The notes beneath the pieces were generated by a model that worked only from the letters and a program-made list of their open reading frames with translations, was not told the DNA's origin and ran no database searches. A program made the translations under genes and the position numbers. Below are positions 1-64,000 of a stretch of 64,000 nt of DNA, in pieces; position 1 is the stretch's first letter, and the number at the start of each line of letters is the position of its first letter. The stretch comes from Belliella alkalica (GTDB lineage Bacteria; Bacteroidota; Bacteroidia; Cytophagales; Cyclobacteriaceae), in assembly GCF_022549785.1 (NCBI RefSeq), contig NZ_JAKZGO010000004.1, forward strand, positions 111,603 to 175,602, given 5' to 3'.

Positions 1-1426
1 TCCAAGACTCAAACAAACCTTCGGATACCAAATGAATCTTCGGTTCTGTCAAAGCCAAGTCTTTATATCGCTTGGCATCATAGTCGGAATTGATTTCTCT
101 CAGTGCAATGTCTAGAGTGGTTTTGAACAATTCGGGATCATCTGGCAAGGTCTTGAACTCTACGATCCATTCATGCGCCCCTTTTGATTTTGAATCGTTG
201 AAATAAACTGGCGCAGCTGTAAAGTTAATAATGCTTGCATGGGTTTTGTCAGCTGCCATTTGAATAGCTTTTTCAGCATTTTCAACGATCACTTCTTCAC
301 CAAAAGCATTTATAAAATGTTTAGTCCTACCGGAAATTTTAATTCTGTATGGGAAAGTACTAGTGAATTTGACTGTATCGCCAATCTTGTATCTCCAAAG
401 TCCTGCATTGGTAGAGATCAAAATGGCGTAGTTTTTACCTACTTCCACATCGCATAGAGGTACTACTTTTGGTTGAGGCTTATCCCATTCATCCATTGGG
501 ATAAACTCATAGAAGATCCCATAATCCAACATGAGCAAAAGCTCCTCAGAGTCTTTTTGGTCTTGTATCCCGAAAAACCCTTCTGAAGCGTTGTAAGTCT
601 CCATGTAGTGCATTTTTTCGGAAGGAATCAATTCTTTGAACAGGCTTCTGTATGGGCCAAAAGCAACTGCGCCATGGAAAAACACTTCCAGATTTGGCCA
701 TACTTCCAAAATGTTTTTGGCATTTTTCAATTCTAAAACCCGCTGCAAAAGCACAATGGTCCAAGTAGGAACTCCTGAGATGCTAGTGACATTTTCATGC
801 ATGACTTCTCTAGCCATCCTATCTATTTTTGCTTCCCATTCTTCCATCAGTGCGATGTCGAGACTCGGCGTTCTGGCCATCTGTACCCAAATAGGGAGGT
901 TTTGTGTAATCACCGCAGAAATATCTCCTACTTTGCTGGAGAGGTTTGGAGATATTGGGTTTGGTGCCAAACTTCCTCCGATTGTCAATGCTTTTCCTGA
1001 AAACAGTTTGCTGTCTGGATAATTATTGACATAAAGAGAGATCATGTCTTTGCCTCCTTTAAAATGACATTCTTCCAAAGATTCCTGTGAAACAGGGATA
1101 TATTTACTTCTACTGGAAGTTGTTCCGGAAGACTTAGAAAACCATTCGATTTCGGTATTCCAAATTACGTTTTGTGATCCCTTCATTGTCTTTTCTATGT
1201 AGGGTTTCATTTCTTCATAATCATGAATAGGAACTTTTGAAGCAAAGTCTTTGTAATCTTTGATTTTTGAAAAATGATGTTTTTTTCCAAACTCAGTTCT
1301 TTTGGCGTCATCGATTAGTTCAAAAAGAATTTCTTCCTGAGTATCTATCGGATTTTCCATGAAATTTTTGATTTGACCAATTCGATTTTTAAAAATCCAA
1401 GTCATAAAAGTATTGACCACTTCCAT
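1..1426 (-). CDS. GH3 auxin-responsive-promoter family protein (3' end cut by window)
   Basis: This is an open minus-strand frame running off the left edge, beginning [15 protein letters not shown]. The translated sequence matches the GH3 acyl-adenylate superfamily as found in Bacteroidota: an N-terminal helix, the phosphate-loop region WFSKSSGTTSSRSKYIP, then YNASEGFFGIQ, LWRYKIGDTVKFT and ISGRTKHFINAFGEEV, which correspond to the adenylate-binding and hinge motifs of the ANL fold. Plant members conjugate amino acids to hormones; the bacterial substrate is unknown. The ATG shares its A with the TGA of lptB (TGATG at 1424-1428), so translation is probably coupled to lptB. About 475 codons are visible and the C-terminus is missing from the window. 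The family call is confident, the function is not. Confidence 0.85.
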   Translation of the reverse strand, partial: MEVVNTFMTWIFKNRIGQIKNFMENPIDTQEEILFELIDDAKRTEFGKKHHFSKIKDYKDFASKVPIHDYEEMKPYIEKTMKGSQNVIWNTEIEWFSKSSGTTSSRSKYIPVSQESLEECHFKGGKDMISLYVNNYPDSKLFSGKALTIGGSLAPNPISPNLSSKVGDISAVITQNLPIWVQMARTPSLDIALMEEWEAKIDRMAREVMHENVTSISGVPTWTIVLLQRVLELKNAKNILEVWPNLEVFFHGAVAFGPYRSLFKELIPSEKMHYMETYNASEGFFGIQDQKDSEELLLMLDYGIFYEFIPMDEWDKPQPKVVPLCDVEVGKNYAILISTNAGLWRYKIGDTVKFTSTFPYRIKISGRTKHFINAFGEEVIVENAEKAIQMAADKTHASIINFTAAPVYFNDSKSKGAHEWIVEFKTLPDDPELFKTTLDIALREINSDYDAKRYKDLALTEPKIHLVSEGLFESW

Positions 1427-2166
1427 CAATTAAACACTTTACGTTTCAATTCAAAATTTTGCCCTAAATATACCCTCCTCACTTGTTCATCTGCTGCCAA
1501 CTCTTCTGCTGAACCTGCTTTTAGTAATTTGCCTTCAAACATCAAATATGCCCTGTCTGTGATCGAAAGTGTTTCATTCACATTATGATCTGTGATAAGG
1601 ATTCCAATGTTTTTGTTTTTCAATTTGGCTACAATTGTCTGAATTTCTTCCACGGCAATAGGATCTACCCCAGCAAAAGGTTCGTCTAGCAATACAAATT
1701 TAGGATCAACAGCCAATGCACGGGCGATTTCTGTCCTTCTTCTTTCACCACCTGAAAGTACCATTCCCAGATTTTTTCTAACATGTGTCAATGAAAATTC
1801 TTCCAAAAGACTTTCGACTTTTTCCTTTCGGTCAGCTTTTTTCATTTTGGTCATCTCCAATACAGCCATGATGTTTTCTTCTACAGAAAGCTTGCGAAAT
1901 ACAGATGCTTCTTGGGCAAGATATCCTATCCCTAACTGCGCTCGCTTGTACATGGGAAGGGAAGTTATATTTTTGTCATCCAAAAAAATCTGCCCTTCGT
2001 TGGGCTGTATCAATCCAACTATCATATAAAAAGACGTGGTCTTGCCAGCTCCATTTGGGCCTAACAATCCAACTATCTCACCTTGCTTTACTTCCACAGA
2101 GATATCATTTACTACCTTTCTGCTCTTGTAAATTTTGACAAGGTTATCTGCCTTTAGAATCATCAT
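1426..2166 (-). CDS. lptB: LptB, LPS export ABC transporter ATP-binding protein
   Basis: This 246-residue cytoplasmic ATPase powers lipopolysaccharide extraction from the inner membrane with LptFG. It has a Walker A GPNGAGKT at residues 36-43, the Q-loop at YLAQEASVF (82-90), the signature LSGGERRR at 137-144 and Walker B FVLLDEP with D161/E162, followed by the D-loop AGVDP and a switch histidine in ITDHNV. The LptB/YhbG hallmark [13 protein letters not shown] is present, which separates it from amino-acid importer ATPases. It starts one base after the recJ stop and its TGA overlaps the start of the next gene, so it sits in a tight recJ-lptB-GH3 operon. An ATG three bases further in is an equally possible start. 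Confidence 0.95.
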
Positions 2167-2167
2167 A

Positions 2168-3895
2168 TCAATCGAATTTTATGTCTTTGACGTACAGTTG
2201 CAAGCTACTGTTGTTCCTGAAAGTATTTTCTCTAATTTCAAATGCAAGGTCAAACCTCATTTTCTGTTTGAGCATCTTGTACACGATTTCATCTTCGTAT
2301 TTTGTTCTATCAGCCATTCCAAAAGCAATACAAACGGGTTTGGTAACCTGTCCATTTTGAACGACATTGAAGCGAAGATGTTTTTCCTTAAGGATCCTCA
2401 CGTCTTCTGCATATACCTGATTGGCGTAGAAAATGGGCTCTGGATTCCCCGGTCCAAAAGGAGCCATCTGCTTGAGTATATTGTAAAATTTATAATTGAT
2501 CTGATCCAGCAAGATTTCATCATCCACCTCCAATACTGGCATCAAATGTACATCTTGAATTCTTGAGCTGACTACTCTTTCGAATTTTTCTTGAAAAGCT
2601 GCCACATTTGCAACTGACATTGTTAGCCCGGCAGCATATTTGTGCCCGCCGAATTGCTCAAGCAAATCACTACATTCGCTGATAGCTTCATATATATTGA
2701 AGTCATATACTGACCTTGCGCTTCCTGTAGCTTTGTTGTTGGATTCGGTAAGGATTATTGTAGGTCGGTAGTATTTTTCTATACAACGTGAAGCCACGAT
2801 TCCGATTACCCCTTTGTGCCAATCTTCTTTAAATAGAACTGTTGATTTCATTTGATGCACAACATCCCTTTCTTCAATCATCTGAAGGGCTTCCCTTGTG
2901 ATGTTTTCATCAAAATTTTTCCTTGCTGCATTGACAGTATCCACGATTTCTGCCCTTCGCATGGCATCGTCTAGATCTTTGGAGATCAACAATTCCACAG
3001 AGGCTTTCGCATGCTCTAATCTTCCTGAGGCGTTGATCCTCGGCCCAATTTTGAAGACAATATCCGATATATCAATCTCCTTTTCGACCAAATTACTTTT
3101 CAACATCAATGCCTTGATGCCAGGTCGCGGGTTGTTGTTCAACCTTTCTATTCCATAAAATGCCAAGATTCTATTTTCCCCTGTGATAGGAACGATGTCT
3201 GCCGCAATGCTAATGGCCAACAAATCCAGGTATGCAGTCACCTTGGAAGCATCCTTCTTTGTTTTCAATGCATAACCCTGAATCAATTTGAACCCAACAC
3301 CACATCCGCTCAACTCCTTGTATGGATAGTTGCAATCCAATCTTTTTGGATCTAAAATTGCCACGGCAGGAGGCAACTCTTCTCCCGGTGTGTGGTGATC
3401 ACAAATGATAAAATCTACCCCAAGCTCCTTGGCCAACTTGACTTTTTCAATGGCTTTGATCCCACAATCCAATGAGATGACCAATTTGAAATTTTCTTCT
3501 GCCGCATATCTCACCCCTCGCTCTGAAATGCCATAGCCTTCCTTGTACCTATCTGGGATGTAGAATTCCAAATGCTGGTAAAATTGGCTCAAGTATCCAT
3601 AAACCAAAGCTACTGAAGTAGTACCATCTACATCGTAGTCACCATAGATCAAAATCTTTTCCTCAGCAGCGATTGCTTGGATCAACCTATCCACTGCTTT
3701 GTCCATATCCTGCATCAAATAGGGGTCATGGAGCTTATCCAAATCTGGGCGAAAATAGTCTTTTGCTTTCTGAAAAGTATTGATGCCCCTGTTGACCAGC
3801 ATATTGGCCAAAGTTTCATTGACATTGATTTCACTACTTAAAGAAACTACATTTTCTATATCCGCCTTTTCCCTGATCTTCCAGTTGTACACCAT
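2168..3895 (-). CDS. recJ: RecJ single-stranded-DNA-specific 5'-3' exonuclease
   Basis: This is a 575-residue DHH-superfamily exonuclease of normal RecJ length, acting in recombination repair and mismatch repair. Motif [10 protein letters not shown] is at residues 86-94, SLDCG at 141-145, the DHH motif in CDHHTPG at 165-171, then SGCGVGFKL, the GPRINASGR signature of the DHHA1 linker, and the DHHA1 segment with [11 protein letters not shown]. The C-terminal OB-fold ends in YVKDIKFD. It is the first gene of a minus-strand unit with lptB one base downstream. An AT-rich 313-bp region upstream would hold its promoter. Confidence 0.96.
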
Positions 3896-4208
3896 AAGGC
3901 TAAATTACTAAACTGTATGGCTATTTTTATAAAGGCCTTGAATTAATTTGTTCTTTTCTGATAAACTGGATTATTGTTTATATTTTAATATGTGTAGTTT
4001 TCTGAGAAAATTAAAAAATTGAGGGCTAATTTGAAGGGTGAAAATGTATCGGCTGACATTGGATAGAATTAACATGTATGTTGAATAGCTAAATTACCAT
4101 TTGCAACCTTTTAAAAATGGTACCGAGCGTTTGGAGTATTTGTTTAAAATGTATGAGGAGATGTTGCAGAAAGTTACGCTGTTTGCGAAATTTAAAAAAT
4201 GAAGAAAA
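3896..4208. other. Intergenic region with a possible gene remnant
   Basis: This AT-rich gap separates recJ from the RhuM gene. A short open stretch on the plus strand from 4089 to 4202 has no good start but reads like natural protein (contains ERLEYLFKMYEEMLQKV) and stops six bases before the RhuM ATG. It could be the C-terminal tail of a deleted gene from the same accessory module, or chance. No hairpin terminator was seen. Confidence 0.3.
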
Positions 4209-5255
4209 ATGAGCAAGAAGGAAAACAAGAAATCGGAGTCAAAGGAGATAATCCGTTCTTCTTCAGCTGAATATTTAACTTTTATTGCAGCTACTGGAGA
4301 AGGAGGAGTTGAAGCTATTTATGCAGATGAAAATATTTGGCTATCACAAAAAATGATGGGTACGCTTTATAACGTGAATGTAAGAACCATTAACGAGCAT
4401 CTTCAAAAGATATTTAAAGACAATGAATTACAAAACAATACAGTTATCCGGAAATTCCGGATAACTGCTTCAGATGGTAAAAACTATAATACACAGCATT
4501 ACAGTCTTTCTGCAATTATTGCGGTAGGTTACAAAGTAAATTCAGAAAGAGCGGTACAGTTCAGAAAATGGTCTACACAGATAATCCAGGAGTTTACAAT
4601 TAAAGGTTTTGCAATGGATGATGAGCGTCTAAAAAATGACGGCACTATTCTCGGCAAAAAATATTTTGAAGAACAGCTGCAACGTATCAGGGAAATCCGT
4701 TTGAGCGAAAGGAAGTTCTATCAAAAGATAACAGATATTTATGCAACAGCTATTGACTATGACTTGAGTGCGCAAGCAACCAAACGTTTTTTTGCAAACG
4801 TACAAAACAAACTGCATTGGGCAATACACGGCCAAACAGCGGCAGAAGTAATTATAAATAGAGCAGACCACCAAAAAGAAAATATGGGATTAACCAATTG
4901 GCAAGATGCTCCGAAAGGTAAAATTCAAAAATTCGATGTGAGCGTGGCTAAAAACTATTTATCCGAAAATGAAATGCAACAGCTTCAACGTTTAGTGTCT
5001 GCATATTTAGATATTGCAGAAGATATGGCCAACCGTCAAATCCCTATGACTATGGAAGATTGGGAAAGTCGTTTAAATAAATTTATAGAAGCTACCGATA
5101 GAGAGATATTACAAAATGCAGGCAAAGTAACTGCTGAAATTGCCAAAGCGCACGCAGAAAGTGAATTTGAAAAATATAGAATAATTCAGGATAGATTATT
5201 TGAAAGTGATTTTGATAAAATCATCAAAAATCAACTTCCGCCTAAAAAAGATTAA
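4209..5255 (+). CDS. Virulence RhuM family protein
   Basis: This 348-residue protein matches the RhuM (COG3943) family: an N-terminal region with YADENIWLSQKMMGTLYNV followed by RTINEHLQKIF, the conserved TASDGKNYNTQHYSLSAIIAVGYKVNSERAVQFRKW block, and the C-terminal region with KRFFANVQNKLHWAIHGQTAAEVI and LTNWQDAPKG. The name comes from a Salmonella pathogenicity-island gene, but the biochemical function is unknown. The N-terminal part resembles winged-helix or KilA-N-like DNA-binding modules of phage proteins. Family members often sit inside type I restriction loci or on mobile islands; here no restriction gene is next to it, so it looks like an orphan. Its codon use is richer in AT-ending codons than its neighbours, consistent with transfer. 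A perfect 27-bp palindrome lies inside the frame. Confidence 0.88.
   Translation: MSKKENKKSESKEIIRSSSAEYLTFIAATGEGGVEAIYADENIWLSQKMMGTLYNVNVRTINEHLQKIFKDNELQNNTVIRKFRITASDGKNYNTQHYSLSAIIAVGYKVNSERAVQFRKWSTQIIQEFTIKGFAMDDERLKNDGTILGKKYFEEQLQRIREIRLSERKFYQKITDIYATAIDYDLSAQATKRFFANVQNKLHWAIHGQTAAEVIINRADHQKENMGLTNWQDAPKGKIQKFDVSVAKNYLSENEMQQLQRLVSAYLDIAEDMANRQIPMTMEDWESRLNKFIEATDREILQNAGKVTAEIAKAHAESEFEKYRIIQDRLFESDFDKIIKNQLPPKKD
4441..4467. repeat. 27-bp perfect palindrome inside the RhuM gene
   Basis: The arms are CAGTTATCCGGAA and TTCCGGATAACTG around a single A. It lies over the codons for the TVIRKFRITA segment. It could be an intragenic operator or RNA hairpin, or a by-product of codon choice. 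Confidence 0.7.
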
Positions 5256-5483
5256 AAGGTGCCAAATAATTATACCTAACACACAACCAAACAGGGGAAT
5301 GCAAATGCACAAAACCTTTTGGAATGCAAGAAATGGAGGAGAAAGCTTATAAACGTAGAGCCGATTAATATTTATGAATTAGGCATCTACAGCATCAGGA
5401 AAATCAAGAGCTACAATAATTATTGCTTTAAATAAACTGAAAAAAGGTCAACAAATCTTAACTTCGATAAACACTTTCTACAA

Positions 5484-6305
5484 ATGTCATTGATCCCAAG
5501 TAAAAAAAGGTTAGCCCATATCGTTTTCGAACATGACGACAAAGCTTCAAAAGCATTTGATGTGACCATTCTTGTTTTGATCTTGGGAAGTATCATCGTA
5601 GTGGTATTGGATTCAGTAGGGGAGATTAGGGTAGAGTACCACAAGTTTTTTTCGGTCTTGGAATGGACTTTCACTATACTTTTCACATTGGAATACTTAC
5701 TCAGGTTGTGGCTTTCTAAAAGGAAAATTGGCTATGTCCTCAGTTTTTATGGTTTAGTAGATCTTTTTGCTATTGTTCCTACTTACTTAAGTTTGTTTCT
5801 TTTGAACACACAGTTTTTGGTTGTGATTCGATCGCTTAGGTTGTTGAGGGTGATTAGGATTTTGAAACTGGGGCGATATCTCAATGAAGCTGAGTTTCTC
5901 AAAGAAGCACTAAATGCAAGCAAAGCCAAAATCCAAATATTCATTGGGTCAGTATTGGCGATTGTGTTGATAGCGGGTACATTGATGTACATTGTTGAGG
6001 GTCCAGAAAGTGGCTTCACCAGCATTCCAATGTCCATGTATTGGGCGATTGTAACTTTAACTACCGTTGGGTTTGGTGATATTACGCCATTGACAGCTTT
6101 TGGTAAATTTTTGGCTTCACTGATTATGCTAATGGGGTATGGGATCATCGCTGTTCCAACAGGTATAGTCACTGCTGAAATGGCTAGTGCAAAAAATAAA
6201 ATCAGCATGGCAAATGCTAGATCTTGTGGAAATTGCAAATTCATAGAATCTGACGTCCAAGCAAAATTTTGTAAAAATTGTGGAGAGAAATTTCCCCAAA
6301 AATAA
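5484..6305 (+). CDS. Voltage-gated potassium channel with C-terminal zinc ribbon
   Basis: This 273-residue inner-membrane ion channel has six predicted membrane segments. S1 is near residues 27-44, S2 at 58-77, S3 at 86-106, an S4 voltage sensor with regularly spaced arginines (RSLRLLRVIRILKLGR, 116-131), S5 at 150-170, a pore helix plus the potassium selectivity filter TTVGFGD at 193-199, and S6 at 208-231. After S6, instead of a nucleotide-binding or RCK domain, comes a short four-cysteine zinc ribbon (C248, C251, C263, C266). It is monocistronic between the RhuM gene and a secreted hypothetical. The channel call is firm; the role of the ribbon is unknown. Confidence 0.92.
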   Translation: MSLIPSKKRLAHIVFEHDDKASKAFDVTILVLILGSIIVVVLDSVGEIRVEYHKFFSVLEWTFTILFTLEYLLRLWLSKRKIGYVLSFYGLVDLFAIVPTYLSLFLLNTQFLVVIRSLRLLRVIRILKLGRYLNEAEFLKEALNASKAKIQIFIGSVLAIVLIAGTLMYIVEGPESGFTSIPMSMYWAIVTLTTVGFGDITPLTAFGKFLASLIMLMGYGIIAVPTGIVTAEMASAKNKISMANARSCGNCKFIESDVQAKFCKNCGEKFPQK

Positions 6306-6354
6306 GCCATGAGGAAGCTTTACCCGTAAAAGTTCTAAAACTTAACCTTCACAT

Positions 6355-6843
6355 ATGAAAAAAGCTATTTTCTTTTGCTTACTGCTTGTGAGTGCCGGAT
6401 TTACTGCACAAGCTCAATCTCAATCCGATGAAGTTCAGGAATCATTTACTGAATGGAAAATCGTAACTGTCGTAGAGTCAATTATTCCCATGGGCTTAGG
6501 TAGATCTCGAATGATCGAAAACATGACAGAGGTAGATACCGAACAGTTTCGAACCTCTAGGACAGATGGAAAGAAGTCTTCTCAAAGAAGTGTGAGCCGA
6601 AAAGAGCTAAAGGTCGATAAGTTTGACGAAGCGAAACTTTTGAATTTTTTCAGTGCAACGGGGATAAATTTTCAGAATATAGCTTCAAATGATGCGATGA
6701 TAGCGGCTAGAATCATGGAACTTGAATCAGAGGGCTATGGATTGGTGTATGTGACAAGTGCTGTAGAAAGTCATGCTGGTTCCGAAGATAGTAGCGGATT
6801 ATTTATTACTAGAATGTTTTTCAAAAGAACATTGGTTGACTAA
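6355..6843 (+). CDS. Secreted hypothetical protein
   Basis: This 162-residue protein is not recognised. It has a clear Sec signal peptide (MKKAIFFCLLLVSAGFTAQAQS, cleavage expected near residue 20 after AQA) and a mature part without cysteines or membrane segments, so it is probably periplasmic. It sits 49 bp after the channel gene in the same direction and is followed by a hairpin terminator, so the two may be co-transcribed. No catalytic motif is visible. Confidence 0.75.
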   Translation: MKKAIFFCLLLVSAGFTAQAQSQSDEVQESFTEWKIVTVVESIIPMGLGRSRMIENMTEVDTEQFRTSRTDGKKSSQRSVSRKELKVDKFDEAKLLNFFSATGINFQNIASNDAMIAARIMELESEGYGLVYVTSAVESHAGSEDSSGLFITRMFFKRTLVD

Positions 6844-6847
6844 AGTA

Positions 6848-6899
6848 AATTTGTCTGGCCTCCTTTGGCTTGGATTGCAGCTGAGGAGGTCAGACAAAA
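6848..6899 (+). terminator. Terminator hairpin
   Basis: Arms TTTGTCTGGCCTCC and GGAGGTCAGACAAA pair with one G-T wobble just after the stop of the secreted hypothetical. The following T-run is weak. Confidence 0.6.
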
Positions 6900-6945
6900 A
6901 TTGCGCTAAGTGGTATCGAAGTTATAATTTTTTTATCTTTCAATC

Positions 6946-7722
6946 ATGAAGTTTAAGATTGCAATATTAGGGACAGGAAATGTGGCCTATCATCTGATTC
7001 CTGCTTTGGAAAATGCAGGCCATACCATCACCGAAATCTATGGTAGAAACTTGGAAGATGCGGAAAAATTGACAGAAAAAGTCTATGTGGCGGAAGCTGT
7101 TGATGAGCTGGATTTTTCTGAAAGTAAAGCTGAAATTTTCATTTTGGCAGTAAGTGATTCCGCAATTTCAGATATTGCCGATGAGATTATCTTGCCAGAA
7201 AATAGCATCCTTGTACATACATCAGGCACAGTTCCTTTAAGTATTTTGGGTTATAGCTCGGCTACTTACACAGGAGTAATGTATCCTTTGCAAACTTTCA
7301 GTAAAGGGAGAGCAATTGATTTTGTAGATGTTCCTTTTTTGTTGGAGTCAGAGGATGAGGAGACTTTGCAGAAGTTGAAAAAATTGGCTAAAAGCCTAAC
7401 TCCCTACAATTATATAGTCAAGTCAAAGGATCGGCTTGCATTGCACATAGCAGCAGTTTTTGCAAGCAATTTTACGAATCACATGATTAGATTGTCAGAA
7501 GAAATTATGGCAAGGCAAGGGTTGGATTTTGAAATGCTCAAACCCTTGATCATAGAATCAATAAGCAAAACTTTGGAAATCGGTGCCAAGAGGGCACAAA
7601 CAGGACCTGCAATTAGAGGTGATTTTGGGACGCTTGACAACCACTTCCAGTTTTTGAACTACAACGAGCAAGTTGCAGAACTTTATAGACTGATCTCTCA
7701 AGACATTATCGACGTGAATTGA
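6946..7722 (+). CDS. Rossmann-like / DUF2520 domain oxidoreductase
   Basis: This 258-residue protein has an N-terminal Rossmann fold with the dinucleotide loop ILGTGNVAYHL at residues 7-17, a strand-turn VSDSAISDIADEI, VHTSGTVPLSIL and VMYPLQTFSKGR, then an all-helical C-terminal DUF2520 domain (HIAAVFASNFTNHM, ARQGLDFEMLKPLI, TGPAIRGDFGTLDNH). It belongs to the 6-phosphogluconate/ketopantoate-reductase-like superfamily and is often annotated as F420-dependent NADP oxidoreductase. NADP is the likely cofactor but the substrate is unknown. In many Bacteroidota it neighbours HAD phosphatase and maf genes; here it stands alone between a terminator and the convergent pirin gene. Confidence 0.85.
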   Translation: MKFKIAILGTGNVAYHLIPALENAGHTITEIYGRNLEDAEKLTEKVYVAEAVDELDFSESKAEIFILAVSDSAISDIADEIILPENSILVHTSGTVPLSILGYSSATYTGVMYPLQTFSKGRAIDFVDVPFLLESEDEETLQKLKKLAKSLTPYNYIVKSKDRLALHIAAVFASNFTNHMIRLSEEIMARQGLDFEMLKPLIIESISKTLEIGAKRAQTGPAIRGDFGTLDNHFQFLNYNEQVAELYRLISQDIIDVN

Positions 7723-7829
7723 GAAATTGAAGATTGAAAGATTTGTGAAATTTTAAGATTTTATCAAGCTGGAAATTAGCCTTAAACTTCTTAGAATAAT
7801 TGAGATGATTAGGCTTCAAATGATTAAAG

Positions 7830-7867
7830 ATAAAAAAACCAAAGAGGTTTTGGAAACCCAAAACCTC
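7830..7867 (-). terminator. Terminator of the pirin gene
   Basis: A perfect 10-bp stem (GAGGTTTTGG / CCAAAACCTC, AAAC loop, 7844-7867) is followed on the minus strand by a T-rich run at 7832-7838, shortly after the pirin stop codon. Confidence 0.8.
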
Positions 7868-7885
7868 ATAAATTTTGATTTAGGA

Positions 7886-8740
7886 CTAGTCCTCCCAAGT
7901 CCCAAATTTCCCTGCTTGATAATCTTGGTATGCTTGCATGATTTCTTGCTGAGTATTCATCACAAATGGCCCTTGCGCCACCAAAGGTTCGTTGAATGGC
8001 TTGGCATGTCCCAAAATAACTATTGCATCTTGTGAAGCTTTGACGGTCAAAGAATCTCCATCATTATTAAATTCAATAAGATTTCTGTAAGGAATTTTTT
8101 CCCCTTGTATTTGTACTTCACCTCGTACCACATAGAAAAAAACATTCTCTTCTTGAGGGATATTTTTGGTAAATGTACTTCCTGATTTCATATAAACTGT
8201 ACTCATCATCATGGGACTGATGGTCTCAAATGATCCTTTGTGATTATCCCACTCACCTGAGATTAGTTGAACAGAGATTTTTCCATCCTCCAAATCAAAA
8301 TGTGTGATTTCATCTTTTTGTAAGCCTTTATACTTAGGCTTAGTCATTTTGTGCTTTGCAGGTAAATTGACCCATAGTTGGAGGATTTCCAGATCTCCCC
8401 CTTCTTTTTTGAATTTTTCAGAACTAACCTCTGCATGGATAAGTCCACTTCCTGCAGTCATCCATTGAATACCACCTTTTTCGATTACAGATTCATGCCC
8501 TCCAGAATCCTTGTGCATGATATCACCTTCAAGAATGAAAGTTACGGTCTCCATTCCACGATGTGGATGAGGTCCAAATGGAAGTCCATTGTTGTTTTTT
8601 GGATAGGTTTGGTGCCCATGATGATTGAGAAAAATAAATGGATCGATCTGCCTCAACTCCCTTGAAGGGAGTGGGTTATAAGTTATAAGGTCTGCGATGG
8701 GGTGATATGATGCCGTATGAATTGTTTTGATAGTTTTCAT
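7886..8740 (-). CDS. Pirin family bicupin protein
   Basis: This is a two-cupin pirin homologue. The N-terminal cupin carries the metal site PHPHRGMETVTFILEG together with HKDSGGHESVIEKGGIQWMTAGSGLIHAE, matching the His-His-His-Glu site of YhhW-type pirins, several of which are quercetin dioxygenases. The C-terminal cupin (IPQEENVFFYVVRGEVQIQ) lacks metal ligands, as usual. I start at MKTIKTIHTASYHP (285 aa). An upstream in-frame ATG at 8764 would add MYIHINSN, but that stretch is a perfect palindrome that looks like an operator. Function beyond redox or stress sensing is not settled for this subgroup. The gene is transcribed alone and ends at a strong terminator. Confidence 0.92.
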   Translation of the reverse strand: MKTIKTIHTASYHPIADLITYNPLPSRELRQIDPFIFLNHHGHQTYPKNNNGLPFGPHPHRGMETVTFILEGDIMHKDSGGHESVIEKGGIQWMTAGSGLIHAEVSSEKFKKEGGDLEILQLWVNLPAKHKMTKPKYKGLQKDEITHFDLEDGKISVQLISGEWDNHKGSFETISPMMMSTVYMKSGSTFTKNIPQEENVFFYVVRGEVQIQGEKIPYRNLIEFNNDGDSLTVKASQDAIVILGHAKPFNEPLVAQGPFVMNTQQEIMQAYQDYQAGKFGTWED

Positions 8741-8752
8741 ATTGGAGTTTAT

Positions 8753-8764
8753 ATGTATATACAT
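8753..8764. promoter_or_regulatory. Palindrome upstream of the pirin gene
   Basis: ATGTATATACAT is a perfect 12-bp dyad located 12 bp before the chosen pirin start. A second imperfect dyad, TGCTCCAAATGGAACA, lies at about 8788-8803. Both are candidate repressor sites; no regulator is adjacent. Confidence 0.35.
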
Positions 8765-8802
8765 CTAAATAGATAAAAACTCAAAATTGTTCCATTTGGA
8801 GC

Positions 8803-8834
8803 AAAAAAAAACGCTGGATTTATGTCCAGCGTCT
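8803..8834 (-). terminator. Terminator of the desaturase gene
   Basis: The perfect stem ACGCTGGA / TCCAGCGT is followed on the minus strand by an eight-T or longer run at 8803-8810, 18 bp after the desaturase stop. This is a textbook intrinsic terminator. Confidence 0.9.
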
Positions 8835-8851
8835 TGTAATTTTATTTGTTT

Positions 8852-9853
8852 TTACTTAAGCCAAGCTAGTTGAACCTCGTCAGGAGCCTTCATTCTGTCA
8901 GCTACACGCATGTATCTATCAGCTAAATTTGCTAAGTAGTCCTGTGCTTTTGAAGCTACGTCATTCAAGCCTGTCAATTTTTCGATATCCCAAAGTTTTA
9001 CCAAGTGGTCAATAATTCTTGCATAATCCCAGCCTGTGTAGACACCGATTTTTTGGGTAATGGCAGAGAATTGATCAAAAAGAGTAGGGTTTGCACTTCC
9101 ATGTCCCATGAGTACTGCAGGCATTACAATCTGCTTCCTCATCATTTTTTCGAATGCTAAAATAGCCCCATTTGGATCTATTTTGAAGATTTCAGACATA
9201 AAGCTTTTGTAGGCTTTTTCATGTCTAGCTTCGTCTCCTGCTATAGTTTTGCAAATTCTTGACAAGACATCGTCACCTGCTTTATCCGCAAGCTTTCCAG
9301 TGTTCACATGAGATACTTTTGTAGCTCTCTCTTGGAAAGATGTATATATAATTGCTTGAAATGGATCTTTTTCTGATTTTGGATCAAAGCCATTGTATAT
9401 CAATCTATGAATAGTCTGCTCTACTTTTTTCATGTCAGCTCGACCAGAAAGGTATAAGTACTTGTTTAGAAGATCTCCATGACGGTTTTCTTCTGCAGTC
9501 CAAGCCTTTGACCATCTTACCCAGCCAGATGGACTTAGCAAGCTTCCTTCTTCGTTGATTCCTTCTAGCAAGTTGAAATATGTCTGATAACTCGGAAGTG
9601 CTTCTTCAGTAATCATATTTCCAATTAAGGAAGTGATAACCGTGTCAGGGATTCCTGCTGCTCTTTCTTGAAGTAATTTTACTTGATCAAATGCATCCAA
9701 CTTAGCCATGTCTGGCAAAAAGTCTGTTGGTTGCCAACAGTCATCTGGATCTACCAGAACATTGTCCACTGCATGCCCCACGAAATCATCCAATTGACTG
9801 ATGACTTCCATGTTTTTTTCTAATTCGTAATTGATATTTTTTGACTTGTTCAT
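8852..9853 (-). CDS. Acyl-ACP desaturase (soluble diiron type)
   Basis: This 333-residue enzyme of the plant-type stearoyl-ACP desaturase family is a soluble ferritin-like diiron protein introducing a cis double bond into acyl-ACP, here probably for membrane unsaturated fatty acids. The two diiron motifs are EENRHG at 121-126 and DEARHE at 207-212, with the outer ligand region TSFQERATKVSH at 171-182. Its length is close to family normal and there is no transit or signal peptide. It is transcribed alone with a strong terminator. An internal ATG at residue 15 is a less likely start. Confidence 0.93.
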   Translation of the reverse strand: MNKSKNINYELEKNMEVISQLDDFVGHAVDNVLVDPDDCWQPTDFLPDMAKLDAFDQVKLLQERAAGIPDTVITSLIGNMITEEALPSYQTYFNLLEGINEEGSLLSPSGWVRWSKAWTAEENRHGDLLNKYLYLSGRADMKKVEQTIHRLIYNGFDPKSEKDPFQAIIYTSFQERATKVSHVNTGKLADKAGDDVLSRICKTIAGDEARHEKAYKSFMSEIFKIDPNGAILAFEKMMRKQIVMPAVLMGHGSANPTLFDQFSAITQKIGVYTGWDYARIIDHLVKLWDIEKLTGLNDVASKAQDYLANLADRYMRVADRMKAPDEVQLAWLK

Positions 9854-9991
9854 AATTTAATCATTCAACACCTTACCAAAAGCTAAAAAATTTTTAATCT
9901 CAGATTTGGGTAAGGTAATTCTTCTATAAAGATAAGTACAAAATAGATAAATGCGATGGGAGAAACTCGATTTCTAATTTGAGTTTACTTC

Positions 9992-10870
9992 TCAATAGGT
10001 TAATTTATATGCTACTACCTTGTTTTTAAAGAACGTAGGAACAAGCACAAGGTTATCTTCTGGAATGTAATCAATGTCAGCAGTGTTTGACTCTTCTGCC
10101 TTAGTATCAAGGATTTTGGTTTCTTGCCCATCTTGAATAAGATATATTTCGCCTTGCCATCTGCTTGCAATAAATGTACTTTCGTCGATAACGACCAAAC
10201 CATCTCCACCTGTGACTACTTCATTGATCATTTCGAAGCTTCCGTTACTGTTATATTTTTTCAAACCAGATCCATCCAATCCATAAAGTACTCCATTTGA
10301 TCCAACTCTTAGTCCGTTGATTTTATCCTGCCCTTCTGCAAAAGTGCTGATTGCCCCATCTTGGAACAAGTGAATCTTCCCAGTGTTCATATCGGAGAAA
10401 TATACTTTGTCTCCATCTGTATCGACGTCATTTAGAAATTCAGCACCTTCTATTTTATATCTATTGCTGATCTCTGCAGTTTTTATATCTATTTCTACCA
10501 GCTCGTCTATATTGGTCACATATAATTTTCCATTGCTGATACCCATGCCTTTTGGAGAGTCGATACCTGACACCCATTCTTTTTGAATTATTTCACCTTC
10601 TTTACTGATGATAGCTATAGAGCCTTTACCATCTTTTTCTGAAGGGGAACCATCGATATTTGAAACATATATGATTCCTGTTGTGGGATCAAATAAAGTT
10701 GATTCATTTGTCATCAACTCAGCAGTTGTTTCCCAGACCTTGGTTAGTGAGGGCTCTATAGATTCCTCTACCTCTACTTCTGTTACTTCTTCATTTGTAG
10801 TTTTGGAATCGCAGCTCCAGATGATTAGAGGGAAAGCTAATGTTAGTATTAATTTTTGGGTGGTTTTCAT
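9992..10870 (-). CDS. SMP-30/gluconolactonase-like beta-propeller lipoprotein
   Basis: This is a probable lipoprotein of 292 residues when started at MKTTQKLILTLAFPL. The signal peptide ends in a lipobox-like IWSCDS, so the cysteine would be lipidated. An upstream in-frame ATG (10894) adds eight residues with extra lysines and is less likely. The mature protein has repeated strands such as GIIYVSNIDGSP, GKLYVTNID, DKVYFSDMNTGKIHLF and GVLYGLDGSGLKKYN, typical of six-bladed SMP-30/NHL-like propellers. No lactonase metal site could be assigned with certainty, so a binding role is equally possible. It stands alone between two oppositely oriented neighbours. Confidence 0.7.
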   Translation of the reverse strand: MKTTQKLILTLAFPLIIWSCDSKTTNEEVTEVEVEESIEPSLTKVWETTAELMTNESTLFDPTTGIIYVSNIDGSPSEKDGKGSIAIISKEGEIIQKEWVSGIDSPKGMGISNGKLYVTNIDELVEIDIKTAEISNRYKIEGAEFLNDVDTDGDKVYFSDMNTGKIHLFQDGAISTFAEGQDKINGLRVGSNGVLYGLDGSGLKKYNSNGSFEMINEVVTGGDGLVVIDESTFIASRWQGEIYLIQDGQETKILDTKAEESNTADIDYIPEDNLVLVPTFFKNKVVAYKLTY

Positions 10871-11059
10871 CTTTTCGAATTTTGATTTATACATAAATTT
10901 AGGGATAATTTATGAAATAGAGCGAATTCCTATAATTCAATCTGAGTAGCTACAACAATAATAGCTGAAATCTGTTTTACCCAACATTTCAACCGCTTAT
11001 AAATCTTGTGGTTAAAATATTTAAGTGATTGCTTAAATTGAAATTTAAACCTAATCATT

Positions 11060-12301
11060 ATGAAAAAAATCTTACCAATAGTAGTCAGTTTAGTACTTTC
11101 ATTTTCCTGTAGTGAAAAAGAAAAAGAAGTAGATTATTCGTTACTTTCTGATGAAGAAAGACTGGAAATGGCAAAGGAATTTACAAAAAACACCATTTTG
11201 GTGGATGGCCACATGGATCTGCCATTTCGAATGTATAATATGGGTAACACCATGACTGGAGAGGTCTATGATTTCATAAACAAAAGTGACCAAGGGAATA
11301 TCGATTATGTAAGAGCCAAAGAAGGCGGGATGGATGCTCCTTTTATGGCCATTTATATTCCGGCGGGCTATCAGGAAAAAGGTGGGGCAAAAGACCTTGC
11401 TGATACTTTGATCATGATGGTAGAGCGCTTGGCAAATACGTGGCCTGAGCAATTGGCTTTGGCAAAATCTCCGAAGGAAATTGAAGATAATTTCAGTAAA
11501 GGTTTACTTTCCCTTCCAATGGGTATAGAGAATGCCGCTGCCATTGAAGATAAACTGGAGAATGTCGAATACTTTTATAACAAAGGAATACGCTACATGA
11601 CCTTGACACATGGCAAGGATAATCTCGTAGGAGACTCTTCATATGATGATTCTGAGACCCATGGCGGCTTGAGTGAGTTTGGCAAAGAGGTAGTAAAAGA
11701 AATGAATCGATTGGGAATGATCATTGATGTTTCACATATCACAGATAAGACATTCTTTGACGTTGCCGAAGTTAGTGATGCACCAATAGTGGCTACCCAT
11801 AGCTCTGCAAGGAAATTTACACCTGGTTTTGAGAGAAATGTTTCGGATGAAATCATCAAAAAAATAGCCGAGAAAGACGGAATGGTTATGATTACGTTTG
11901 GAGGTAGTTTTGTCGATCAGGCTTTCTCTGAAAAAAATACTGAGAATAGAGCTCACATCCAGTCTTGGATGGAAGAAAACAAACTGGATAGAAGAGATTC
12001 TGCTGCTATAGAATACATCAAAACATATATGGCAGAGAATAAGCCGACTGTCCATGTATCTAAAGTAGCTGAGCATATTGACTATGTTGCGAAAATGGTT
12101 GGGATAGACCATGTTGGCCTTGGGTCTGATTTTGATGGGGTTGGTGATACTTTGCCAGATGGACTAAAGGATGCTTCTATGTATCCTAATTTGATTGCAG
12201 AATTGATGAGGCTTGGATATTCTAAAGAAGATTTAGAGAAAATTTGCTACAAGAATTTCTTCAGAGTATGGAATGCAGTAGAAGCTGCGGCTAAAAGATA
12301 A
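11060..12301 (+). CDS. Membrane dipeptidase, peptidase family M19 (lipoprotein)
   Basis: This 413-residue renal-dipeptidase homologue carries a lipoprotein signal (lipobox SFSC, C17). The binuclear zinc ligands are visible: H51 and D53 in VDGHMDLPF, bridging E157 in GIENAAA, H226 in DVSHITDKTF and H247 in THSSARKFTPGFERN, then the conserved GSDFDGVGD near the C-terminus. Family members hydrolyse dipeptides, often with a D-amino acid at the C-terminal position, so it may handle cell-wall peptides or scavenged dipeptides in the periplasm. It is monocistronic with a terminator downstream. Confidence 0.93.
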   Translation: MKKILPIVVSLVLSFSCSEKEKEVDYSLLSDEERLEMAKEFTKNTILVDGHMDLPFRMYNMGNTMTGEVYDFINKSDQGNIDYVRAKEGGMDAPFMAIYIPAGYQEKGGAKDLADTLIMMVERLANTWPEQLALAKSPKEIEDNFSKGLLSLPMGIENAAAIEDKLENVEYFYNKGIRYMTLTHGKDNLVGDSSYDDSETHGGLSEFGKEVVKEMNRLGMIIDVSHITDKTFFDVAEVSDAPIVATHSSARKFTPGFERNVSDEIIKKIAEKDGMVMITFGGSFVDQAFSEKNTENRAHIQSWMEENKLDRRDSAAIEYIKTYMAENKPTVHVSKVAEHIDYVAKMVGIDHVGLGSDFDGVGDTLPDGLKDASMYPNLIAELMRLGYSKEDLEKICYKNFFRVWNAVEAAAKR

Positions 12302-12344
12302 AATCCTCGAGAAAAATCAAATACTAGTATTTCCTCTGTTTTGG

Positions 12345-12379
12345 AAAAGGTAAAGGGAAGTAGATCCTTTTACCTTTTT
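12345..12379 (+). terminator. Terminator of the M19 dipeptidase gene
   Basis: Arms AAAAGGTAAAGGGA and TCCTTTTACCTTTTT pair with one wobble and run into a T-rich tract. Confidence 0.75.
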
Positions 12380-12392
12380 CCTTTTTATTTAT

Positions 12393-12543
12393 ATGACTAT
12401 CCGTTTTCTTGCAAGTAGCCAATCAAAAGATTGTCGGGTGAACGATTTGTGGTTCTATTGACTGTAAGTTGTTTTCTGTTGACGAGTATCCGCAACTTAT
12501 ATAGCTACTTCTTACCAAACGTGCAACATTGCGGATACTCATA
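12393..12543. repeat. 151-bp MITE-like element, copy A
   Basis: This region aligns without gaps to 47223-47373, with 23 mismatches in 151 bases by hand count (about 85 percent identity). The right end reads GCGGATACTCAT and the left end is its approximate inverse (ATGACTATCCG). A further forward copy of GAGTATCCGCAA begins at 12484 and pairs perfectly over 12 bp with TTGCGGATACTC at the right end. It carries no ORF. Copy A lies between the convergent M19 and kinase genes. Confidence 0.8.
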
Positions 12544-12609
12544 TTTATTTACAATGTTATGCTTAATAAAAAATTCTTCAGCATAATTTCCAATGGACAA
12601 CTTACTGTC

Positions 12610-15600
12610 CTATTCCAATTCCGTGATTTCTTGGTCCAATCTGCGGATAATAATTCCAATTTCTTTATCTATTTCTTCGAAAAAACTTTTTGCATCATTT
12701 GCGGGGAGTTCTTTAAGTTTCTCGACATCATTGGCCAAATGAACCAATCTTTTCAAATCCAAATTTAGAGCAATTCCTTTGATGGCATGTCCGGTTTGTT
12801 TTAGTTTGATTAAATTTTTCTCTTCAACATGATATAGAAGAGCGCTGTGCAGCAGATTGATGTTTTCCCTGCTTACTTCGATCAATTCTTTGAAAAACTC
12901 CGGGTCAGTCTTTTTATATTCTTCAAATTTAGATTCATATTGATTTTCTGGGATGGTGTTTTCTGCCTTTAGATATTTGAATAGTTTTTCGGAAATATCA
13001 GAAACTAAAATCGGCTTGCTAAGATAATCATCCATACCTGCCTCAATGCAACGACCATATTCACCTTTTACCGTGCCGGCAGTCAATGCAATGATAGGTA
13101 CCCTTTCACTTTTTTCGGTTTTTTCGAGAGCTCTAATTTCCTTTGTCGCTTCATATCCACTCATTTCAGGCATTTGAATATCCATAAAAATCATCTCTGG
13201 CCTGTAAGTTTTGTACATATTGACTGCTTCTAAGCCATTTTTAGCTTCATATATTGCGGCATTAGGAATAATGCTCCTTACAATTGTTTTAGCTAAAAGC
13301 ATATTAACAGCGTTATCATCTACCAATAGAAATGTTCTAGTAACACTAGCAAGCAAATTTGATTCAGCAGGATTGGTTTTTTCTATATTTTTCTCGTGTT
13401 CTAACTCATATTCTCCCAGCTCATATGGAACATCTAGCGCAAAATAGAATTTGCTTCCCTTTGACAGTTCAGTCTCAAGTTCAAGTTTACTGTCCATAAG
13501 TTCCAAAAGTTTATTGCAGATCGATAGGCCCAATCCTGTGCCGCCATACTTTCTTGTTGTAGAATTATCCTCTTGTGCAAAAGCTTCAAATATTATTTTT
13601 TCTTTCTCCTTTGACACCCCAATTCCTGTATCTCTTACTGAAAAATTTATGTTGGTTTTCTGAATATTTGAGTTGATTGTATTCACTTGAATTGATAATT
13701 CCACTTCTCCTTCTTCAGTAAATTTGATTGCATTGCTTAGAAGGTTTATCAGAATTTGTTTGATCCTGATTAAGTCCAAGATTACTGTTTCTGGTAATTT
13801 GAGATCTAATGAAAGTATTAGTTTAATATTCTTTGCATCCGCAAGAGGTTTAATGACATTCAGCGATTCCTTGGCGACTTCCCTTAGGCTAAGCCTGATT
13901 GGGCTAAGTTCAAGCTTTCCAGCTTCAATTTTGGAAAAATCCAATATGTCATTGATCAATTCTAAAAGTATATTTCCAGACTGAGTGATTGATTTTAAGT
14001 AACTTCTCTGCGTTTCGTCCAGTCTAGTACGGATCAGAAGATCTGAAAAACCAATCACACCGTTCAAAGGGGTCCTTATTTCATGACTCATATTGGCTAA
14101 AAATTCTGATTTTGCCATGTTCGCTTCACGTGCTTGCTGCATTGATTTCAATAAGTTTTGTTCTAGATTTTTCCTTTCTAACGCATTGGAAATGCTATCA
14201 GCAAAACTCAATAACAATGCAGCTTCTGCTTCACTCCATTCCTTTTCGTAGGTACAGTCATCAAAACCAACATATCCCCAGAATCTTTGATTTATAAAAA
14301 TAGGTATCAAAAGTATGGATTTTATGTCTTGACCAACCAACAGAGACCTTAAATCTTCATCATTTATTTTTGACACGATTGCTTGATAGATTCTGTTTTG
14401 TTCCAAAAAAGCAACCGCTTCTCCATAAAATTCCATTGGAATATTCTGCAGTTCCGGATTGTTGATTTCAGGTGGTACGCCCATGGCACTCCATTCAAAT
14501 CTCTGCGAACTAAATACTTTCCCTCCTTCACCAATACTGTTTTCAAACAAATAGGCTCTATCGACATTTGCACCTTCTCCAAGTATTGTAATAGCTTTTT
14601 GTGTGGCAATGGCAAAATCAGGGTTTGAAAGCAGTTCTTTTGTAGCCATTGTAATGGATTTGAGCATTCTTTCGTTTCTCAATAGACTTTCATTTGCCAT
14701 TTTCAGCATTAGCTCATTTGATTTTATTAGCTCAGCTGACTTCTTTTCTACTGTCACATCTCGAATCATAATGTAATGAATCATGTTTCGGTGTGAAGTT
14801 GGGTCAATGGTTTTCTCTCTTTTTATCAACAATGTCTGACCCATCTCTATTGTCAATTCTAGTGGATCAGTGGTGCTCTGAACATCTAAAAAGGGCTTGA
14901 GGTAGGGGTATTCTTGAAGGATCTTTACACTGCTTATAGGAGGTTTTATTTTTAGAAATTTCGAAGCCACTTTGTTCTGGGTAATCACGTCACCTAGTGG
15001 GTCCAAGATGATTATCCCATCATTTAGCTCATTGAATATATGCTCAAATGCAATTGGAGTGGATTTGAAGATTTTTAGATTAAATAAGCCCCAGTAAGTC
15101 AATGATGCGCTTATTGCCAATGCAAATGGGACCAAGTCGATTTGAAAGTTGTATAGATCTAAAAGCTCAAGTACATGGGTGCTCCACGGAACTAGCGTCG
15201 CTATCAAGAAAATTATAACTTGCTTGGAATAAGTGTTTGGGACAAATAATAGTGTTCTGAATAGTAGTGTATTTGCGATTACCACTAACAGGGCAGTGTA
15301 TGTTCCGTATATCCAGTGATAGATTCCCGGTATAAAGGAAATGGCATAGAAGTAATCATTTTTGATTACGTCAAATGATTTGTAATAAAGATGATGGTAT
15401 TCATTAGTCAATATTAATATTATAGATATAAAAGCAGGTCCAAATAAAATCGCTTTATTGATCTTCGTTAAGTATTTTTCGTTTTTTGTGTATTTCAATA
15501 TAAAGGACAAAAGTAAAGGTGTGATAAATACTGCACCAAAAAACTCTAATTTGAAAAAGAGGAGTATATATTCTAGCGATGTTGAAATCATTTCAAAACC

Positions 15601-15768
15601 ATAAATAAAAGTATACCAAAAACAACTTAGTAATAAGTAAAAAAAGTATTTTTCACCAAAATAACTATCTTTTTTTCTGCTCAAAATGATAAGAAATAAA
15701 AATAAAATACTCGTTAGAAAAACAGGTATCGATATATAGTTGAATTGAAATTGTTGAAATACTTCCAT
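12610..15768 (-). CDS. Hybrid sensor histidine kinase (7TM-PAS-GAF-HisKA-HATPase-REC-Hpt)
   Basis: This 1052-residue inner-membrane phosphorelay protein has, in order: an N-terminal seven-helix membrane sensor of the histidine-kinase 7TM type (about 10-232), a PAS-like domain (240-345), a GAF domain (370-535), HisKA with the phospho-accepting H562 in SHEIRTPLNG, HATPase with N-box NAIKFTEEG, DTGIGVS and GGTGLGLS (675-780), a receiver with D863 in FMDIQMPEMSG, and a C-terminal Hpt domain with H994 in GHAIKG. All phosphotransfer residues are present, so it can run a complete internal relay. No separate output regulator is adjacent, so the target is unknown. It is monocistronic and divergent from the coiled-coil gene. 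Confidence 0.93.
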   Translation of the reverse strand: MEVFQQFQFNYISIPVFLTSILFLFLIILSRKKDSYFGEKYFFYLLLSCFWYTFIYGFEMISTSLEYILLFFKLEFFGAVFITPLLLSFILKYTKNEKYLTKINKAILFGPAFISIILILTNEYHHLYYKSFDVIKNDYFYAISFIPGIYHWIYGTYTALLVVIANTLLFRTLLFVPNTYSKQVIIFLIATLVPWSTHVLELLDLYNFQIDLVPFALAISASLTYWGLFNLKIFKSTPIAFEHIFNELNDGIIILDPLGDVITQNKVASKFLKIKPPISSVKILQEYPYLKPFLDVQSTTDPLELTIEMGQTLLIKREKTIDPTSHRNMIHYIMIRDVTVEKKSAELIKSNELMLKMANESLLRNERMLKSITMATKELLSNPDFAIATQKAITILGEGANVDRAYLFENSIGEGGKVFSSQRFEWSAMGVPPEINNPELQNIPMEFYGEAVAFLEQNRIYQAIVSKINDEDLRSLLVGQDIKSILLIPIFINQRFWGYVGFDDCTYEKEWSEAEAALLLSFADSISNALERKNLEQNLLKSMQQAREANMAKSEFLANMSHEIRTPLNGVIGFSDLLIRTRLDETQRSYLKSITQSGNILLELINDILDFSKIEAGKLELSPIRLSLREVAKESLNVIKPLADAKNIKLILSLDLKLPETVILDLIRIKQILINLLSNAIKFTEEGEVELSIQVNTINSNIQKTNINFSVRDTGIGVSKEKEKIIFEAFAQEDNSTTRKYGGTGLGLSICNKLLELMDSKLELETELSKGSKFYFALDVPYELGEYELEHEKNIEKTNPAESNLLASVTRTFLLVDDNAVNMLLAKTIVRSIIPNAAIYEAKNGLEAVNMYKTYRPEMIFMDIQMPEMSGYEATKEIRALEKTEKSERVPIIALTAGTVKGEYGRCIEAGMDDYLSKPILVSDISEKLFKYLKAENTIPENQYESKFEEYKKTDPEFFKELIEVSRENINLLHSALLYHVEEKNLIKLKQTGHAIKGIALNLDLKRLVHLANDVEKLKELPANDAKSFFEEIDKEIGIIIRRLDQEITELE

Positions 15769-16381
15769 CTTTTAAAAATTATATATGATTACCTAATACT
15801 TCTTTATAATAAAATTTATTGACCATAATAACACTAAAGACCGTCAATAGTTGACTAATAATAAGTCAGGTTAACTTCTTAGTAGGTATATTTTAGCGAT
15901 AAGAGGCGACAAATTAATTATTCTTAAAGTTATATTCTAAATTACAAATAACTAATTAACCTTAAGTAATTATTTCAAAAAAGAATGTTTTTAAATTAAT
16001 CCTTACATAAATGCTATATGACACTAAGACGTTTGATTTGATAAACTTGTCATCCTGTTTTGATTACTCTTTGACTTAAGTATATTCGATAAACAAAGTC
16101 ATTAAATATGGATTATGATTATATGTAATGACGGGAGGATGTGAATTTTCGCAGAAAATCCTGCCGGTAATCTTTTATTATGCGACGCCTGTGCGCTTAA
16201 GCATATAAATTGATTTAAAGAAAATCATTTTGTGTGATTACTGCTAATAGGGCAGACATTCATGATATGGATTATTACTAGTATGAAAATTGAAAAAAGT
16301 ATTATTATTTTTGAAAATATTAAATAGGAATAATTATTGTATGTTTTGAGAGCATACATTGCTAAACCAATTTTATAAATT
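15769..16381. other. Long AT-rich divergent intergenic region
   Basis: This 613-bp gap between the kinase and the coiled-coil protein gene must hold both promoters. A hairpin at about 16130-16175 (CGGGAGGAT and ATCCTGCCG, one mismatch, 17-nt loop), followed by TAATCTTTTATT on the plus strand, could end a small RNA. No ORF above background was seen. The rest is AT-rich without clear structure. Confidence 0.4.
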
Positions 16382-16861
16382 ATGAAAAAGATGAAGATTA
16401 TAACAGGATTATTTTTAATGGTTTTTTTGGTGAACTTTCAGGGTTTTGCACAAGAAGTAGAATCTGAAAAAGAAAAAACCAAACAAGAAATTGCTGAAAT
16501 GAAAAAAGCAGCAAAGGAAGAAAAGCAAGCTTTGAAAGAGGAAAAGGCAGCTTTGAAAGCTGAATCAAAAGAGTTGAAGAGGATAGCGGCAGAGCAAAAA
16601 GCAGAAGAAAAAAGAATAAAAAATCTCGAAAAGGCTCAGAAAGGATATGATAAAGCCTTAACCAAAAGGCAGAAAGCAGAAATCAAGCATTCACAACAAA
16701 ACCTAAAAATCGAGAAAGCTATCAGGAAAGGGACGACAAATGACAAAATCGCCAAAATGGAACTGAAGCTAAAAGAAATGGAAATTGATGTGGAGAAAGC
16801 GAATGCAGAAATTGCCAAATTCGAGCGGGATTTAAAAAGATATAAATCCGATGAAGACTAA
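16382..16861 (+). CDS. Secreted Lys/Glu-rich coiled-coil protein
   Basis: This 159-residue protein has a signal peptide (MKKMKIITGLFLMVFLVNFQGFAQ, cleavage after FAQ or GFA). The mature part is almost wholly charged helix: repeated A-E-K-K and K-E-E-K-A-A-L-K patterns predict one long coiled coil from about residue 30 to 155. No enzyme motif is visible. It may be a periplasmic spacer or envelope protein with a structural role; function is unknown. It has its own terminator, so it is monocistronic. Confidence 0.7.
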   Translation: MKKMKIITGLFLMVFLVNFQGFAQEVESEKEKTKQEIAEMKKAAKEEKQALKEEKAALKAESKELKRIAAEQKAEEKRIKNLEKAQKGYDKALTKRQKAEIKHSQQNLKIEKAIRKGTTNDKIAKMELKLKEMEIDVEKANAEIAKFERDLKRYKSDED

Positions 16862-16901
16862 TCTTCATTTAAAATAGTAAGCCTTTATTATAATTTTACT
16901 G

Positions 16902-16930
16902 AGTCATGTCCATTGGGCATGACTTTTTTT
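16902..16930 (+). terminator. Intrinsic terminator
   Basis: The stem AGTCATGTCC / GGGCATGACT with an ATT loop is followed by seven T residues, 40 bp after the coiled-coil gene. Confidence 0.92.
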
Positions 16931-17078
16931 GTTACTTTATTAAGTCAAAATGGCATAAAAACATGATTTCACAACAAGAATTGCTGCCAAAAATTCCGAT
17001 TTAAGATCAAGATCTTCTTTGGTTGATAATTTGATTAAATGCTTCTAACCACTTGAATTTACCAAAAAAAAACAAAGT

Positions 17079-19691
17079 ATGGATTTCAAACAATTCACCA
17101 TTAAATCCCAAGAAGCTATACAAAAATCTGCGGAGTTGGCAGTCAACGAACAGCAGCAAGTAATTGAGCCAGGGCATTTGCTAAAGGGAATCCTTATAGA
17201 AGATGAAAATGTAACTGACTTTTTGTTCAAAAAGTTAGCAGTAAATAAAGTAATTGTCTCCCAAAAACTTGATGAGGCTATCAAGAGCTACCCTAAAGTA
17301 AATGGGCAGCAACCATATTTATCCAATGCTTCAAACCAAGTTTTGACTAAAGCCAAAGATTATCTCAAAAATTTCGGAGACGAGTTTGTAGCCATAGAAC
17401 ATCTGATTTTGGCAATTTTGGATGGTTCAGACAAGGCTGCCCAAATACTAAAAGATCAAGGCTTGAAAGAAAAGTCATTGATAGAAGCAATCAAAGAACT
17501 TAGACAAGGAAATAAAGTGACAGATCAAAATGCAGAATCAAAATACAGGGCTTTGGAGAAATATTCCAAAAACCTAAATGAGCTTGCCAAAAAAGGAAAA
17601 ATAGATCCTGTAATCGGGAGGGATGAGGAGATAAGAAGGGTCCTGCAGATTTTGGCAAGAAGAACAAAAAACAATCCCATTTTGCTCGGTGAGCCTGGAG
17701 TCGGTAAAACGGCAATTATAGAAGGGCTAGCCCAACGAATAGTGAGTGGGGATGTACCAGAAAACCTAAAGACCAAATTATTGATTTCTTTGGATATGGG
17801 GTTGTTGGTAGCTGGAGCCAAGTACAAAGGTGAATTTGAAGAACGACTAAAAGCAGTGATCAAGGAGGTGACTGATTCTGACGGTCAGGTTATTCTATTC
17901 ATTGATGAAATCCATACTTTGATAGGTGCTGGTGGCGGTGAAGGCGCTATGGATGCGGCAAATCTACTTAAACCTGCTCTGGCTCGCGGGGAATTGCATG
18001 CAATCGGAGCGACTACCTTAAAAGAATATCAAAAATATATCGAAAAGGACAAAGCTCTGGAAAGAAGGTTTCAGTCGGTGGTTGTTGATGAACCCGACTC
18101 GGCTGATGCAATCTCTATTCTAAGAGGTATCAAAGACAAATATGAATTGCATCATGGGGTTAGAATTAAAGATGATGCAGTCATATCCGCTGTAGAACTT
18201 TCCCAAAGGTATATTTCTGATAGATTCCTCCCTGACAAAGCCATTGACCTTATGGACGAGGCTGCTGCAAAACTTCGTATGGAAATAGATTCACTGCCCC
18301 AAGAATTGGATGAGCTCAATCGGAAAATTATGCAACTTGAGATTGAAAGGGAAGCGATTAGAAGAGAAAACAACAAAGACAAGGAGACTGTATTGAGCAA
18401 AGAGATTGCAGAGCTTTCAGAAAAAAGACAAGGTATCAAAGCTAAGTGGGAAAGTGAAAAGGGAGTCATCACGGGTATTCGTACTGAAAAGGAGAATATT
18501 GATAGATTAAAACTAGAAGCCGAACAAGCAGAGCGGGCAGGGGATTTTGGTAAGGTTGCGGAAATCCGATATGGGAAAATCGTGGAGGCTGAAAAAAAGC
18601 TCGATCAATTCAAATCTCAATTAGCTGAAATGCAGCAGGGATCCCCTCTTCTCAAAGAAGAAGTGGATCATGAAGACATTGCGGCTGTAGTCGCCAAATG
18701 GACTGGTATCCCTCTATCCAGAATGATTCAAAGTGAGAGGGAGAAGCTGCTACACTTGGAAGAGGAACTGGGAAAAAGGGTGGCTGGACAAAAAGAGGCC
18801 ATTACAGCATTGTCTGATGCTGTGAGGAGAAGTAGGGCTGGATTACAAGATCCAAAAAGACCTATAGGATCATTTATCTTTATGGGTACTACTGGCGTAG
18901 GAAAGACAGAATTGGCCAAAGCCCTTGCTGAATATCTTTTCAACGACGATAATGCAATGATAAGGATAGATATGTCTGAATATCAGGAAAGGCATGCTGT
19001 AAGCAGGCTCGTAGGAGCACCTCCAGGGTATGTGGGGTATGATGAAGGCGGACAGTTGACTGAGGCAGTTAGAAGAAAGCCATATTCAGTGGTGCTTTTA
19101 GATGAAATAGAGAAAGCTCACCCTGATGTGTTTAATATTCTTTTGCAGGTTTTGGATGATGGAAGGTTGACTGATAACAAAGGGAGGATAGCAAATTTCA
19201 AAAACACAATCATCATACTGACTACAAATATCGGGTCAGGACTGATTCAAGAACGCTTTGCTGAAATGGAAGAGTGGAATAAGGAAGAGGTTTTGGAAAA
19301 AACAAAAACTGAAGTCTATGATCTTTTGAAAAAGTCAGTAAGACCAGAGTTCCTTAATAGGATCGATGAAACTATAATGTTTGAGCCTCTCAGCGAGAGT
19401 ATCATCAGGAAAATAGTTGACATCCAATGGAAAGAAATCCAACAGAGGCTTTCAGAATCCAAGATAGAAATAGATGCAACAAAAGAGGTACTGGATTATC
19501 TTGGAAAAGTAGGCTTTGACCCTCAGTTTGGAGCAAGACCACTCAAAAGGACAATGCAAAGGTTGGTGCTGAACGAGCTCTCCAAACAAATCCTTTCTGG
19601 ATATATCAAAAGTGACTCAGCGGTATTGGTAGATTTGGATACTGAAAACCAAGTTTATTTCAAGAATATTGAGAGTGAATTTGTAGTTTAG
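17079..19691 (+). CDS. clpB: ClpB ATP-dependent disaggregase
   Basis: This 870-residue Hsp104-type chaperone resolubilises aggregated proteins with DnaK. It has an N-terminal Clp repeat domain (1-145), AAA-1 with Walker A GEPGVGKT at 204-211 and Walker [16 protein letters not shown], a long coiled-coil middle domain (about 400-525, which separates ClpB from ClpA/ClpC), AAA-2 with a second Walker A GTTGVGKT near 603, and the C-terminal D2 domain with FGARPLKR. It is full length. The ORF is followed by a terminator at 19824. No HrcA or CIRCE element was recognised upstream. Confidence 0.97.
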
Positions 19692-19823
19692 GTTTTTGTG
19701 AGTAAATGTGAGGCCTTATTTAAGTAGAACTTCTTTTATTCCAAAAAAAAAGTGGGGATATTAAATAGGCAGCCTCAAATGTCAATTTAAAGATAGCCTC
19801 AAATAATATTAACTAACCGTATA

Positions 19824-19850
19824 AAGGTCTGTGCCCTCACAGACCTTTTT
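19824..19850 (+). terminator. Terminator after clpB
   Basis: AGGTCTGTG and TCACAGACCT form a stem with a short loop, followed by TTTTT. Confidence 0.88.
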
Positions 19851-19918
19851 ATGTTACCGCCTATTCAAAGCATGTGTTCTTATTGTCATTATACATTGTA
19901 CCGTTTCATCAGGTTAGT

Positions 19919-19986
19919 GACTTGTGGGGGCACAAGCCACGATGAAAGAAGTAAATAGGTGAAAGTATAGGCTCCCTCACCTATTT
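19919..19986. other. Two further hairpins before the response regulator gene
   Basis: CTTGTG/CACAAG (about 19921-19935) and AAATAGGTGA/TCACCTATTT (19953-19986) form stems in the leader region between clpB and the response regulator. Neither has a T-tract. They may be processing or regulatory structures in a 5' leader. Confidence 0.35.
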
Positions 19987-20132
19987 ACTAATTTAGGATG
20001 ATTTGTAAAATGATTTTGGTATGGAGAAATCCAACGCTGACTTTGTTTAAAGCTCTTTTTATTTTTATTTGTCGATTTAGAAGTTTTTTTTTGTGTACTT
20101 TAATGCGATCAACCTTCGAAGATCCCCTAATA

Positions 20133-20768
20133 ATGATTAAGATACTTATATCCGACGATCATCAGATGTTCATAGATGGGCTCAAATCCATTCTAACCTA
20201 TGCCGAAGATATCGTGGTAGTGGGTCAAGCTATGACAGGAAAAGAAGTTTTGAATTTTTGTGACAACTTCGATGTAGACATCGTCATCATGGACATCAAT
20301 ATGCCTGAAATGGATGGAATAGAAACTACCAAAAAATTGATTTCCAAGCACCCAAAAGTAAAAATTTTAGGACTTTCAATGCATAATGATCGGAGTTTTA
20401 TTTCAGACATGCTCAAGGCAGGAGCGCATGGGTACATTCTGAAAAATACCGGGATGCAAGATTTATTTACTGCAATAAAATCACTCCATGAAGGTGAAAA
20501 TTATCTCGGAGATGAAGTAAAACAAACGCTCTTAAATAGTTTTATCAAAAACCCTTTCAAAACCCAAGTTTCAGAAAAATTGTCAGAAAGGGAGTTTGAG
20601 GTATTGGAATCTATAGCTTCTGGATTGACTACAAACGAAATAGCAGACCAACTTTTTATAAGTAAAAACACTGTAGAAACTCACAGGAAAAACTTGCTAT
20701 ACAAATTGAACGCAAAAAATACTGCTGAATTGGTCAAAAACGCTTACAAAAAAAGATTGATTCAGTGA
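20133..20768 (+). CDS. NarL/LuxR-type response regulator
   Basis: This 211-residue DNA-binding regulator has a receiver domain at 1-120 with the acidic pair D8/D9 in ISDDHQMF, phospho-acceptor D54 in IVIMDINMPEMDG, a conserved switch Ser (LGLSMH) and Lys (ILKN), and a LuxR-type HTH at about 147-211 (LSEREFEVLESIASGLTTNEIADQLF, then SKNTVETHRKNLLYKL). I start at MIKILISDDH. The open frame extends 45 codons upstream but that part is hydrophobic, unlike a receiver, and overlaps the leader. NarL-type regulators pair with HisKA_3 kinases; the only such kinase nearby is at 25802-29944, with four metabolic genes between them. It probably controls the MurNAc/Sus locus. Confidence 0.92.
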   Translation: MIKILISDDHQMFIDGLKSILTYAEDIVVVGQAMTGKEVLNFCDNFDVDIVIMDINMPEMDGIETTKKLISKHPKVKILGLSMHNDRSFISDMLKAGAHGYILKNTGMQDLFTAIKSLHEGENYLGDEVKQTLLNSFIKNPFKTQVSEKLSEREFEVLESIASGLTTNEIADQLFISKNTVETHRKNLLYKLNAKNTAELVKNAYKKRLIQ

Positions 20769-20777
20769 TTCTTGCAA

Positions 20778-20795
20778 ATCCCTATTTTCAGGGAT
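20778..20795. promoter_or_regulatory. Candidate operator, copy 1
   Basis: ATCCCTATTTTCAGGGAT is a dyad (ATCCCT...AGGGAT) located 104 bp upstream of the chosen kinase start. It differs by one base from the site at 30007. It lacks a T-tract, so a terminator is less likely than a protein-binding site. I infer that the adjacent response regulator binds it. Confidence 0.6.
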
Positions 20796-20881
20796 ATTAT
20801 AGGCAAAAATAAAATGGAATTTTGTATGAAGTGAATGAAGTCAGCTTTGGCTTTGCATATTTTCATATTATTCAAAGATCT

Positions 20882-21748
20882 ATGATATTGATTGCTGATA
20901 GCGGTTCTACAAAAACGAATTGGGTATTTTTAGACTCAAAAGGAAGGGAGGTCTTGTCCCGCAAATCTGTAGGGCTTAACCCGTACTTTGTGACTGGTAC
21001 AGAAATAAGAAGTGTAGTGGAGGAGGTATCAGGACATCTTTCTGATAGTATCGAGAAAGTGCTCTTTTATGGTGCTGGCTGTGGTAAGCAAAAAAAGGCT
21101 GATGTCGTTCAAAGTGCGATCCACCTAGCTTTGCCAAACTCCCAAGAAATACAGGTAGAAGGAGACATTCTCGGCGCTGCACGTAGCACGCTTCAGCACC
21201 AAGAAGGAATTTCGTGTATCATAGGTACTGGTGCCAATTCGTGTGTGTATGACGGTAGAAAGGTAGTGGACAATGTGCCTTCATTGGGATATTTGTTGGC
21301 TGATTTTGGTAGTGGAGCTGTTTTAGGAAAGGATACCATAGCGCTCTTGCTTCAAAAAAAGCTACCTATAGAAATTCAAGAAGACTTCTATTCAACTTAT
21401 CAAATGGATGATCGAGAAATTTTGGATCGTCTTTATAATCGGCCGATCGTCAATAGTTTCTTGGCTTCTTTTACACCTTTTTTGCTTAAGCATTCTCATG
21501 TTCCTGAACTTGAATTACTTATTGAGCAAAATTTCAAAAAATTTTTTGAGTATTTTATTTTGTCTTATAAAGTAGACCTTACCAAATCCCCAATTACTTT
21601 GGTTGGGTCAATCGCTTATCACTTTAGAAGCTTTTTGTACAAAGAGGCAGAGAATCATGGATTGCAAATCAGCACAATAGTAAAGAATCCTCTCGATGGT
21701 TTGGTTCAATTTCATACAGCGAATAAATCAAAAGCATTCAGTATTTAA
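20882..21748 (+). CDS. MurNAc/GlcNAc kinase, BadF/BadG ATPase family (MurK/NagK-like)
   Basis: This 288-residue sugar kinase has the ASKHA fold. The phosphate-1 loop IADSGSTKTNWVF is at residues 4-16, CIIGTGANSCVYDG forms phosphate-2, and LLADFGSGAVLGKD contributes to the active site. I start at MILIADSG; the upstream frame to 20822 has no family counterpart. Immediately followed by murQ (24 bp), it most likely phosphorylates N-acetylmuramic acid at O6 in the cytoplasm, as the Tannerella MurK does; a GlcNAc kinase cannot be excluded by sequence. First gene of a murK-murQ-GHL10-symporter run. Confidence 0.85.
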   Translation: MILIADSGSTKTNWVFLDSKGREVLSRKSVGLNPYFVTGTEIRSVVEEVSGHLSDSIEKVLFYGAGCGKQKKADVVQSAIHLALPNSQEIQVEGDILGAARSTLQHQEGISCIIGTGANSCVYDGRKVVDNVPSLGYLLADFGSGAVLGKDTIALLLQKKLPIEIQEDFYSTYQMDDREILDRLYNRPIVNSFLASFTPFLLKHSHVPELELLIEQNFKKFFEYFILSYKVDLTKSPITLVGSIAYHFRSFLYKEAENHGLQISTIVKNPLDGLVQFHTANKSKAFSI

Positions 21749-21772
21749 TGTATACAATTTTAAGATTAATTT

Positions 21773-22573
21773 ATGACTATCACAGAATCAGCCTCAAACT
21801 ATACAAACTTGGAAAAAATGTCCACTGCTGAAATATTGATAAATATCAATAGAGAAGATCAGTTGGTGGCTTTGGCTGTAGAAAAAGTAATCCCTGATAT
21901 AGAGAAATTGGTAGAAATGATGGTGCCAAGGTTTAATAATGGAGGCAGATTGTTTTACATAGGAGCAGGCACATCAGGAAGGCTTGGGATTTTGGATGCA
22001 TCAGAAATTCCACCCACTTATGGTGCAAGCCCAGAATTAGTGACAGGATTGATTGCAGGAGGAGATAGTGCCATACGTAATGCAGTAGAAGGAGCTGAAG
22101 ATGATGCCGATCAGGCATGGATAGATCTTTCTGCTTTTGACTTGACTACCAATGATACTGTTGTCGGAATTGCAGCTTCAGGTAGGACACCTTACGTGAT
22201 TGGTGGTGTTCGTGCGGCTAAGGAAAGTGGAATTCTGACTGCTTGTATTACTTGTAATCCAAGCTCAAAATTGGCCGATTCAGTGGATATCCCAATTGTG
22301 GCTGAAGTTGGGCCTGAGTTTGTTACTGGCAGTACCCGTATGAAATCTGGAACTGCTCAAAAATTAATCTTGAACATGATCAGTACTACCTTAATGGTTA
22401 GACTTGGAAAAGTCAAAGGAAACAAAATGATCAATATGCAGCTGAGTAATGAAAAATTGATAAATCGAGGCATTCGTATGATCTTGGAAGAAGTCCCATC
22501 ATTAAACGAAGAAAAGGCAAAAGAAATGCTAAAAAAATATGGCTCAGTAAAAGCTGTGATCGAAAATTCATAG
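21773..22573 (+). CDS. murQ: MurQ, N-acetylmuramic acid 6-phosphate etherase
   Basis: This 266-residue cytoplasmic lyase splits MurNAc-6-phosphate into GlcNAc-6-phosphate and D-lactate. The SIS-domain signature GAGTSGRLGILDASEIPPTYG appears at residues 64-84, including the catalytic Glu region, with SGRTPYVIGG for substrate phosphate binding and EFVTGSTRMKSGTAQKLILN at the end of the SIS fold. It is slightly short for the family (about 300), because the C-terminal UBA-like tail is brief. It lies between a sugar kinase and a GHL10 glycosidase, which is strong context for peptidoglycan-sugar salvage. Confidence 0.96.
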   Translation: MTITESASNYTNLEKMSTAEILININREDQLVALAVEKVIPDIEKLVEMMVPRFNNGGRLFYIGAGTSGRLGILDASEIPPTYGASPELVTGLIAGGDSAIRNAVEGAEDDADQAWIDLSAFDLTTNDTVVGIAASGRTPYVIGGVRAAKESGILTACITCNPSSKLADSVDIPIVAEVGPEFVTGSTRMKSGTAQKLILNMISTTLMVRLGKVKGNKMINMQLSNEKLINRGIRMILEEVPSLNEEKAKEMLKKYGSVKAVIENS

Positions 22574-22666
22574 AATCCATTTTTGGATTTGGTTTATATA
22601 TGATAAAATCTTGTCCATCATTTAAAATTAAAGAATTTAATTATCAAAATTAACAATATAACCAAA

Positions 22667-24229
22667 ATGACCACCAGCCGATTTTCATACATCATACTGA
22701 CTTTTTTGTTGATGATTTCTCTAGCAATACAGGAATCACATAGTCAAGATTATCCTAAAAGAGAGCTGCGAGCCGCTTGGATTGCGACAGTGGAAAACAT
22801 TGACTGGCCTGATGAAAAGGGACTCAAAGCACAAGAGCAGAAGGAACAATACGTGTTGCTCTTGGATCAATTGAAGGCAGCTGGAATGAATGCCATCATT
22901 ATGCAGATACGGCCAACTGCTGATACTTTTTACCCATCGAGCTACGAACCATGGTCTGCCTACCTTACAGGACATCAAGCGCAAGCTCCACAGGCATATT
23001 ATAACCCATTGACATTTTTGATTGACGAAGCAAAAAAAAGAGGAATGGAGTTTCATGCTTGGTTCAATCCATATAGAGCCAGCATGAGTAAAGACTTCGA
23101 ACCATCTGAAGCGCATCCCTTGGTGAAAAACCCAGAGTGGTTTGTCAAATATGGAGGCAAATGGTACTACGATCCGGGAATCCCTGAAGCTAGAGAGTTT
23201 GTGTTTCAATCAATAATCGAAGTTGTACGTCATTATGATCTTGATGCAGTGCATTTTGATGATTATTTTTATCCATATAAAGTTCCAAATGAGGAATTCC
23301 CAGATCGAGCATCTTTTGAAAAGTATGGAAAATCAGATTTTGAGCATATTGATGATTGGAGAAGAGAAAATGTGGATTTTTTCGTAGAAGAGCTTGGAAA
23401 AAGAATCAAAGAAGAAAAAGCATTTGTAAAATTTGGAATCAGCCCATTTGGCGTATGGAGAAACAGTGACAAAGACCCCAAAGGTTCGGACACCCAGGCT
23501 GGAGTGACCAATTATGATGATCTCTATGCTGATGTATTGAAGTGGCTTGAAAATGGGTGGATTGATTATATTACACCACAATTGTATTGGCATATTGGCT
23601 TTGACAAAGCTGAGTATAAAACACTTGTGAAATGGTGGGAGGAAAATTCCTTTGGAAGACATTTGTACATTGGCCAAGGAGTATATAGAGTTGGAGAAAA
23701 AGGCTGGGAAGACCCTGAAGAGATTTTTAACCAAATCAATTTTAATAGATCATTTGAGAATGTACATGGAAGTATGTACTTTTCTGCTAAGACCATAGCC
23801 AATAATAAGAACGATGTAAATAAGCAATTGGCTCAGGTTTATCGTTATCCTGCATTGATTCCCACGATGGGATGGTTAGAAGAAGAAAAACCGGAGCCTT
23901 CTGTAATCATCAATCTTTTTGGAAGTCCTGACACAGGTATTGAATTGACATGGAAGGATCAAAATCCAGGGAATCAGTCATATTATGTGATTTATAGAGT
24001 GGAGGGGGAAGAATCGATCGATATCGAAAATCCGAAGAATATTTTGGCAATTGTACAGAAATCAAATTACCCAATTCAACAGTGGAGAGATGAAAATGTG
24101 GAGAAGAGAAAGAGTTATACCTATCAAATTACCTCTGTAAATCGACAGCATCAAGAAGGTGATATCAGTAACACTGTAAAATTGAAAACGAAAGGGCAAA
24201 GAAGATTAGTTAGAATTGAGAAGTTATGA
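22667..24229 (+). CDS. GHL10-family (DigH/YngK-like) glycosidase, secreted
   Basis: This 520-residue secreted enzyme has a signal peptide ending near HSQD and a glycosyl-hydrolase-like 10 TIM barrel (about 28-400): RELRAAWIATVENIDWP, MNAIIMQIRPTADTFYPS, GMEFHAWFNPYRAS, AVHFDDYFYPY and WIDYITPQLYWHIGF are the family's conserved strands, with acidic residues in the DDYFYPY motif. A fibronectin-like C-terminal domain follows (420-515). Escherichia coli DigH of this family cleaves peptide-free peptidoglycan strands, which fits the adjacent murK-murQ. Its TGA overlaps the symporter ATG (ATGA), so the two are coupled. Confidence 0.88.
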   Translation: MTTSRFSYIILTFLLMISLAIQESHSQDYPKRELRAAWIATVENIDWPDEKGLKAQEQKEQYVLLLDQLKAAGMNAIIMQIRPTADTFYPSSYEPWSAYLTGHQAQAPQAYYNPLTFLIDEAKKRGMEFHAWFNPYRASMSKDFEPSEAHPLVKNPEWFVKYGGKWYYDPGIPEAREFVFQSIIEVVRHYDLDAVHFDDYFYPYKVPNEEFPDRASFEKYGKSDFEHIDDWRRENVDFFVEELGKRIKEEKAFVKFGISPFGVWRNSDKDPKGSDTQAGVTNYDDLYADVLKWLENGWIDYITPQLYWHIGFDKAEYKTLVKWWEENSFGRHLYIGQGVYRVGEKGWEDPEEIFNQINFNRSFENVHGSMYFSAKTIANNKNDVNKQLAQVYRYPALIPTMGWLEEEKPEPSVIINLFGSPDTGIELTWKDQNPGNQSYYVIYRVEGEESIDIENPKNILAIVQKSNYPIQQWRDENVEKRKSYTYQITSVNRQHQEGDISNTVKLKTKGQRRLVRIEKL

Positions 24230-25671
24230 GTGAAGGATTGATTTTTACTGTAGTAGTCATTTACTTTTTGATGCTGATTTTGATTAGCTATTTGACTTCT
24301 AGAAAGTCAGACCAAATGACTTTCTATACAGCAAATAGAGAATCGCCTTGGTTTTTGGTAGCTTTTGGAATGATAGGTGCGTCACTTTCGGGTGTCACCT
24401 TCATTTCAGTTCCAGGTGAAGTCGCGGCCAAGAACTGGACATATTTGCAATTTGTGATGGGGAATATGGTTGGTTACGCTTTGATTGCGACTATTTTGAT
24501 TCCTTTGTTTTACAATATGCAATTGATATCGATATATGAATATTTGCGAAAAAGATTTGGAATTCGAGCCTACAAATCAGGCTCTATTTTTTTTATAATC
24601 TCTCAAACAATTGGAGCTTCTTTCAGGCTTTTTCTCGCAGCGACAGTTCTTCAGATCGGTTTTTTTGATGCTTTTGGCGTGCCATTTTTTCTTACAGTGT
24701 TGATTACATTGTTGTTGATTTGGCTATATACAGTGAGTGGAGGTGTCAAGACAATTGTTTGGACAGATACCTTACAGACTACATTTCTATTGGCGGCAGT
24801 CATGATCACGATTGTTGTGGTAAGTAGGCAGCTTGGAATGAATGGTAAAGAAATCATTGCGCTTGTTTCACAAAATGAAATGTCGTCAGTTTTTGAATGG
24901 GACATCCTCTCGGACAGAAACTTTTTCAAGATGTTTGTTTCTGGAATGTTTATTACCATAGCGATGAATGGCTTAGATCAGAATGTTATGCAGAAAAACC
25001 TTACATGCAAAAATAAGTCGGAAGCTCAAAAAAACATTTTCTGGTTTTCTATATCTTTCTTTTTATCGACTGTACTTTTTCTTGGTTTGGGGGTTGTGTT
25101 GTACTATTTCGCTAAAGTAAATCAAATAAATATACCTACAAGTACTGATGAGTTTTACCCGCTTTTGGCTCTCAATAATCTGGGTACGCTGATAGGAATA
25201 GCCTTTATGCTTGGTATTATAGCGGCAGCATTTTCCAGTGCTGACTCTGCATTGACTGCCCTGACCACTTCATTTTGTGTTGATATCTTAGGCCTACCGA
25301 CAAACAAAAAATCATCAAAACAGAATGGGTTAACCAGGAATTTAGTGCATATATGGTTTTGTCTTTTGGTATTTGTAGTGATCGTAGTTTTCAATATTCT
25401 CAACGATACCAGTGTAGTGAGTGCTGTTTTCAAAGCTGCTGGTTTTACTTATGGCCCTATTTTGGGATTGTTTGCTTTTGGACTCATAAGCAAGCGAATA
25501 GTAAGAGATAATTGGATTCCTTTAGTTTGTATTTTGAGTCCGGTTCTATCGTTCATTTTGGATTCGAACAGTAGCGAATGGTTTAATGGATATCAATTTG
25601 GTTTTGAAATTTTGTTAGTCAATGCTTCTTTTACTTGGTTGGGTTTGTTTATTTTCAGTAGACCTAAATAG
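24226..25671 (+). CDS. Sodium:solute symporter (SSS family), probable amino-sugar importer
   Basis: This 481-residue inner-membrane protein has about 13 hydrophobic segments and SSS signatures: a short periplasmic N-terminus, TFISVPGEVAAKNWTYLQFV, the YEYLRKRFG loop, LYTVSGGVKTIVWTDTLQT and AAFSSADSALTALTTSF (the sodium-binding TM8 serines). The start overlaps the stop of the GHL10 gene. SSS transporters next to N-acetylneuraminate or amino-sugar genes usually import that sugar, and SSS-type carriers occur next to murK-murQ in other Bacteroidota. I therefore infer uptake of MurNAc or a GlcNAc-MurNAc sugar; the substrate is not proven by sequence. Confidence 0.9.
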   Translation: MSEGLIFTVVVIYFLMLILISYLTSRKSDQMTFYTANRESPWFLVAFGMIGASLSGVTFISVPGEVAAKNWTYLQFVMGNMVGYALIATILIPLFYNMQLISIYEYLRKRFGIRAYKSGSIFFIISQTIGASFRLFLAATVLQIGFFDAFGVPFFLTVLITLLLIWLYTVSGGVKTIVWTDTLQTTFLLAAVMITIVVVSRQLGMNGKEIIALVSQNEMSSVFEWDILSDRNFFKMFVSGMFITIAMNGLDQNVMQKNLTCKNKSEAQKNIFWFSISFFLSTVLFLGLGVVLYYFAKVNQINIPTSTDEFYPLLALNNLGTLIGIAFMLGIIAAAFSSADSALTALTTSFCVDILGLPTNKKSSKQNGLTRNLVHIWFCLLVFVVIVVFNILNDTSVVSAVFKAAGFTYGPILGLFAFGLISKRIVRDNWIPLVCILSPVLSFILDSNSSEWFNGYQFGFEILLVNASFTWLGLFIFSRPK

Positions 25672-25801
25672 CTGTGTGCTGTGGTAAGCATCCTTGACAA
25701 TATGCGTCATCGTAGATCATGTTGCTGCGGATATTCAAAAAAAGGTTGAAAGTGATGCGATTTTTAGAGTAATTGTAACTTCTGTTATGAATATAGGTGT
25801 C

Positions 25802-28800
25802 ATGAAAGGAAGATCTAAGCAAGAGAATAATAGGATTAGTGAGAAAAATTGGATCCTGTTGGATACCATGGTCAAGGATATGTTGAGAGGTGAAAGCAAC
25901 AGTCCTAGTGGTGTGCTAATCTCAGGTTATGCTGGCTCTGGAAAAACATTTTTGGTTGAGAATTTTCTGTCAAGTATGAGCGGTCAGCTGCCAGTTTTAA
26001 CAGCAAGACACTACGTCAATCAGAAGAGTATTCCTTATTCTGGATTTCGATATGCGATTTCTAAATTCCTCAGTCAATTGTACAGTCAGTTAACTCCTCA
26101 CCATTTCACTGATTTTTCCAAAAAACTCATGTTTGAGCTTGGAGAAGGGTATCTTTTAGTCCTAGATTATTTCCCCGAATTGTCTTTGATATCAGAGGCC
26201 AATCCTGTGCACAAAAATTTCTCTGTTCCCAAGATTGAGAATCAAGTATATCCCTTATTAAGTAAGATTTTTAATTTTCTTAGTACTTACTTTGAGCAGC
26301 CTGTTATTCTGTTTACTGATAACTTACAGTGGATGGATGGTTCGGGGGTAAACTTGCTCAATTATCTTTTATCTGATTTAGGAACAGAAAAACTCATCTG
26401 GATAGGTGCCCAGAGGACTCCTTTAGATCAATTGACCATCTCAAAAAGAATAATTGATAATCTGAGTTTTGAGAAAAAGCATATCTATCATATCGAAATC
26501 AAAGAACTTTATTTGGATCAGAGTGCTGCTTATGTTGAGAGTCAACTTGGAGGTAAATGTTCGCCAGAATTGATTGAAACTTGTCATAATCTTAGTCAGG
26601 GAGATTTTTTCCTACTGCAATTAATTGTAGAAAACCTCAAAAACACATCATTGATATCTGTGGACAATGGGATGTTTCATGGACAAGTTCAAGAAATAAT
26701 CGGGGCCTTTGATGGTTTGGATAAGCAAAACATTCTTAACATTCACATGGAAATGTTGAGTTTGGAAGCCCAGGAAGTAGTGATGCTTGTAGCTTGTGCG
26801 GGTAGTATATCCAAGCGCCTTATTCTTCAGTGGTTGTCAAATGAACATGCTAAGCTTGACTTGATCCTAGAACAAGGTTCTAAATATGGCTTATTAACAG
26901 TCAGCCATGAAGTAGTTACTATATCACAGTTGCATTTGGGAGAATTGATCTACCAAGGCATGGATGTCACCAAAACAGATAAGCTACACTATCAATTAGC
27001 AAAATTACTTCATGGGGAGTACAGTCACCATGGAAATCTAGAAGATGTTATTTTAGCTGCCAACCATCTGAACAAGGGTCTTTCTGAAATTAGAGTAAGA
27101 GGAGAGATGAAGTTTGGTGCAGCATTAAATTTCCATGCGGGGATAATTTCGAAGCAGAAAAAAGTATTAGAGCAATCAAAAGAATTTTTCAAAGCATGTA
27201 ATATTCTCCTCTCTGAGTGCAAATGGGAAGATGTAATAGAGATGACATGGAGTTCTTATCTAGAAATAGCAAGAACTGAATATGAACTTGGCGAATATGA
27301 TTTTGCAGAAATCCATCTCGACTTTTTGTTGGAGCGCTTTTTCACTCCCGAAAAAAGGATAGATCCATACCTTTTGAAAATAATAATTAACAATCATTTG
27401 GGTAGGTATAGGAAAGTTGTACAAATCCTCAAAGAAAGTCTAAACGAACTGGGACTTCAAATTCCTGAAAATAAGCAACAACTTGATTTCGAAATCAACA
27501 TGCTAAAAAAGGATTTGATAGAACGTGAAAAAGGTAAATCTGTAATAGGAAAAGCTAATTTTAATCACAAAAACAAGCATATCTTGGATTTACTCTATGT
27601 AGGTGGAATGGCGCTTCATCATACATCAGATCTTATGATGACCTGGGCTTCTTTGCAGATAATATTGATGTCTGACAAACCAGATATGCCCTCAGCAGTC
27701 AAGGCTATTGGATATGTCTCTTTTGCAAGGATGATGATCATAAGTGGGCAAATTTCCAAAGGTTTTGAATTCGGAACTACAGGTTTGAATATTAATAAGG
27801 AGCTAGGTGATTTGAACTTACGCTGTAGGGTATATGGTGTCTTTGCTTTTTACATCAAAACATGGAAAGACCCATTTTCAGAAAGCTTCGTTTTGATAGA
27901 AGAGGGGATTGAAGCTGGAAAAAGATCTGGTGACCACATAGGAGAATATATTCTAAGCACTCATTTATTGAATCTCAAATTCATATCAGGGAGTCCGTTA
28001 AGTCAGGTTTTGGATTATAATTTTGAAAAAATATATCCAGCAAATGAGCTTACTTATTATATAACGCATTACCAAAAAAGCTTAATTGATTACCTGACGG
28101 GCAAAGACACTATTTTCTCAATTCCTAGACTTCAAGGATCTTCTCTTGCAGCCCAATTGACAATCCAAGAGGAAAAATTTTACAGGTTTTATGTTTGGGG
28201 AAGATATTACTTTTTATTTGGGTTTTACAAATTGGCTGAAAAAGCTGCAAATGAAGCCGATCAGAATAGGAAGCTGCAGGAGGGTTCCCCTCTTGTTCCT
28301 GCCAATCTATTGATAAGATTTTTATCTATTACGCAATGTTGGAATAGTTATGATTTGAATCAGAGAGACGATCTTTCTGTAACTCTAGATGATATTTTGA
28401 GATCCTTTGCTCTTTGGGCAAAATACGCTCCTGCTAATTATTCCAGAATGTATTTTTTGCTCAAAGCGGAGTTAAAAAGAATTCAAGGAAAATCTGCTGA
28501 AGCAACTAAAGCATTCAAACAAACACTAAGTCTTGTAGACGGAGATTGCTTTTTGGAAGGAGTAGCCAAAGAGTTATTTGCTAAGCATTTATTATCTATT
28601 CACCTAGATTCAAAAAGCGCACGGGTCTTGCTCGAAGGGGCAATTGCAGCCTTCAATCAATGGGGTGCCATAGCAAAAGTAAATCAAATAATTCAACAAT
28701 ATCAGGGCATCTTACTCAAGCCAGATCAAGCTTGGGAAATTGATATTGAAACGATTCAACAGGAGCTGAGTGGAGATTTGGAAGTCACTTCATTGGTTAG

Positions 28801-29944
28801 AAAACTTATGGTTTTGTTATTGAGATTTTCTGGATCATCAAGAGTGGTAGTGAAAATGAAAAAGGAAAATGATAAATTTTTATCTTCTGATAGCCTGACT
28901 CTACTCAACACGTTGGAGTACCAAGATATTCCTGAATCATTGATTTTGTTTTCCCACAAAACCCAAACTACTTTGATGATCGATGATGTAGATTTGGAAA
29001 TGTCCTCTACTGAGGTCAATATGCTAAAATCTAGAGGGGTGAAGAGCTACTTGATATTGCCAATCAACATAACAGGTCATTTGTCTATGGTAATTTACCT
29101 GGAAAGCTCTTTTGCAAAAAGTTGGTACAATAAAAACCGACTAAAATGGACACGCATCACTTCCAATCAAGGTGCAATAATTATAGAAAATGCGATGATC
29201 CATGAACAAACCATCCAATTAAATAATGAGATTACTAATGAAATGTATGAAAAACAGCGGCTTTCTAAGCTTGTTGAGCAGCAGCAAAACAATCATTTAA
29301 AGGATTTGATGGAAATTCAAGATAAGGAAAGAAATAGAATAGCCAGTGATCTCCATGATAGTTTGGGTTCAATGTTGTCTACAGTTAGACTCAAACTCAA
29401 CGGGATTTATGAGAGAAATTTCCGAAATATTGAACAAGAAAAGTCTGAAGAATACAATGATGCGCTCGGAATGCTTGATGAATCAATCGAAGAGCTTCGG
29501 AGGATTGCACACCATATGGCACCGGCATCTTTGAAGAAATTTGGATTAAAAATCACCCTAGAATCATTCGTGGAAAATATCAATTCCTCGGGATTATTGA
29601 AAATCAATTTGCAAATTTTAGGTTTTTCTAAAAGAATCCCTGAAAAAATTGAAATTTCGATATTTAGAATTTGTCAAGAGCTATTGCAAAACACGATGAA
29701 GCACGCCAATGCCACCCATGCTTCATTACAATTGATTAGACATTTGGATAGGATCAATGTTTTAATTGAGGACAATGGTAAAGGTATGGATACTGCCACA
29801 ATTGTACAGGGATTAGGTTTTATGGCTATCCAATCCAAAGCAAAACTTTTAGGGGGCACATTTGAAGTTGATAGTTTCCCCAATAGAGGTACGACTATTA
29901 TTATTGATATTCCTTTAAAAAACGAGAAGAAAGCTATGTTTTGA
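25802..29944 (+). CDS. Giant AAA-ATPase / TPR-like / GAF / HisKA_3 sensor kinase
   Basis: This cytoplasmic signalling protein has about 1380 residues. The N-terminus carries an AAA_16-type ATPase with Walker A GYAGSGKT (42-49) and a Walker B-like VILFTDNLQWMDG. Then come about 700 helical residues resembling TPR/MalT-like repeats, a GAF-like domain (about 980-1130), a coiled coil, a HisKA_3 dimerisation domain with the phospho-His near 1184 (ASDLHDSLGSMLSTVRLKL) and an HATPase (EDNGKGMD, GLGFMAIQSKAKLLGG). I start at MKGRSKQENN; the frame is open back to 25694 and M32 (25787) is an alternative. It has no membrane segment, so the signal is intracellular, perhaps a sugar bound by the helical repeats. 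The likely partner is the NarL-type regulator at 20133. Confidence 0.88.
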   Translation: MKGRSKQENNRISEKNWILLDTMVKDMLRGESNSPSGVLISGYAGSGKTFLVENFLSSMSGQLPVLTARHYVNQKSIPYSGFRYAISKFLSQLYSQLTPHHFTDFSKKLMFELGEGYLLVLDYFPELSLISEANPVHKNFSVPKIENQVYPLLSKIFNFLSTYFEQPVILFTDNLQWMDGSGVNLLNYLLSDLGTEKLIWIGAQRTPLDQLTISKRIIDNLSFEKKHIYHIEIKELYLDQSAAYVESQLGGKCSPELIETCHNLSQGDFFLLQLIVENLKNTSLISVDNGMFHGQVQEIIGAFDGLDKQNILNIHMEMLSLEAQEVVMLVACAGSISKRLILQWLSNEHAKLDLILEQGSKYGLLTVSHEVVTISQLHLGELIYQGMDVTKTDKLHYQLAKLLHGEYSHHGNLEDVILAANHLNKGLSEIRVRGEMKFGAALNFHAGIISKQKKVLEQSKEFFKACNILLSECKWEDVIEMTWSSYLEIARTEYELGEYDFAEIHLDFLLERFFTPEKRIDPYLLKIIINNHLGRYRKVVQILKESLNELGLQIPENKQQLDFEINMLKKDLIEREKGKSVIGKANFNHKNKHILDLLYVGGMALHHTSDLMMTWASLQIILMSDKPDMPSAVKAIGYVSFARMMIISGQISKGFEFGTTGLNINKELGDLNLRCRVYGVFAFYIKTWKDPFSESFVLIEEGIEAGKRSGDHIGEYILSTHLLNLKFISGSPLSQVLDYNFEKIYPANELTYYITHYQKSLIDYLTGKDTIFSIPRLQGSSLAAQLTIQEEKFYRFYVWGRYYFLFGFYKLAEKAANEADQNRKLQEGSPLVPANLLIRFLSITQCWNSYDLNQRDDLSVTLDDILRSFALWAKYAPANYSRMYFLLKAELKRIQGKSAEATKAFKQTLSLVDGDCFLEGVAKELFAKHLLSIHLDSKSARVLLEGAIAAFNQWGAIAKVNQIIQQYQGILLKPDQAWEIDIETIQQELSGDLEVTSLVRKLMVLLLRFSGSSRVVVKMKKENDKFLSSDSLTLLNTLEYQDIPESLILFSHKTQTTLMIDDVDLEMSSTEVNMLKSRGVKSYLILPINITGHLSMVIYLESSFAKSWYNKNRLKWTRITSNQGAIIIENAMIHEQTIQLNNEITNEMYEKQRLSKLVEQQQNNHLKDLMEIQDKERNRIASDLHDSLGSMLSTVRLKLNGIYERNFRNIEQEKSEEYNDALGMLDESIEELRRIAHHMAPASLKKFGLKITLESFVENINSSGLLKINLQILGFSKRIPEKIEISIFRICQELLQNTMKHANATHASLQLIRHLDRINVLIEDNGKGMDTATIVQGLGFMAIQSKAKLLGGTFEVDSFPNRGTTIIIDIPLKNEKKAMF

Positions 29945-30006
29945 CAGGGTTTTCTTTGTGAAAATTTTTAAAATTAAATCAAAGTGATTTTTGGTGATTT
30001 GAGAAT

Positions 30007-30024
30007 ATCCCTGTTTTCAGGGAT
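30007..30024. promoter_or_regulatory. Candidate operator, copy 2
   Basis: ATCCCTGTTTTCAGGGAT matches the site at 20778 in 17 of 18 bases and is a dyad. It lies 62 bp after the kinase stop and 159 bp before the susC ATG. No T-tract follows. I infer shared control of the murK and susC units. Confidence 0.6.
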
Positions 30025-30182
30025 GGATAGCAAGCTTTTTTTGAAAAAATTTACAAGGTGTAAAAGAACCCAATAATCTGTAAAAAAACGACTTACAAGA
30101 TTCTTTGTCTTTTTATGCAAAACCTAAACAATAAACCTATTAAATCAACATCTAATTTAAAACTCTATAAAATTAATTTCAC

Positions 30183-33100
30183 ATGAAGAAACTTTTATTG
30201 CTTGGTTCAATGTGGGGTCTCTGCTTTTTCTTAGTTAGTTTTCAAGCTCATTCGCAGCAAAGAGAAGTAACGGGAGTAGTAACCTCGTCAGATGATGGAC
30301 TTACTCTTCCAGGGGTAAGTGTACTAGTAAAGGGAACTAGTCAAGGCGTGACTACCGACATTGATGGTAATTACAAAATAATGGTAAATAGGGGTGATGT
30401 ACTCCGCTTTAGCTTTATTGGTATGATAGCCAAAGAAGTAGTAGTAGAAAATCAAAGTATCATTAACATGATCTTGGCTTCTGATGCAAAGACTCTTGAA
30501 GAGTTCGTTGTAGTAGGTTATGGTACACAAAAAAGAAGTGACCTAACTGGGGCAATTACAACTGTTGACACGGAAGTATTGCAGTCACGTCCAATCACAG
30601 ATGTAGGAAGGGGTTTACAAGGCACGACTCCAGGTTTGACGATTACTTCTCCAAGTGGACAGATCGGGAGAAATCCCAACATCAGGCTGAGAGGTATGAC
30701 AGGAACTTTAAGTAATTCTGCAGGTGCTCAGCCATTGATTTTGGTAGACAACGTAGAGATAGAAAGTCTTCAGCTAGTCAATCCAGAGGATATTGAAAGT
30801 ATTTCTGTTCTCAAAGATGCTGCTGCTTCTTCGATATATGGATCTAGAGCTGCTTGGGGTGTTATTTTGATCACCACAAAATCTGGTGTGAAAGGTGACA
30901 AACCGAGAATATCTTATTCCAATAACTTTTCTTGGAATACGCCCACATATGCACCAGTGATTGCCAATGCAGCCGATGGGGCAGAGATGGCTTTTAGAGC
31001 TCTTCAAAGAACCAATCCATCTACCAACGTTTTCAGTGCTGTAGGAATGGCATTTGATCAAATAGGTATTCAAAAAATGAGAGATTGGGAGGCGCAATAT
31101 GGAGGTCAAAACTTAGGGCCTGAAATGGTAATGGGAAGAGATTTTGAGGTAAGGGATGGAAGACTGTTTTTTTATAGATCTTGGGATCCTGCAGAGCTGT
31201 TTATGAGACAATGGACTCCTCAGCAAAAGCACGATATTTCAGTCTCCGGTGGAACTGATAAGACCAAGTACTATCTTGGAGCTGGTTATTTAGGCCAAGA
31301 GGGTGTGCTAAAAGTGAATCCAGATGAATTTAACCGATACAACTTGAACTTCAGTGTGAGTACTGAGGTGAATAAATGGCTCGAAGTAAGAGCAAAAGTA
31401 CTCTATTCAGAGACACAATTTACCCAGCCATTCAACTTTGTAAGCGAAACATATGACCCTTGGTATTATATTTTTAGATGGCAAGCTGTTTATCCATACG
31501 GAACATATGAAGGTAGGCCTTTCAGAAACTCAATCTCAGAGGTAGAGCAAGCCAAAATGAACAATGAAAACAGCACAATGTCAAGGATCAATTTGGGAAC
31601 TACCATAAGGCCAGCAAAGGGATTGAGCTTTAATTTTGATTATACATATAGCAATAATAATTCCCAGCTTCACCAGACAGGAGGTATCTTGTCAGCGTAT
31701 AACTTTTGGGCAACAGGTGCAAACCTTATTTATGCCCCATACAGTGGGCCTGCTTTCAATAGAGTACAATATGATTCTAACCTAAGCAAAAGAAATACTG
31801 GTAGGGCATTTGGTACTTATGAACTGGATTTAGGAGAAGATCATTCATTTAAATTTATGGCTGGATCTGATGTTGAGACTTTTGAATACTGGGCGCATAT
31901 GTCACAGAGAAGGAATCTTATGGATCCAGATAGAGGAGAGCTTTCACTGGCCACAGGTGATATGTTTGTCAGCGGAAGTAGAAATGAATGGGCTACTTTG
32001 GGTTTTTTCAGTAGAATGAACTATTCCTATAAGAATAAATTACTTTTGGAATTGAATGGTAGATATGATGGTTCATCTAGACTTTCTCCTACTCAAAGGT
32101 GGGCATTCTTCCCATCGATGTCAGCAGGATATGTGATTACTGAAGAAAAATTCATGCAACCTCTAGAGTCTGTACTTTCATTTATGAAACTAAGAGCTTC
32201 TTATGGATCCATCGGTAACCAAAATGCCTTTTTGGGAGATATCTATAGAATCATGAATTCTAGCAACTCAGGCTGGTTGGTAGGAAATGAAAACATGCTC
32301 ACTGTGGCTACACCAGGAGCTCTGCCTGCTGCATTGACATGGGAGACTATCAGTACTTTGGATTTTGGTTTTGATGCGAGATTCTTCAAAGATAAGTTTG
32401 GGGTTACTTTTGACTGGTATAGAAGGGTTACAAGTGACATGCATAGTGCTGGTGTTGTATTACCTGCTTCTTTTGGTACTGCAGCGACCAAGCAAAACCT
32501 TGGTGAGCTTCAGACCACCGGCTGGGAGCTTGCAGTAGATTATTCGCACACTTTTAATAATGGACTTAGATTGAATTCTTCTGTAATGCTATCTGATTTC
32601 AAAGAAGTGATCACTGATTTTGCTGACAATAGAGGTGTACTTTCAAACAGGCCAGGAAGAGTATTAGGAGAAATTTGGGGTTTTGAAACTGACAGATTCT
32701 TTACAGCAGACGATTTTGTAAGAGATGCAAACGGTGAGTTTGTATTAGATAACGGCAGATACATCATGGCTGATGGAGTTCCTAATCAATCTTTCTTCGA
32801 AAGTGGATGGTTTTTCTATGGACCGGGTGATGTGAAATACAAAGATTTGAATGGTGATGGTAAAATCGATAGAGGTACCAATACTATCGATGATCCAGGA
32901 GACATGCGAGTTATCGGAAACTCAACACCTAGATATCAATATGGTATTAGATTAGGAGCAGATTTCAAAGGTTTTGACTTAAGCTTCTTTGTTCAAGGTG
33001 TAGGAAAAAGAGATTTCTGGGCTAATGGACCATTATTCGTACCAGGGTTTAGACCTGGGGAAGCTTGGTATCAGCATCAATTAGATTATTGGACACCTGA

Positions 33101-33440
33101 GAATCCAGATGCATTCTATCCAAGGCCTACAGATCATGGTCAGTCAAATAATGCTAGGAATTTCCTTCCTCAAACTAAGTATTTGTTGGACATGTCTTAC
33201 ACTAGATTGAAGAATGTGACTTTCGGTTATACCATTCCAACATCCTTGTCTCAAAGAATAAAAGTGGATAGGTTGAGGGTTTATTTCTCTGGGGAGAACT
33301 TATTTGAAATTGATAATTTGAGGCTGCCAATAGATCCTGAGACAGAGTATACTCCAGCAGGTTTGAATGATGCCGCTACTTTCGGTAGAGTTTACCCATT
33401 CCAAAGATCAATTTCATTTGGTGTACAAGTAACGCTTTGA
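30183..33440 (+). CDS. SusC/RagA-family TonB-linked outer-membrane transporter
   Basis: This 1085-residue outer-membrane receptor has a signal peptide ending AHSQQ, a carboxypeptidase-regulatory-like domain (VTGVVTSSDDGLTLPGVSVLVKG, 28-100), a TonB box-like stretch after EEFVVVGYGTQ, a plug with SISVLKDAAASSIYGSRAAWGVILITTK (the Sus signature) and a long beta-barrel ending in ...SISFGVQVTL. There is no STN domain, so it is not wired to an anti-sigma factor and is more likely controlled by the adjacent two-component system. It pairs with the SusD gene 86 bp downstream. Cargo is inferred as peptidoglycan-derived oligosaccharide or muropeptide. Confidence 0.95.
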   Translation: MKKLLLLGSMWGLCFFLVSFQAHSQQREVTGVVTSSDDGLTLPGVSVLVKGTSQGVTTDIDGNYKIMVNRGDVLRFSFIGMIAKEVVVENQSIINMILASDAKTLEEFVVVGYGTQKRSDLTGAITTVDTEVLQSRPITDVGRGLQGTTPGLTITSPSGQIGRNPNIRLRGMTGTLSNSAGAQPLILVDNVEIESLQLVNPEDIESISVLKDAAASSIYGSRAAWGVILITTKSGVKGDKPRISYSNNFSWNTPTYAPVIANAADGAEMAFRALQRTNPSTNVFSAVGMAFDQIGIQKMRDWEAQYGGQNLGPEMVMGRDFEVRDGRLFFYRSWDPAELFMRQWTPQQKHDISVSGGTDKTKYYLGAGYLGQEGVLKVNPDEFNRYNLNFSVSTEVNKWLEVRAKVLYSETQFTQPFNFVSETYDPWYYIFRWQAVYPYGTYEGRPFRNSISEVEQAKMNNENSTMSRINLGTTIRPAKGLSFNFDYTYSNNNSQLHQTGGILSAYNFWATGANLIYAPYSGPAFNRVQYDSNLSKRNTGRAFGTYELDLGEDHSFKFMAGSDVETFEYWAHMSQRRNLMDPDRGELSLATGDMFVSGSRNEWATLGFFSRMNYSYKNKLLLELNGRYDGSSRLSPTQRWAFFPSMSAGYVITEEKFMQPLESVLSFMKLRASYGSIGNQNAFLGDIYRIMNSSNSGWLVGNENMLTVATPGALPAALTWETISTLDFGFDARFFKDKFGVTFDWYRRVTSDMHSAGVVLPASFGTAATKQNLGELQTTGWELAVDYSHTFNNGLRLNSSVMLSDFKEVITDFADNRGVLSNRPGRVLGEIWGFETDRFFTADDFVRDANGEFVLDNGRYIMADGVPNQSFFESGWFFYGPGDVKYKDLNGDGKIDRGTNTIDDPGDMRVIGNSTPRYQYGIRLGADFKGFDLSFFVQGVGKRDFWANGPLFVPGFRPGEAWYQHQLDYWTPENPDAFYPRPTDHGQSNNARNFLPQTKYLLDMSYTRLKNVTFGYTIPTSLSQRIKVDRLRVYFSGENLFEIDNLRLPIDPETEYTPAGLNDAATFGRVYPFQRSISFGVQVTL

Positions 33441-33526
33441 TGATTTCAGAAAAGTCAACTCCTATACAAAAACGGGATATTGACCGAAGCAATCACACCT
33501 AATAATTATTCTAAACTAGAAAAAAA

Positions 33527-35236
33527 ATGAAAATCAAGATATTTGCAATTTTACTTACTACCCTAGTATTGGTAAGCTGCCAGGATGATTTCTTGGAAAG
33601 GCCACCACTAGATAGGCTTACAGATGAGACTTTCTGGGCCAATGAGTCCAATGTCAGGACTTTTGCATGGGGATTTTATCCTCAGTATTTCTCAGGATAC
33701 GGGTCAGGATTCACTTGGGGAAGATTCTTCTCAGGACAATCATTGAACGATGACTTCTCGCCTAGCAGTCCGCCGCAATTCAGATTACAGCCAGTTACTG
33801 CCGCCACTGCTGCATATTGGAGATTCTCTTGGGTGAGAAAAGCTAACCTTTTCCATGATAGAATTCAGACTGTTCCGATGTCTGAAGAAGCAATCAATCA
33901 TTGGTCAGGTGTTGCCAGGTTCTTTAGAGCTGTAGAATACGCACAATTGGTACAGCAGTTTGGTGATGTGCCGTGGTTTGGAGAAGAAGTGGATGATCAG
34001 AATCCAGAGCAACTTTTCAGACCTAGAGATCCTCGTGATTTTGTAATGGACAGGGTATTGGAAGATTTTGAATATGCAGCGCAATTTGTTAGACTTTCTG
34101 ATGGAACACCAAAGCAGTCTGTAAACAAAGATGTAGTATTGGCGTATATGTCCCAATTCATGCTTTTTGAAGCATCATGGCAAAAGTATCACCTAGGAAA
34201 TAACGAAAAGGCAGTTAAATATTTTCAAGCTGCTAAGTCGGCTGCTGATCAATTGATCCAGTCAGGCAGATATTCTCTTGGTAATTATCGTGAAGTGTTC
34301 AGCTCAGTAAATTTGGCAGGGAATCCGGAAGTGATTCTGTTCCGCCATTATGAAGCTGGAATGTTGACGCATGCCTTGATGAGTTATAATAACATGGAAC
34401 CCCAAACAGGTGTTTCTAAAAATGCAATTGACTCTTACTTGGCATCTGATGGTTTGCCTATAGGTGTTTCTCCTCTTTACCAAGGTGATAGAACTAGAGA
34501 AGCTATTTTCGCAAACCGTGACCCTCGTATTAGTGAAACTTTCGTGACTTCTCAGTATAGATTAAATGGTATTTCTCCAAATTTCAGTACCACCGGTATT
34601 TCTACACACAAATATCTTAATGAATCATTGAGATTGTTACCTGAAGGAAGCTCGAGCTTGAATATTATTGATTCTCCAGTTATGAGATACGGTGAAGTCT
34701 TGATAAATTATTTGGAAGCAACAGCCGAGCTTGCATCTTTGGGAGGAACAGCCCTTTCTCAAGCTGATTTGGATAAATCTATCAATGTATTGAGAGCAAG
34801 ACCAGGAATTAATCTTCCTGCTGTCACATTGGTTGGGGACAGATTTGCTGCAAATGGTGTAGCCTATGATGATCCTCAGAGAGACCAAAGTGTTTCATCT
34901 ATTCTTTGGGAAATTAGAAGAGAAAGAAGGATTGAACTGATGATGGAAGGCTTTAGGTTGAATGACCTAAGAAGATGGAAAAAGTTGGAATATGCAGATA
35001 CTCAAGCGAATCCTACGATCAATAGAGGTACATGGGTAACTAGAGCAGAATTTCCAAACTTACAAAGTGCTGTAGTCCTTTCTGAAGGTAATGAAGGTTA
35101 TATCATACCAGCAAATGTTGCTGCTGCACAAAGAATCTTCAATAACCCAAGAGTATATCTTGATCCAGTTCCAATCGATCAAATAGCACTCTATGAAGAA
35201 AATGGAGTTGTATTGACTCAAAACGAAGGGTGGTAA
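33527..35236 (+). CDS. SusD/RagB-family surface glycan-binding lipoprotein
   Basis: This 569-residue surface lipoprotein has a signal peptide with lipobox LVSCQDD, then the SusD fold: DDFLERPPLDRLTDETFWANESN at the start, the TPR helices (NLFHDRIQTV, RFFRAVEYAQLVQQFGDVPW, RDFVMDRVLEDFEYA), and a C-terminal RagB region with YGEVLINYLEATAEL and IRRERRIELMMEGFRLNDLRRW. It caps the SusC barrel and captures substrate. A terminator follows, so the susCD pair ends here. Confidence 0.95.
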   Translation: MKIKIFAILLTTLVLVSCQDDFLERPPLDRLTDETFWANESNVRTFAWGFYPQYFSGYGSGFTWGRFFSGQSLNDDFSPSSPPQFRLQPVTAATAAYWRFSWVRKANLFHDRIQTVPMSEEAINHWSGVARFFRAVEYAQLVQQFGDVPWFGEEVDDQNPEQLFRPRDPRDFVMDRVLEDFEYAAQFVRLSDGTPKQSVNKDVVLAYMSQFMLFEASWQKYHLGNNEKAVKYFQAAKSAADQLIQSGRYSLGNYREVFSSVNLAGNPEVILFRHYEAGMLTHALMSYNNMEPQTGVSKNAIDSYLASDGLPIGVSPLYQGDRTREAIFANRDPRISETFVTSQYRLNGISPNFSTTGISTHKYLNESLRLLPEGSSSLNIIDSPVMRYGEVLINYLEATAELASLGGTALSQADLDKSINVLRARPGINLPAVTLVGDRFAANGVAYDDPQRDQSVSSILWEIRRERRIELMMEGFRLNDLRRWKKLEYADTQANPTINRGTWVTRAEFPNLQSAVVLSEGNEGYIIPANVAAAQRIFNNPRVYLDPVPIDQIALYEENGVVLTQNEGW

Positions 35237-35261
35237 GATATCAATAAGTTTATTTTTTTGG

Positions 35262-35300
35262 AGAGCTCGACATTCACACATAGGTCGGGCTCTTTCCTTT
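35262..35300 (+). terminator. Terminator after susD
   Basis: AGAGCTCGAC and GTCGGGCTCT pair (one wobble) around a 12-nt loop, followed by TTCCTTTCTT. Confidence 0.75.
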
Positions 35301-35689
35301 CTTATAGTAACTTAGATTTCAAAATTTAGATTTTAGATTTAATACATGAGACACAAGATATGAGATTTGAGACACAAGAAGCGTGGGAGATTCAAGACGC
35401 AAGATTCAAGAGAGAAGTGTGCTTTCAACGACTACGTCACCTCGACGGCAGGAGAGGTCTCGTCCCGTTTTTGTACAAAGAAGTGGGAAAATGAGCAGTG
35501 TAAGAAGGGATTAGTCATATCGAATTTACCTCAACAGAGGGAGGCGAAGTGAGATGTCTCCCAAATGGTCGATATGACTTGCCTATAAATTAGGGTATTA
35601 GCATAAAAAAGCGTTAAGTAATATCAAAATATGATATAGAAAATCCTATTTCATCACTATATTATAAAAGTATAAACCATCAACCAACA
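35301..35689. repeat. Repeat-rich intergenic region before the NagZ-like gene
   Basis: Short word repeats (GAGACACAAGA twice, and ATTTAGATTTTAGATTTA) lie at about 35315-35380. A diverged palindromic element with perfect 11-bp arms AGTCATATCGA and TCGATATGACT spans 35513-35579, reminiscent of the common Bacteroidota intergenic repeat reading GTCATTTCGA...TCGAAATGAC. The NagZ-like gene's promoter should lie in the last 100 bp, where ATATCAAAATATGATAT forms a small dyad. Confidence 0.55.
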
Positions 35690-38650
35690 ATGAAAATTAA
35701 TTTAATCAGTATACTTTTTTCAACTTTGATCATTCTCGGAGCCAGCAATGCTCATGCTCAAGACAAAACAATCATCCCTCCACCTTTCATGGGTCAAGGA
35801 AGTGATTGGGTTGAGGCTACGTTTCAATCTATGACTTTAGATGAGAAAATCGCTCAATTGATTATGATTCCTGCTTACTCAAATAAGGATCAGGTTCATG
35901 TTGATTCGATTTCAAAGCTAGTCAGTAAGTATCAAGTCGGAGGAATCATTTTTTTCCAAGGAGGTCCAGTCAGGCAAGCAATCATGACCAATAAGCTCCA
36001 AGAAAAAGCAAAAATCCCGTTGATGATTTCAATAGATGGAGAATGGGGTTTAGGCATGAGGTTGGATAGTACGATGAGCTTCCCATATCAAATGTCTCTT
36101 GGAGGTATTTCGGATGAAGGATTGATTTATCAGATGGGAAAAGAGATCGCACTGCAATGCAGAAGGGTTGGCGTTCATGTGAATTTTGCCCCTGTAGTGG
36201 ATATTAATAACAATGTAAATAATCCCGTTATCGGATATCGCTCGTTTGGAGAGCAAAAGGAAAATGTCGCTAGCAAAGCTTTGGCCTACATGAAAGGAAT
36301 GCAAGACAATAAGGTGCTAGCGAATGCCAAGCATTTCCCAGGTCATGGGGATACCAATGTAGATTCTCACTATGGATTGCCTGTCATTCATTTTTCCAAA
36401 ATCCGAATGAATGAAACTGAATTATACCCTTTCAAAAAGCTTTTTGATGAAGGTTTGGGAAGTGTGATGGTCGCACACATGAATATCCCTGCCTATGATG
36501 CTACCCACAACCTTGCTTCAACGCTTTCGAAGCCAATCGTGACAGATTTATTGAAAAATGATCTCAAATATGAGGGACTTGTCTTCACAGATGCACTAAA
36601 TATGCAGGGTGTTGCCAAATTCTATGAACCTGGAGAAGTGGATATGAAGGCGCTTTTGGCTGGTAATGACATGCTTCTCAATACCATGAATGTCGAGAGG
36701 ACTATCTTCGAAATCAAAAAAGCCATTGATAGAAATGAAATTACGATTGAAGAAATTGAAAATCGGGTAAAAAAAGTCCTTCAAGCGAAATATTGGCTTG
36801 GTTTGGATAAGTATGAACCGGTTGATTTGGAAAATCTCTATGAAGATTTGAACAATCCAAAAGCTCAAATGCTGAACAAAAAGTTGACGGAGGCTTCGAT
36901 TACTTTACTTCGAAACCAAGATGACATTGTACCTATCAAAAATCTTGAAAAGCATAAAATCGCTGCTTTGGCAATTGGAACGGATGAAGAGACCATTTTT
37001 CAAAAGAGCCTAGTAAGATTTGGGGAAGTTGATCGTTTTTTCATCTCCCATAATGCAAGTATCGAGGAATTTCAAACATTGATGGAGCAGTTGGAAGATT
37101 ATACGCTAGTGATAGCGGGTGTTCACAAACTTCAGATGAGGGCTGGGGCTTCTAGATTTGGGGTTACTTCTGAGACTAAGTTTTTTCTCAAAAAACTAAT
37201 AGCACAAAAACCAACAATAGTGTCTGTTTTTGGGAATGTCTATAGTTTGGCAGAATTTGATCAGCTTAGCAAAGCGAGTGCAGTATTCGCTACATACCAA
37301 GAGTCTGAGAATGCCCAAGACATTGCCTCGCAGATTATTTTTGGTGCATTGGGAGCAAAAGGAAAGTTGCCAGTAACAGTCAATGCTGATTTCAAAGTCG
37401 GTGATGGACTAGAGACAAGTGGAGGCTTGAGACTTGGATATTCCTCACCAGAAGAGTTCGGTATGGATTCAAGGGATTTTGATGGGATTGAGACTTTGGT
37501 CAATGAAGCTATTACAAATGAAGCCATTCCAGGTGCACAGATATTGATAGCAAAAAGTGGAAAGGTCATCTTCCATGAATCATTTGGGATCCACACTTAC
37601 GAGAGTAATGTGAAGGTAGCAAATGACCATCTTTATGATTTGGCATCTGTAACAAAGATCAGTACAAGTTTGGCGGCATTGATGAAGCTAAAAAGCGAAG
37701 GGAAATTTGATGAAAATGGCACTTTGGGAGCGTTTTTGCCAATGGCAAGAGGCACCAACAAAGAAAACCTCAAATACACAGATATCCTCACCCATCAGTC
37801 TGGATTGCAAGCTTGGATTCCATTCTGGAAGGAGACTGTCAGGAAAAATGGCAAATTCAAATGGAGTACTTTTAAGCATGACCAATCAGATAGATTTCCG
37901 ATTTTAGTAGCTCAAGATTTATACATCCATAAGAAATACAAAGAAAAGTTGTATCGGCGAATTTGTGACTCACCAGTAGGTGAACAAGGGAAGTATGTCT
38001 ACAGTGATCTGTCATTTATTCTAGCACCTGAAGTCATTAAAGCGATCACTGGGGAGGATTTTGAAGATTATTTACAAAAAAATATTTACAAAAAGATAGG
38101 TGCAAACTCCCTTACTTTCAATCCTTATCTCAAGTATGATTTAGATCAAATCGTACCTACAGAATATGATTCACTTTTCAGGAAACAATTACTACATGGC
38201 ACTATCCATGATGAAGGTGCTGCCATGCTGGGCGGAGTGAGTGGACATGCTGGTTTGTTTGGAAATGCAAATGATTTGGCAAAATTGATGCAATTATACC
38301 TGAATGATGGTATTTATGCTGATCAGGTGATCATTGGCAACAATGTAGTGAGTGAGTTTTCGAAATGTAAATTCTGTGAAGAAGGAAACTACAGGGCTTT
38401 GGGGTTTGATAGACCGAGAGTTCCGGGAAGTGAAAATGGCAATGCAGCAAAAGATGCTCCTGCTTCCAGTTTTGGACATACAGGTTTCACAGGAACTTAT
38501 GCTTGGGTAGATCCTGAAAATGAGCTTGTCTATATTTTCCTATCCAATCGCGTGAATCCTACAAGGGAAAACTCCAAACTTTCCCAATTGGGAACAAGAA
38601 CCAAAGTCATGCAGGTAGCTTATGATGCGCTATCAAAAAGCGCTCAATAA
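35690..38650 (+). CDS. NagZ-type GH3 N-acetylglucosaminidase fused to AmpH-like serine hydrolase
   Basis: This 986-residue secreted fusion has a signal peptide ending AHAQD. Residues about 40-370 form a GH3 barrel with the NagZ signature KHFPGHGDTNVDSH (K214, H219, catalytic D225-S-H227 dyad) and nucleophile D301 in FTDALNMQG, so it should remove N-acetylglucosamine from muropeptides or chitin-like ends. A GH3 C-terminal domain follows (400-580), then a class C beta-lactamase/AmpH-like domain with S653-V-T-K656, Y771-S-D773 and H930-T-G932, suggesting a D,D-peptidase or esterase. Both halves would act on peptidoglycan in the envelope. It follows the susCD pair and leads the phosphoesterase gene by 26 bp. 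Confidence 0.92.
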   Translation: MKINLISILFSTLIILGASNAHAQDKTIIPPPFMGQGSDWVEATFQSMTLDEKIAQLIMIPAYSNKDQVHVDSISKLVSKYQVGGIIFFQGGPVRQAIMTNKLQEKAKIPLMISIDGEWGLGMRLDSTMSFPYQMSLGGISDEGLIYQMGKEIALQCRRVGVHVNFAPVVDINNNVNNPVIGYRSFGEQKENVASKALAYMKGMQDNKVLANAKHFPGHGDTNVDSHYGLPVIHFSKIRMNETELYPFKKLFDEGLGSVMVAHMNIPAYDATHNLASTLSKPIVTDLLKNDLKYEGLVFTDALNMQGVAKFYEPGEVDMKALLAGNDMLLNTMNVERTIFEIKKAIDRNEITIEEIENRVKKVLQAKYWLGLDKYEPVDLENLYEDLNNPKAQMLNKKLTEASITLLRNQDDIVPIKNLEKHKIAALAIGTDEETIFQKSLVRFGEVDRFFISHNASIEEFQTLMEQLEDYTLVIAGVHKLQMRAGASRFGVTSETKFFLKKLIAQKPTIVSVFGNVYSLAEFDQLSKASAVFATYQESENAQDIASQIIFGALGAKGKLPVTVNADFKVGDGLETSGGLRLGYSSPEEFGMDSRDFDGIETLVNEAITNEAIPGAQILIAKSGKVIFHESFGIHTYESNVKVANDHLYDLASVTKISTSLAALMKLKSEGKFDENGTLGAFLPMARGTNKENLKYTDILTHQSGLQAWIPFWKETVRKNGKFKWSTFKHDQSDRFPILVAQDLYIHKKYKEKLYRRICDSPVGEQGKYVYSDLSFILAPEVIKAITGEDFEDYLQKNIYKKIGANSLTFNPYLKYDLDQIVPTEYDSLFRKQLLHGTIHDEGAAMLGGVSGHAGLFGNANDLAKLMQLYLNDGIYADQVIIGNNVVSEFSKCKFCEEGNYRALGFDRPRVPGSENGNAAKDAPASSFGHTGFTGTYAWVDPENELVYIFLSNRVNPTRENSKLSQLGTRTKVMQVAYDALSKSAQ

Positions 38651-38676
38651 ACTGATTAAAATAACCTTATACATCC

Positions 38677-40527
38677 ATGCGTATATTTCCAACAAAATTT
38701 ACTTTAACCATTTCAATGTTTTTTTTGGCACTGGGATCCTACGCTCAGGATTTTAAGTTTGCCTTGGTTACGGATATTCATATAGGATCGCCAAATGGGG
38801 TGGCTGAAGAAGATCTACAAAGAACGGTGGATGATATCAACAAGCAGCCTGATTTGGACTTTGTATTGCTGACTGGTGACATTACCGAGATGGGTACAGA
38901 AGAGGAAATAGCCACGGCAAAATCGATTATTATTCAATTGAATATCCCTTACTACATTATTCCGGGCAATCATGACACTGGTTGGTCAGAGTCTGGTGGT
39001 GTTGGATTTATCCAAGCTTTTGGGGATGATAAGTTTGTCTTTGAGCACAAAGGATATAAGTTTATCGGTACTTCTTCAGGACCTTATGTGCGCATGTCAG
39101 ACGGACATATTCCAAGAGATGCCGTCGTTTGGATGGATTCCGTGTTGCATACTACGCCCAAAGATCAACCAATCATCAATGTGAATCATTATCCACTAGA
39201 CAAGGCACTTGACAACTGGTATGAAGCAACCGATAGGCTGAAGCAATACAATGTGCAATTTTCAGTTTGTGGGCATGGTCATACCAATAAAGTATATGAC
39301 TTTGAAGGGATTCCTGGAATAATGAGTCGCTCAAATCTTCGGGCAAAGGATGAAGTAGGCGGATATCAATGGATCAGTATCAAATCGGATACAGCATATT
39401 TCCAAGAAAGAAATCCTGGAGTAGGAACCAAGGAGGTTTGGCATAAAATTGCTTTAGGAAAAAGAGAATTCGATGTAAACCAAACTTTTGAAAGACCGAG
39501 CTTTGAGATCAATGGAAAGTATCCAAACGTAGAGAAAAAGTGGTCGTATCATTCAGATGCAAATGTGATTTCTACGCCTGCTTATACTGATGGAAAGGTG
39601 ATTTTTGGAAATGCTGTAGGGAAAATAGAAGCTTTGGACAAAGAGACAGGTGAAGTGATTTGGTCATTTGATACTGATGGCGGAATATTTTCTTCATCGG
39701 TGATTTCAAATGATTTGGTGATTTTGGGTTCTGGGGATGGAAATGTCTATGGGCTGGAACTTAATTCAGGTAAATTGATTTGGAAAAAAGCTTTTGAAAA
39801 GTCTGTCCTAGGTTCTCCAGAAATCTATGATGATCTAGTGCTTGTTGGTGGTAGCGATGGAACCTTTCGGGCGCTTGATTCGAAAACAGGAAAGGAGAAA
39901 TGGGTTTATGATGGAATCGGAGGCCCAGTTGTTAGCAAGCCTTTGATTGATGGGGGAATGGTCGTATTTGGTGCATGGGATAGGCATTTGTATGCATTGG
40001 ATATAGTCTCGGGGAACTTGCTCTGGAAATGGGACAATGGCTCACCCAATAGGATGTATTCACCGGCCATGTGTATTCCTGTGGCACATGATGGTGTGAT
40101 CTATATCGTGGCTCCTGATAGGTTTTTGACGGCAATTGATGCTGAATCTGGGGAGACTCTGTGGCGAACCAATGAAGCTACCGTAAGAGAATCTATTGGG
40201 ATTTCAGCTGATGGACGCTTGATTTACGGAAAAACCATGAATGACGAGATTGTCGCTTTCGAAACTGGAAAATCAGAAGCGAAATTAGCTTGGAGAATGG
40301 ATTGTGGATTTGGATACGAGCATGTTCCTTCTATGCTGATAGAGCATGAAGACAAAGTTTATTTTGGAACTAAATCTGGGGTGGTTTACAGCATTGACCC
40401 AAAAAATCAGCAAATCATCTGGGCACACAAAGTTGATAATTCAATGGTGAATACTGTAAATGTGATTTCAGATACCAGTCTTATCGTAGCCACAATGGAT
40501 GGGAAAGTAGAATGGCTGGAGTTTTAG
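38677..40527 (+). CDS. Calcineurin-like phosphoesterase fused to PQQ-type beta-propeller
   Basis: This 616-residue secreted protein has a signal peptide ending SYAQD. The metallophosphoesterase domain (26-260) has all binuclear-metal motifs: D33-I-H35, GD68 in LLTGDITE, G-N98-H99-D, HYP (VNHYPLD) and GHGHTN. Residues about 290-610 are repeated WSFDTDGG, GKLIWKK, GKEKWVYDG, GNLLWKWDNG, GETLWRT and QQIIWAH units, a PQQ/quinoprotein-like propeller without known PQQ ligands. The substrate is unknown; it may dephosphorylate or linearise a cell-wall or teichoic-type phosphodiester. It probably shares a transcript with the NagZ-like gene. Confidence 0.9.
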   Translation: MRIFPTKFTLTISMFFLALGSYAQDFKFALVTDIHIGSPNGVAEEDLQRTVDDINKQPDLDFVLLTGDITEMGTEEEIATAKSIIIQLNIPYYIIPGNHDTGWSESGGVGFIQAFGDDKFVFEHKGYKFIGTSSGPYVRMSDGHIPRDAVVWMDSVLHTTPKDQPIINVNHYPLDKALDNWYEATDRLKQYNVQFSVCGHGHTNKVYDFEGIPGIMSRSNLRAKDEVGGYQWISIKSDTAYFQERNPGVGTKEVWHKIALGKREFDVNQTFERPSFEINGKYPNVEKKWSYHSDANVISTPAYTDGKVIFGNAVGKIEALDKETGEVIWSFDTDGGIFSSSVISNDLVILGSGDGNVYGLELNSGKLIWKKAFEKSVLGSPEIYDDLVLVGGSDGTFRALDSKTGKEKWVYDGIGGPVVSKPLIDGGMVVFGAWDRHLYALDIVSGNLLWKWDNGSPNRMYSPAMCIPVAHDGVIYIVAPDRFLTAIDAESGETLWRTNEATVRESIGISADGRLIYGKTMNDEIVAFETGKSEAKLAWRMDCGFGYEHVPSMLIEHEDKVYFGTKSGVVYSIDPKNQQIIWAHKVDNSMVNTVNVISDTSLIVATMDGKVEWLEF

Positions 40528-40646
40528 AGTATTTACAGCACTCCAATCACCATATCAATATTTCGGATCAAACAGATTCATCCAACCATTAACTGAACTT
40601 GACCTAATTTGATAACTTGTCAAAAGTTTAGGACTTCTTTTTTGAG

Positions 40647-41366
40647 TTGTTTCAATTGTTAGTCCATTTAAATAGCAGTAAGAGAAGCGCTGCCCGTTTC
40701 ATTTTTTTTAAGATTTTCAGTTTGGTTTCGAAAGTAAAGATAAATTGGGAGAAATTTAGCTGGCTCAGACAACCATTTTCCCATCAGCTGCATTTATTAT
40801 TTTGTAAGCCAAAAGTATTTGATTTGATCGACATAGACCTTATACAAGATGCAAAAAAAGCAAAGCCTAAGGCGCAAAGAAAAATCTTTGAGCTGTTGGG
40901 AAAGCCTTTATTCATGCTTTGTTTGAGGTATGTGAAAAATCAACATGATGCCGAAGAAATTCTCAGTGCAACATTTACCAAAGCTTTTGGCAAGCTTTCG
41001 AGTTTCGAACCTCAAGGAGAAGGGTCATTTGAAGCTTGGATCAGAAGAATAGCTGTAAACGAGTCTTTGATGTTTTTGCGGAAGCGAAAAAATGCCCCAC
41101 TAACCATCGAGCCAGATGAAAATGTGGCAGAACAAAGTGAATCAGCAATAGACAAACTCAGCAGTCAGGAGCTTTTCGAATTGATATTGAGGCTTCCTGA
41201 GGGATATAGAACAATCTTCAACCTTTATGAAATAGAAGGATATTCACATGCTGAAATTTCCGAAAAACTTGGTGTAACGGTTGGGACTTCCAAGTCTCAG
41301 TTGAGTAAAGCAAAAGCGTATTTGAGAGAAATAATCACCAAACTAGGACTGAACCATGCATCCTGA
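40647..41366 (+). CDS. ECF RNA polymerase sigma factor
   Basis: This is a sigma-70 family protein with region 2 (AQRKIFELLGKPLFMLCLRYV, then AEEILSATFTKAFGKL) and region 4 (LPEGYRTIFNLYEIEGYSHAEISEKLGVTVGTSKSQLSKAKAYL). The only in-frame ATG gives 239 residues with a 55-residue lead of odd composition that ECF factors lack; a TTG near 40825 (LIDIDLIQDAKK) would give about 180 residues, the normal length. The true start is therefore uncertain. The next gene overlaps by 11 bp, so it is coupled to a putative anti-sigma. Confidence 0.88.
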   Translation: MFQLLVHLNSSKRSAARFIFFKIFSLVSKVKINWEKFSWLRQPFSHQLHLLFCKPKVFDLIDIDLIQDAKKAKPKAQRKIFELLGKPLFMLCLRYVKNQHDAEEILSATFTKAFGKLSSFEPQGEGSFEAWIRRIAVNESLMFLRKRKNAPLTIEPDENVAEQSESAIDKLSSQELFELILRLPEGYRTIFNLYEIEGYSHAEISEKLGVTVGTSKSQLSKAKAYLREIITKLGLNHAS

Positions 41367-42018
41367 TAGAAAAAATATAGACCATCATGTAAATCTTCCA
41401 GAAGGAATAGAATTCCGCCAAGATGCAATATGGGGTCAAATCAAACCCAAAAGCAATCACAAAAAACCATACTTCTGGTGGATAGCGGCCTCGGTAGCTC
41501 TGATTGCCTCGGTTGGAATCTTTTTGTTTTCAGAAAGTGATGATTTTCAGGAAAATCTATTGATGACTGAATTTGAAAATCAAGGGGTAGAAATTATACC
41601 ACTTCCTGAAGTGGAAAAGCCAGCATCTGTAAGTCCTAATGAAAATCCTGCCTTGATCAAAGAGTCGAAAACTGTTCCAATAAAGAGTGAACCTCTAATT
41701 CACGAATTTAAAGATGCTGAAACTAAAAGGCTAAGTAATTTCCTGACAGAAGTGGTCGATAATGACACAACTGACAGTGTCCAACCAACAGAATCAAAAG
41801 CAGCTGAGATCCAACTTAGTCCAGCTGCCCAGAGATTACAGGCTAGCTTGGATAAGGTGAATCCTAAATCTGAGGTTAAAGAAAAAATAATTCTCCAGCG
41901 TTTTACATTGGCAGAGTTTCTCGGTGCTGACAAAAATATAGACTTAGCTAAGGAAAGTAATATAAACCAAGAATCAATTTTAAGCAGATTAAAGTTTATT
42001 GAAAATGAAAAAAATTAA
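41356..42018 (+). CDS. Single-pass membrane protein, probable anti-sigma factor
   Basis: This 220-residue protein has a short cytoplasmic N-terminus (about 37 residues including LPEGIEFRQDAIWGQI), one TM helix YFWWIAASVALIASVGIFLF near 38-58 and a long periplasmic domain rich in E, S and K. It has no zinc-binding anti-sigma motif. The overlap with the sigma gene and the topology fit the Bacteroidota sigma/anti-sigma pairs, but sequence identity to a known family was not recognised. It overlaps the next gene as well. Confidence 0.65.
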   Translation: MHPDRKNIDHHVNLPEGIEFRQDAIWGQIKPKSNHKKPYFWWIAASVALIASVGIFLFSESDDFQENLLMTEFENQGVEIIPLPEVEKPASVSPNENPALIKESKTVPIKSEPLIHEFKDAETKRLSNFLTEVVDNDTTDSVQPTESKAAEIQLSPAAQRLQASLDKVNPKSEVKEKIILQRFTLAEFLGADKNIDLAKESNINQESILSRLKFIENEKN

Positions 42019-43063
42019 GTTTCTATTTGTCTTATTAATTTGTTTTTTTTGGATTGAGAGTATCGCCCAAAATAATACAGAATTTAAATCTCAGCGAAAA
42101 TATAGCAAAAGTTACGATGAGGAAAACCTGAAATTACTTGAATCCAATGACACACTTAATGTATTTATAAATGGAGAAAAGAAAGTTACTTTTCTTTGGG
42201 ACAATATTTCATATTTAAATCGATTTGAAGGCTTTGAAAAAGAAATAGATACGCTTTTTATTTTGTTTGATCAATTAGACTTAGATTTTGTAAATAATGC
42301 GTACGATATAACTTTTAGTCCACAGACAAAAGAGCTTTTGATCAAGAAACATGATAGTCAAAAATTAAAGGCAGAAAATGATCAAATAATCCCTCTAGTT
42401 AGACATACACTAACTTTCGTTTATAGAAAAATCCATAAAGGTGAAGTAAAACTTTATTTGGGTGAGATTGATGAATTAAAGGTTTGGAAAGAAGCAGGCC
42501 TAACGGAAAGGATTAAAAATCTCTATGAATTAAATGACTGGAAAAATAAATACTTTACAAATGTATTTAGCAAAGATTTAATTATAAAAGAAAATGGTGA
42601 ACAAGAAGTAATTACCTATAAAAATATTGAAAGAAGCAAGACTTTATCTTTTCATTTAAATATGGGGGTCAACGTAGTCGCCAATAATTTCCCTGCTGTC
42701 ACGGAGTTTTCATTAATGTATAATTTGGGGCGATCTAATAAGCGGCTGGGCTTAGATCTTGGGTTTGGTTTGTATCACAAGAATTTTAGCTTTGTTTCAA
42801 AAAATGATGATAATAGTTTTTCAATCACAAATGATGGCTTCCTTGGTGCAGGTATTAACGTAAGCCCGCAGCAAAACATATATTCTATTCGATATGGACG
42901 ATTAATAGGATCAAATAATTCATTTTTCAATACATATAGAAATAACCTCGGTTTTGAAGTAGGAATACGTGGTCCGTTTAAAGTTAATCTTGACTATATA
43001 TCAGAAAAAATGTTCTCAGGAAGGACAATGATTGCTTTTGGTATTACCACAAGATTTTTCTAA
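42005..43063 (+). CDS. Secreted hypothetical protein, possible outer-membrane beta-barrel
   Basis: This 352-residue protein starts at MKKIKFLFVLLICFFWIESIAQ, a signal peptide; the frame is also open from ATG 41999. The C-terminal part alternates polar and aromatic residues (MYNLGRSNKRLGLDLGFGLYHKNF, ISEKMFSGRTMIAFGITTRFF) and ends in phenylalanine, as in Bam-assembled barrels. It overlaps the anti-sigma-like gene, so all three probably form one transcript, with this protein as sensor or target at the outer membrane. Function is not recognised. Confidence 0.65.
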   Translation: MKKIKFLFVLLICFFWIESIAQNNTEFKSQRKYSKSYDEENLKLLESNDTLNVFINGEKKVTFLWDNISYLNRFEGFEKEIDTLFILFDQLDLDFVNNAYDITFSPQTKELLIKKHDSQKLKAENDQIIPLVRHTLTFVYRKIHKGEVKLYLGEIDELKVWKEAGLTERIKNLYELNDWKNKYFTNVFSKDLIIKENGEQEVITYKNIERSKTLSFHLNMGVNVVANNFPAVTEFSLMYNLGRSNKRLGLDLGFGLYHKNFSFVSKNDDNSFSITNDGFLGAGINVSPQQNIYSIRYGRLIGSNNSFFNTYRNNLGFEVGIRGPFKVNLDYISEKMFSGRTMIAFGITTRFF

Positions 43064-43070
43064 ACTTATT

Positions 43071-44315
43071 CTAATACCTCCCAACCCCAAATGCATCAAT
43101 CAAGATTCCCGCAGGTTCTTTTTGGTGGATTTGGGTAAGGAGTTTGCCAGTAGCAGGAGCCATGGAAATCCCCATCATTCCATGTCCAGATCCTACAAGG
43201 ACATTCTCTAGGCCTGGTGCCTGTCCGATGTATGGTAAGCCATCAGGTGAGCATGGTCTGAGTCCTTTCCAAATCTTGTCGGGCTCAGGGAATTTGGATT
43301 GGAAATCGGGATAATAGCGATTGATGGACTCAAATATGCCTCTGACCCTGTTGAGATTGATATTTTCATTGACACCAGCTATTTCCATTGTTCCTCCGAA
43401 ACGAATGTTTTTGCCATATGGGCTTACAGCTACTTTTGTCTCAGTCAAAATCGCAGCTTGTTTGATTTCAGGCTGGTTTTCTTGGATGAAACTGTAGCCT
43501 TTTCCGCCCATCATGGGCAACCTAAAACCCAACATTCCAGCCAATTCACCAGTCCAGGCACCGCCACATAGGATAAACTGATTCCCCTCTATGGCACCTT
43601 CATCTGTGATTACCGAAGTTACTTTTCCAGCAGATTTTTCAAAACCTCTGACTTGAAGGTTGGGTTTGAAATTGACTCCTTGATCGGTTAGATATCTCTT
43701 CAGAAAACTATACAAAGCTGTAGGAGAGAGATGTGCATCTCCTGGAAATAAGATTGCACCCCTAGCATTGACTTGTATATTTGGTTCTATTTTTTGAATA
43801 TCAGCAGGGCTTAATATCTCTGCTTCAAGCCCATGTTTCCTTGCAAGATGTGCAAATTCAATTTCCTCTTTTTCCACCTCGGGGGTTTGATAGAGCATCA
43901 TTAGTCCCTTTTCCGCCAATTCCAAATCTGAATCAATATGCTCTAGTTTGAAATCCTGATAAAGGGATTTGCTCAGCAGGCTAATGTTTTTGAGATAGGG
44001 AATACTTTTTTCCACATGTTTGGCATTGGCCGATTTATAAAATAGCCAAGACCACTCCAAGAGCTTTTTGTCAAATCTTGGATGGATGTAAAATGGGCTT
44101 TTGGAAGAAAACATCCAACCAATTCCCTTGCTGATCATTCCTGGCGCAGCCAAAGGGATAATATGGCTGGGCACAATCATTCCGGCATTGCCTGTGGAGG
44201 TATTGGTCAGCATGTCACTCTTGTCGATGACAACAACTTCTACACCCTGCTCTTGCAGATAATATGCCGTAAAAAGGCCAACGATGCCGCCGCCGATAAT
44301 GATGGTTGGTTTCAT
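43071..44315 (-). CDS. FAD-dependent D-amino acid/hydroxyproline dehydrogenase (DadA-like)
   Basis: This 414-residue oxidoreductase has the dinucleotide loop IIIGGGIVGLFTAYYLQEQG at residues 5-24 and the DAO-family end motif GLRPCSPDGLPYIGQAP followed by VGSGHGMMGISMAPATGKLL. In context it would oxidise cis-4-hydroxy-D-proline to pyrroline-4-hydroxy-2-carboxylate, the second step of hydroxyproline breakdown; D-amino acid oxidation in general is the fallback. It sits on the minus strand, separated from its epimerase partner by an accessory ATPase gene on the opposite strand. Confidence 0.88.
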   Translation of the reverse strand: MKPTIIIGGGIVGLFTAYYLQEQGVEVVVIDKSDMLTNTSTGNAGMIVPSHIIPLAAPGMISKGIGWMFSSKSPFYIHPRFDKKLLEWSWLFYKSANAKHVEKSIPYLKNISLLSKSLYQDFKLEHIDSDLELAEKGLMMLYQTPEVEKEEIEFAHLARKHGLEAEILSPADIQKIEPNIQVNARGAILFPGDAHLSPTALYSFLKRYLTDQGVNFKPNLQVRGFEKSAGKVTSVITDEGAIEGNQFILCGGAWTGELAGMLGFRLPMMGGKGYSFIQENQPEIKQAAILTETKVAVSPYGKNIRFGGTMEIAGVNENINLNRVRGIFESINRYYPDFQSKFPEPDKIWKGLRPCSPDGLPYIGQAPGLENVLVGSGHGMMGISMAPATGKLLTQIHQKEPAGILIDAFGVGRY

Positions 44316-44546
44316 TTTTTGTACAAAATAATAATTACCATGTACAAAGTACTTGGCGCTTAGGTTTCTGATGGTATTAATAGAGAAAGATAAGCATTTT
44401 GGTTGTATGCATTCAACTTCTATTAAGCTACGAATATAAGATTTCTTGTAAGGATAGAGGTGGAGAAGGTTGACGAAAAATGGTATTGTATTGATGGGTG
44501 TTGAGGCAGCTCTTTGTCGATTTCACTATAGCTTTTTGATTCTAAT

Positions 44547-44645
44547 AGTAAAAATATCGGATAATTTATCTAGTGTATTAGTAAAAATATCGGATAATTT
44601 ATCTATCGTAATAGTAAAAATATCTAATATTTTAGCTATAATTGT
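44547..44645. repeat. Three tandem 33-bp repeats upstream of the DUF4143 ATPase
   Basis: Units start at 44547, 44580 and 44613. The first two share AGTAAAAATATCGGATAATT and the next several bases; the third is degenerate. They lie 20-118 bp before the likely ATG. The frame is open through them, so they would also encode an 11-residue repeat (VKISDNLS...), leaving open an N-terminal extension. Confidence 0.75.
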
Positions 44646-44664
44646 GTTAATAAAGACTGTTGCC

Positions 44665-45873
44665 ATGAAAAGAAAATTGTTTGATAAACTCTTGAAGCAT
44701 TGTTTGAAGAAAGAATTTACGGTATTGACAGGAGCAAGACAAACGGGTAAATCTACTTTGCTAAAAGATCTCGAACAAAACCTTAAAAGCAAAGGAGTGC
44801 CTACTTTATTTGTGAATCTTGAAAATAGAATCCTTTTAGAGGACTTGAATTTTTCTCCATTGAATTTACTGGCATATTTGCCGACAACAGAGCAAAAAGT
44901 AACTGTCTTTATTGATGAAATACAATATCTAAACGACCCCTCCAATTTTTTGAAATTGCTTTATGATGACCACAGCGATCAAGTCAAGATTGTTTGCAGT
45001 GGTAGCAGTGCTTTTTATATGGATGATAAATTTAAAGACTCATTAGCTGGGAGGAAAAGAATTTTCAGAATCAATACTTGTGATTTTGAGGAGTTTTTGA
45101 TGTTGAAAGACAAAAAGTCATTAATAGATGAAATCCAAAGAATACAAGAAAATAAAACCTACAAATCAGTAAAGATAGAATTGATAAGATTGGAGTGGGA
45201 AGAATATATGCTTTTTGGTGGATATCCTGCCGTGGTGATAGAATCAGATATCGATGAAAAGAAAGAAATTCTTAAAGAAATAAGGGATTCATTTGTGAAA
45301 AGAGACATCCAAGAGGCGGGAATCAGAAATGAAGAAGTGTTTTTTCAACTTATGAAACTGATAGCGTCACAATCAGGGCAATTGGTGAATATCAATGAAT
45401 TGGCAAATACCTTGAGGGCTAGGAATGAAACTATTCAAAGCTATTTGGATGTCATGCAAACATGCTTTCATTTATCTTTGGTTAAACCATTTTATGCAAA
45501 TCTTAGAAAAGAACTCACCAAAATGCCAAAAGGATACTTGATGGACACAGGCTTGAGGAACTGCTTGATCAATAATTTTCAGCCTTTAAATATGAGACTA
45601 GATAAGGGTGAGCTATGGGAGATGGCTGTTTTTAGAATGTTGGTTGACAAGCATGGGGAGGATGCTGTTCGTTTTTGGCGAACTGCTGATGGAAAAGAAG
45701 TGGATTTTATTATTCCTGATATGCAGCCACCAATTGCTATTGAAGCCAAATTTGATCAAAACCAAATCAAGCCAAAGAAATACAGTTATTTCCAAGAAAA
45801 TTATCCTCAGTTTAAACTTGGATTTGCTACGCTAAGTCCTTGGAGTGAGGATTTTTTCCGGATGGAACACTGA
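44665..45873 (+). CDS. AAA_14/DUF4143 ATPase
   Basis: This protein of about 402 residues has an N-terminal AAA domain with Walker A TGARQTGKST (22-31) and Walker B VTVFIDEIQYLND, an arginine finger region around SGSSAFYMDD, and a C-terminal DUF4143 domain (KMPKGYLMDTGLRNCLINNF) ending with a nuclease-like VRFWRTADGKEVDFIIPD, where D, E and the later IEAKFD give a PD-(D/E)XK-like motif. Family members are widespread, often patchily distributed, and of unknown function. I start at MKRKLFDKLL; the open frame reaches 44470 through the 33-bp repeats. The last codons and the stop lie inside a 92-bp repeat. It splits the hydroxyproline genes and is probably an insertion. Confidence 0.9.
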   Translation: MKRKLFDKLLKHCLKKEFTVLTGARQTGKSTLLKDLEQNLKSKGVPTLFVNLENRILLEDLNFSPLNLLAYLPTTEQKVTVFIDEIQYLNDPSNFLKLLYDDHSDQVKIVCSGSSAFYMDDKFKDSLAGRKRIFRINTCDFEEFLMLKDKKSLIDEIQRIQENKTYKSVKIELIRLEWEEYMLFGGYPAVVIESDIDEKKEILKEIRDSFVKRDIQEAGIRNEEVFFQLMKLIASQSGQLVNINELANTLRARNETIQSYLDVMQTCFHLSLVKPFYANLRKELTKMPKGYLMDTGLRNCLINNFQPLNMRLDKGELWEMAVFRMLVDKHGEDAVRFWRTADGKEVDFIIPDMQPPIAIEAKFDQNQIKPKKYSYFQENYPQFKLGFATLSPWSEDFFRMEH

Positions 45874-46074
45874 TTTCACGGATTATACAGATAGTTGCAG
45901 ATGAAAAATCCGTGACCATCTGCGCTATCAGCCTTATCCGTGTTTCATACTCTACACAATATGAAGTACATGAAAAAAATTAATGGAACACTGATTTCAC
46001 GGATTATGCAGATAGTTGCAGATGAAAAATCCATGACCATCCGCTCTATCAGCCTTATCCGGGTTCTATTCTCT
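45862..46074. repeat. Duplicated 92-bp palindromic (REP-like) element
   Basis: Copy 1 is 45862-45953 and copy 2 is 45983-46074, offset 121 bp, with few mismatches. Each contains the dyad CACGGATT...AATCCGTG (copy 2 has one change) and GCAGAT...ATCTGC. Copy 1 begins inside the last codons of the ATPase gene and copy 2 ends two bases into the stop of the epimerase gene, so the pair fills the space between convergent genes and may terminate both. Confidence 0.85.
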
Positions 46075-47071
46075 AAATTACCTGAAAGCCATGCACATAA
46101 GGATCGTCATCATCTAAGATAATTGTATTGTACCCATACACTTTTGCCCAACCTTCTATACTTGGAATGATGGCGGGCTTGCCAGCGATTTCGGTGACTT
46201 CTTCTATCCTTCCAGTGAATTTGGATCCGATAAAACTCTCATGGATAAAATCATTTCCTGGTTTAAGTAATCCCTTGGCAAACCACTGTGCCATTCTTGC
46301 CGATGTACCTGTGCCACAGGGAGAGCGGTCTATGGCTTTGTCGCCATAAAAAACGGCATTCCTTGCCGTGCTGGTAGAGTCTAAGGTTTTTCCAGTCCAT
46401 AATACATGGGAAAGTCCTTTGATCTGTGGATGTTCGGGATGAACGAATTCGTATTTTTCATTCATCTTTTGTCTTAAGTTTCTCGCCATGGAAATCAACT
46501 GCTCTGCCCTGTAGTGTTCCAGTCCCGGAAAATTCTGCTGAGGATCAACGATACAATAAAAGTTACCACCGTAAGCTACATCAACAGATAGTTTGCCAAG
46601 CTCTTCAGTTTCGATTTCCAACCCTTCTGCGGCTAGGAAGCTTTTTACATTGGTTAGTTTGACAGAAGTTACCTTATTTCCATCCTGTTTGTATTCCACC
46701 AAAACCAATCCTGCCGGAGTTTCCATTTTTAAAAAGCCAGATTTCTTAGGTTGAATCAGCCCTTCTTCAATAGCAATAGTGATTGTCCCAATAGTCCCAT
46801 GTCCACACATTGGCAGGCAGCCTGAGGTTTCGATAAAGAGCACCGCCAAGTCATTTTCAGGATCATGTGGAGGAAAAAGCATGGAGCCAGACATCATATC
46901 GTGACCTCTTGGCTCAAACATCAATCCTGTCCTGATCCAATCTAGGTTTTCCAGAAAGTACTGACGTTTTTCGAGCATATTACTGCCTTTCAAAAAAGGA
47001 ACGCCACCTGAGACTACTCTTACCGGATTGCCACAAGTATGGGCATCTATGCATTGGAAGGTTTTTTTCAT
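46073..47071 (-). CDS. 4-hydroxyproline epimerase (proline racemase family)
   Basis: This 332-residue cytoplasmic enzyme has both catalytic cysteines: C89 in LPMCGHGTIG and C252 in DRSPCGTGTSARM. In hydroxyproline 2-epimerases these invert C2 of trans-4-hydroxy-L-proline to cis-4-hydroxy-D-proline; a Cys-Thr pair would suggest a dehydratase instead, so the Cys-Cys pair supports epimerase. The HTCGNPVRVV and MFEPRGHDMMSGS regions are typical. Neighbouring aldehyde dehydrogenase, DapA-like protein and FAD dehydrogenase complete the pathway. It is on the minus strand like them. Confidence 0.93.
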   Translation of the reverse strand: MKKTFQCIDAHTCGNPVRVVSGGVPFLKGSNMLEKRQYFLENLDWIRTGLMFEPRGHDMMSGSMLFPPHDPENDLAVLFIETSGCLPMCGHGTIGTITIAIEEGLIQPKKSGFLKMETPAGLVLVEYKQDGNKVTSVKLTNVKSFLAAEGLEIETEELGKLSVDVAYGGNFYCIVDPQQNFPGLEHYRAEQLISMARNLRQKMNEKYEFVHPEHPQIKGLSHVLWTGKTLDSTSTARNAVFYGDKAIDRSPCGTGTSARMAQWFAKGLLKPGNDFIHESFIGSKFTGRIEEVTEIAGKPAIIPSIEGWAKVYGYNTIILDDDDPYVHGFQVI

Positions 47072-47152
47072 GGTTAAATGATTTAAGGATATTGGATATT
47101 AAGATATTGTTTGATTCATTGGATTAAAAATTTCAATGAATATCTACCAAAA

Positions 47153-47177
47153 TCGCACGGCAAATACCCATCATTAT
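47153..47177. repeat. 25-bp direct repeat, left copy
   Basis: The sequence starts TCGCACGGCAAATACCCATC and is identical over 25 bp to 48125-48149. The pair brackets the MITE-like copy B and vapBC. Confidence 0.8.
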
Positions 47178-47222
47178 AAAGAATCCAATATTCAAGAATA
47201 TCAACAAGTATCTATATATTTT

Positions 47223-47373
47223 ATGTGTATCCGCTTTCTAGCACGTAGCCAAGCAATAGAATATTGGATGAACGATTTGTGGTTCTGTTGTCTGTGAACT
47301 GTTGTCTGATGACGAGTATCCGCAACTTACAAAGTTACTTCTTACCCTACGTGCAACATTGCGGATACTCATA
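47223..47373. repeat. 151-bp MITE-like element, copy B
   Basis: Same length and about 85 percent identity to 12393-12543. Left end ATGTGTATCCGC and right end GCGGATACTCAT are inverted repeats with one mismatch, and GCACGTAG near the left matches CTACGTGC near the right. It ends 15 bp after the vapC stop and may act as its terminator. Confidence 0.8.
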
Positions 47374-47388
47374 ATATATTTTATTGGT

Positions 47389-47778
47389 TCAAACAGCTTG
47401 CAGTCCAAGATACTTTTCCATATCAGAAAAATCTTTATCATGATGAAGAAGTTTTATATTATTGTTGATGCAGAATGTGGCAATTATTACGTCTATGGTT
47501 TTTCTTATTGTAACACCTTTTTTTCTCAATAATCTATAATGTTCTGCCGAAAGTAAAGCTGTTTCTTTTGAACATAAAGAGAAATATGGTAAGGATTCTA
47601 ACGCCTCTTTTGCTATTTGGAACTGTTTGTCATTTTTAAATCCCTGTAATACCTCCACCAAAATCAAATCCCCAGTCACTAGCACTTTATTCCCAAGGAG
47701 CTCATATAGTTTTTCTACATGTTCTTCTTCTTTTCCATTGAAGAAATCTATCCAAACTGATGAATCTACTAGTATCAT
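47389..47778 (-). CDS. vapC: VapC PIN-domain ribonuclease toxin
   Basis: This 129-residue PIN nuclease has the acidic metal site: D5 in ILVDSSVWIDFF, E42 in LILVEVLQG, D95 in KTIDVIIATFC and the late HHDKDFSDM acidic cluster. VapC toxins cleave tRNA or rRNA to halt translation. Its ATG overlaps the vapB stop (ATGA at 47775-47778). The gene pair sits inside the hydroxyproline locus. Confidence 0.93.
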   Translation of the reverse strand: MILVDSSVWIDFFNGKEEEHVEKLYELLGNKVLVTGDLILVEVLQGFKNDKQFQIAKEALESLPYFSLCSKETALLSAEHYRLLRKKGVTIRKTIDVIIATFCINNNIKLLHHDKDFSDMEKYLGLQAV

Positions 47779-47969
47779 TGGTCAAATCTCATTTTTTCTA
47801 AATCCCCATTCCAGGTTAACTTTCCTCTTAATTTTCGGATTTTACTTTGTTGATTTAATTGAATGATCAACTTTAAGCCCTCTTCAACAGTAGCTTTCTT
47901 CGTTTTATGACCTGTGACCTTCATGGCTTCAGAAATCAAATCTTCATCTATCTCTATGTTTGTTCTCAT
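47775..47969 (-). CDS. vapB: VapB antitoxin
   Basis: This 64-residue protein has a ribbon-helix-helix N-terminus (MRTNIEIDEDLISEAMKVTG, then HKTKKATVEEGLKLII) that dimerises on DNA and a C-terminal tail (KIRKLRGKLTWNGDLEKMR) that blocks the VapC active site, as in the VapB group with the RG(K)LxW motif. It precedes vapC by four overlapping bases, the usual order. A dyad just upstream is its likely operator. Confidence 0.93.
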   Translation of the reverse strand: MRTNIEIDEDLISEAMKVTGHKTKKATVEEGLKLIIQLNQQSKIRKLRGKLTWNGDLEKMRFDQ

Positions 47970-48002
47970 TTATGTGTGTGTTTTTTATAAATATACACAT
48001 AA
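47970..48002 (-). promoter_or_regulatory. Candidate vapBC operator
   Basis: The inverted repeat TTATGTGT ... ACACATAA (17-nt spacer) abuts the vapB start codon, where autoregulatory VapB sites usually lie. Confidence 0.55.
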
Positions 48003-48276
48003 TTTGAAATTTTGGTTTTGTTATAATATAAAACAGGATAGAAATACATTTGAATAAAGTTGAAATATTTCATAAAGTATATTTCAAATCTTTTTATTAA
48101 TGTGAAGGTCAATATTCACAATTTTCGCACGGCAAATACCCATCATTATCTGTTTCAAGATATTTTGTCGAAGCTATATTTCACTGATAGTTCGCCGAAC
48201 TAGTGTACTATTAAGTAAAGACATAAATTCCGCGAGAGAACACAAATTTCCAATAATATCGAGAACCAAATATCCA
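48003..48276. other. Intergenic region upstream of vapBC
   Basis: This AT-rich gap carries the right copy of the 25-bp direct repeat (48125-48149) and, at about 48258-48280, a diverged version (CCAAATATCCATTAATATC). No ORF was seen. It would hold the vapBC promoter and the end of the aldehyde dehydrogenase transcript. Confidence 0.5.
48125..48149. repeat. 25-bp direct repeat, right copy
   Basis: Identical to 47153-47177, 972 bp away. Confidence 0.8.
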
Positions 48277-49728
48277 TTAATATCTATTATTGAGTTCCCC
48301 ATCAATCATCCTCCAGATCCCCAATGGATTACTTTCTTTTAATGCGTCTGGCAAAAGCTTTTCTGGCATGTCTTGAAAGGCGATTGGTCTGGCGAAACGC
48401 TTGATAGCATATGCTCCAACAGAGGTAGAGCGACTATCTGAAGTGGAAGGATAGGGGCCGCCATGTTGCATAGCATATCCTACTTCAACGCCTGTTGGGA
48501 CGCCTTTGAAAAGCAGCCTACCGCATTTTTCCTCTAGAAGATTGATAAGCGCTGATTTTTGAGAAAGCTCTTCCTCCTCTCCCCAAAGGGTTATGGTCAA
48601 CTGTCCTTGAAGTTTGCGGGCAATGGCAAGTAGTTCCTCCGAATCTTTATATATTACCACTATCGCAAATGAACCAAATACTTCTTCTTGAAATAGGTCA
48701 TCTTCCAACCAATCATTTGCTGTAATTTTTGCCAAAGCAGGATGGGCTTTGATGATGTCTTCGGCAGAATTTATTTGTAACCACTCAAGCTCTTCCTTGC
48801 TTTTTAATTTGGCAAGTGAATCATAGTAAGCTTTTGCTATGCCTTCATGTAACATAGGCGCAGCGGCAATCTCTTTGATTTCCTTTTTGACTGCATTGCA
48901 AAATGCATCTGTGTGGATTTGCGGTACCATGATCAATCCTGGATTGGTACAAAACTGCCCTGCTCCCAAAGTGAGTGAGCTTACAAAAGATTTTGCCAAG
49001 CCTTCAATGTTGGATCCTAATTTATTTTCTAATGTAATAATTGGGTTTACAGAACCCATTTCTGCAAAAACAGGAATTGGTTCTTCCCTTTGATTGGCGA
49101 GATCGAATATGGCTTTACCACCCTTATATGACCCCGTAAATGCAACTGCCTTAGCCATGCGGTGCTTTACTAACTCTTGTCCCTCTTCAACTCCACCTTC
49201 TATATGTGTAAAAAGCCCAAATGGAAGTCCTGAATCTGCCACAGCTTTTGAAATCAATTGTCCAACCAATTCTGATGTCTTGGGGTGTGCTGGATGTCCT
49301 TTGTAGATGACGGGACATCCTGCTGCCAAAGCAGAAATAGTATCACCTCCTGCAGTAGAAAAAGCCAATGGAAAATTACTAGCACCGAAAACTACCACTG
49401 GTCCGAGTGCAGTAAGGAATCTTCGGAGGTCTGGCTTAGGTGCCGGGGTTCTTTCTGGATTTGCATGATCTATGACTGCTTCTACCCAGCTTCCTTCTTC
49501 CACCAAGTCAGCAAATAGCTTGATTTGTCCTACTGTCCTACCTAATTCTCCAGTAATTCTCCCCTCTGGTAAGTTTGATTCACTAGATGCCAATGGGATT
49601 AAGGTGGTTTTTTCAGCTTCGATATTTGAAGCTATTTTTCTCAAAAAACCCGCTTTGCTTTTTCCCGAGATTTTTTTGAATTGCAAAAATGCTTCTTGTG
49701 CGTCTTGGAAAATATGGTCGTAGTTCAT
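48277..49728 (-). CDS. Aldehyde dehydrogenase, probable 2-oxoglutarate semialdehyde (2,5-dioxovalerate) dehydrogenase
   Basis: This 483-residue NAD(P)-dependent enzyme has catalytic C260 in LGAGQFCTNPGL, general base E223 in VFAEMGSVNP, the cofactor loop FTGSYKGGKAI (198-208) and K143 in YKGHP. The GHPAHPKTSELV segment and the TNPGL ending resemble alpha-ketoglutarate semialdehyde dehydrogenases of the hydroxyproline and pentose pathways rather than betaine or lactaldehyde enzymes. It would make 2-oxoglutarate in the last step of hydroxyproline breakdown. Transcribed in the same direction as the DapA-like gene 320 bp upstream. Confidence 0.9.
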   Translation of the reverse strand: MNYDHIFQDAQEAFLQFKKISGKSKAGFLRKIASNIEAEKTTLIPLASSESNLPEGRITGELGRTVGQIKLFADLVEEGSWVEAVIDHANPERTPAPKPDLRRFLTALGPVVVFGASNFPLAFSTAGGDTISALAAGCPVIYKGHPAHPKTSELVGQLISKAVADSGLPFGLFTHIEGGVEEGQELVKHRMAKAVAFTGSYKGGKAIFDLANQREEPIPVFAEMGSVNPIITLENKLGSNIEGLAKSFVSSLTLGAGQFCTNPGLIMVPQIHTDAFCNAVKKEIKEIAAAPMLHEGIAKAYYDSLAKLKSKEELEWLQINSAEDIIKAHPALAKITANDWLEDDLFQEEVFGSFAIVVIYKDSEELLAIARKLQGQLTITLWGEEEELSQKSALINLLEEKCGRLLFKGVPTGVEVGYAMQHGGPYPSTSDSRSTSVGAYAIKRFARPIAFQDMPEKLLPDALKESNPLGIWRMIDGELNNRY

Positions 49729-50048
49729 GGATGATTGTTTTAGTTATTGGTTGAATAGTGGATTAAGTTATTTTTGGGCAAATTCTCTGCTCTCGCAAAG
49801 CTTGTTCCGTAGAATTACTGAAGAAAGCAGACAAAGGCCACAGTGTCTAGTTTCTCGAAACAATATTCGACATTTTTTAAATCATGAATTTTGAACTCCG
49901 AATAATGAATCAAGAATTCGCTAGGTACTTGATTGTAATCCAGCATCTACTATCCTCAGCGCATCTCTGCAACTTTGCGATCTCTGCGTGACCTTCACTT
50001 GTTCTTGAATCTCGTCTCTCGCTTCTAGCCTCTCGGATCTTTCTACTT
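49729..50048. other. Intergenic region with word-like repeats
   Basis: This 320-bp gap between the DapA-like gene and the aldehyde dehydrogenase gene holds low-complexity words (CTCTGC and GCGATCTCTGCGTGACC, TCTCGTCTCTCGCTTCTAGCC) of the kind dispersed in Bacteroidota intergenic DNA. The motif GAATTC flanks a short stretch at about 49885-49920. No ORF or clear terminator was seen. Confidence 0.45.
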
Positions 50049-50939
50049 TCAAACCACCGGCCTATTCTCCAGACCTCTTTTGATGATGTTTTCTATTTTG
50101 ATTCTTTCTTCGCCGACTAAGGTCAACCTTGGTGCTCTGACCCATTCTGTTCCGATACCGGTTAGCTGTTCTGCAAGCTTGATGTATTGGACGAGTTTGG
50201 GGTGTATATCCAGCTCCAGAAGCGGCAAAAACCATCTGTAGATATCCAATGCCTCTTCATATTTTCCTTCTTTCACCAAATTGAATACAGCAACAGTTTC
50301 TTTTGGAAATGCACAAACCAAACCAGCCACCCAGCCATCTGCACCCATCACTAGTTCTTCCATAGCCAAGGTATCCACTCCACACAGAATTTTGTAGCGG
50401 TCTCCAAATCGGTTTTTCATCCGTGTTACGTTTGATATATCTCTGGTGGATTCTTTTATAGCTTGGATATTATCACACGCTGTTAGTTCTTCAAACATTT
50501 GGATTGTTACCAAAGTCTTGTAATCAACAGGGTTGTTGTATATCATTATTGGTAAATCGATGCTGTTGGCTACGGCCTTGAAGTAAGTTACTACTTCTCT
50601 GTGGTCTGCTGAGTAGCGCATTGGAGGCAAAAGCATCAATCCAGAAGCACCCATTTCTTTGGCTTTTTCAGCCCAGAAAATAGCGTCTCGGGTGGCTCCT
50701 TCAGCTATATTCAAAATTACAGGCACCTTTCCGTTGATGTAATCGACAGTTTCGGTGGTGAGTTTGATTTTTTCTTCTTGAGAAAGTACTGATGACTCAC
50801 CTAGGGTGCCTCCCAAGATGATTCCGTTCACCCCAGCTTCTAATTGGGCATCGATGTTTTTGAAAAACATCTCCATGTCCAGATTTCCATTTTGGTGAAA
50901 TTTTGTAGTAACTGCCGGGAATACGCCTTGCCAATTCAT
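50049..50939 (-). CDS. DapA-family lyase, probable pyrroline-4-hydroxy-2-carboxylate deaminase
   Basis: This 296-residue class I aldolase-fold enzyme has Schiff-base K162 in IQAIKESTRD, Y134 in IMIYNNP and the GGTLGES loop at 43-49. Being beside hydroxyproline epimerase and semialdehyde dehydrogenase, it most likely deaminates pyrroline-4-hydroxy-2-carboxylate to 2-oxoglutarate semialdehyde, and not dihydrodipicolinate synthesis. It is the first gene of the minus-strand run, divergent from the AraC regulator. Confidence 0.9.
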   Translation of the reverse strand: MNWQGVFPAVTTKFHQNGNLDMEMFFKNIDAQLEAGVNGIILGGTLGESSVLSQEEKIKLTTETVDYINGKVPVILNIAEGATRDAIFWAEKAKEMGASGLMLLPPMRYSADHREVVTYFKAVANSIDLPIMIYNNPVDYKTLVTIQMFEELTACDNIQAIKESTRDISNVTRMKNRFGDRYKILCGVDTLAMEELVMGADGWVAGLVCAFPKETVAVFNLVKEGKYEEALDIYRWFLPLLELDIHPKLVQYIKLAEQLTGIGTEWVRAPRLTLVGEERIKIENIIKRGLENRPVV

Positions 50940-51403
50940 ATTGTCATGTTTAAGGTTTGCTTAGATTTTGAGAAAACTGATTGAGACATTCATCTATTTC
51001 ACTCTGCTTAATCTACATTTTATAATTTAATATGATTATCTGCTTTCACACCAGTATCCATATAAATTTTAATTCCATTGATACACTAATGTCTAATGGA
51101 CTGATAACAATTCTCCGCACGATTTCATGAGAAAATTCACTTTCTGGCATCCTTGCGGCTAATCATGTTATTCTATTTTCAAAGTTACAGTTCCAAAAGT
51201 TATTTATGCTATACATATTTAGTCGTTATTAGTACTATATTGATTTAATTGTAGTTAAAATCTATTAGATATATTAATTTACTATCGAAATACCGAATTT
51301 GAAACCTCAATAAATTGCCTAAGATATAGGAGTTGATGTTAGTCTATAAACTTCAAATGGCATATAAATCTTTTGTCCATTATCTTTCACCCCCTTACAG
51401 TCC
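50940..51403. other. Divergent intergenic region of the hydroxyproline locus
   Basis: This 464-bp AT-rich region separates the DapA-like gene from the AraC-type regulator and should contain both promoters and the regulator's binding sites. No convincing inverted repeat was found by eye. No ORF of note. Confidence 0.5.
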
Positions 51404-52282
51404 ATGAGAAAAGTCATATCATTTCAAATTCCAAAATCCAATAAAGAATTTGTAAGGTTCCAAGTAGACGCCGGGAAACATTTTTATGATAAGCTTCATC
51501 AGCATCCCCAATGGCAGCTTACTTTGATTTTGAAGGGAAAAGGACACTTGATGGTAGGTGATTATCTTGGGAGGTTTGAACCTGGTGATATGTTTTTGTT
51601 TTCTTCCAATATTCCACATGTATTTCGCTCTGACTCTGAGTATTTTGATCAGGAATCAGAAAAGGAGTCTTTGGGACATACCTTGTTTTTTGATTTTGAA
51701 GCATTAGGTAAAAAATTTATTGAAGTTGAAGAATTTGTCGAATTACAACACTGGATATACCAAACCAAGGGTTGTTTTTCTATTAATGGAGATGCTAAAA
51801 ATGCGATAGCCAATAAGATGAGTTTTTTTTCAGAACAAAAAGGCTTGAACAAAATGCTTATTTCTTTTGAGATATTGAAGGTTTTAATGGAATCTAAAGA
51901 TCTTGCTTTGCTAAATACATTGATTCCTTCAATAGATTACACTGAAACTGAAGGCAAGCGAATAGGGCAGGTGATGTCATTTATACTCGCCCAAAGTCAG
52001 CAAGAAATACATTTGCAAGATGTGGCAGAAGTTGCGAATCTAAGTAAGGAAGCATTTTGCAGGTTTTTCAAAGCACGTACAGGAAAGACTTATACTGAAT
52101 TTTTGAACCAAGTTAGAATTCATCAGGCCTGTGAACTTCTGCAGGAATCAGAATTTCCGATTTCAGAAATTGCTTATCAATCTGGGTTTCAAAATTTATC
52201 ATATTTCAATAGGGTGTTTAAGAAAGTCAAAGGAGTAAGTCCAATGAAATTTAGAGAAATGGGGATATCACGTAATAAATAG
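51404..52282 (+). CDS. AraC-family transcriptional regulator with cupin sensor
   Basis: This 292-residue regulator has an N-terminal cupin-like ligand domain (HPQWQLTLILKGKGHLMVGDYLGRFEPGDMFLFSSNIPH, 33-72) and a C-terminal AraC double HTH (about 195-288: IHLQDVAEVANLSKEAFCRFF, then PISEIAYQSGFQNLSYFNRVFKKVKGVSPMKFR). The position, divergent from the DapA-like gene, makes it the likely regulator of the hydroxyproline genes; the inducer is inferred, not shown. Confidence 0.92.
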   Translation: MRKVISFQIPKSNKEFVRFQVDAGKHFYDKLHQHPQWQLTLILKGKGHLMVGDYLGRFEPGDMFLFSSNIPHVFRSDSEYFDQESEKESLGHTLFFDFEALGKKFIEVEEFVELQHWIYQTKGCFSINGDAKNAIANKMSFFSEQKGLNKMLISFEILKVLMESKDLALLNTLIPSIDYTETEGKRIGQVMSFILAQSQQEIHLQDVAEVANLSKEAFCRFFKARTGKTYTEFLNQVRIHQACELLQESEFPISEIAYQSGFQNLSYFNRVFKKVKGVSPMKFREMGISRNK

Positions 52283-52465
52283 ACCTTTTGAATGGACATA
52301 TGGATTACTCATTTCCTTTAATGACATCATTTTTGTTGTTTTTTTTAAAATTAAAACATGAAACTTTTGCAGATAATACCATTGAGGATCATCCTTTGAA
52401 TGGATTTAGTTCATAACTTTGACAGATATTGTAGCGTACTTAGATTATCTTTTTACTTGAATCAA

Positions 52466-53827
52466 ATGAAAAACTCTAAATTAAAATTGTTAAAGGGAAT
52501 AGTGTTGTTGTCTGCGGTGATTCTGTCTATCATTTCTTGCAATGATACCAACAACCTACCTCCACAAAATGAGCAATTGATTCTTGGTACAGTGGAAGAT
52601 CTTCAGAATTTTACGCTTTTTGTGCAAGCGGTCAATCGCGCTGGACTTCAGGAGGCATTAGCCCAACAAGGACCATTTACTGTATTTGCCCCAAATGATG
52701 AAGCATTTAGGGAAACCTTGCAAAGTTTGGGAATCAGCTCAATTCAAAATATTCCATCGGATGAACTGCAAGCTCTTTTGGCATACCATATCATACCAGG
52801 AAGAATTCTTTATAATCAAATCCCAACTGGTGAAGTTGAAACCTTCCTAGAAAGTATAAATATCATTTTTAGCAGAAATGGCAATAATTTGACTATCAAC
52901 GACTCTATACAAATTCTTTCTAGAAACATTGAGGCAAGAAATGGAATGATCCACGAGATCGACAAAGTTTTATTCCCACCAGCAAATTCGATTCTGAACG
53001 TGGTCGAGAATAATGGTTTTTCAACTTTCCTTGCGGCCGTAGAAGCGGTTGAATTTGAAGGTTTATTGGCAAATGAAGGGCCATTCACTCTGTTTGTTCC
53101 TACAAATGCGGCCTTCACTCGTTACTTGACTGAAATTGATATAGACCAAGAAACACTTTTGGATTCGCCAGAATTGGATAGGATCATTTCTTATCATTTG
53201 ATTGATGGAGTACTTCCTGCAGCCTCTATAGTAGCGGGGAGCGTTCCATCACTTACAGAGGCGCCAATTTTCTTGAGTGTCGCACCTAATGGTGCAATTT
53301 GGGTCAATGGTAAGGCAAGGATAACAGCTTCTAACTTAGCCGCCGACAATGGTCTGGTACATGTGATAGACCAAGTTATCCAATCACCGACGCAATCTAT
53401 TTCAGAAAAAATCACTTCTTTGAATACTGTTGAAAATCCACAGTTTATCATTTTGGTAGAAGCATTGGAGAAAACTGGCCAAATTACTGATTTGGATAGG
53501 GATTTTGAAGATAATGTGACGCTTTTTGCTCCTACAGATGCTGCATTTGAAGAGTTGTTCGCAGATTTGGGAGTGACGGGTATCAACGCTATAGAAGTAG
53601 AGACTTTGAGAAGAATCCTTCAATATCATTTGACTCCTAGTAGGTTGTTCTCCCAAGATCTAAGGGAAGGAGCTACACTTCCAACGTTGATCAGTGGACA
53701 AACACTAAGCGTAAACCTTGCCCAACTCCAGATCAATGAATCAGGTTTGATTTCAAACCTTCTCAATATCCATGGACAAAATGGAGTTGTCCATGGAATT
53801 GATAAAGTGTTGGTTCCAGAGGATTAG
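52466..53827 (+). CDS. Fasciclin (FAS1) triple-domain lipoprotein
   Basis: This 453-residue surface lipoprotein has a lipobox LSIISCNDT after MKNSKLKLLKGIVLLSAV. Three FAS1 domains follow, at roughly 30-165, 168-300 and 303-450, each with the paired H1/H2 motifs: GPFTVFAPNDEAF and NGMIHEIDKVL, GPFTLFVPTNAAF and NGLVHVIDQVI, NVTLFAPTDAAF and NGVVHGIDKVL. FAS1 domains mediate adhesion. I start at the Met before KNSK; the open frame starts earlier at 52400. No partner gene. Confidence 0.93.
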   Translation: MKNSKLKLLKGIVLLSAVILSIISCNDTNNLPPQNEQLILGTVEDLQNFTLFVQAVNRAGLQEALAQQGPFTVFAPNDEAFRETLQSLGISSIQNIPSDELQALLAYHIIPGRILYNQIPTGEVETFLESINIIFSRNGNNLTINDSIQILSRNIEARNGMIHEIDKVLFPPANSILNVVENNGFSTFLAAVEAVEFEGLLANEGPFTLFVPTNAAFTRYLTEIDIDQETLLDSPELDRIISYHLIDGVLPAASIVAGSVPSLTEAPIFLSVAPNGAIWVNGKARITASNLAADNGLVHVIDQVIQSPTQSISEKITSLNTVENPQFIILVEALEKTGQITDLDRDFEDNVTLFAPTDAAFEELFADLGVTGINAIEVETLRRILQYHLTPSRLFSQDLREGATLPTLISGQTLSVNLAQLQINESGLISNLLNIHGQNGVVHGIDKVLVPED

Positions 53828-53967
53828 TTTCTGAAATAGGTGAATTTAATTATACTCCTAATACCATAGAATCAAGCCGGTAATATTTGTGTTCTTTGCA
53901 ATTTTAAGCCAATGTCCACCTATAAAATCAGCTTTATCCGCAATAGCTTTACACCGTCAAGTGAACC

Positions 53968-56058
53968 CTACCTTTTGGTAAACTCTTCTTTGGCGGTATC
54001 TAAAAAGTTTACAAAACTTACAATATTTGTCTCATAGCCTATTGGTTTTACGAGCAACTCCTCATTATGATCCAAAATCACATAATAGGGCTGGGCATTG
54101 TTGTTGAACTTTGTGATTTGAAAATCTGCATTTTGTTTGCCAATAGTTTTCTTTTCCTTTCCATCATACTCGGACACAAACCATTCTGATTCTGGCAACT
54201 CAAATCTCTCATCGATATACAAGGCCACCAATACAAAATCTTCGTTCAATCGCTGCATCACCTGAGGGTCAGTCCAAACCCTCGCTTCCATTTCCCTACA
54301 GTTCACACAGCCATGTCCTGTGAAATCAATAAACAATGGTTTGCCTGCCTTCTTTGCCGCTGCCAATGCTTGATCGTAGTCAAAGTAACCTTGAAACCCA
54401 GGAGGAAAATGTAAAAGGTCAGCATATTTTGGGATTTCATCCAATTGGTTTGCTCCTGACATGGTCGAATTTCTGTTTACCATGATGTTAAAGTCATGCG
54501 TAGCCATAGGAGGTAAGTAACCGCTTAGGGCTTTCAGAGGTGCTCCCCAAAGGCCTGGAATCAAGTAAACTACAAATACAAACGTGGAAATTGCCAACAT
54601 CAACCTCGGCACGCCAATAGTTTCCATCGGAGAATCGTGCTTTGTTCTGATTTTTCCCAAAAGATAAAACCCCAACAAAGCAAAAATAACAACCCAAATG
54701 GCAATGTAAATATCTCTATCCAACAATCCCCAATGATAAACCTGATCTGCTACTGACAAGAACTTGAAAGCCAAAGCAAGTTCTAAGAAGCCCAAGACAA
54801 CCTTCACTGAATTCAACCATCCACCGGATTTTGGCAATGAATTTAACCAATGTGGAAAAACTGCGAATAGCGTAAAAGGAATGGCAAATGCCAAAGAAAA
54901 GGCAAACATTCCCAATATTGGCTTTACCAATGCGCCACCTGCTGAGCTGATCAATATCGACCCCACTATCGGGCCAGTACATGAAAACGAAACCAAAACC
55001 AAAGTGAAAGCCATGAAGAATATTCCAGTCATTCCGCCTTTGTCTGCCTTTTCATCCATTTTGTTCACAAAACTGCTTGGCAATGTCAATTCGAACATTC
55101 CCAAGAATGCGAATGCAAAAAAGATAAACACCAAAAAGAAAAAGACATTTGGTACCCAATGGGTGGACAGCCAGTTGGCAAATTCAGGGCCTTGAATAGC
55201 AGCTACGGCTGTACCTGCAATGGTGTAAATTGCAATAATCGAAAAGCCATATACAAAGGCATTTCTGATTCCCGCAGCTCTGGATTTTGACCTTCCCGTG
55301 AAAAAAGTGACGGTCATCGGGATCATAGGAAATACACAAGGAGTCAACAAAGCAGCCAAGCCAGCCAAAAAGGCTAAAATCATAAACCCAATCAAACCTT
55401 CCTTGTCAGAATCTCCCTCCAAATCAATGTAAGTTCTTTCTTGATCTTGAGTAGCTACCTCTTCTGTATTTGGACTTTCTTCGACTTGAGCAACCGAGTC
55501 CTCATTTGCATTTTCTTCAGCATCAGTTGCTGGTAATATTTGTGAGTCAACTGCACTTGCTTGATTTGTGGTAGCAGCTGCCTTAGCTTTTATGGTAAAA
55601 TCCTCTTCAAATGGTACGCATTGCCCGGTGACATCAGTACACATTTGATAACTTAGAAAACCATCAATATTGATAGTTTCAGAGGTGATTTTGATCGTTT
55701 GCTCGAAGCTTCCCGAACCTTCAAAATAAGTCACATCTCCATCCCAAGTATCATCAAACTTTTTCTTGGGATTGATGGCTTTCAGCTTTCCGACCAAGGT
55801 GAAGCCTGTTGATTTCTTTTCATCTAATTCCAACTCTGTCAACATCGGCCCTAAATCAGGATCAAAATCATTGGAATAGATGTACCAATCTCTCGGGATC
55901 TGTGCTTTGAAAACCAGCTTTACTTCATCTCCTATTTTAATTTCTTTCTCAGACAACTGAATGGACCAGCTAGGTGGAGAAATCATCTGGGCACTCGCTA
56001 CGTTGGTTAGGAATAAAAAGAGCGATAGGATCAGTGAAGATTTGATAAGTCTTGACAT
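53968..56058 (-). CDS. dsbD: DsbD-type thiol:disulfide reductase
   Basis: This 696-residue inner-membrane protein moves electrons from cytoplasmic thioredoxin to the periplasm. The signal peptide is followed by an N-terminal alpha domain with the C140/C147 pair (CTDVTGQC), a membrane domain with C241 in LLTPCVFPMIPMTV and C360 in SFSCTGPIVGSI, and a C-terminal thioredoxin domain with C584/C587 in GHGCVNCREME. All six redox cysteines are present. A low-complexity E/D/S linker lies at about 165-215. It is on the minus strand downstream of the M20 dipeptidase, whose terminator separates them. Confidence 0.95.
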   Translation of the reverse strand: MSRLIKSSLILSLFLFLTNVASAQMISPPSWSIQLSEKEIKIGDEVKLVFKAQIPRDWYIYSNDFDPDLGPMLTELELDEKKSTGFTLVGKLKAINPKKKFDDTWDGDVTYFEGSGSFEQTIKITSETINIDGFLSYQMCTDVTGQCVPFEEDFTIKAKAAATTNQASAVDSQILPATDAEENANEDSVAQVEESPNTEEVATQDQERTYIDLEGDSDKEGLIGFMILAFLAGLAALLTPCVFPMIPMTVTFFTGRSKSRAAGIRNAFVYGFSIIAIYTIAGTAVAAIQGPEFANWLSTHWVPNVFFFLVFIFFAFAFLGMFELTLPSSFVNKMDEKADKGGMTGIFFMAFTLVLVSFSCTGPIVGSILISSAGGALVKPILGMFAFSLAFAIPFTLFAVFPHWLNSLPKSGGWLNSVKVVLGFLELALAFKFLSVADQVYHWGLLDRDIYIAIWVVIFALLGFYLLGKIRTKHDSPMETIGVPRLMLAISTFVFVVYLIPGLWGAPLKALSGYLPPMATHDFNIMVNRNSTMSGANQLDEIPKYADLLHFPPGFQGYFDYDQALAAAKKAGKPLFIDFTGHGCVNCREMEARVWTDPQVMQRLNEDFVLVALYIDERFELPESEWFVSEYDGKEKKTIGKQNADFQITKFNNNAQPYYVILDHNEELLVKPIGYETNIVSFVNFLDTAKEEFTKR

Positions 56059-56144
56059 GGTATGTAAATGGATGCTAAACTGATTGTAAAAAGGATAAAA
56101 GAACTAAGAAAGTTCAGTAGGCAACAATTCTTGGAGAATAAATA

Positions 56145-56187
56145 AAAGAAAACTCCAAACAGCTTAATTCAAGTCGTTTGGAGTTTT
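56145..56187 (-). terminator. Terminator of the M20 dipeptidase gene
   Basis: AACTCCAAAC and GTTTGGAGTT pair perfectly around a 15-nt loop (56151-56185), followed on the minus strand by TTTTCTTTTATTT. Confidence 0.85.
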
Positions 56188-56198
56188 TGAAATTACTT

Positions 56199-57587
56199 TT
56201 ATTTGTTCGCTTGCTCTTTGAAATATTTAAAGAACAATGCGATGGTTTCTATGCCCATGTAGTAATTTTTCACTCCATAATGTTCATTTGGAGAATGCAG
56301 GGCATCAGTATCCAAGCCAAATCCAAGCAAAATCGGATCTAGACCAAGTTCTTGCTGGAACAGAGAACAGATTGGAATCGAGCCACCTTCCCTTGTTGGA
56401 ATTGCTTTTTTGCCAAAAGCTTCTTGAATAGCCAAGTCGGCAGCTCTGTAGCCAGGCGTATCTGTAGAAACAACTGCTGCTTGTCCTCCATGATGCGGTG
56501 TAACTTTCACTTTTACAGAAGCTGGAGCTATAGAATTGAAGTGTGCTTCAAAAAGCTTAGAGATTTCTTTGTGGTCTTGATTGGGAACCAATCGCATGGA
56601 GATTTTTGCATAGGCTTTGGAAGGAAGCACTGTCTTCGCTCCTTCACCAGTATATCCTCCCCAGATTCCATTTACATCCAATGTAGGACGGATACCAACT
56701 CTTTCGATCGTCGAGTACCCCGCTTCTCCATGTACATCATTGATGTCCAATTCCTTTTTGTATGCTTCCAAATCAAAAGGAGCATCATTCAATGCTTTTC
56801 TATATTCAGCTGAATATTCTTCAACTTTGTCATAAAATCCAGGAATTGTAATATGGTTATTCTCATCCTGAAGAGAAGCTATCATCTTGCAAAGAATATT
56901 GATTGGATTGGCAACAGCCCCACCGTATGTTCCTGAATGTAGGTCTCTGTTTGGTCCGGTCACTTCTACTTGCATATATGATAGACCTCTTAGACCAACT
57001 GTCACAGAAGGGTCTTCCAAAGAAATCATGTGTGTATCAGATACCAATACCACATCAGCTTTGAGCTTTTCTTTGTTTTCCTTGACAAAAATATCCAAAT
57101 GCTCAGATCCGACTTCTTCTTCTCCTTCGATCATAAACTTGATATTGCAGGGAAGGTCTTCATTGGCCATCATTGCTTCAAAGGCTTTGACATGCATATA
57201 AAATTGTCCTTTGTCATCTGCTGATCCACGGGCAAAAATCGCTCCTTCGGGATGTCTTGGCGTAGTTTTGATTACTGGCTCGAATGGTGGAGAATCCCAA
57301 AGTTCATAAGGATCTGCTGGCTGTACATCATAATGACCATAGACCAAAACAGTAGGAAGTGATGGATCAACTATTTTTTCTCCATATACAATCGGATAGC
57401 CTGCTGTCTGACAAAGTTCTACTTGATCAGCTCCTGCTTTTTCCAAACTTTCCCTTACAAATTCCGCGGCTGCAAAAACATCGTCCTTAAACTTCGGATC
57501 AGCACTTACTGAAGGAATTCTTAGCAAGTCTAAAAGTTCATTGAGGAATTTTTCCTGATTGTCTTGGATATATTTTTTTACTGACAT
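56199..57587 (-). CDS. Dipeptidase, peptidase family M20
   Basis: This 462-residue cytoplasmic metallopeptidase has metal ligands H85 and D87 in VLVYGHYDVQPAD, bridging D124 in ARGSADDKGQFY, catalytic E156/E157 in IEGEEEVGSEH, D184 in VSDTHM and the terminal His in DALHSPNEHYG. These match M20 dipeptidases of the CNDP/PepV-like group, which act on dipeptides with broad specificity. No signal peptide. It is transcribed alone. Confidence 0.93.
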   Translation of the reverse strand: MSVKKYIQDNQEKFLNELLDLLRIPSVSADPKFKDDVFAAAEFVRESLEKAGADQVELCQTAGYPIVYGEKIVDPSLPTVLVYGHYDVQPADPYELWDSPPFEPVIKTTPRHPEGAIFARGSADDKGQFYMHVKAFEAMMANEDLPCNIKFMIEGEEEVGSEHLDIFVKENKEKLKADVVLVSDTHMISLEDPSVTVGLRGLSYMQVEVTGPNRDLHSGTYGGAVANPINILCKMIASLQDENNHITIPGFYDKVEEYSAEYRKALNDAPFDLEAYKKELDINDVHGEAGYSTIERVGIRPTLDVNGIWGGYTGEGAKTVLPSKAYAKISMRLVPNQDHKEISKLFEAHFNSIAPASVKVKVTPHHGGQAAVVSTDTPGYRAADLAIQEAFGKKAIPTREGGSIPICSLFQQELGLDPILLGFGLDTDALHSPNEHYGVKNYYMGIETIALFFKYFKEQANK

Positions 57588-57946
57588 ATACTTGGGTTTG
57601 GATTAAATTTCGGAAATGACTCTAAACAAGCTATTTGCGAAACATTAAAATATTATTTTTGTTGTAACAATGGACATCTTCGAAGGCCATTTTCGTTGGC
57701 AAAATTACGTTTTTAATCATCAATTGCCTATTTTAGTCAAAACTTTTATCAATGAAATCCAAGCTTCTCAAGGCGGATAGCATGACCCAAGCTTTAGAAC
57801 TTGATGTTAGAATTTCTAAATGGGACAAAGAGCTTGTCCATGAATTACGAATAATAACCATATGAAATCGAGCCTGCCCATAAGCATGGATTTCCATAGC
57901 TTGTTCCGATAAATCAGGAGGATATTTGAAAACAAATTTTAAACAC
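57588..57946. other. Intergenic region between the divergent M20 and oxidoreductase genes
   Basis: This 359-bp gap holds both promoters. A 37-codon ATG frame at 57752-57865 (plus strand) and a 110-codon minus-strand frame crossing it have no recognisable content; the latter overlaps the real gene downstream. No hairpin of note. Confidence 0.45.
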
Positions 57947-58924
57947 ATGAAAGCGATACTTTGCAAAGAACACGGATTACCTGATTCTCTAATATATACA
58001 GACATTCTTGAGCCATCTATAAATAGCACTGAGGTCTTGATCAAGGTTGCTGCTTGCGCAGTCAATTTTCCTGATGTGTTGATTATCCAAAATAAGTATC
58101 AATTCAAACCTGAGCTGCCATTTTCACCTGGTGGAGAGGTATCTGGAGTTATTGAGAAAGTAGGGGCTGATGTAAAAAACCTCAAGGTAGGGCAAAGGGT
58201 TTTGGCACTGTGTGGTTGGGGAGGCTTTGCAGAAAAGGTGAAGGTGAATTCAGATCGGGTATTCCCCATTCCAGACCAAATGGATTTCATCACAGCAGCA
58301 TCTACCTTATACACATTTGGGACAGCATACCATGCTTTGAAAGATCGTGCACAAATCAAGTCTGGAGAGACTTTGCTAGTACTTGGCGCATCAGGTGGTG
58401 TTGGTTTGGCAGCAGTAGCTTTGGGGCAAGTAATGGGGGCGAAAGTTATTGCAGCAGCATCTACAGATGAAAAGCTTCAAGTTTGTAAAGAACATGGCGC
58501 AGAAATATTGATTAATTATGAGTCAGAGGATATCAAGGAGCGGATCAAAGTACTCACAGATGGAAAAGGAGTAGATGTGGTGTTGGATGTAGTAGGTGGA
58601 AAATATTCAGAGCCAGCCTTGAGGGGAATGGCATGGAAAGGCCGGTACCTTGTGGTAGGTTTTGCAGCTGGTGAGATTCCAAAGCTCCCTTTTAATTTGG
58701 CCTTGCTCAAAGGCTGTTCGGTCATGGGAGTCTTTTGGGGAAGGTTTTCAACAGAGGAACCAGAGCAAAATCAACAAAATATCATAGAATTGGTCGAAAT
58801 GATACAAGAAGGAAAAATCTCCCAACATATACATAAGGCCTATTCACTCGAAGAATCACCAAAAGCCTTGCAGGATATGTTGGATAGGAAGGTGATAGGA
58901 AAAGCGATTGTGGAGATTGAATGA
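57947..58924 (+). CDS. NADPH:quinone oxidoreductase family protein (zinc-less MDR)
   Basis: This 325-residue medium-chain dehydrogenase has the FSPGGEVSGVIEKVG segment, the cofactor loop GASGGVGLAAVALGQVMGAKVI and the DVVLDVVGG motif. The zinc-binding cysteines and histidines are absent, so it belongs to the quinone oxidoreductase subgroup and probably reduces quinones or enones with NADPH. I start at MKAILCKEHGLPDS; the frame opens 21 bp earlier. It is monocistronic. Confidence 0.93.
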   Translation: MKAILCKEHGLPDSLIYTDILEPSINSTEVLIKVAACAVNFPDVLIIQNKYQFKPELPFSPGGEVSGVIEKVGADVKNLKVGQRVLALCGWGGFAEKVKVNSDRVFPIPDQMDFITAASTLYTFGTAYHALKDRAQIKSGETLLVLGASGGVGLAAVALGQVMGAKVIAAASTDEKLQVCKEHGAEILINYESEDIKERIKVLTDGKGVDVVLDVVGGKYSEPALRGMAWKGRYLVVGFAAGEIPKLPFNLALLKGCSVMGVFWGRFSTEEPEQNQQNIIELVEMIQEGKISQHIHKAYSLEESPKALQDMLDRKVIGKAIVEIE

Positions 58925-59067
58925 AAATCAGAAGATTACAATATTGGAAAATTATTTTATCTCAATAATTAGCCCCAATTGATTGGCTTGATTTAGAAAT
59001 TGTTTGCTGTAATCTGCTTAAATAATTCCATGGTCAATTTCAGTTTACTAAATTCGAAGTCTCTTTT

Positions 59068-59922
59068 TCAATAAAAAATAACCGTCTTGTTACCAACAGG
59101 ATAGACCTTGTTTTCTAAGTGATATTTGATTGCTTTTGATAGGACTACTTTTTCAATATCCTGACCCATCTGTACCAAATCAGAAACGGTATTATGGTGG
59201 CGAACACGCGCGACATCTTGCTCTATAATTGGACCTGCATCGAGCTCTTCAGTTACATAGTGTGCAGTGGCTCCAATGATTTTAACCCCTCTTTCATAAG
59301 CAGCATGATAAGGTTTCGCTCCAACAAAAGCAGGAAGGAAGGAATGGTGAATGTTAATGATCTTGTTTGGAAATTTTCTGATAAAATCGCCGCTCAATAT
59401 CTGCATGTACCTGGCTAACACTACAAAATCCACTTCATGCTGTTCCAGTAGCTCAATCTGATGCTGTTCAGTGGCAGCCTTATTTTCCTTGTCCATCGGC
59501 ACGTAGTGAAATGGAATTCTGAATGCCTCCACTACTCGCTTCAAATCCTTGTGGTTGGAAATAACCAAAGGTATCTCTACGTCAAACTGCCCCGAATAAT
59601 ATCTGCTCAGAATATCAAATAGGCAATGTGACTGCTTTGATACAAAAAGTGCCATTTTAGGCTTTTTGTCATTGAAATATAGTTGATATTCCATTCCAAA
59701 ATTTGCACCTACTTGCTCTTGAAAGACGGTTCCAATTTCATCTTTTGTCAATCCAAAACTTTCCAATTCCCAAGATGCGCGCATAAAAAACATTCCCAAT
59801 TCTTGATCTACGTGCTGATCGATTTCAAGAATATTACCTTGATGTGCGTACAAAAATGCAGAAACTGCCGAAACTATTCCCTTTTGATCTTTACATTGAA
59901 TGATTAAGGTCGCTTTGTCCAT
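59068..59922 (-). CDS. purU: PurU, formyltetrahydrofolate deformylase
   Basis: This 284-residue enzyme releases formate from 10-formyl-THF for de novo purine synthesis. An N-terminal ACT domain (IIQCKDQKGIVSAVSAFLYAHQGNI, 7-31) precedes a formyl-transferase fold with the catalytic NIHHSFLPAFVGAKPYHAAYERG segment and the GATAHYVTEELDAGPIIEQD motif; the His and Asp of the active site are present. Minus strand, monocistronic. Confidence 0.96.
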   Translation of the reverse strand: MDKATLIIQCKDQKGIVSAVSAFLYAHQGNILEIDQHVDQELGMFFMRASWELESFGLTKDEIGTVFQEQVGANFGMEYQLYFNDKKPKMALFVSKQSHCLFDILSRYYSGQFDVEIPLVISNHKDLKRVVEAFRIPFHYVPMDKENKAATEQHQIELLEQHEVDFVVLARYMQILSGDFIRKFPNKIINIHHSFLPAFVGAKPYHAAYERGVKIIGATAHYVTEELDAGPIIEQDVARVRHHNTVSDLVQMGQDIEKVVLSKAIKYHLENKVYPVGNKTVIFY

Positions 59923-60082
59923 GGTAAAATAGGTTTATGACTTAAAGTTTAAATAATTAAAAACACATTTATTTCTGAAGGCAAATATATGGGGTTTTCT
60001 TAAAATCAAATACTTGAAAGAAGGAGGAAATCGGTAATTAGCTTTGATTTGGTGATTTAGTTTTTGGTTAATTGGGGGATTA

Positions 60083-60780
60083 GGGATTAGGAGGTTAGAG
60101 GGTTAGGAGGTTAGTGGATTAGTATTTTAGGCTACATTTTGCTCACAATCAATCTAAAATCTGAACTTTAAAACCTAAAATTAAACCTATAACCTGAAGT
60201 TATTGGTTAATTGGGTTATCAGGAGATTAGTCTGCAAAGGCATGTTTATCCTAAACTTCTAAACTCTAATCCTCTAAACATAGCTGTTCAAGGATTAGGA
60301 GGTTAGAGGGTTAGAGTTTTAGGCCGCAATTTGTTTACAACCAATCTAAAATCTGAACTTTAAAACCTAAAATTAAATCTATAACCTGAAATTATTGGTT
60401 AATTGGGTTATCAGGAGATTAGTCTGTAATGGCATGTTTATCCTAAACTTCTAAACTCTAATCCTCTAAACATAGCTGTTCAAGGATTAGGAGGTTAGAG
60501 TTTTAGGCCGCAATTTGTTTACAATCAATCTAAAATCTAAACTTTAAAATCTAAAATTAAACCTATAACCTGAAGTTATTGGTTAATTGAGTTATCAGGA
60601 GATTAGTCTGCAAAGGCATGTTTATCATAAACTTCTAAACTCTAATCCTCTAAACATAGCTGTTCAAGGATTAGGAGGTTAGGGGGTTAGAGTTTTAGGC
60701 CGCAATTTGTTTACAACCAATCTAAAATCTGAACTTTAAAATCTAAAATTAAATCTATAACCTGAAGTTATTGGTTAATT
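60083..60780. repeat. Tandem array of ~190-bp repeats (about 3.6 copies)
   Basis: Units start with AGGATTAGGAGGTTAG at 60291, 60483 and 60667 (spacing 192 then 184 bp; the shorter unit lacks 8 bp), with a first diverged unit from about 60083. The final unit is truncated near 60780. Each unit has long inverted arms, for example AAACTCTAATCCTCTAA (60261) with TTAGAGGGTTAGAGTTT (60303), one mismatch, and words such as CTAATCCTC and AATCTAAAATCTGAACTT. No ORF is encoded. It fills the space between purU and the helicase gene. Confidence 0.85.
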
Positions 60781-60823
60781 GGAACCTTGTCTCAAACCTC
60801 ACCTCTCACGCTCCTATCTACAA

Positions 60824-63793
60824 TCAATCCAACAAGGCCTCAATATCATCTTTGCTCAGACTCTTCATAAAGCTCTCTTCCGTACTGATCAATTCGCCTG
60901 CAAGTGCCATCTTTCGCTCTTGGAGTGCCATGATTTTTTCCTCCACGGTGTTTCTTGTGATAAATTTATAAATAATCACTTTGTTTTCTTGCCCGATTCT
61001 ATGAGCCCTATCTATTGCCTGTGCTTCTACTGCCGGATTCCACCATGGATCTAGCAAAAATACATATTCAGCTTTGGTCAAATTCAAACCAACCCCACCT
61101 GCTTTGAGAGAGATCAAAAATATCTTTACACCATCATCCTCTTGAAAGGTCGTTACTTGAGCTTGCCTATCTTTGGTTGATCCATCGAGATAAGCATATT
61201 TGATTTGATTTTTATCCAAATATTCCCTAACTATTGCTAAATGCCTCACAAACTGACTAAATACAAGTACTTTATGGCCTTCACTTGCTGTAGAATGAAG
61301 CATGTGAATCACATCGTCAAGTTTTCCTGAATCTCCTTCATAATCCTTATTTGTCAATTTCGGATGATTCGCAACTTGTCGTAGTTGTGTTAGACCTCTC
61401 AGTAAGGTAAACTGTTTGTTTTTCGCACCAGGTGAAGAAAGTTCATTGACAATCTTATCCCGATAATAGCTCTTGATTTCTTCATAAGCTTTTTCTTGTT
61501 CATCAGTCATAGAAGAGTACTTCACATTGATGACTTTCTCTGGCAAGTCCGTCGCTACCTGTGTTTTCAACCTTCGCATGATAAATGGTTTGATCATGGC
61601 ATGAAGCTTTGAGGCTTTATCCATGTCATTTTTCTTCTCAATAGGCAGCAAAAACTGTTTTTTGAACATATTTTGATTTCCCAAAAGGCCCGTATTGATG
61701 AAGTTCATCTGTGACCATAGGTCCATTGTTCCATTTTCTACCGGCGTACCTGTGAGGATCAACTTATGCTTACAATTGAGCTCTCCGACCGATTTGGCAA
61801 TGATACTTCCAGGGTTTTTGATTGCTTGAGATTCATCTAGGATGATGTAATTGAAGTAAAATGATTTCAACACGTCAAGGTCTAGCCGAATGATTCCATA
61901 GGAAGTCAGTACCAAATCGTAATTTGCAAATCTTTTACTATCCTTGATCCTATTCGTACCTGTGTAAGTCAATATTTTCAAGCCTGGCGTAAACTTTTTA
62001 GCTTCAAGCTCCCAATTATAAATCAGGGAAGTTGGCATCACCAATAAAGAAGTCGTTCCTTCGGTTTGTTTCTTCTCATGTGCCAAAAGTGCCAGTGTCT
62101 GCACAGTCTTTCCCAATCCCATATCATCGGCCAAACAACCACCGAATCTATATTCATTCAAAAACCTAAGCCAGTTGTAACCTGCCTTCTGATATGGTCT
62201 CAATGTGCCATTGAATGTATCTGGCAAGTCATATTCTTCAATCTGAGAGAAATCCCTGAGCTTTTCCAATTTCCTGCTCATAGTTAACTGAACCAGGTTA
62301 TTGTTTTGTAGTTCTTGTGCCAGTGCTATATGGTGCTTCTTGAGGACCAAAGTCTGCTCATCAGAACTTTCATTGTCTTCAAGAAAAGCAAAAATCTCAG
62401 AATAATTCACAAACCAAGAATCTGGAATCACAGCAATTTCCCCATTGGGAAGCTCAAATTCCGATTTTCCTTGAAGAAGTAATTTTCGAATTTTTGCAAA
62501 TGGGATTTTATATGGACCGAATTTGATCAGGGCATTCACATCAAACCAATCAATGTTTTCATTGACCTCTACAGAAATGTGTGCATGGCCGATAAAGTAC
62601 TGCTTGCCTTTGAAAGTCGCTGATTGTTGGATTTTGATACCCATCTCCTCCAAGCTGTCTTTGTGTGTATTTATCCAGCCAAAAGCCTTTGATTTCTCTA
62701 AGGCAAATCTTGAGGATTTGACCGGTAGCCCAAGGTTTTTTAAGTAATCTCCGTAGGATTTTTCCTTAACAACATCTCTGATGACTTTATGAAATGTATA
62801 ATTATCCCCTTCCTGCTCTAGCTCTACATTGTTTGAAGCGCTTTCTTCGGAGCGAAAGGCATAATTTCCATATTGGAATTTGAGGTCAAAAACGATTTTT
62901 TCTTCCTCTTGTATTTGATTATTATTGCCAAATAGGTCTGTCTTCGTTGATCCCGGCAAGTCACTCAAACTAAGGACAGGTTCGGGCTGACTTCGCTCTA
63001 CTTTGATGTCAAATCCCTTTGCGTACACATCAAAAGATGCTACGAGTTGAGTGACAAATTTTTGATAGTATTGTTGCTCTACTTTTTTGGGTATTACGAT
63101 AAATTTTTTGTTGAGAAATGGCATCAACTTCTTACCGTCCTCCCCTTTTGCAAAATGATAAAGATGATTGTCCACCACCAACCATGCAGGCTCGTTACAT
63201 ATCAAATAAGCATTTCTGTACTGCCATTCCAATCTTTCTCCCTGATATTTGATCGTAGGGAAATAGTGGGTGTTTTCCTCGTTTCTTCTAAAATGGAAGA
63301 GCACAGAAGCAGGCTCTTCCATTACGAAGATTTCCTTCCAAATCGGATTCCCGTCATTGGCCATTTCAAAAAGTCTCTTACCCTTCATTTTTTCAAGTAT
63401 TCTTGACCTTAGTCCTTCCAACTTGATTTCAATCATTTCTTGGGAAGCTTTGTTTCCCGTCTTTTCATCATAAATCTTTCTGAGGTATTCTTTTGGCTTC
63501 AGTTTTTTGGTATTCAATTTTTTGGTGATTGCATCTTGCTGCATTTCATCCATCATTTTGATTAGCTGATAGTCTGTTTCATCCAGACCCGCCGCAAATT
63601 CACTGGCATTGACATGGGAAATGTTTTGATGCGCCAAGGATAACCTCCCTTTTTCATCCAACTGAATTACAAAGGACTCAAAAAGTAATCCTAAGAATTC
63701 GTGGTTAAAGAGAGAATAAACAATCTCAAATGGCTGCTCGGCAGAAACTTTCATAGTGGGTGGTATATGTCGAAGAGGCAGAATCAACGACAA
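60824..63793 (-). CDS. SNF2-family DEAD-like helicase/translocase
   Basis: This 989-residue cytoplasmic Swi2/Snf2 ATPase has an N-terminal half without recognised motifs (1-530), then the helicase core: Walker A DDMGLGKTVQTL, motif Ia MPTSLIYNWELEA, DESQ box (ILDESQAIKN), motif III LILTGTPVENG, and the C-terminal RecA domain with VFSQF, LDGSTKDRQ and the FLLDPWWNPAVEAQAIDRAHRIGQ motifs V/VI. Bacterial members remodel nucleoprotein or RNA polymerase complexes. No partner gene; minus strand. Confidence 0.94.
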   Translation of the reverse strand: MSLILPLRHIPPTMKVSAEQPFEIVYSLFNHEFLGLLFESFVIQLDEKGRLSLAHQNISHVNASEFAAGLDETDYQLIKMMDEMQQDAITKKLNTKKLKPKEYLRKIYDEKTGNKASQEMIEIKLEGLRSRILEKMKGKRLFEMANDGNPIWKEIFVMEEPASVLFHFRRNEENTHYFPTIKYQGERLEWQYRNAYLICNEPAWLVVDNHLYHFAKGEDGKKLMPFLNKKFIVIPKKVEQQYYQKFVTQLVASFDVYAKGFDIKVERSQPEPVLSLSDLPGSTKTDLFGNNNQIQEEEKIVFDLKFQYGNYAFRSEESASNNVELEQEGDNYTFHKVIRDVVKEKSYGDYLKNLGLPVKSSRFALEKSKAFGWINTHKDSLEEMGIKIQQSATFKGKQYFIGHAHISVEVNENIDWFDVNALIKFGPYKIPFAKIRKLLLQGKSEFELPNGEIAVIPDSWFVNYSEIFAFLEDNESSDEQTLVLKKHHIALAQELQNNNLVQLTMSRKLEKLRDFSQIEEYDLPDTFNGTLRPYQKAGYNWLRFLNEYRFGGCLADDMGLGKTVQTLALLAHEKKQTEGTTSLLVMPTSLIYNWELEAKKFTPGLKILTYTGTNRIKDSKRFANYDLVLTSYGIIRLDLDVLKSFYFNYIILDESQAIKNPGSIIAKSVGELNCKHKLILTGTPVENGTMDLWSQMNFINTGLLGNQNMFKKQFLLPIEKKNDMDKASKLHAMIKPFIMRRLKTQVATDLPEKVINVKYSSMTDEQEKAYEEIKSYYRDKIVNELSSPGAKNKQFTLLRGLTQLRQVANHPKLTNKDYEGDSGKLDDVIHMLHSTASEGHKVLVFSQFVRHLAIVREYLDKNQIKYAYLDGSTKDRQAQVTTFQEDDGVKIFLISLKAGGVGLNLTKAEYVFLLDPWWNPAVEAQAIDRAHRIGQENKVIIYKFITRNTVEEKIMALQERKMALAGELISTEESFMKSLSKDDIEALLD

Positions 63794-63946
63794 ATGGTTT
63801 TTTTGTGGTCTAAACTAGTTCGAAAAATACACAATAAAATCCAGTAAATGAAAAAATATCTAAAGAGCTTGTTTGCTATTTGAATTAGGGAGCAATAAAA
63901 AACTATCAGAATCAATAAGATAAGCTACCCTGTGGCTATCGTAATC

Positions 63947-64000
63947 TTATTCTACTTTTTTCAGTCTGTACCAATCCACAACTTGCCCTTCAGATCTTGA
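63947..64000 (-). CDS. C-terminal fragment of a gene extending past the right edge
   Basis: The last 54 bases read on the minus strand as SRSEGQVVDWYRLKKVE and a TAA stop. This looks like a real protein end and not noise, but 17 residues are too few to name a family. It would be transcribed toward the helicase gene, whose start lies 153 bp away. Confidence 0.5.
   Translation of the reverse strand, partial: SRSEGQVVDWYRLKKVE

Follow-up and report, generated by a model that had tools for sequence, protein, structure and literature searches.

Two near-identical 18-bp dyads stand in front of a murK-like gene and a susC gene of Belliella alkalica, and the question raised by this locus is what acts on them. 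In the window, by which we mean the whole 64,000-nt stretch of DNA analysed, dyad 1 lies at 20778..20795 and dyad 2 at 30007..30024, both on the + strand, as candidate operators of a murK unit and a susC unit, respectively. They are identical in 17 of 18 bases, as the original prediction had stated, and that prediction took them for operators of a NarL-type response regulator encoded beside the first of them. We consider it highly probable that the dyads are operators of this adjacent regulator and serve a kinase-driven activation of both units. What the computation established is where the sites are, how well they are conserved, that they keep a constant spacing to a -7 box, that they co-occur with the kinase-regulator pair, and which domains the proteins contain; from these we infer the binder, the activation, the phosphorelay, the operon limits and the signal.

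The dyads are rare in their own genome. A scan of the window at up to three mismatches found two matches against 0.25 expected, a number reached by one of 100 shuffles, and a third copy at this threshold was absent from the 64 kb, in agreement with the earlier inspection by eye. The arms alone (ATCCCT-N4..8-AGGGAT) occur at two places in the window and at none in 100 shuffles. Genome-wide (105 contigs, 4.95 Mb) only dyads 1 and 2 have fewer than three mismatches, so that the many unrelated sites that would speak against an operator were not found; a further 16 places have exactly three. As the total of 18 at up to three mismatches equals the 18 of a reversed-pattern control, these 16 look like chance. 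The arms pattern fits four places in the genome, namely the two dyads and two places with quite different centres, against one place for its reversed control. When the motif was lengthened with either the half-site or the -7 box described below, each form fitted dyads 1 and 2 only, at up to three mismatches genome-wide. A 16-base sequence also occurs twice in the window without any difference, at 45867-45882 and, 121 bp further on, at 45988-46003; the first copy is at the end of an ORF at 44470-45873 and the second just behind that ORF.

The genes around the dyads are all on the + strand. The regulator gene (20133..20768; Response_reg and GerE domains) is followed by dyad 1 and by the first gene of unit 1, a murK-like sugar kinase gene (20882..21748), whose product scores 34.4 bits with PF01869, just above the cut-off of 31.5, and has NagK as its lone NCBIfam match, far below cut-off. 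Next come murQ, encoding an N-acetylmuramic acid 6-phosphate etherase (21773..22573; TIGR00274 325.3 bits, cut-off 302, and also above the PRK05441 cut-off), a gene for a GHL10 glycosyl hydrolase-like protein (22667..24229), a sodium:solute symporter family gene (24226..25671) and the gene of a cytosolic histidine kinase of STAND ATPase-TPR-GAF-HisKA_3 make-up (25787..29944). Behind dyad 2 lie the first gene of unit 2, encoding a SusC/RagA outer-membrane transporter (30183..33440), a susD-like gene (33527..35236) and a gene for a GH3 glycosidase fused to a beta-lactamase-family domain (35690..38650), the membership of which in the unit is assumed. A relative of this fusion, at least partial, is present in 15 of 29 compared clusters, the stretches of which differ in length. 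By its gene content, which includes in MurQ the MurNAc 6-phosphate etherase that marks a MurNAc cluster, the locus is presumably one for scavenging of MurNAc or peptidoglycan. Elsewhere the genome has a second murK-like gene, 34% identical and without a dyad site, as the genome has two sites only. Upstream of the cluster, at 12610-15768, the window encodes a hybrid histidine kinase with a 7TM N-terminus and GAF, receiver and Hpt domains.

We then asked how the sites are distributed in the family, using 390 genomes sampled from it and a set of 146 relatives. An orthologue of the kinase (E ≤1e-100) is present in 30 of the 390, and one of the regulator (E ≤1e-75) in exactly those 30. The bare dyad at up to two mismatches was tried as a marker and rejected as too permissive, being present in 93 of the 146 relatives, own genome included. 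Instead we used the extended motif GTGAT-N8-ATCMCYNTTTTCAGKGAT, derived from seven of the 30 pair genomes and scanned at up to one mismatch. It was found in 30/30 pair genomes (23/23 of those held out) and in 2/360 others, G263 and G288; G222 owes its count to a site that lies on another contig, before a SusC gene other than that of the cluster. Without mismatches the figures are 28/30 and 0/360, at exactly two mismatches ten more of the 360 pair-less genomes have the motif, and the reversed control gave one match across the genomes. The frequency of the bare dyad among the relatives is the one point in favour of a chance similarity or a dispersed repeat, an explanation which the split of 30/30 from 2/360 by the extended motif and the fixed promoter spacing make hardly credible.

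Conservation was also seen in front of the orthologous genes. In 30/30 pair genomes the 420 bp ahead of murK contain a same-strand dyad with at most one mismatch, and in 30/30 so do the 420 bp ahead of susC; this is the inverted repeat conserved before regulon genes that is expected of the operator of a NarL-type dimer, and together with the co-occurrence it lends support to the presumed role of the dyads as operators of the regulator. It should be noted that the 30 genomes, from nine genera, are not independent, as 10 share one genus and 6 another, and that some of the clusters of the 29 other pair genomes compared are cut by contig ends. The susC gene is opposite in strand to the kinase gene in 20/30 genomes, and there too the site heads susC; it is likewise present in eight genomes where the best SusC match is only 26-42% identical. 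In relatives with rearranged genes, too, the dyad stays ahead of murK and susC.

The same comparison bears on the location of the dyads behind the two genes of the presumed two-component system, which had been read as a sign of an operator. The location itself is correct for the window, but it is incidental, since of the 30 genomes only G000, G005 and G006, the pair genomes of the same genus as the window, have the susC site immediately behind the kinase gene. It also bears on a reading in which the dyads are RNA hairpins or intrinsic terminators at the ends of the regulator and kinase genes. Both dyads do lie shortly behind a stop codon in the window and hairpins can form (z-scores -1.24 and -1.63 on the + strand, -2.86 and -2.51 on the - strand), but neither dyad was listed by a terminator scan and a T-run directly after the stem is absent at both, one beginning 11 nt past dyad 2. 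As the site moreover stays with murK and susC in the relatives, and a terminator has no use for a constant spacing to a -7 box, we regard this reading as very unlikely.

To describe the promoters we collected 88 sites and removed four of them, namely two that overlapping stretches had contributed twice and those of G263 and G288, so that 84 remained. In the window each dyad is embedded in the arrangement GTGAT-N8-dyad-N25-TTT(G/A). TTT[GA] lies exactly 25 nt past the dyad in 68/84 sites and not in 16/84, whereas at 113 other offsets (offset 25 and three either side left out) the mean was 1.5 sites and the maximum 15. In the held-out genomes alone the count is 53/67, and by gene it is 28/30 for murK sites and 30/30 for susC sites. 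This matches the Bacteroidota promoter box, given in the available text of PMC9723704 as TAnnTTTG at -12 to -5. The predicted -7 boxes are found at 20817..20824 for murK, at the fixed offset with TTTG at 20821-20824, and at 30046..30053 for susC, with TTTA at 30050-30053 (both + strand). Of the TA of the box, the A is present in 74/84 sites and the T in 1/84. By column the dyad and the -7 box are conserved and most of the spacer is not. A scan for sigma-70-type promoters returned 34 sites against 35.6 in shuffles and was set aside.

When the TTT[GA] offset is combined with the published position of the box (PMC9723704, available text), the dyad is predicted to span about -51 to -34 with its centre near -42.5, the place of the -33 element. 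A class II activator site has its centre near -41.5 and replaces the upstream promoter element, and the predicted placement of the dyad would be of this geometry. Promoters without a -33 element usually need an activator. The position by itself does not prove activation, and the adjacent regulator might bind the dyads and repress; yet the dyad precedes the -7 box and sits at the -33 place, where TTTG is seen in 1/84 sites and TTG in 12/84, and we therefore hold repression to be unlikely.

The GTGAT element, which we regard as a third half-site, is at 20765..20769 in operator 1, overlapping the stop codon of the regulator gene, and at 29994..29998 in operator 2 (both + strand). It lies exactly 13 nt ahead of the dyad in 61/84 sites and not in 23/84, and at any other position in the 40 nt upstream of the dyad it was seen in 1/84. 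The element is also retained in relatives in which the regulator gene is not adjacent and what comes before it is a different gene or a longer gap. In G222 the murK promoter carries a pair of dyads separated by 25 bp. The proximal dyad (two mismatches) is at the standard distance from the box and the distal one roughly covers the place of GTGAT, which hints at the half-site being a second dimer site in minimal form.

As to the binder, the regulator is of the NarL/FixJ type, with a receiver domain (E 6.9e-28) and a C-terminal GerE helix-turn-helix domain (E 4.4e-21), and its best PDB sequence matches, over the full length, are VraR and NarL. From inspection of the sequence we take D54 to be the phospho-acceptor aspartate. 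As the regulator is confined to the same 30/390 genomes as the kinase, and its recognition helix is nearly invariant among the 30 orthologues, it appears to be the best candidate binder of the dyads. Co-occurrence cannot single out the regulator, because the whole block travels together: SusC at E ≤1e-250 was found in 6/146 relatives, all kinase-bearing, and none among the 146 offered the natural deletion of a susC orthologue without the kinase.

In line with this lack of specificity, and with the presence of the architecture in a few pair-less genomes, the dyads could be operators of some other regulator than the adjacent NarL-type protein. The own genome has two sites, both in the cluster, which is unlike a global factor. 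Further, in G263 and G288, which lack the pair, the full architecture lies directly downstream of a different NarL-type regulator gene, the product of which is 30-31% identical to the window regulator and has a similar recognition helix. We find it improbable, hence, that a regulator other than the adjacent one acts on the dyads.

The kinase gene probably starts at ATG 25787, which fits the orthologues better than the listed TTG 25694; the latter is probably too early. No clear membrane segment was detected in the protein, the highest 19-residue mean hydropathy being 1.46. The STAND NTPase and TPR superhelix of a STAND sensor are both present, the former as AAA_16 and supported by a structural model of residues 1-1150 (mean pLDDT 80.8, pTM 0.66, 25 sequences), which consists of an ATPase part, a long helical superhelix and a GAF-like end. 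By our own reading of the secondary structure there may also be a winged-helix part. In a fold search the best PDB match was the STAND-TPR protein 6mfv (E 1.1e-10, query TM-score only 0.21); a chain of 8bob, an entry titled on the maltose system, which we take to be MalT, was matched at low TM-score, and many other matches are general TPR or ATPase proteins. These best matches liken the kinase to MalT and the STAND-TPR proteins. MalT carries its own DNA-binding domain, whereas the output here is a histidine kinase that would act on a separate regulator. A cytosolic sugar is a plausible signal for such a kinase.

In 24/30 genomes a same-strand cluster gene precedes the kinase gene at a distance of at most 200 bp, and in three genomes a dyad lies shortly before the kinase gene, at 108 bp in G222 (facing susC), 133 bp in G375 and about 62 bp in G444 (two mismatches). 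In G374 it begins 363 bp behind murK, and in G300 and G347 no dyad was seen within 9 kb upstream of it on the stretches compared. From this placement, the kinase is likely to be under positive feedback in the majority of the 30 genomes, though not in every one.

Taken together, we propose that an intracellular signal, probably a peptidoglycan-derived sugar, would act on the cytosolic STAND histidine kinase, which would phosphorylate the NarL-type regulator. The dyad, with two 7-bp half-sites flanking TTTT, would be occupied by a regulator dimer, and the GTGAT half-site 13 nt upstream by one more subunit or dimer. Given the predicted dyad centre near -42.5, at the place of the -33 element, the bound regulator may bring RNA polymerase to promoters in which the -7 box is the main element. 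Both the murK-murQ-GHL10-symporter-kinase unit and the susC-susD unit would then be activated and the kinase output would rise, the outcome being uptake and catabolism of MurNAc-type peptidoglycan fragments. If so, the two sites would define nearly the whole regulon of a two-component pair, in a group of bacteria for which few operators are known, link a soluble STAND kinase with the probable scavenging of peptidoglycan, and put an activator site at the predicted place of the -33 element. Among the papers listed on this theme, no title or abstract opening describes the operator or the kinase-regulator pair.

Several known systems resemble parts of this arrangement. ComA of B. subtilis, also of the NarL type, is described in the available text of PMC4797271 as binding as a dimer to a 6-bp inverted repeat with a 4-nt spacer, accompanied by degenerate extra elements. 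The inverted repeat of short elements and the extra half-site of the same kind are shared, but the extras of ComA form a direct repeat downstream, while here a single half-site is upstream and the dyad abuts the promoter; in the 84 sites there is no conserved second element between dyad and -7 box. In Tannerella forsythia the two-component protein GppX, going by the available text of PMC5388701, activates a muropeptide and MurNAc scavenging operon, and is thus a Bacteroidota case of such control; GppX is a one-polypeptide hybrid with a putative AraC-like DNA-binding part, unlike the separate NarL-type regulator and soluble kinase found here. The murTKQ operon of the same species has a sodium-symporter-type transporter, a MurNAc kinase and a MurQ etherase (PMC5790795, in the part available), to which the present locus adds SusC/SusD, glycosidases and a dedicated two-component pair. 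Likewise, cluster-linked regulators and conserved motifs before susC/susD are features of the HTCS/SusR-like regulons of Bacteroides thetaiotaomicron (PMC3878776, in the part available). An HTCS identity was ruled out for the present system, as the genes are separate, the DNA-binding domain is GerE and not AraC-type, and the kinase stays at its hydropathy maximum of 1.46.

In some pair genomes the sites extend to further genes. They precede two Amidase_2 genes in G053, a SusC gene in G222 and, in both G375 and G444, deacetylase-GH9 units; in G191 a site lies between aceK and an Amidase_2 gene, facing away from the latter, and G084 has the same layout. The amidases fit with peptidoglycan use, while GH9 and SusC are not specific for it.

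The site code is not exclusive to this kinase-regulator pair. Downstream of the G263 site (region L227:5478-8244; that of G288 is L228:3248-4618) lie a Pvc16_N gene and a tail-sheath gene, resembling a contractile injection system. Of 15 dyad sites in pair-less genomes, on 13 stretches (L064-L076) chosen among the matches listed, four, namely three of G017 and one of G009 (up to two mismatches), carry TTT[GA] at offset 25 when read in the listed orientation. We tentatively suggest, at somewhat less than an even chance, that a soluble MalT-like STAND kinase senses a cytosolic peptidoglycan sugar and drives a NarL-type activator occupying -33, and that the code GTGAT-N8-dyad-N25-TTTG/A is common to several NarL-type regulators of the family which serve unrelated surface machinery. 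G009 has one more close dyad match outside the 15 sites. The G017 sites with the box are on L066, L068 and L069, and the one on L068 precedes the gene of a large MBG/CHU_C-type protein, which is followed by a PorP/SprF gene.
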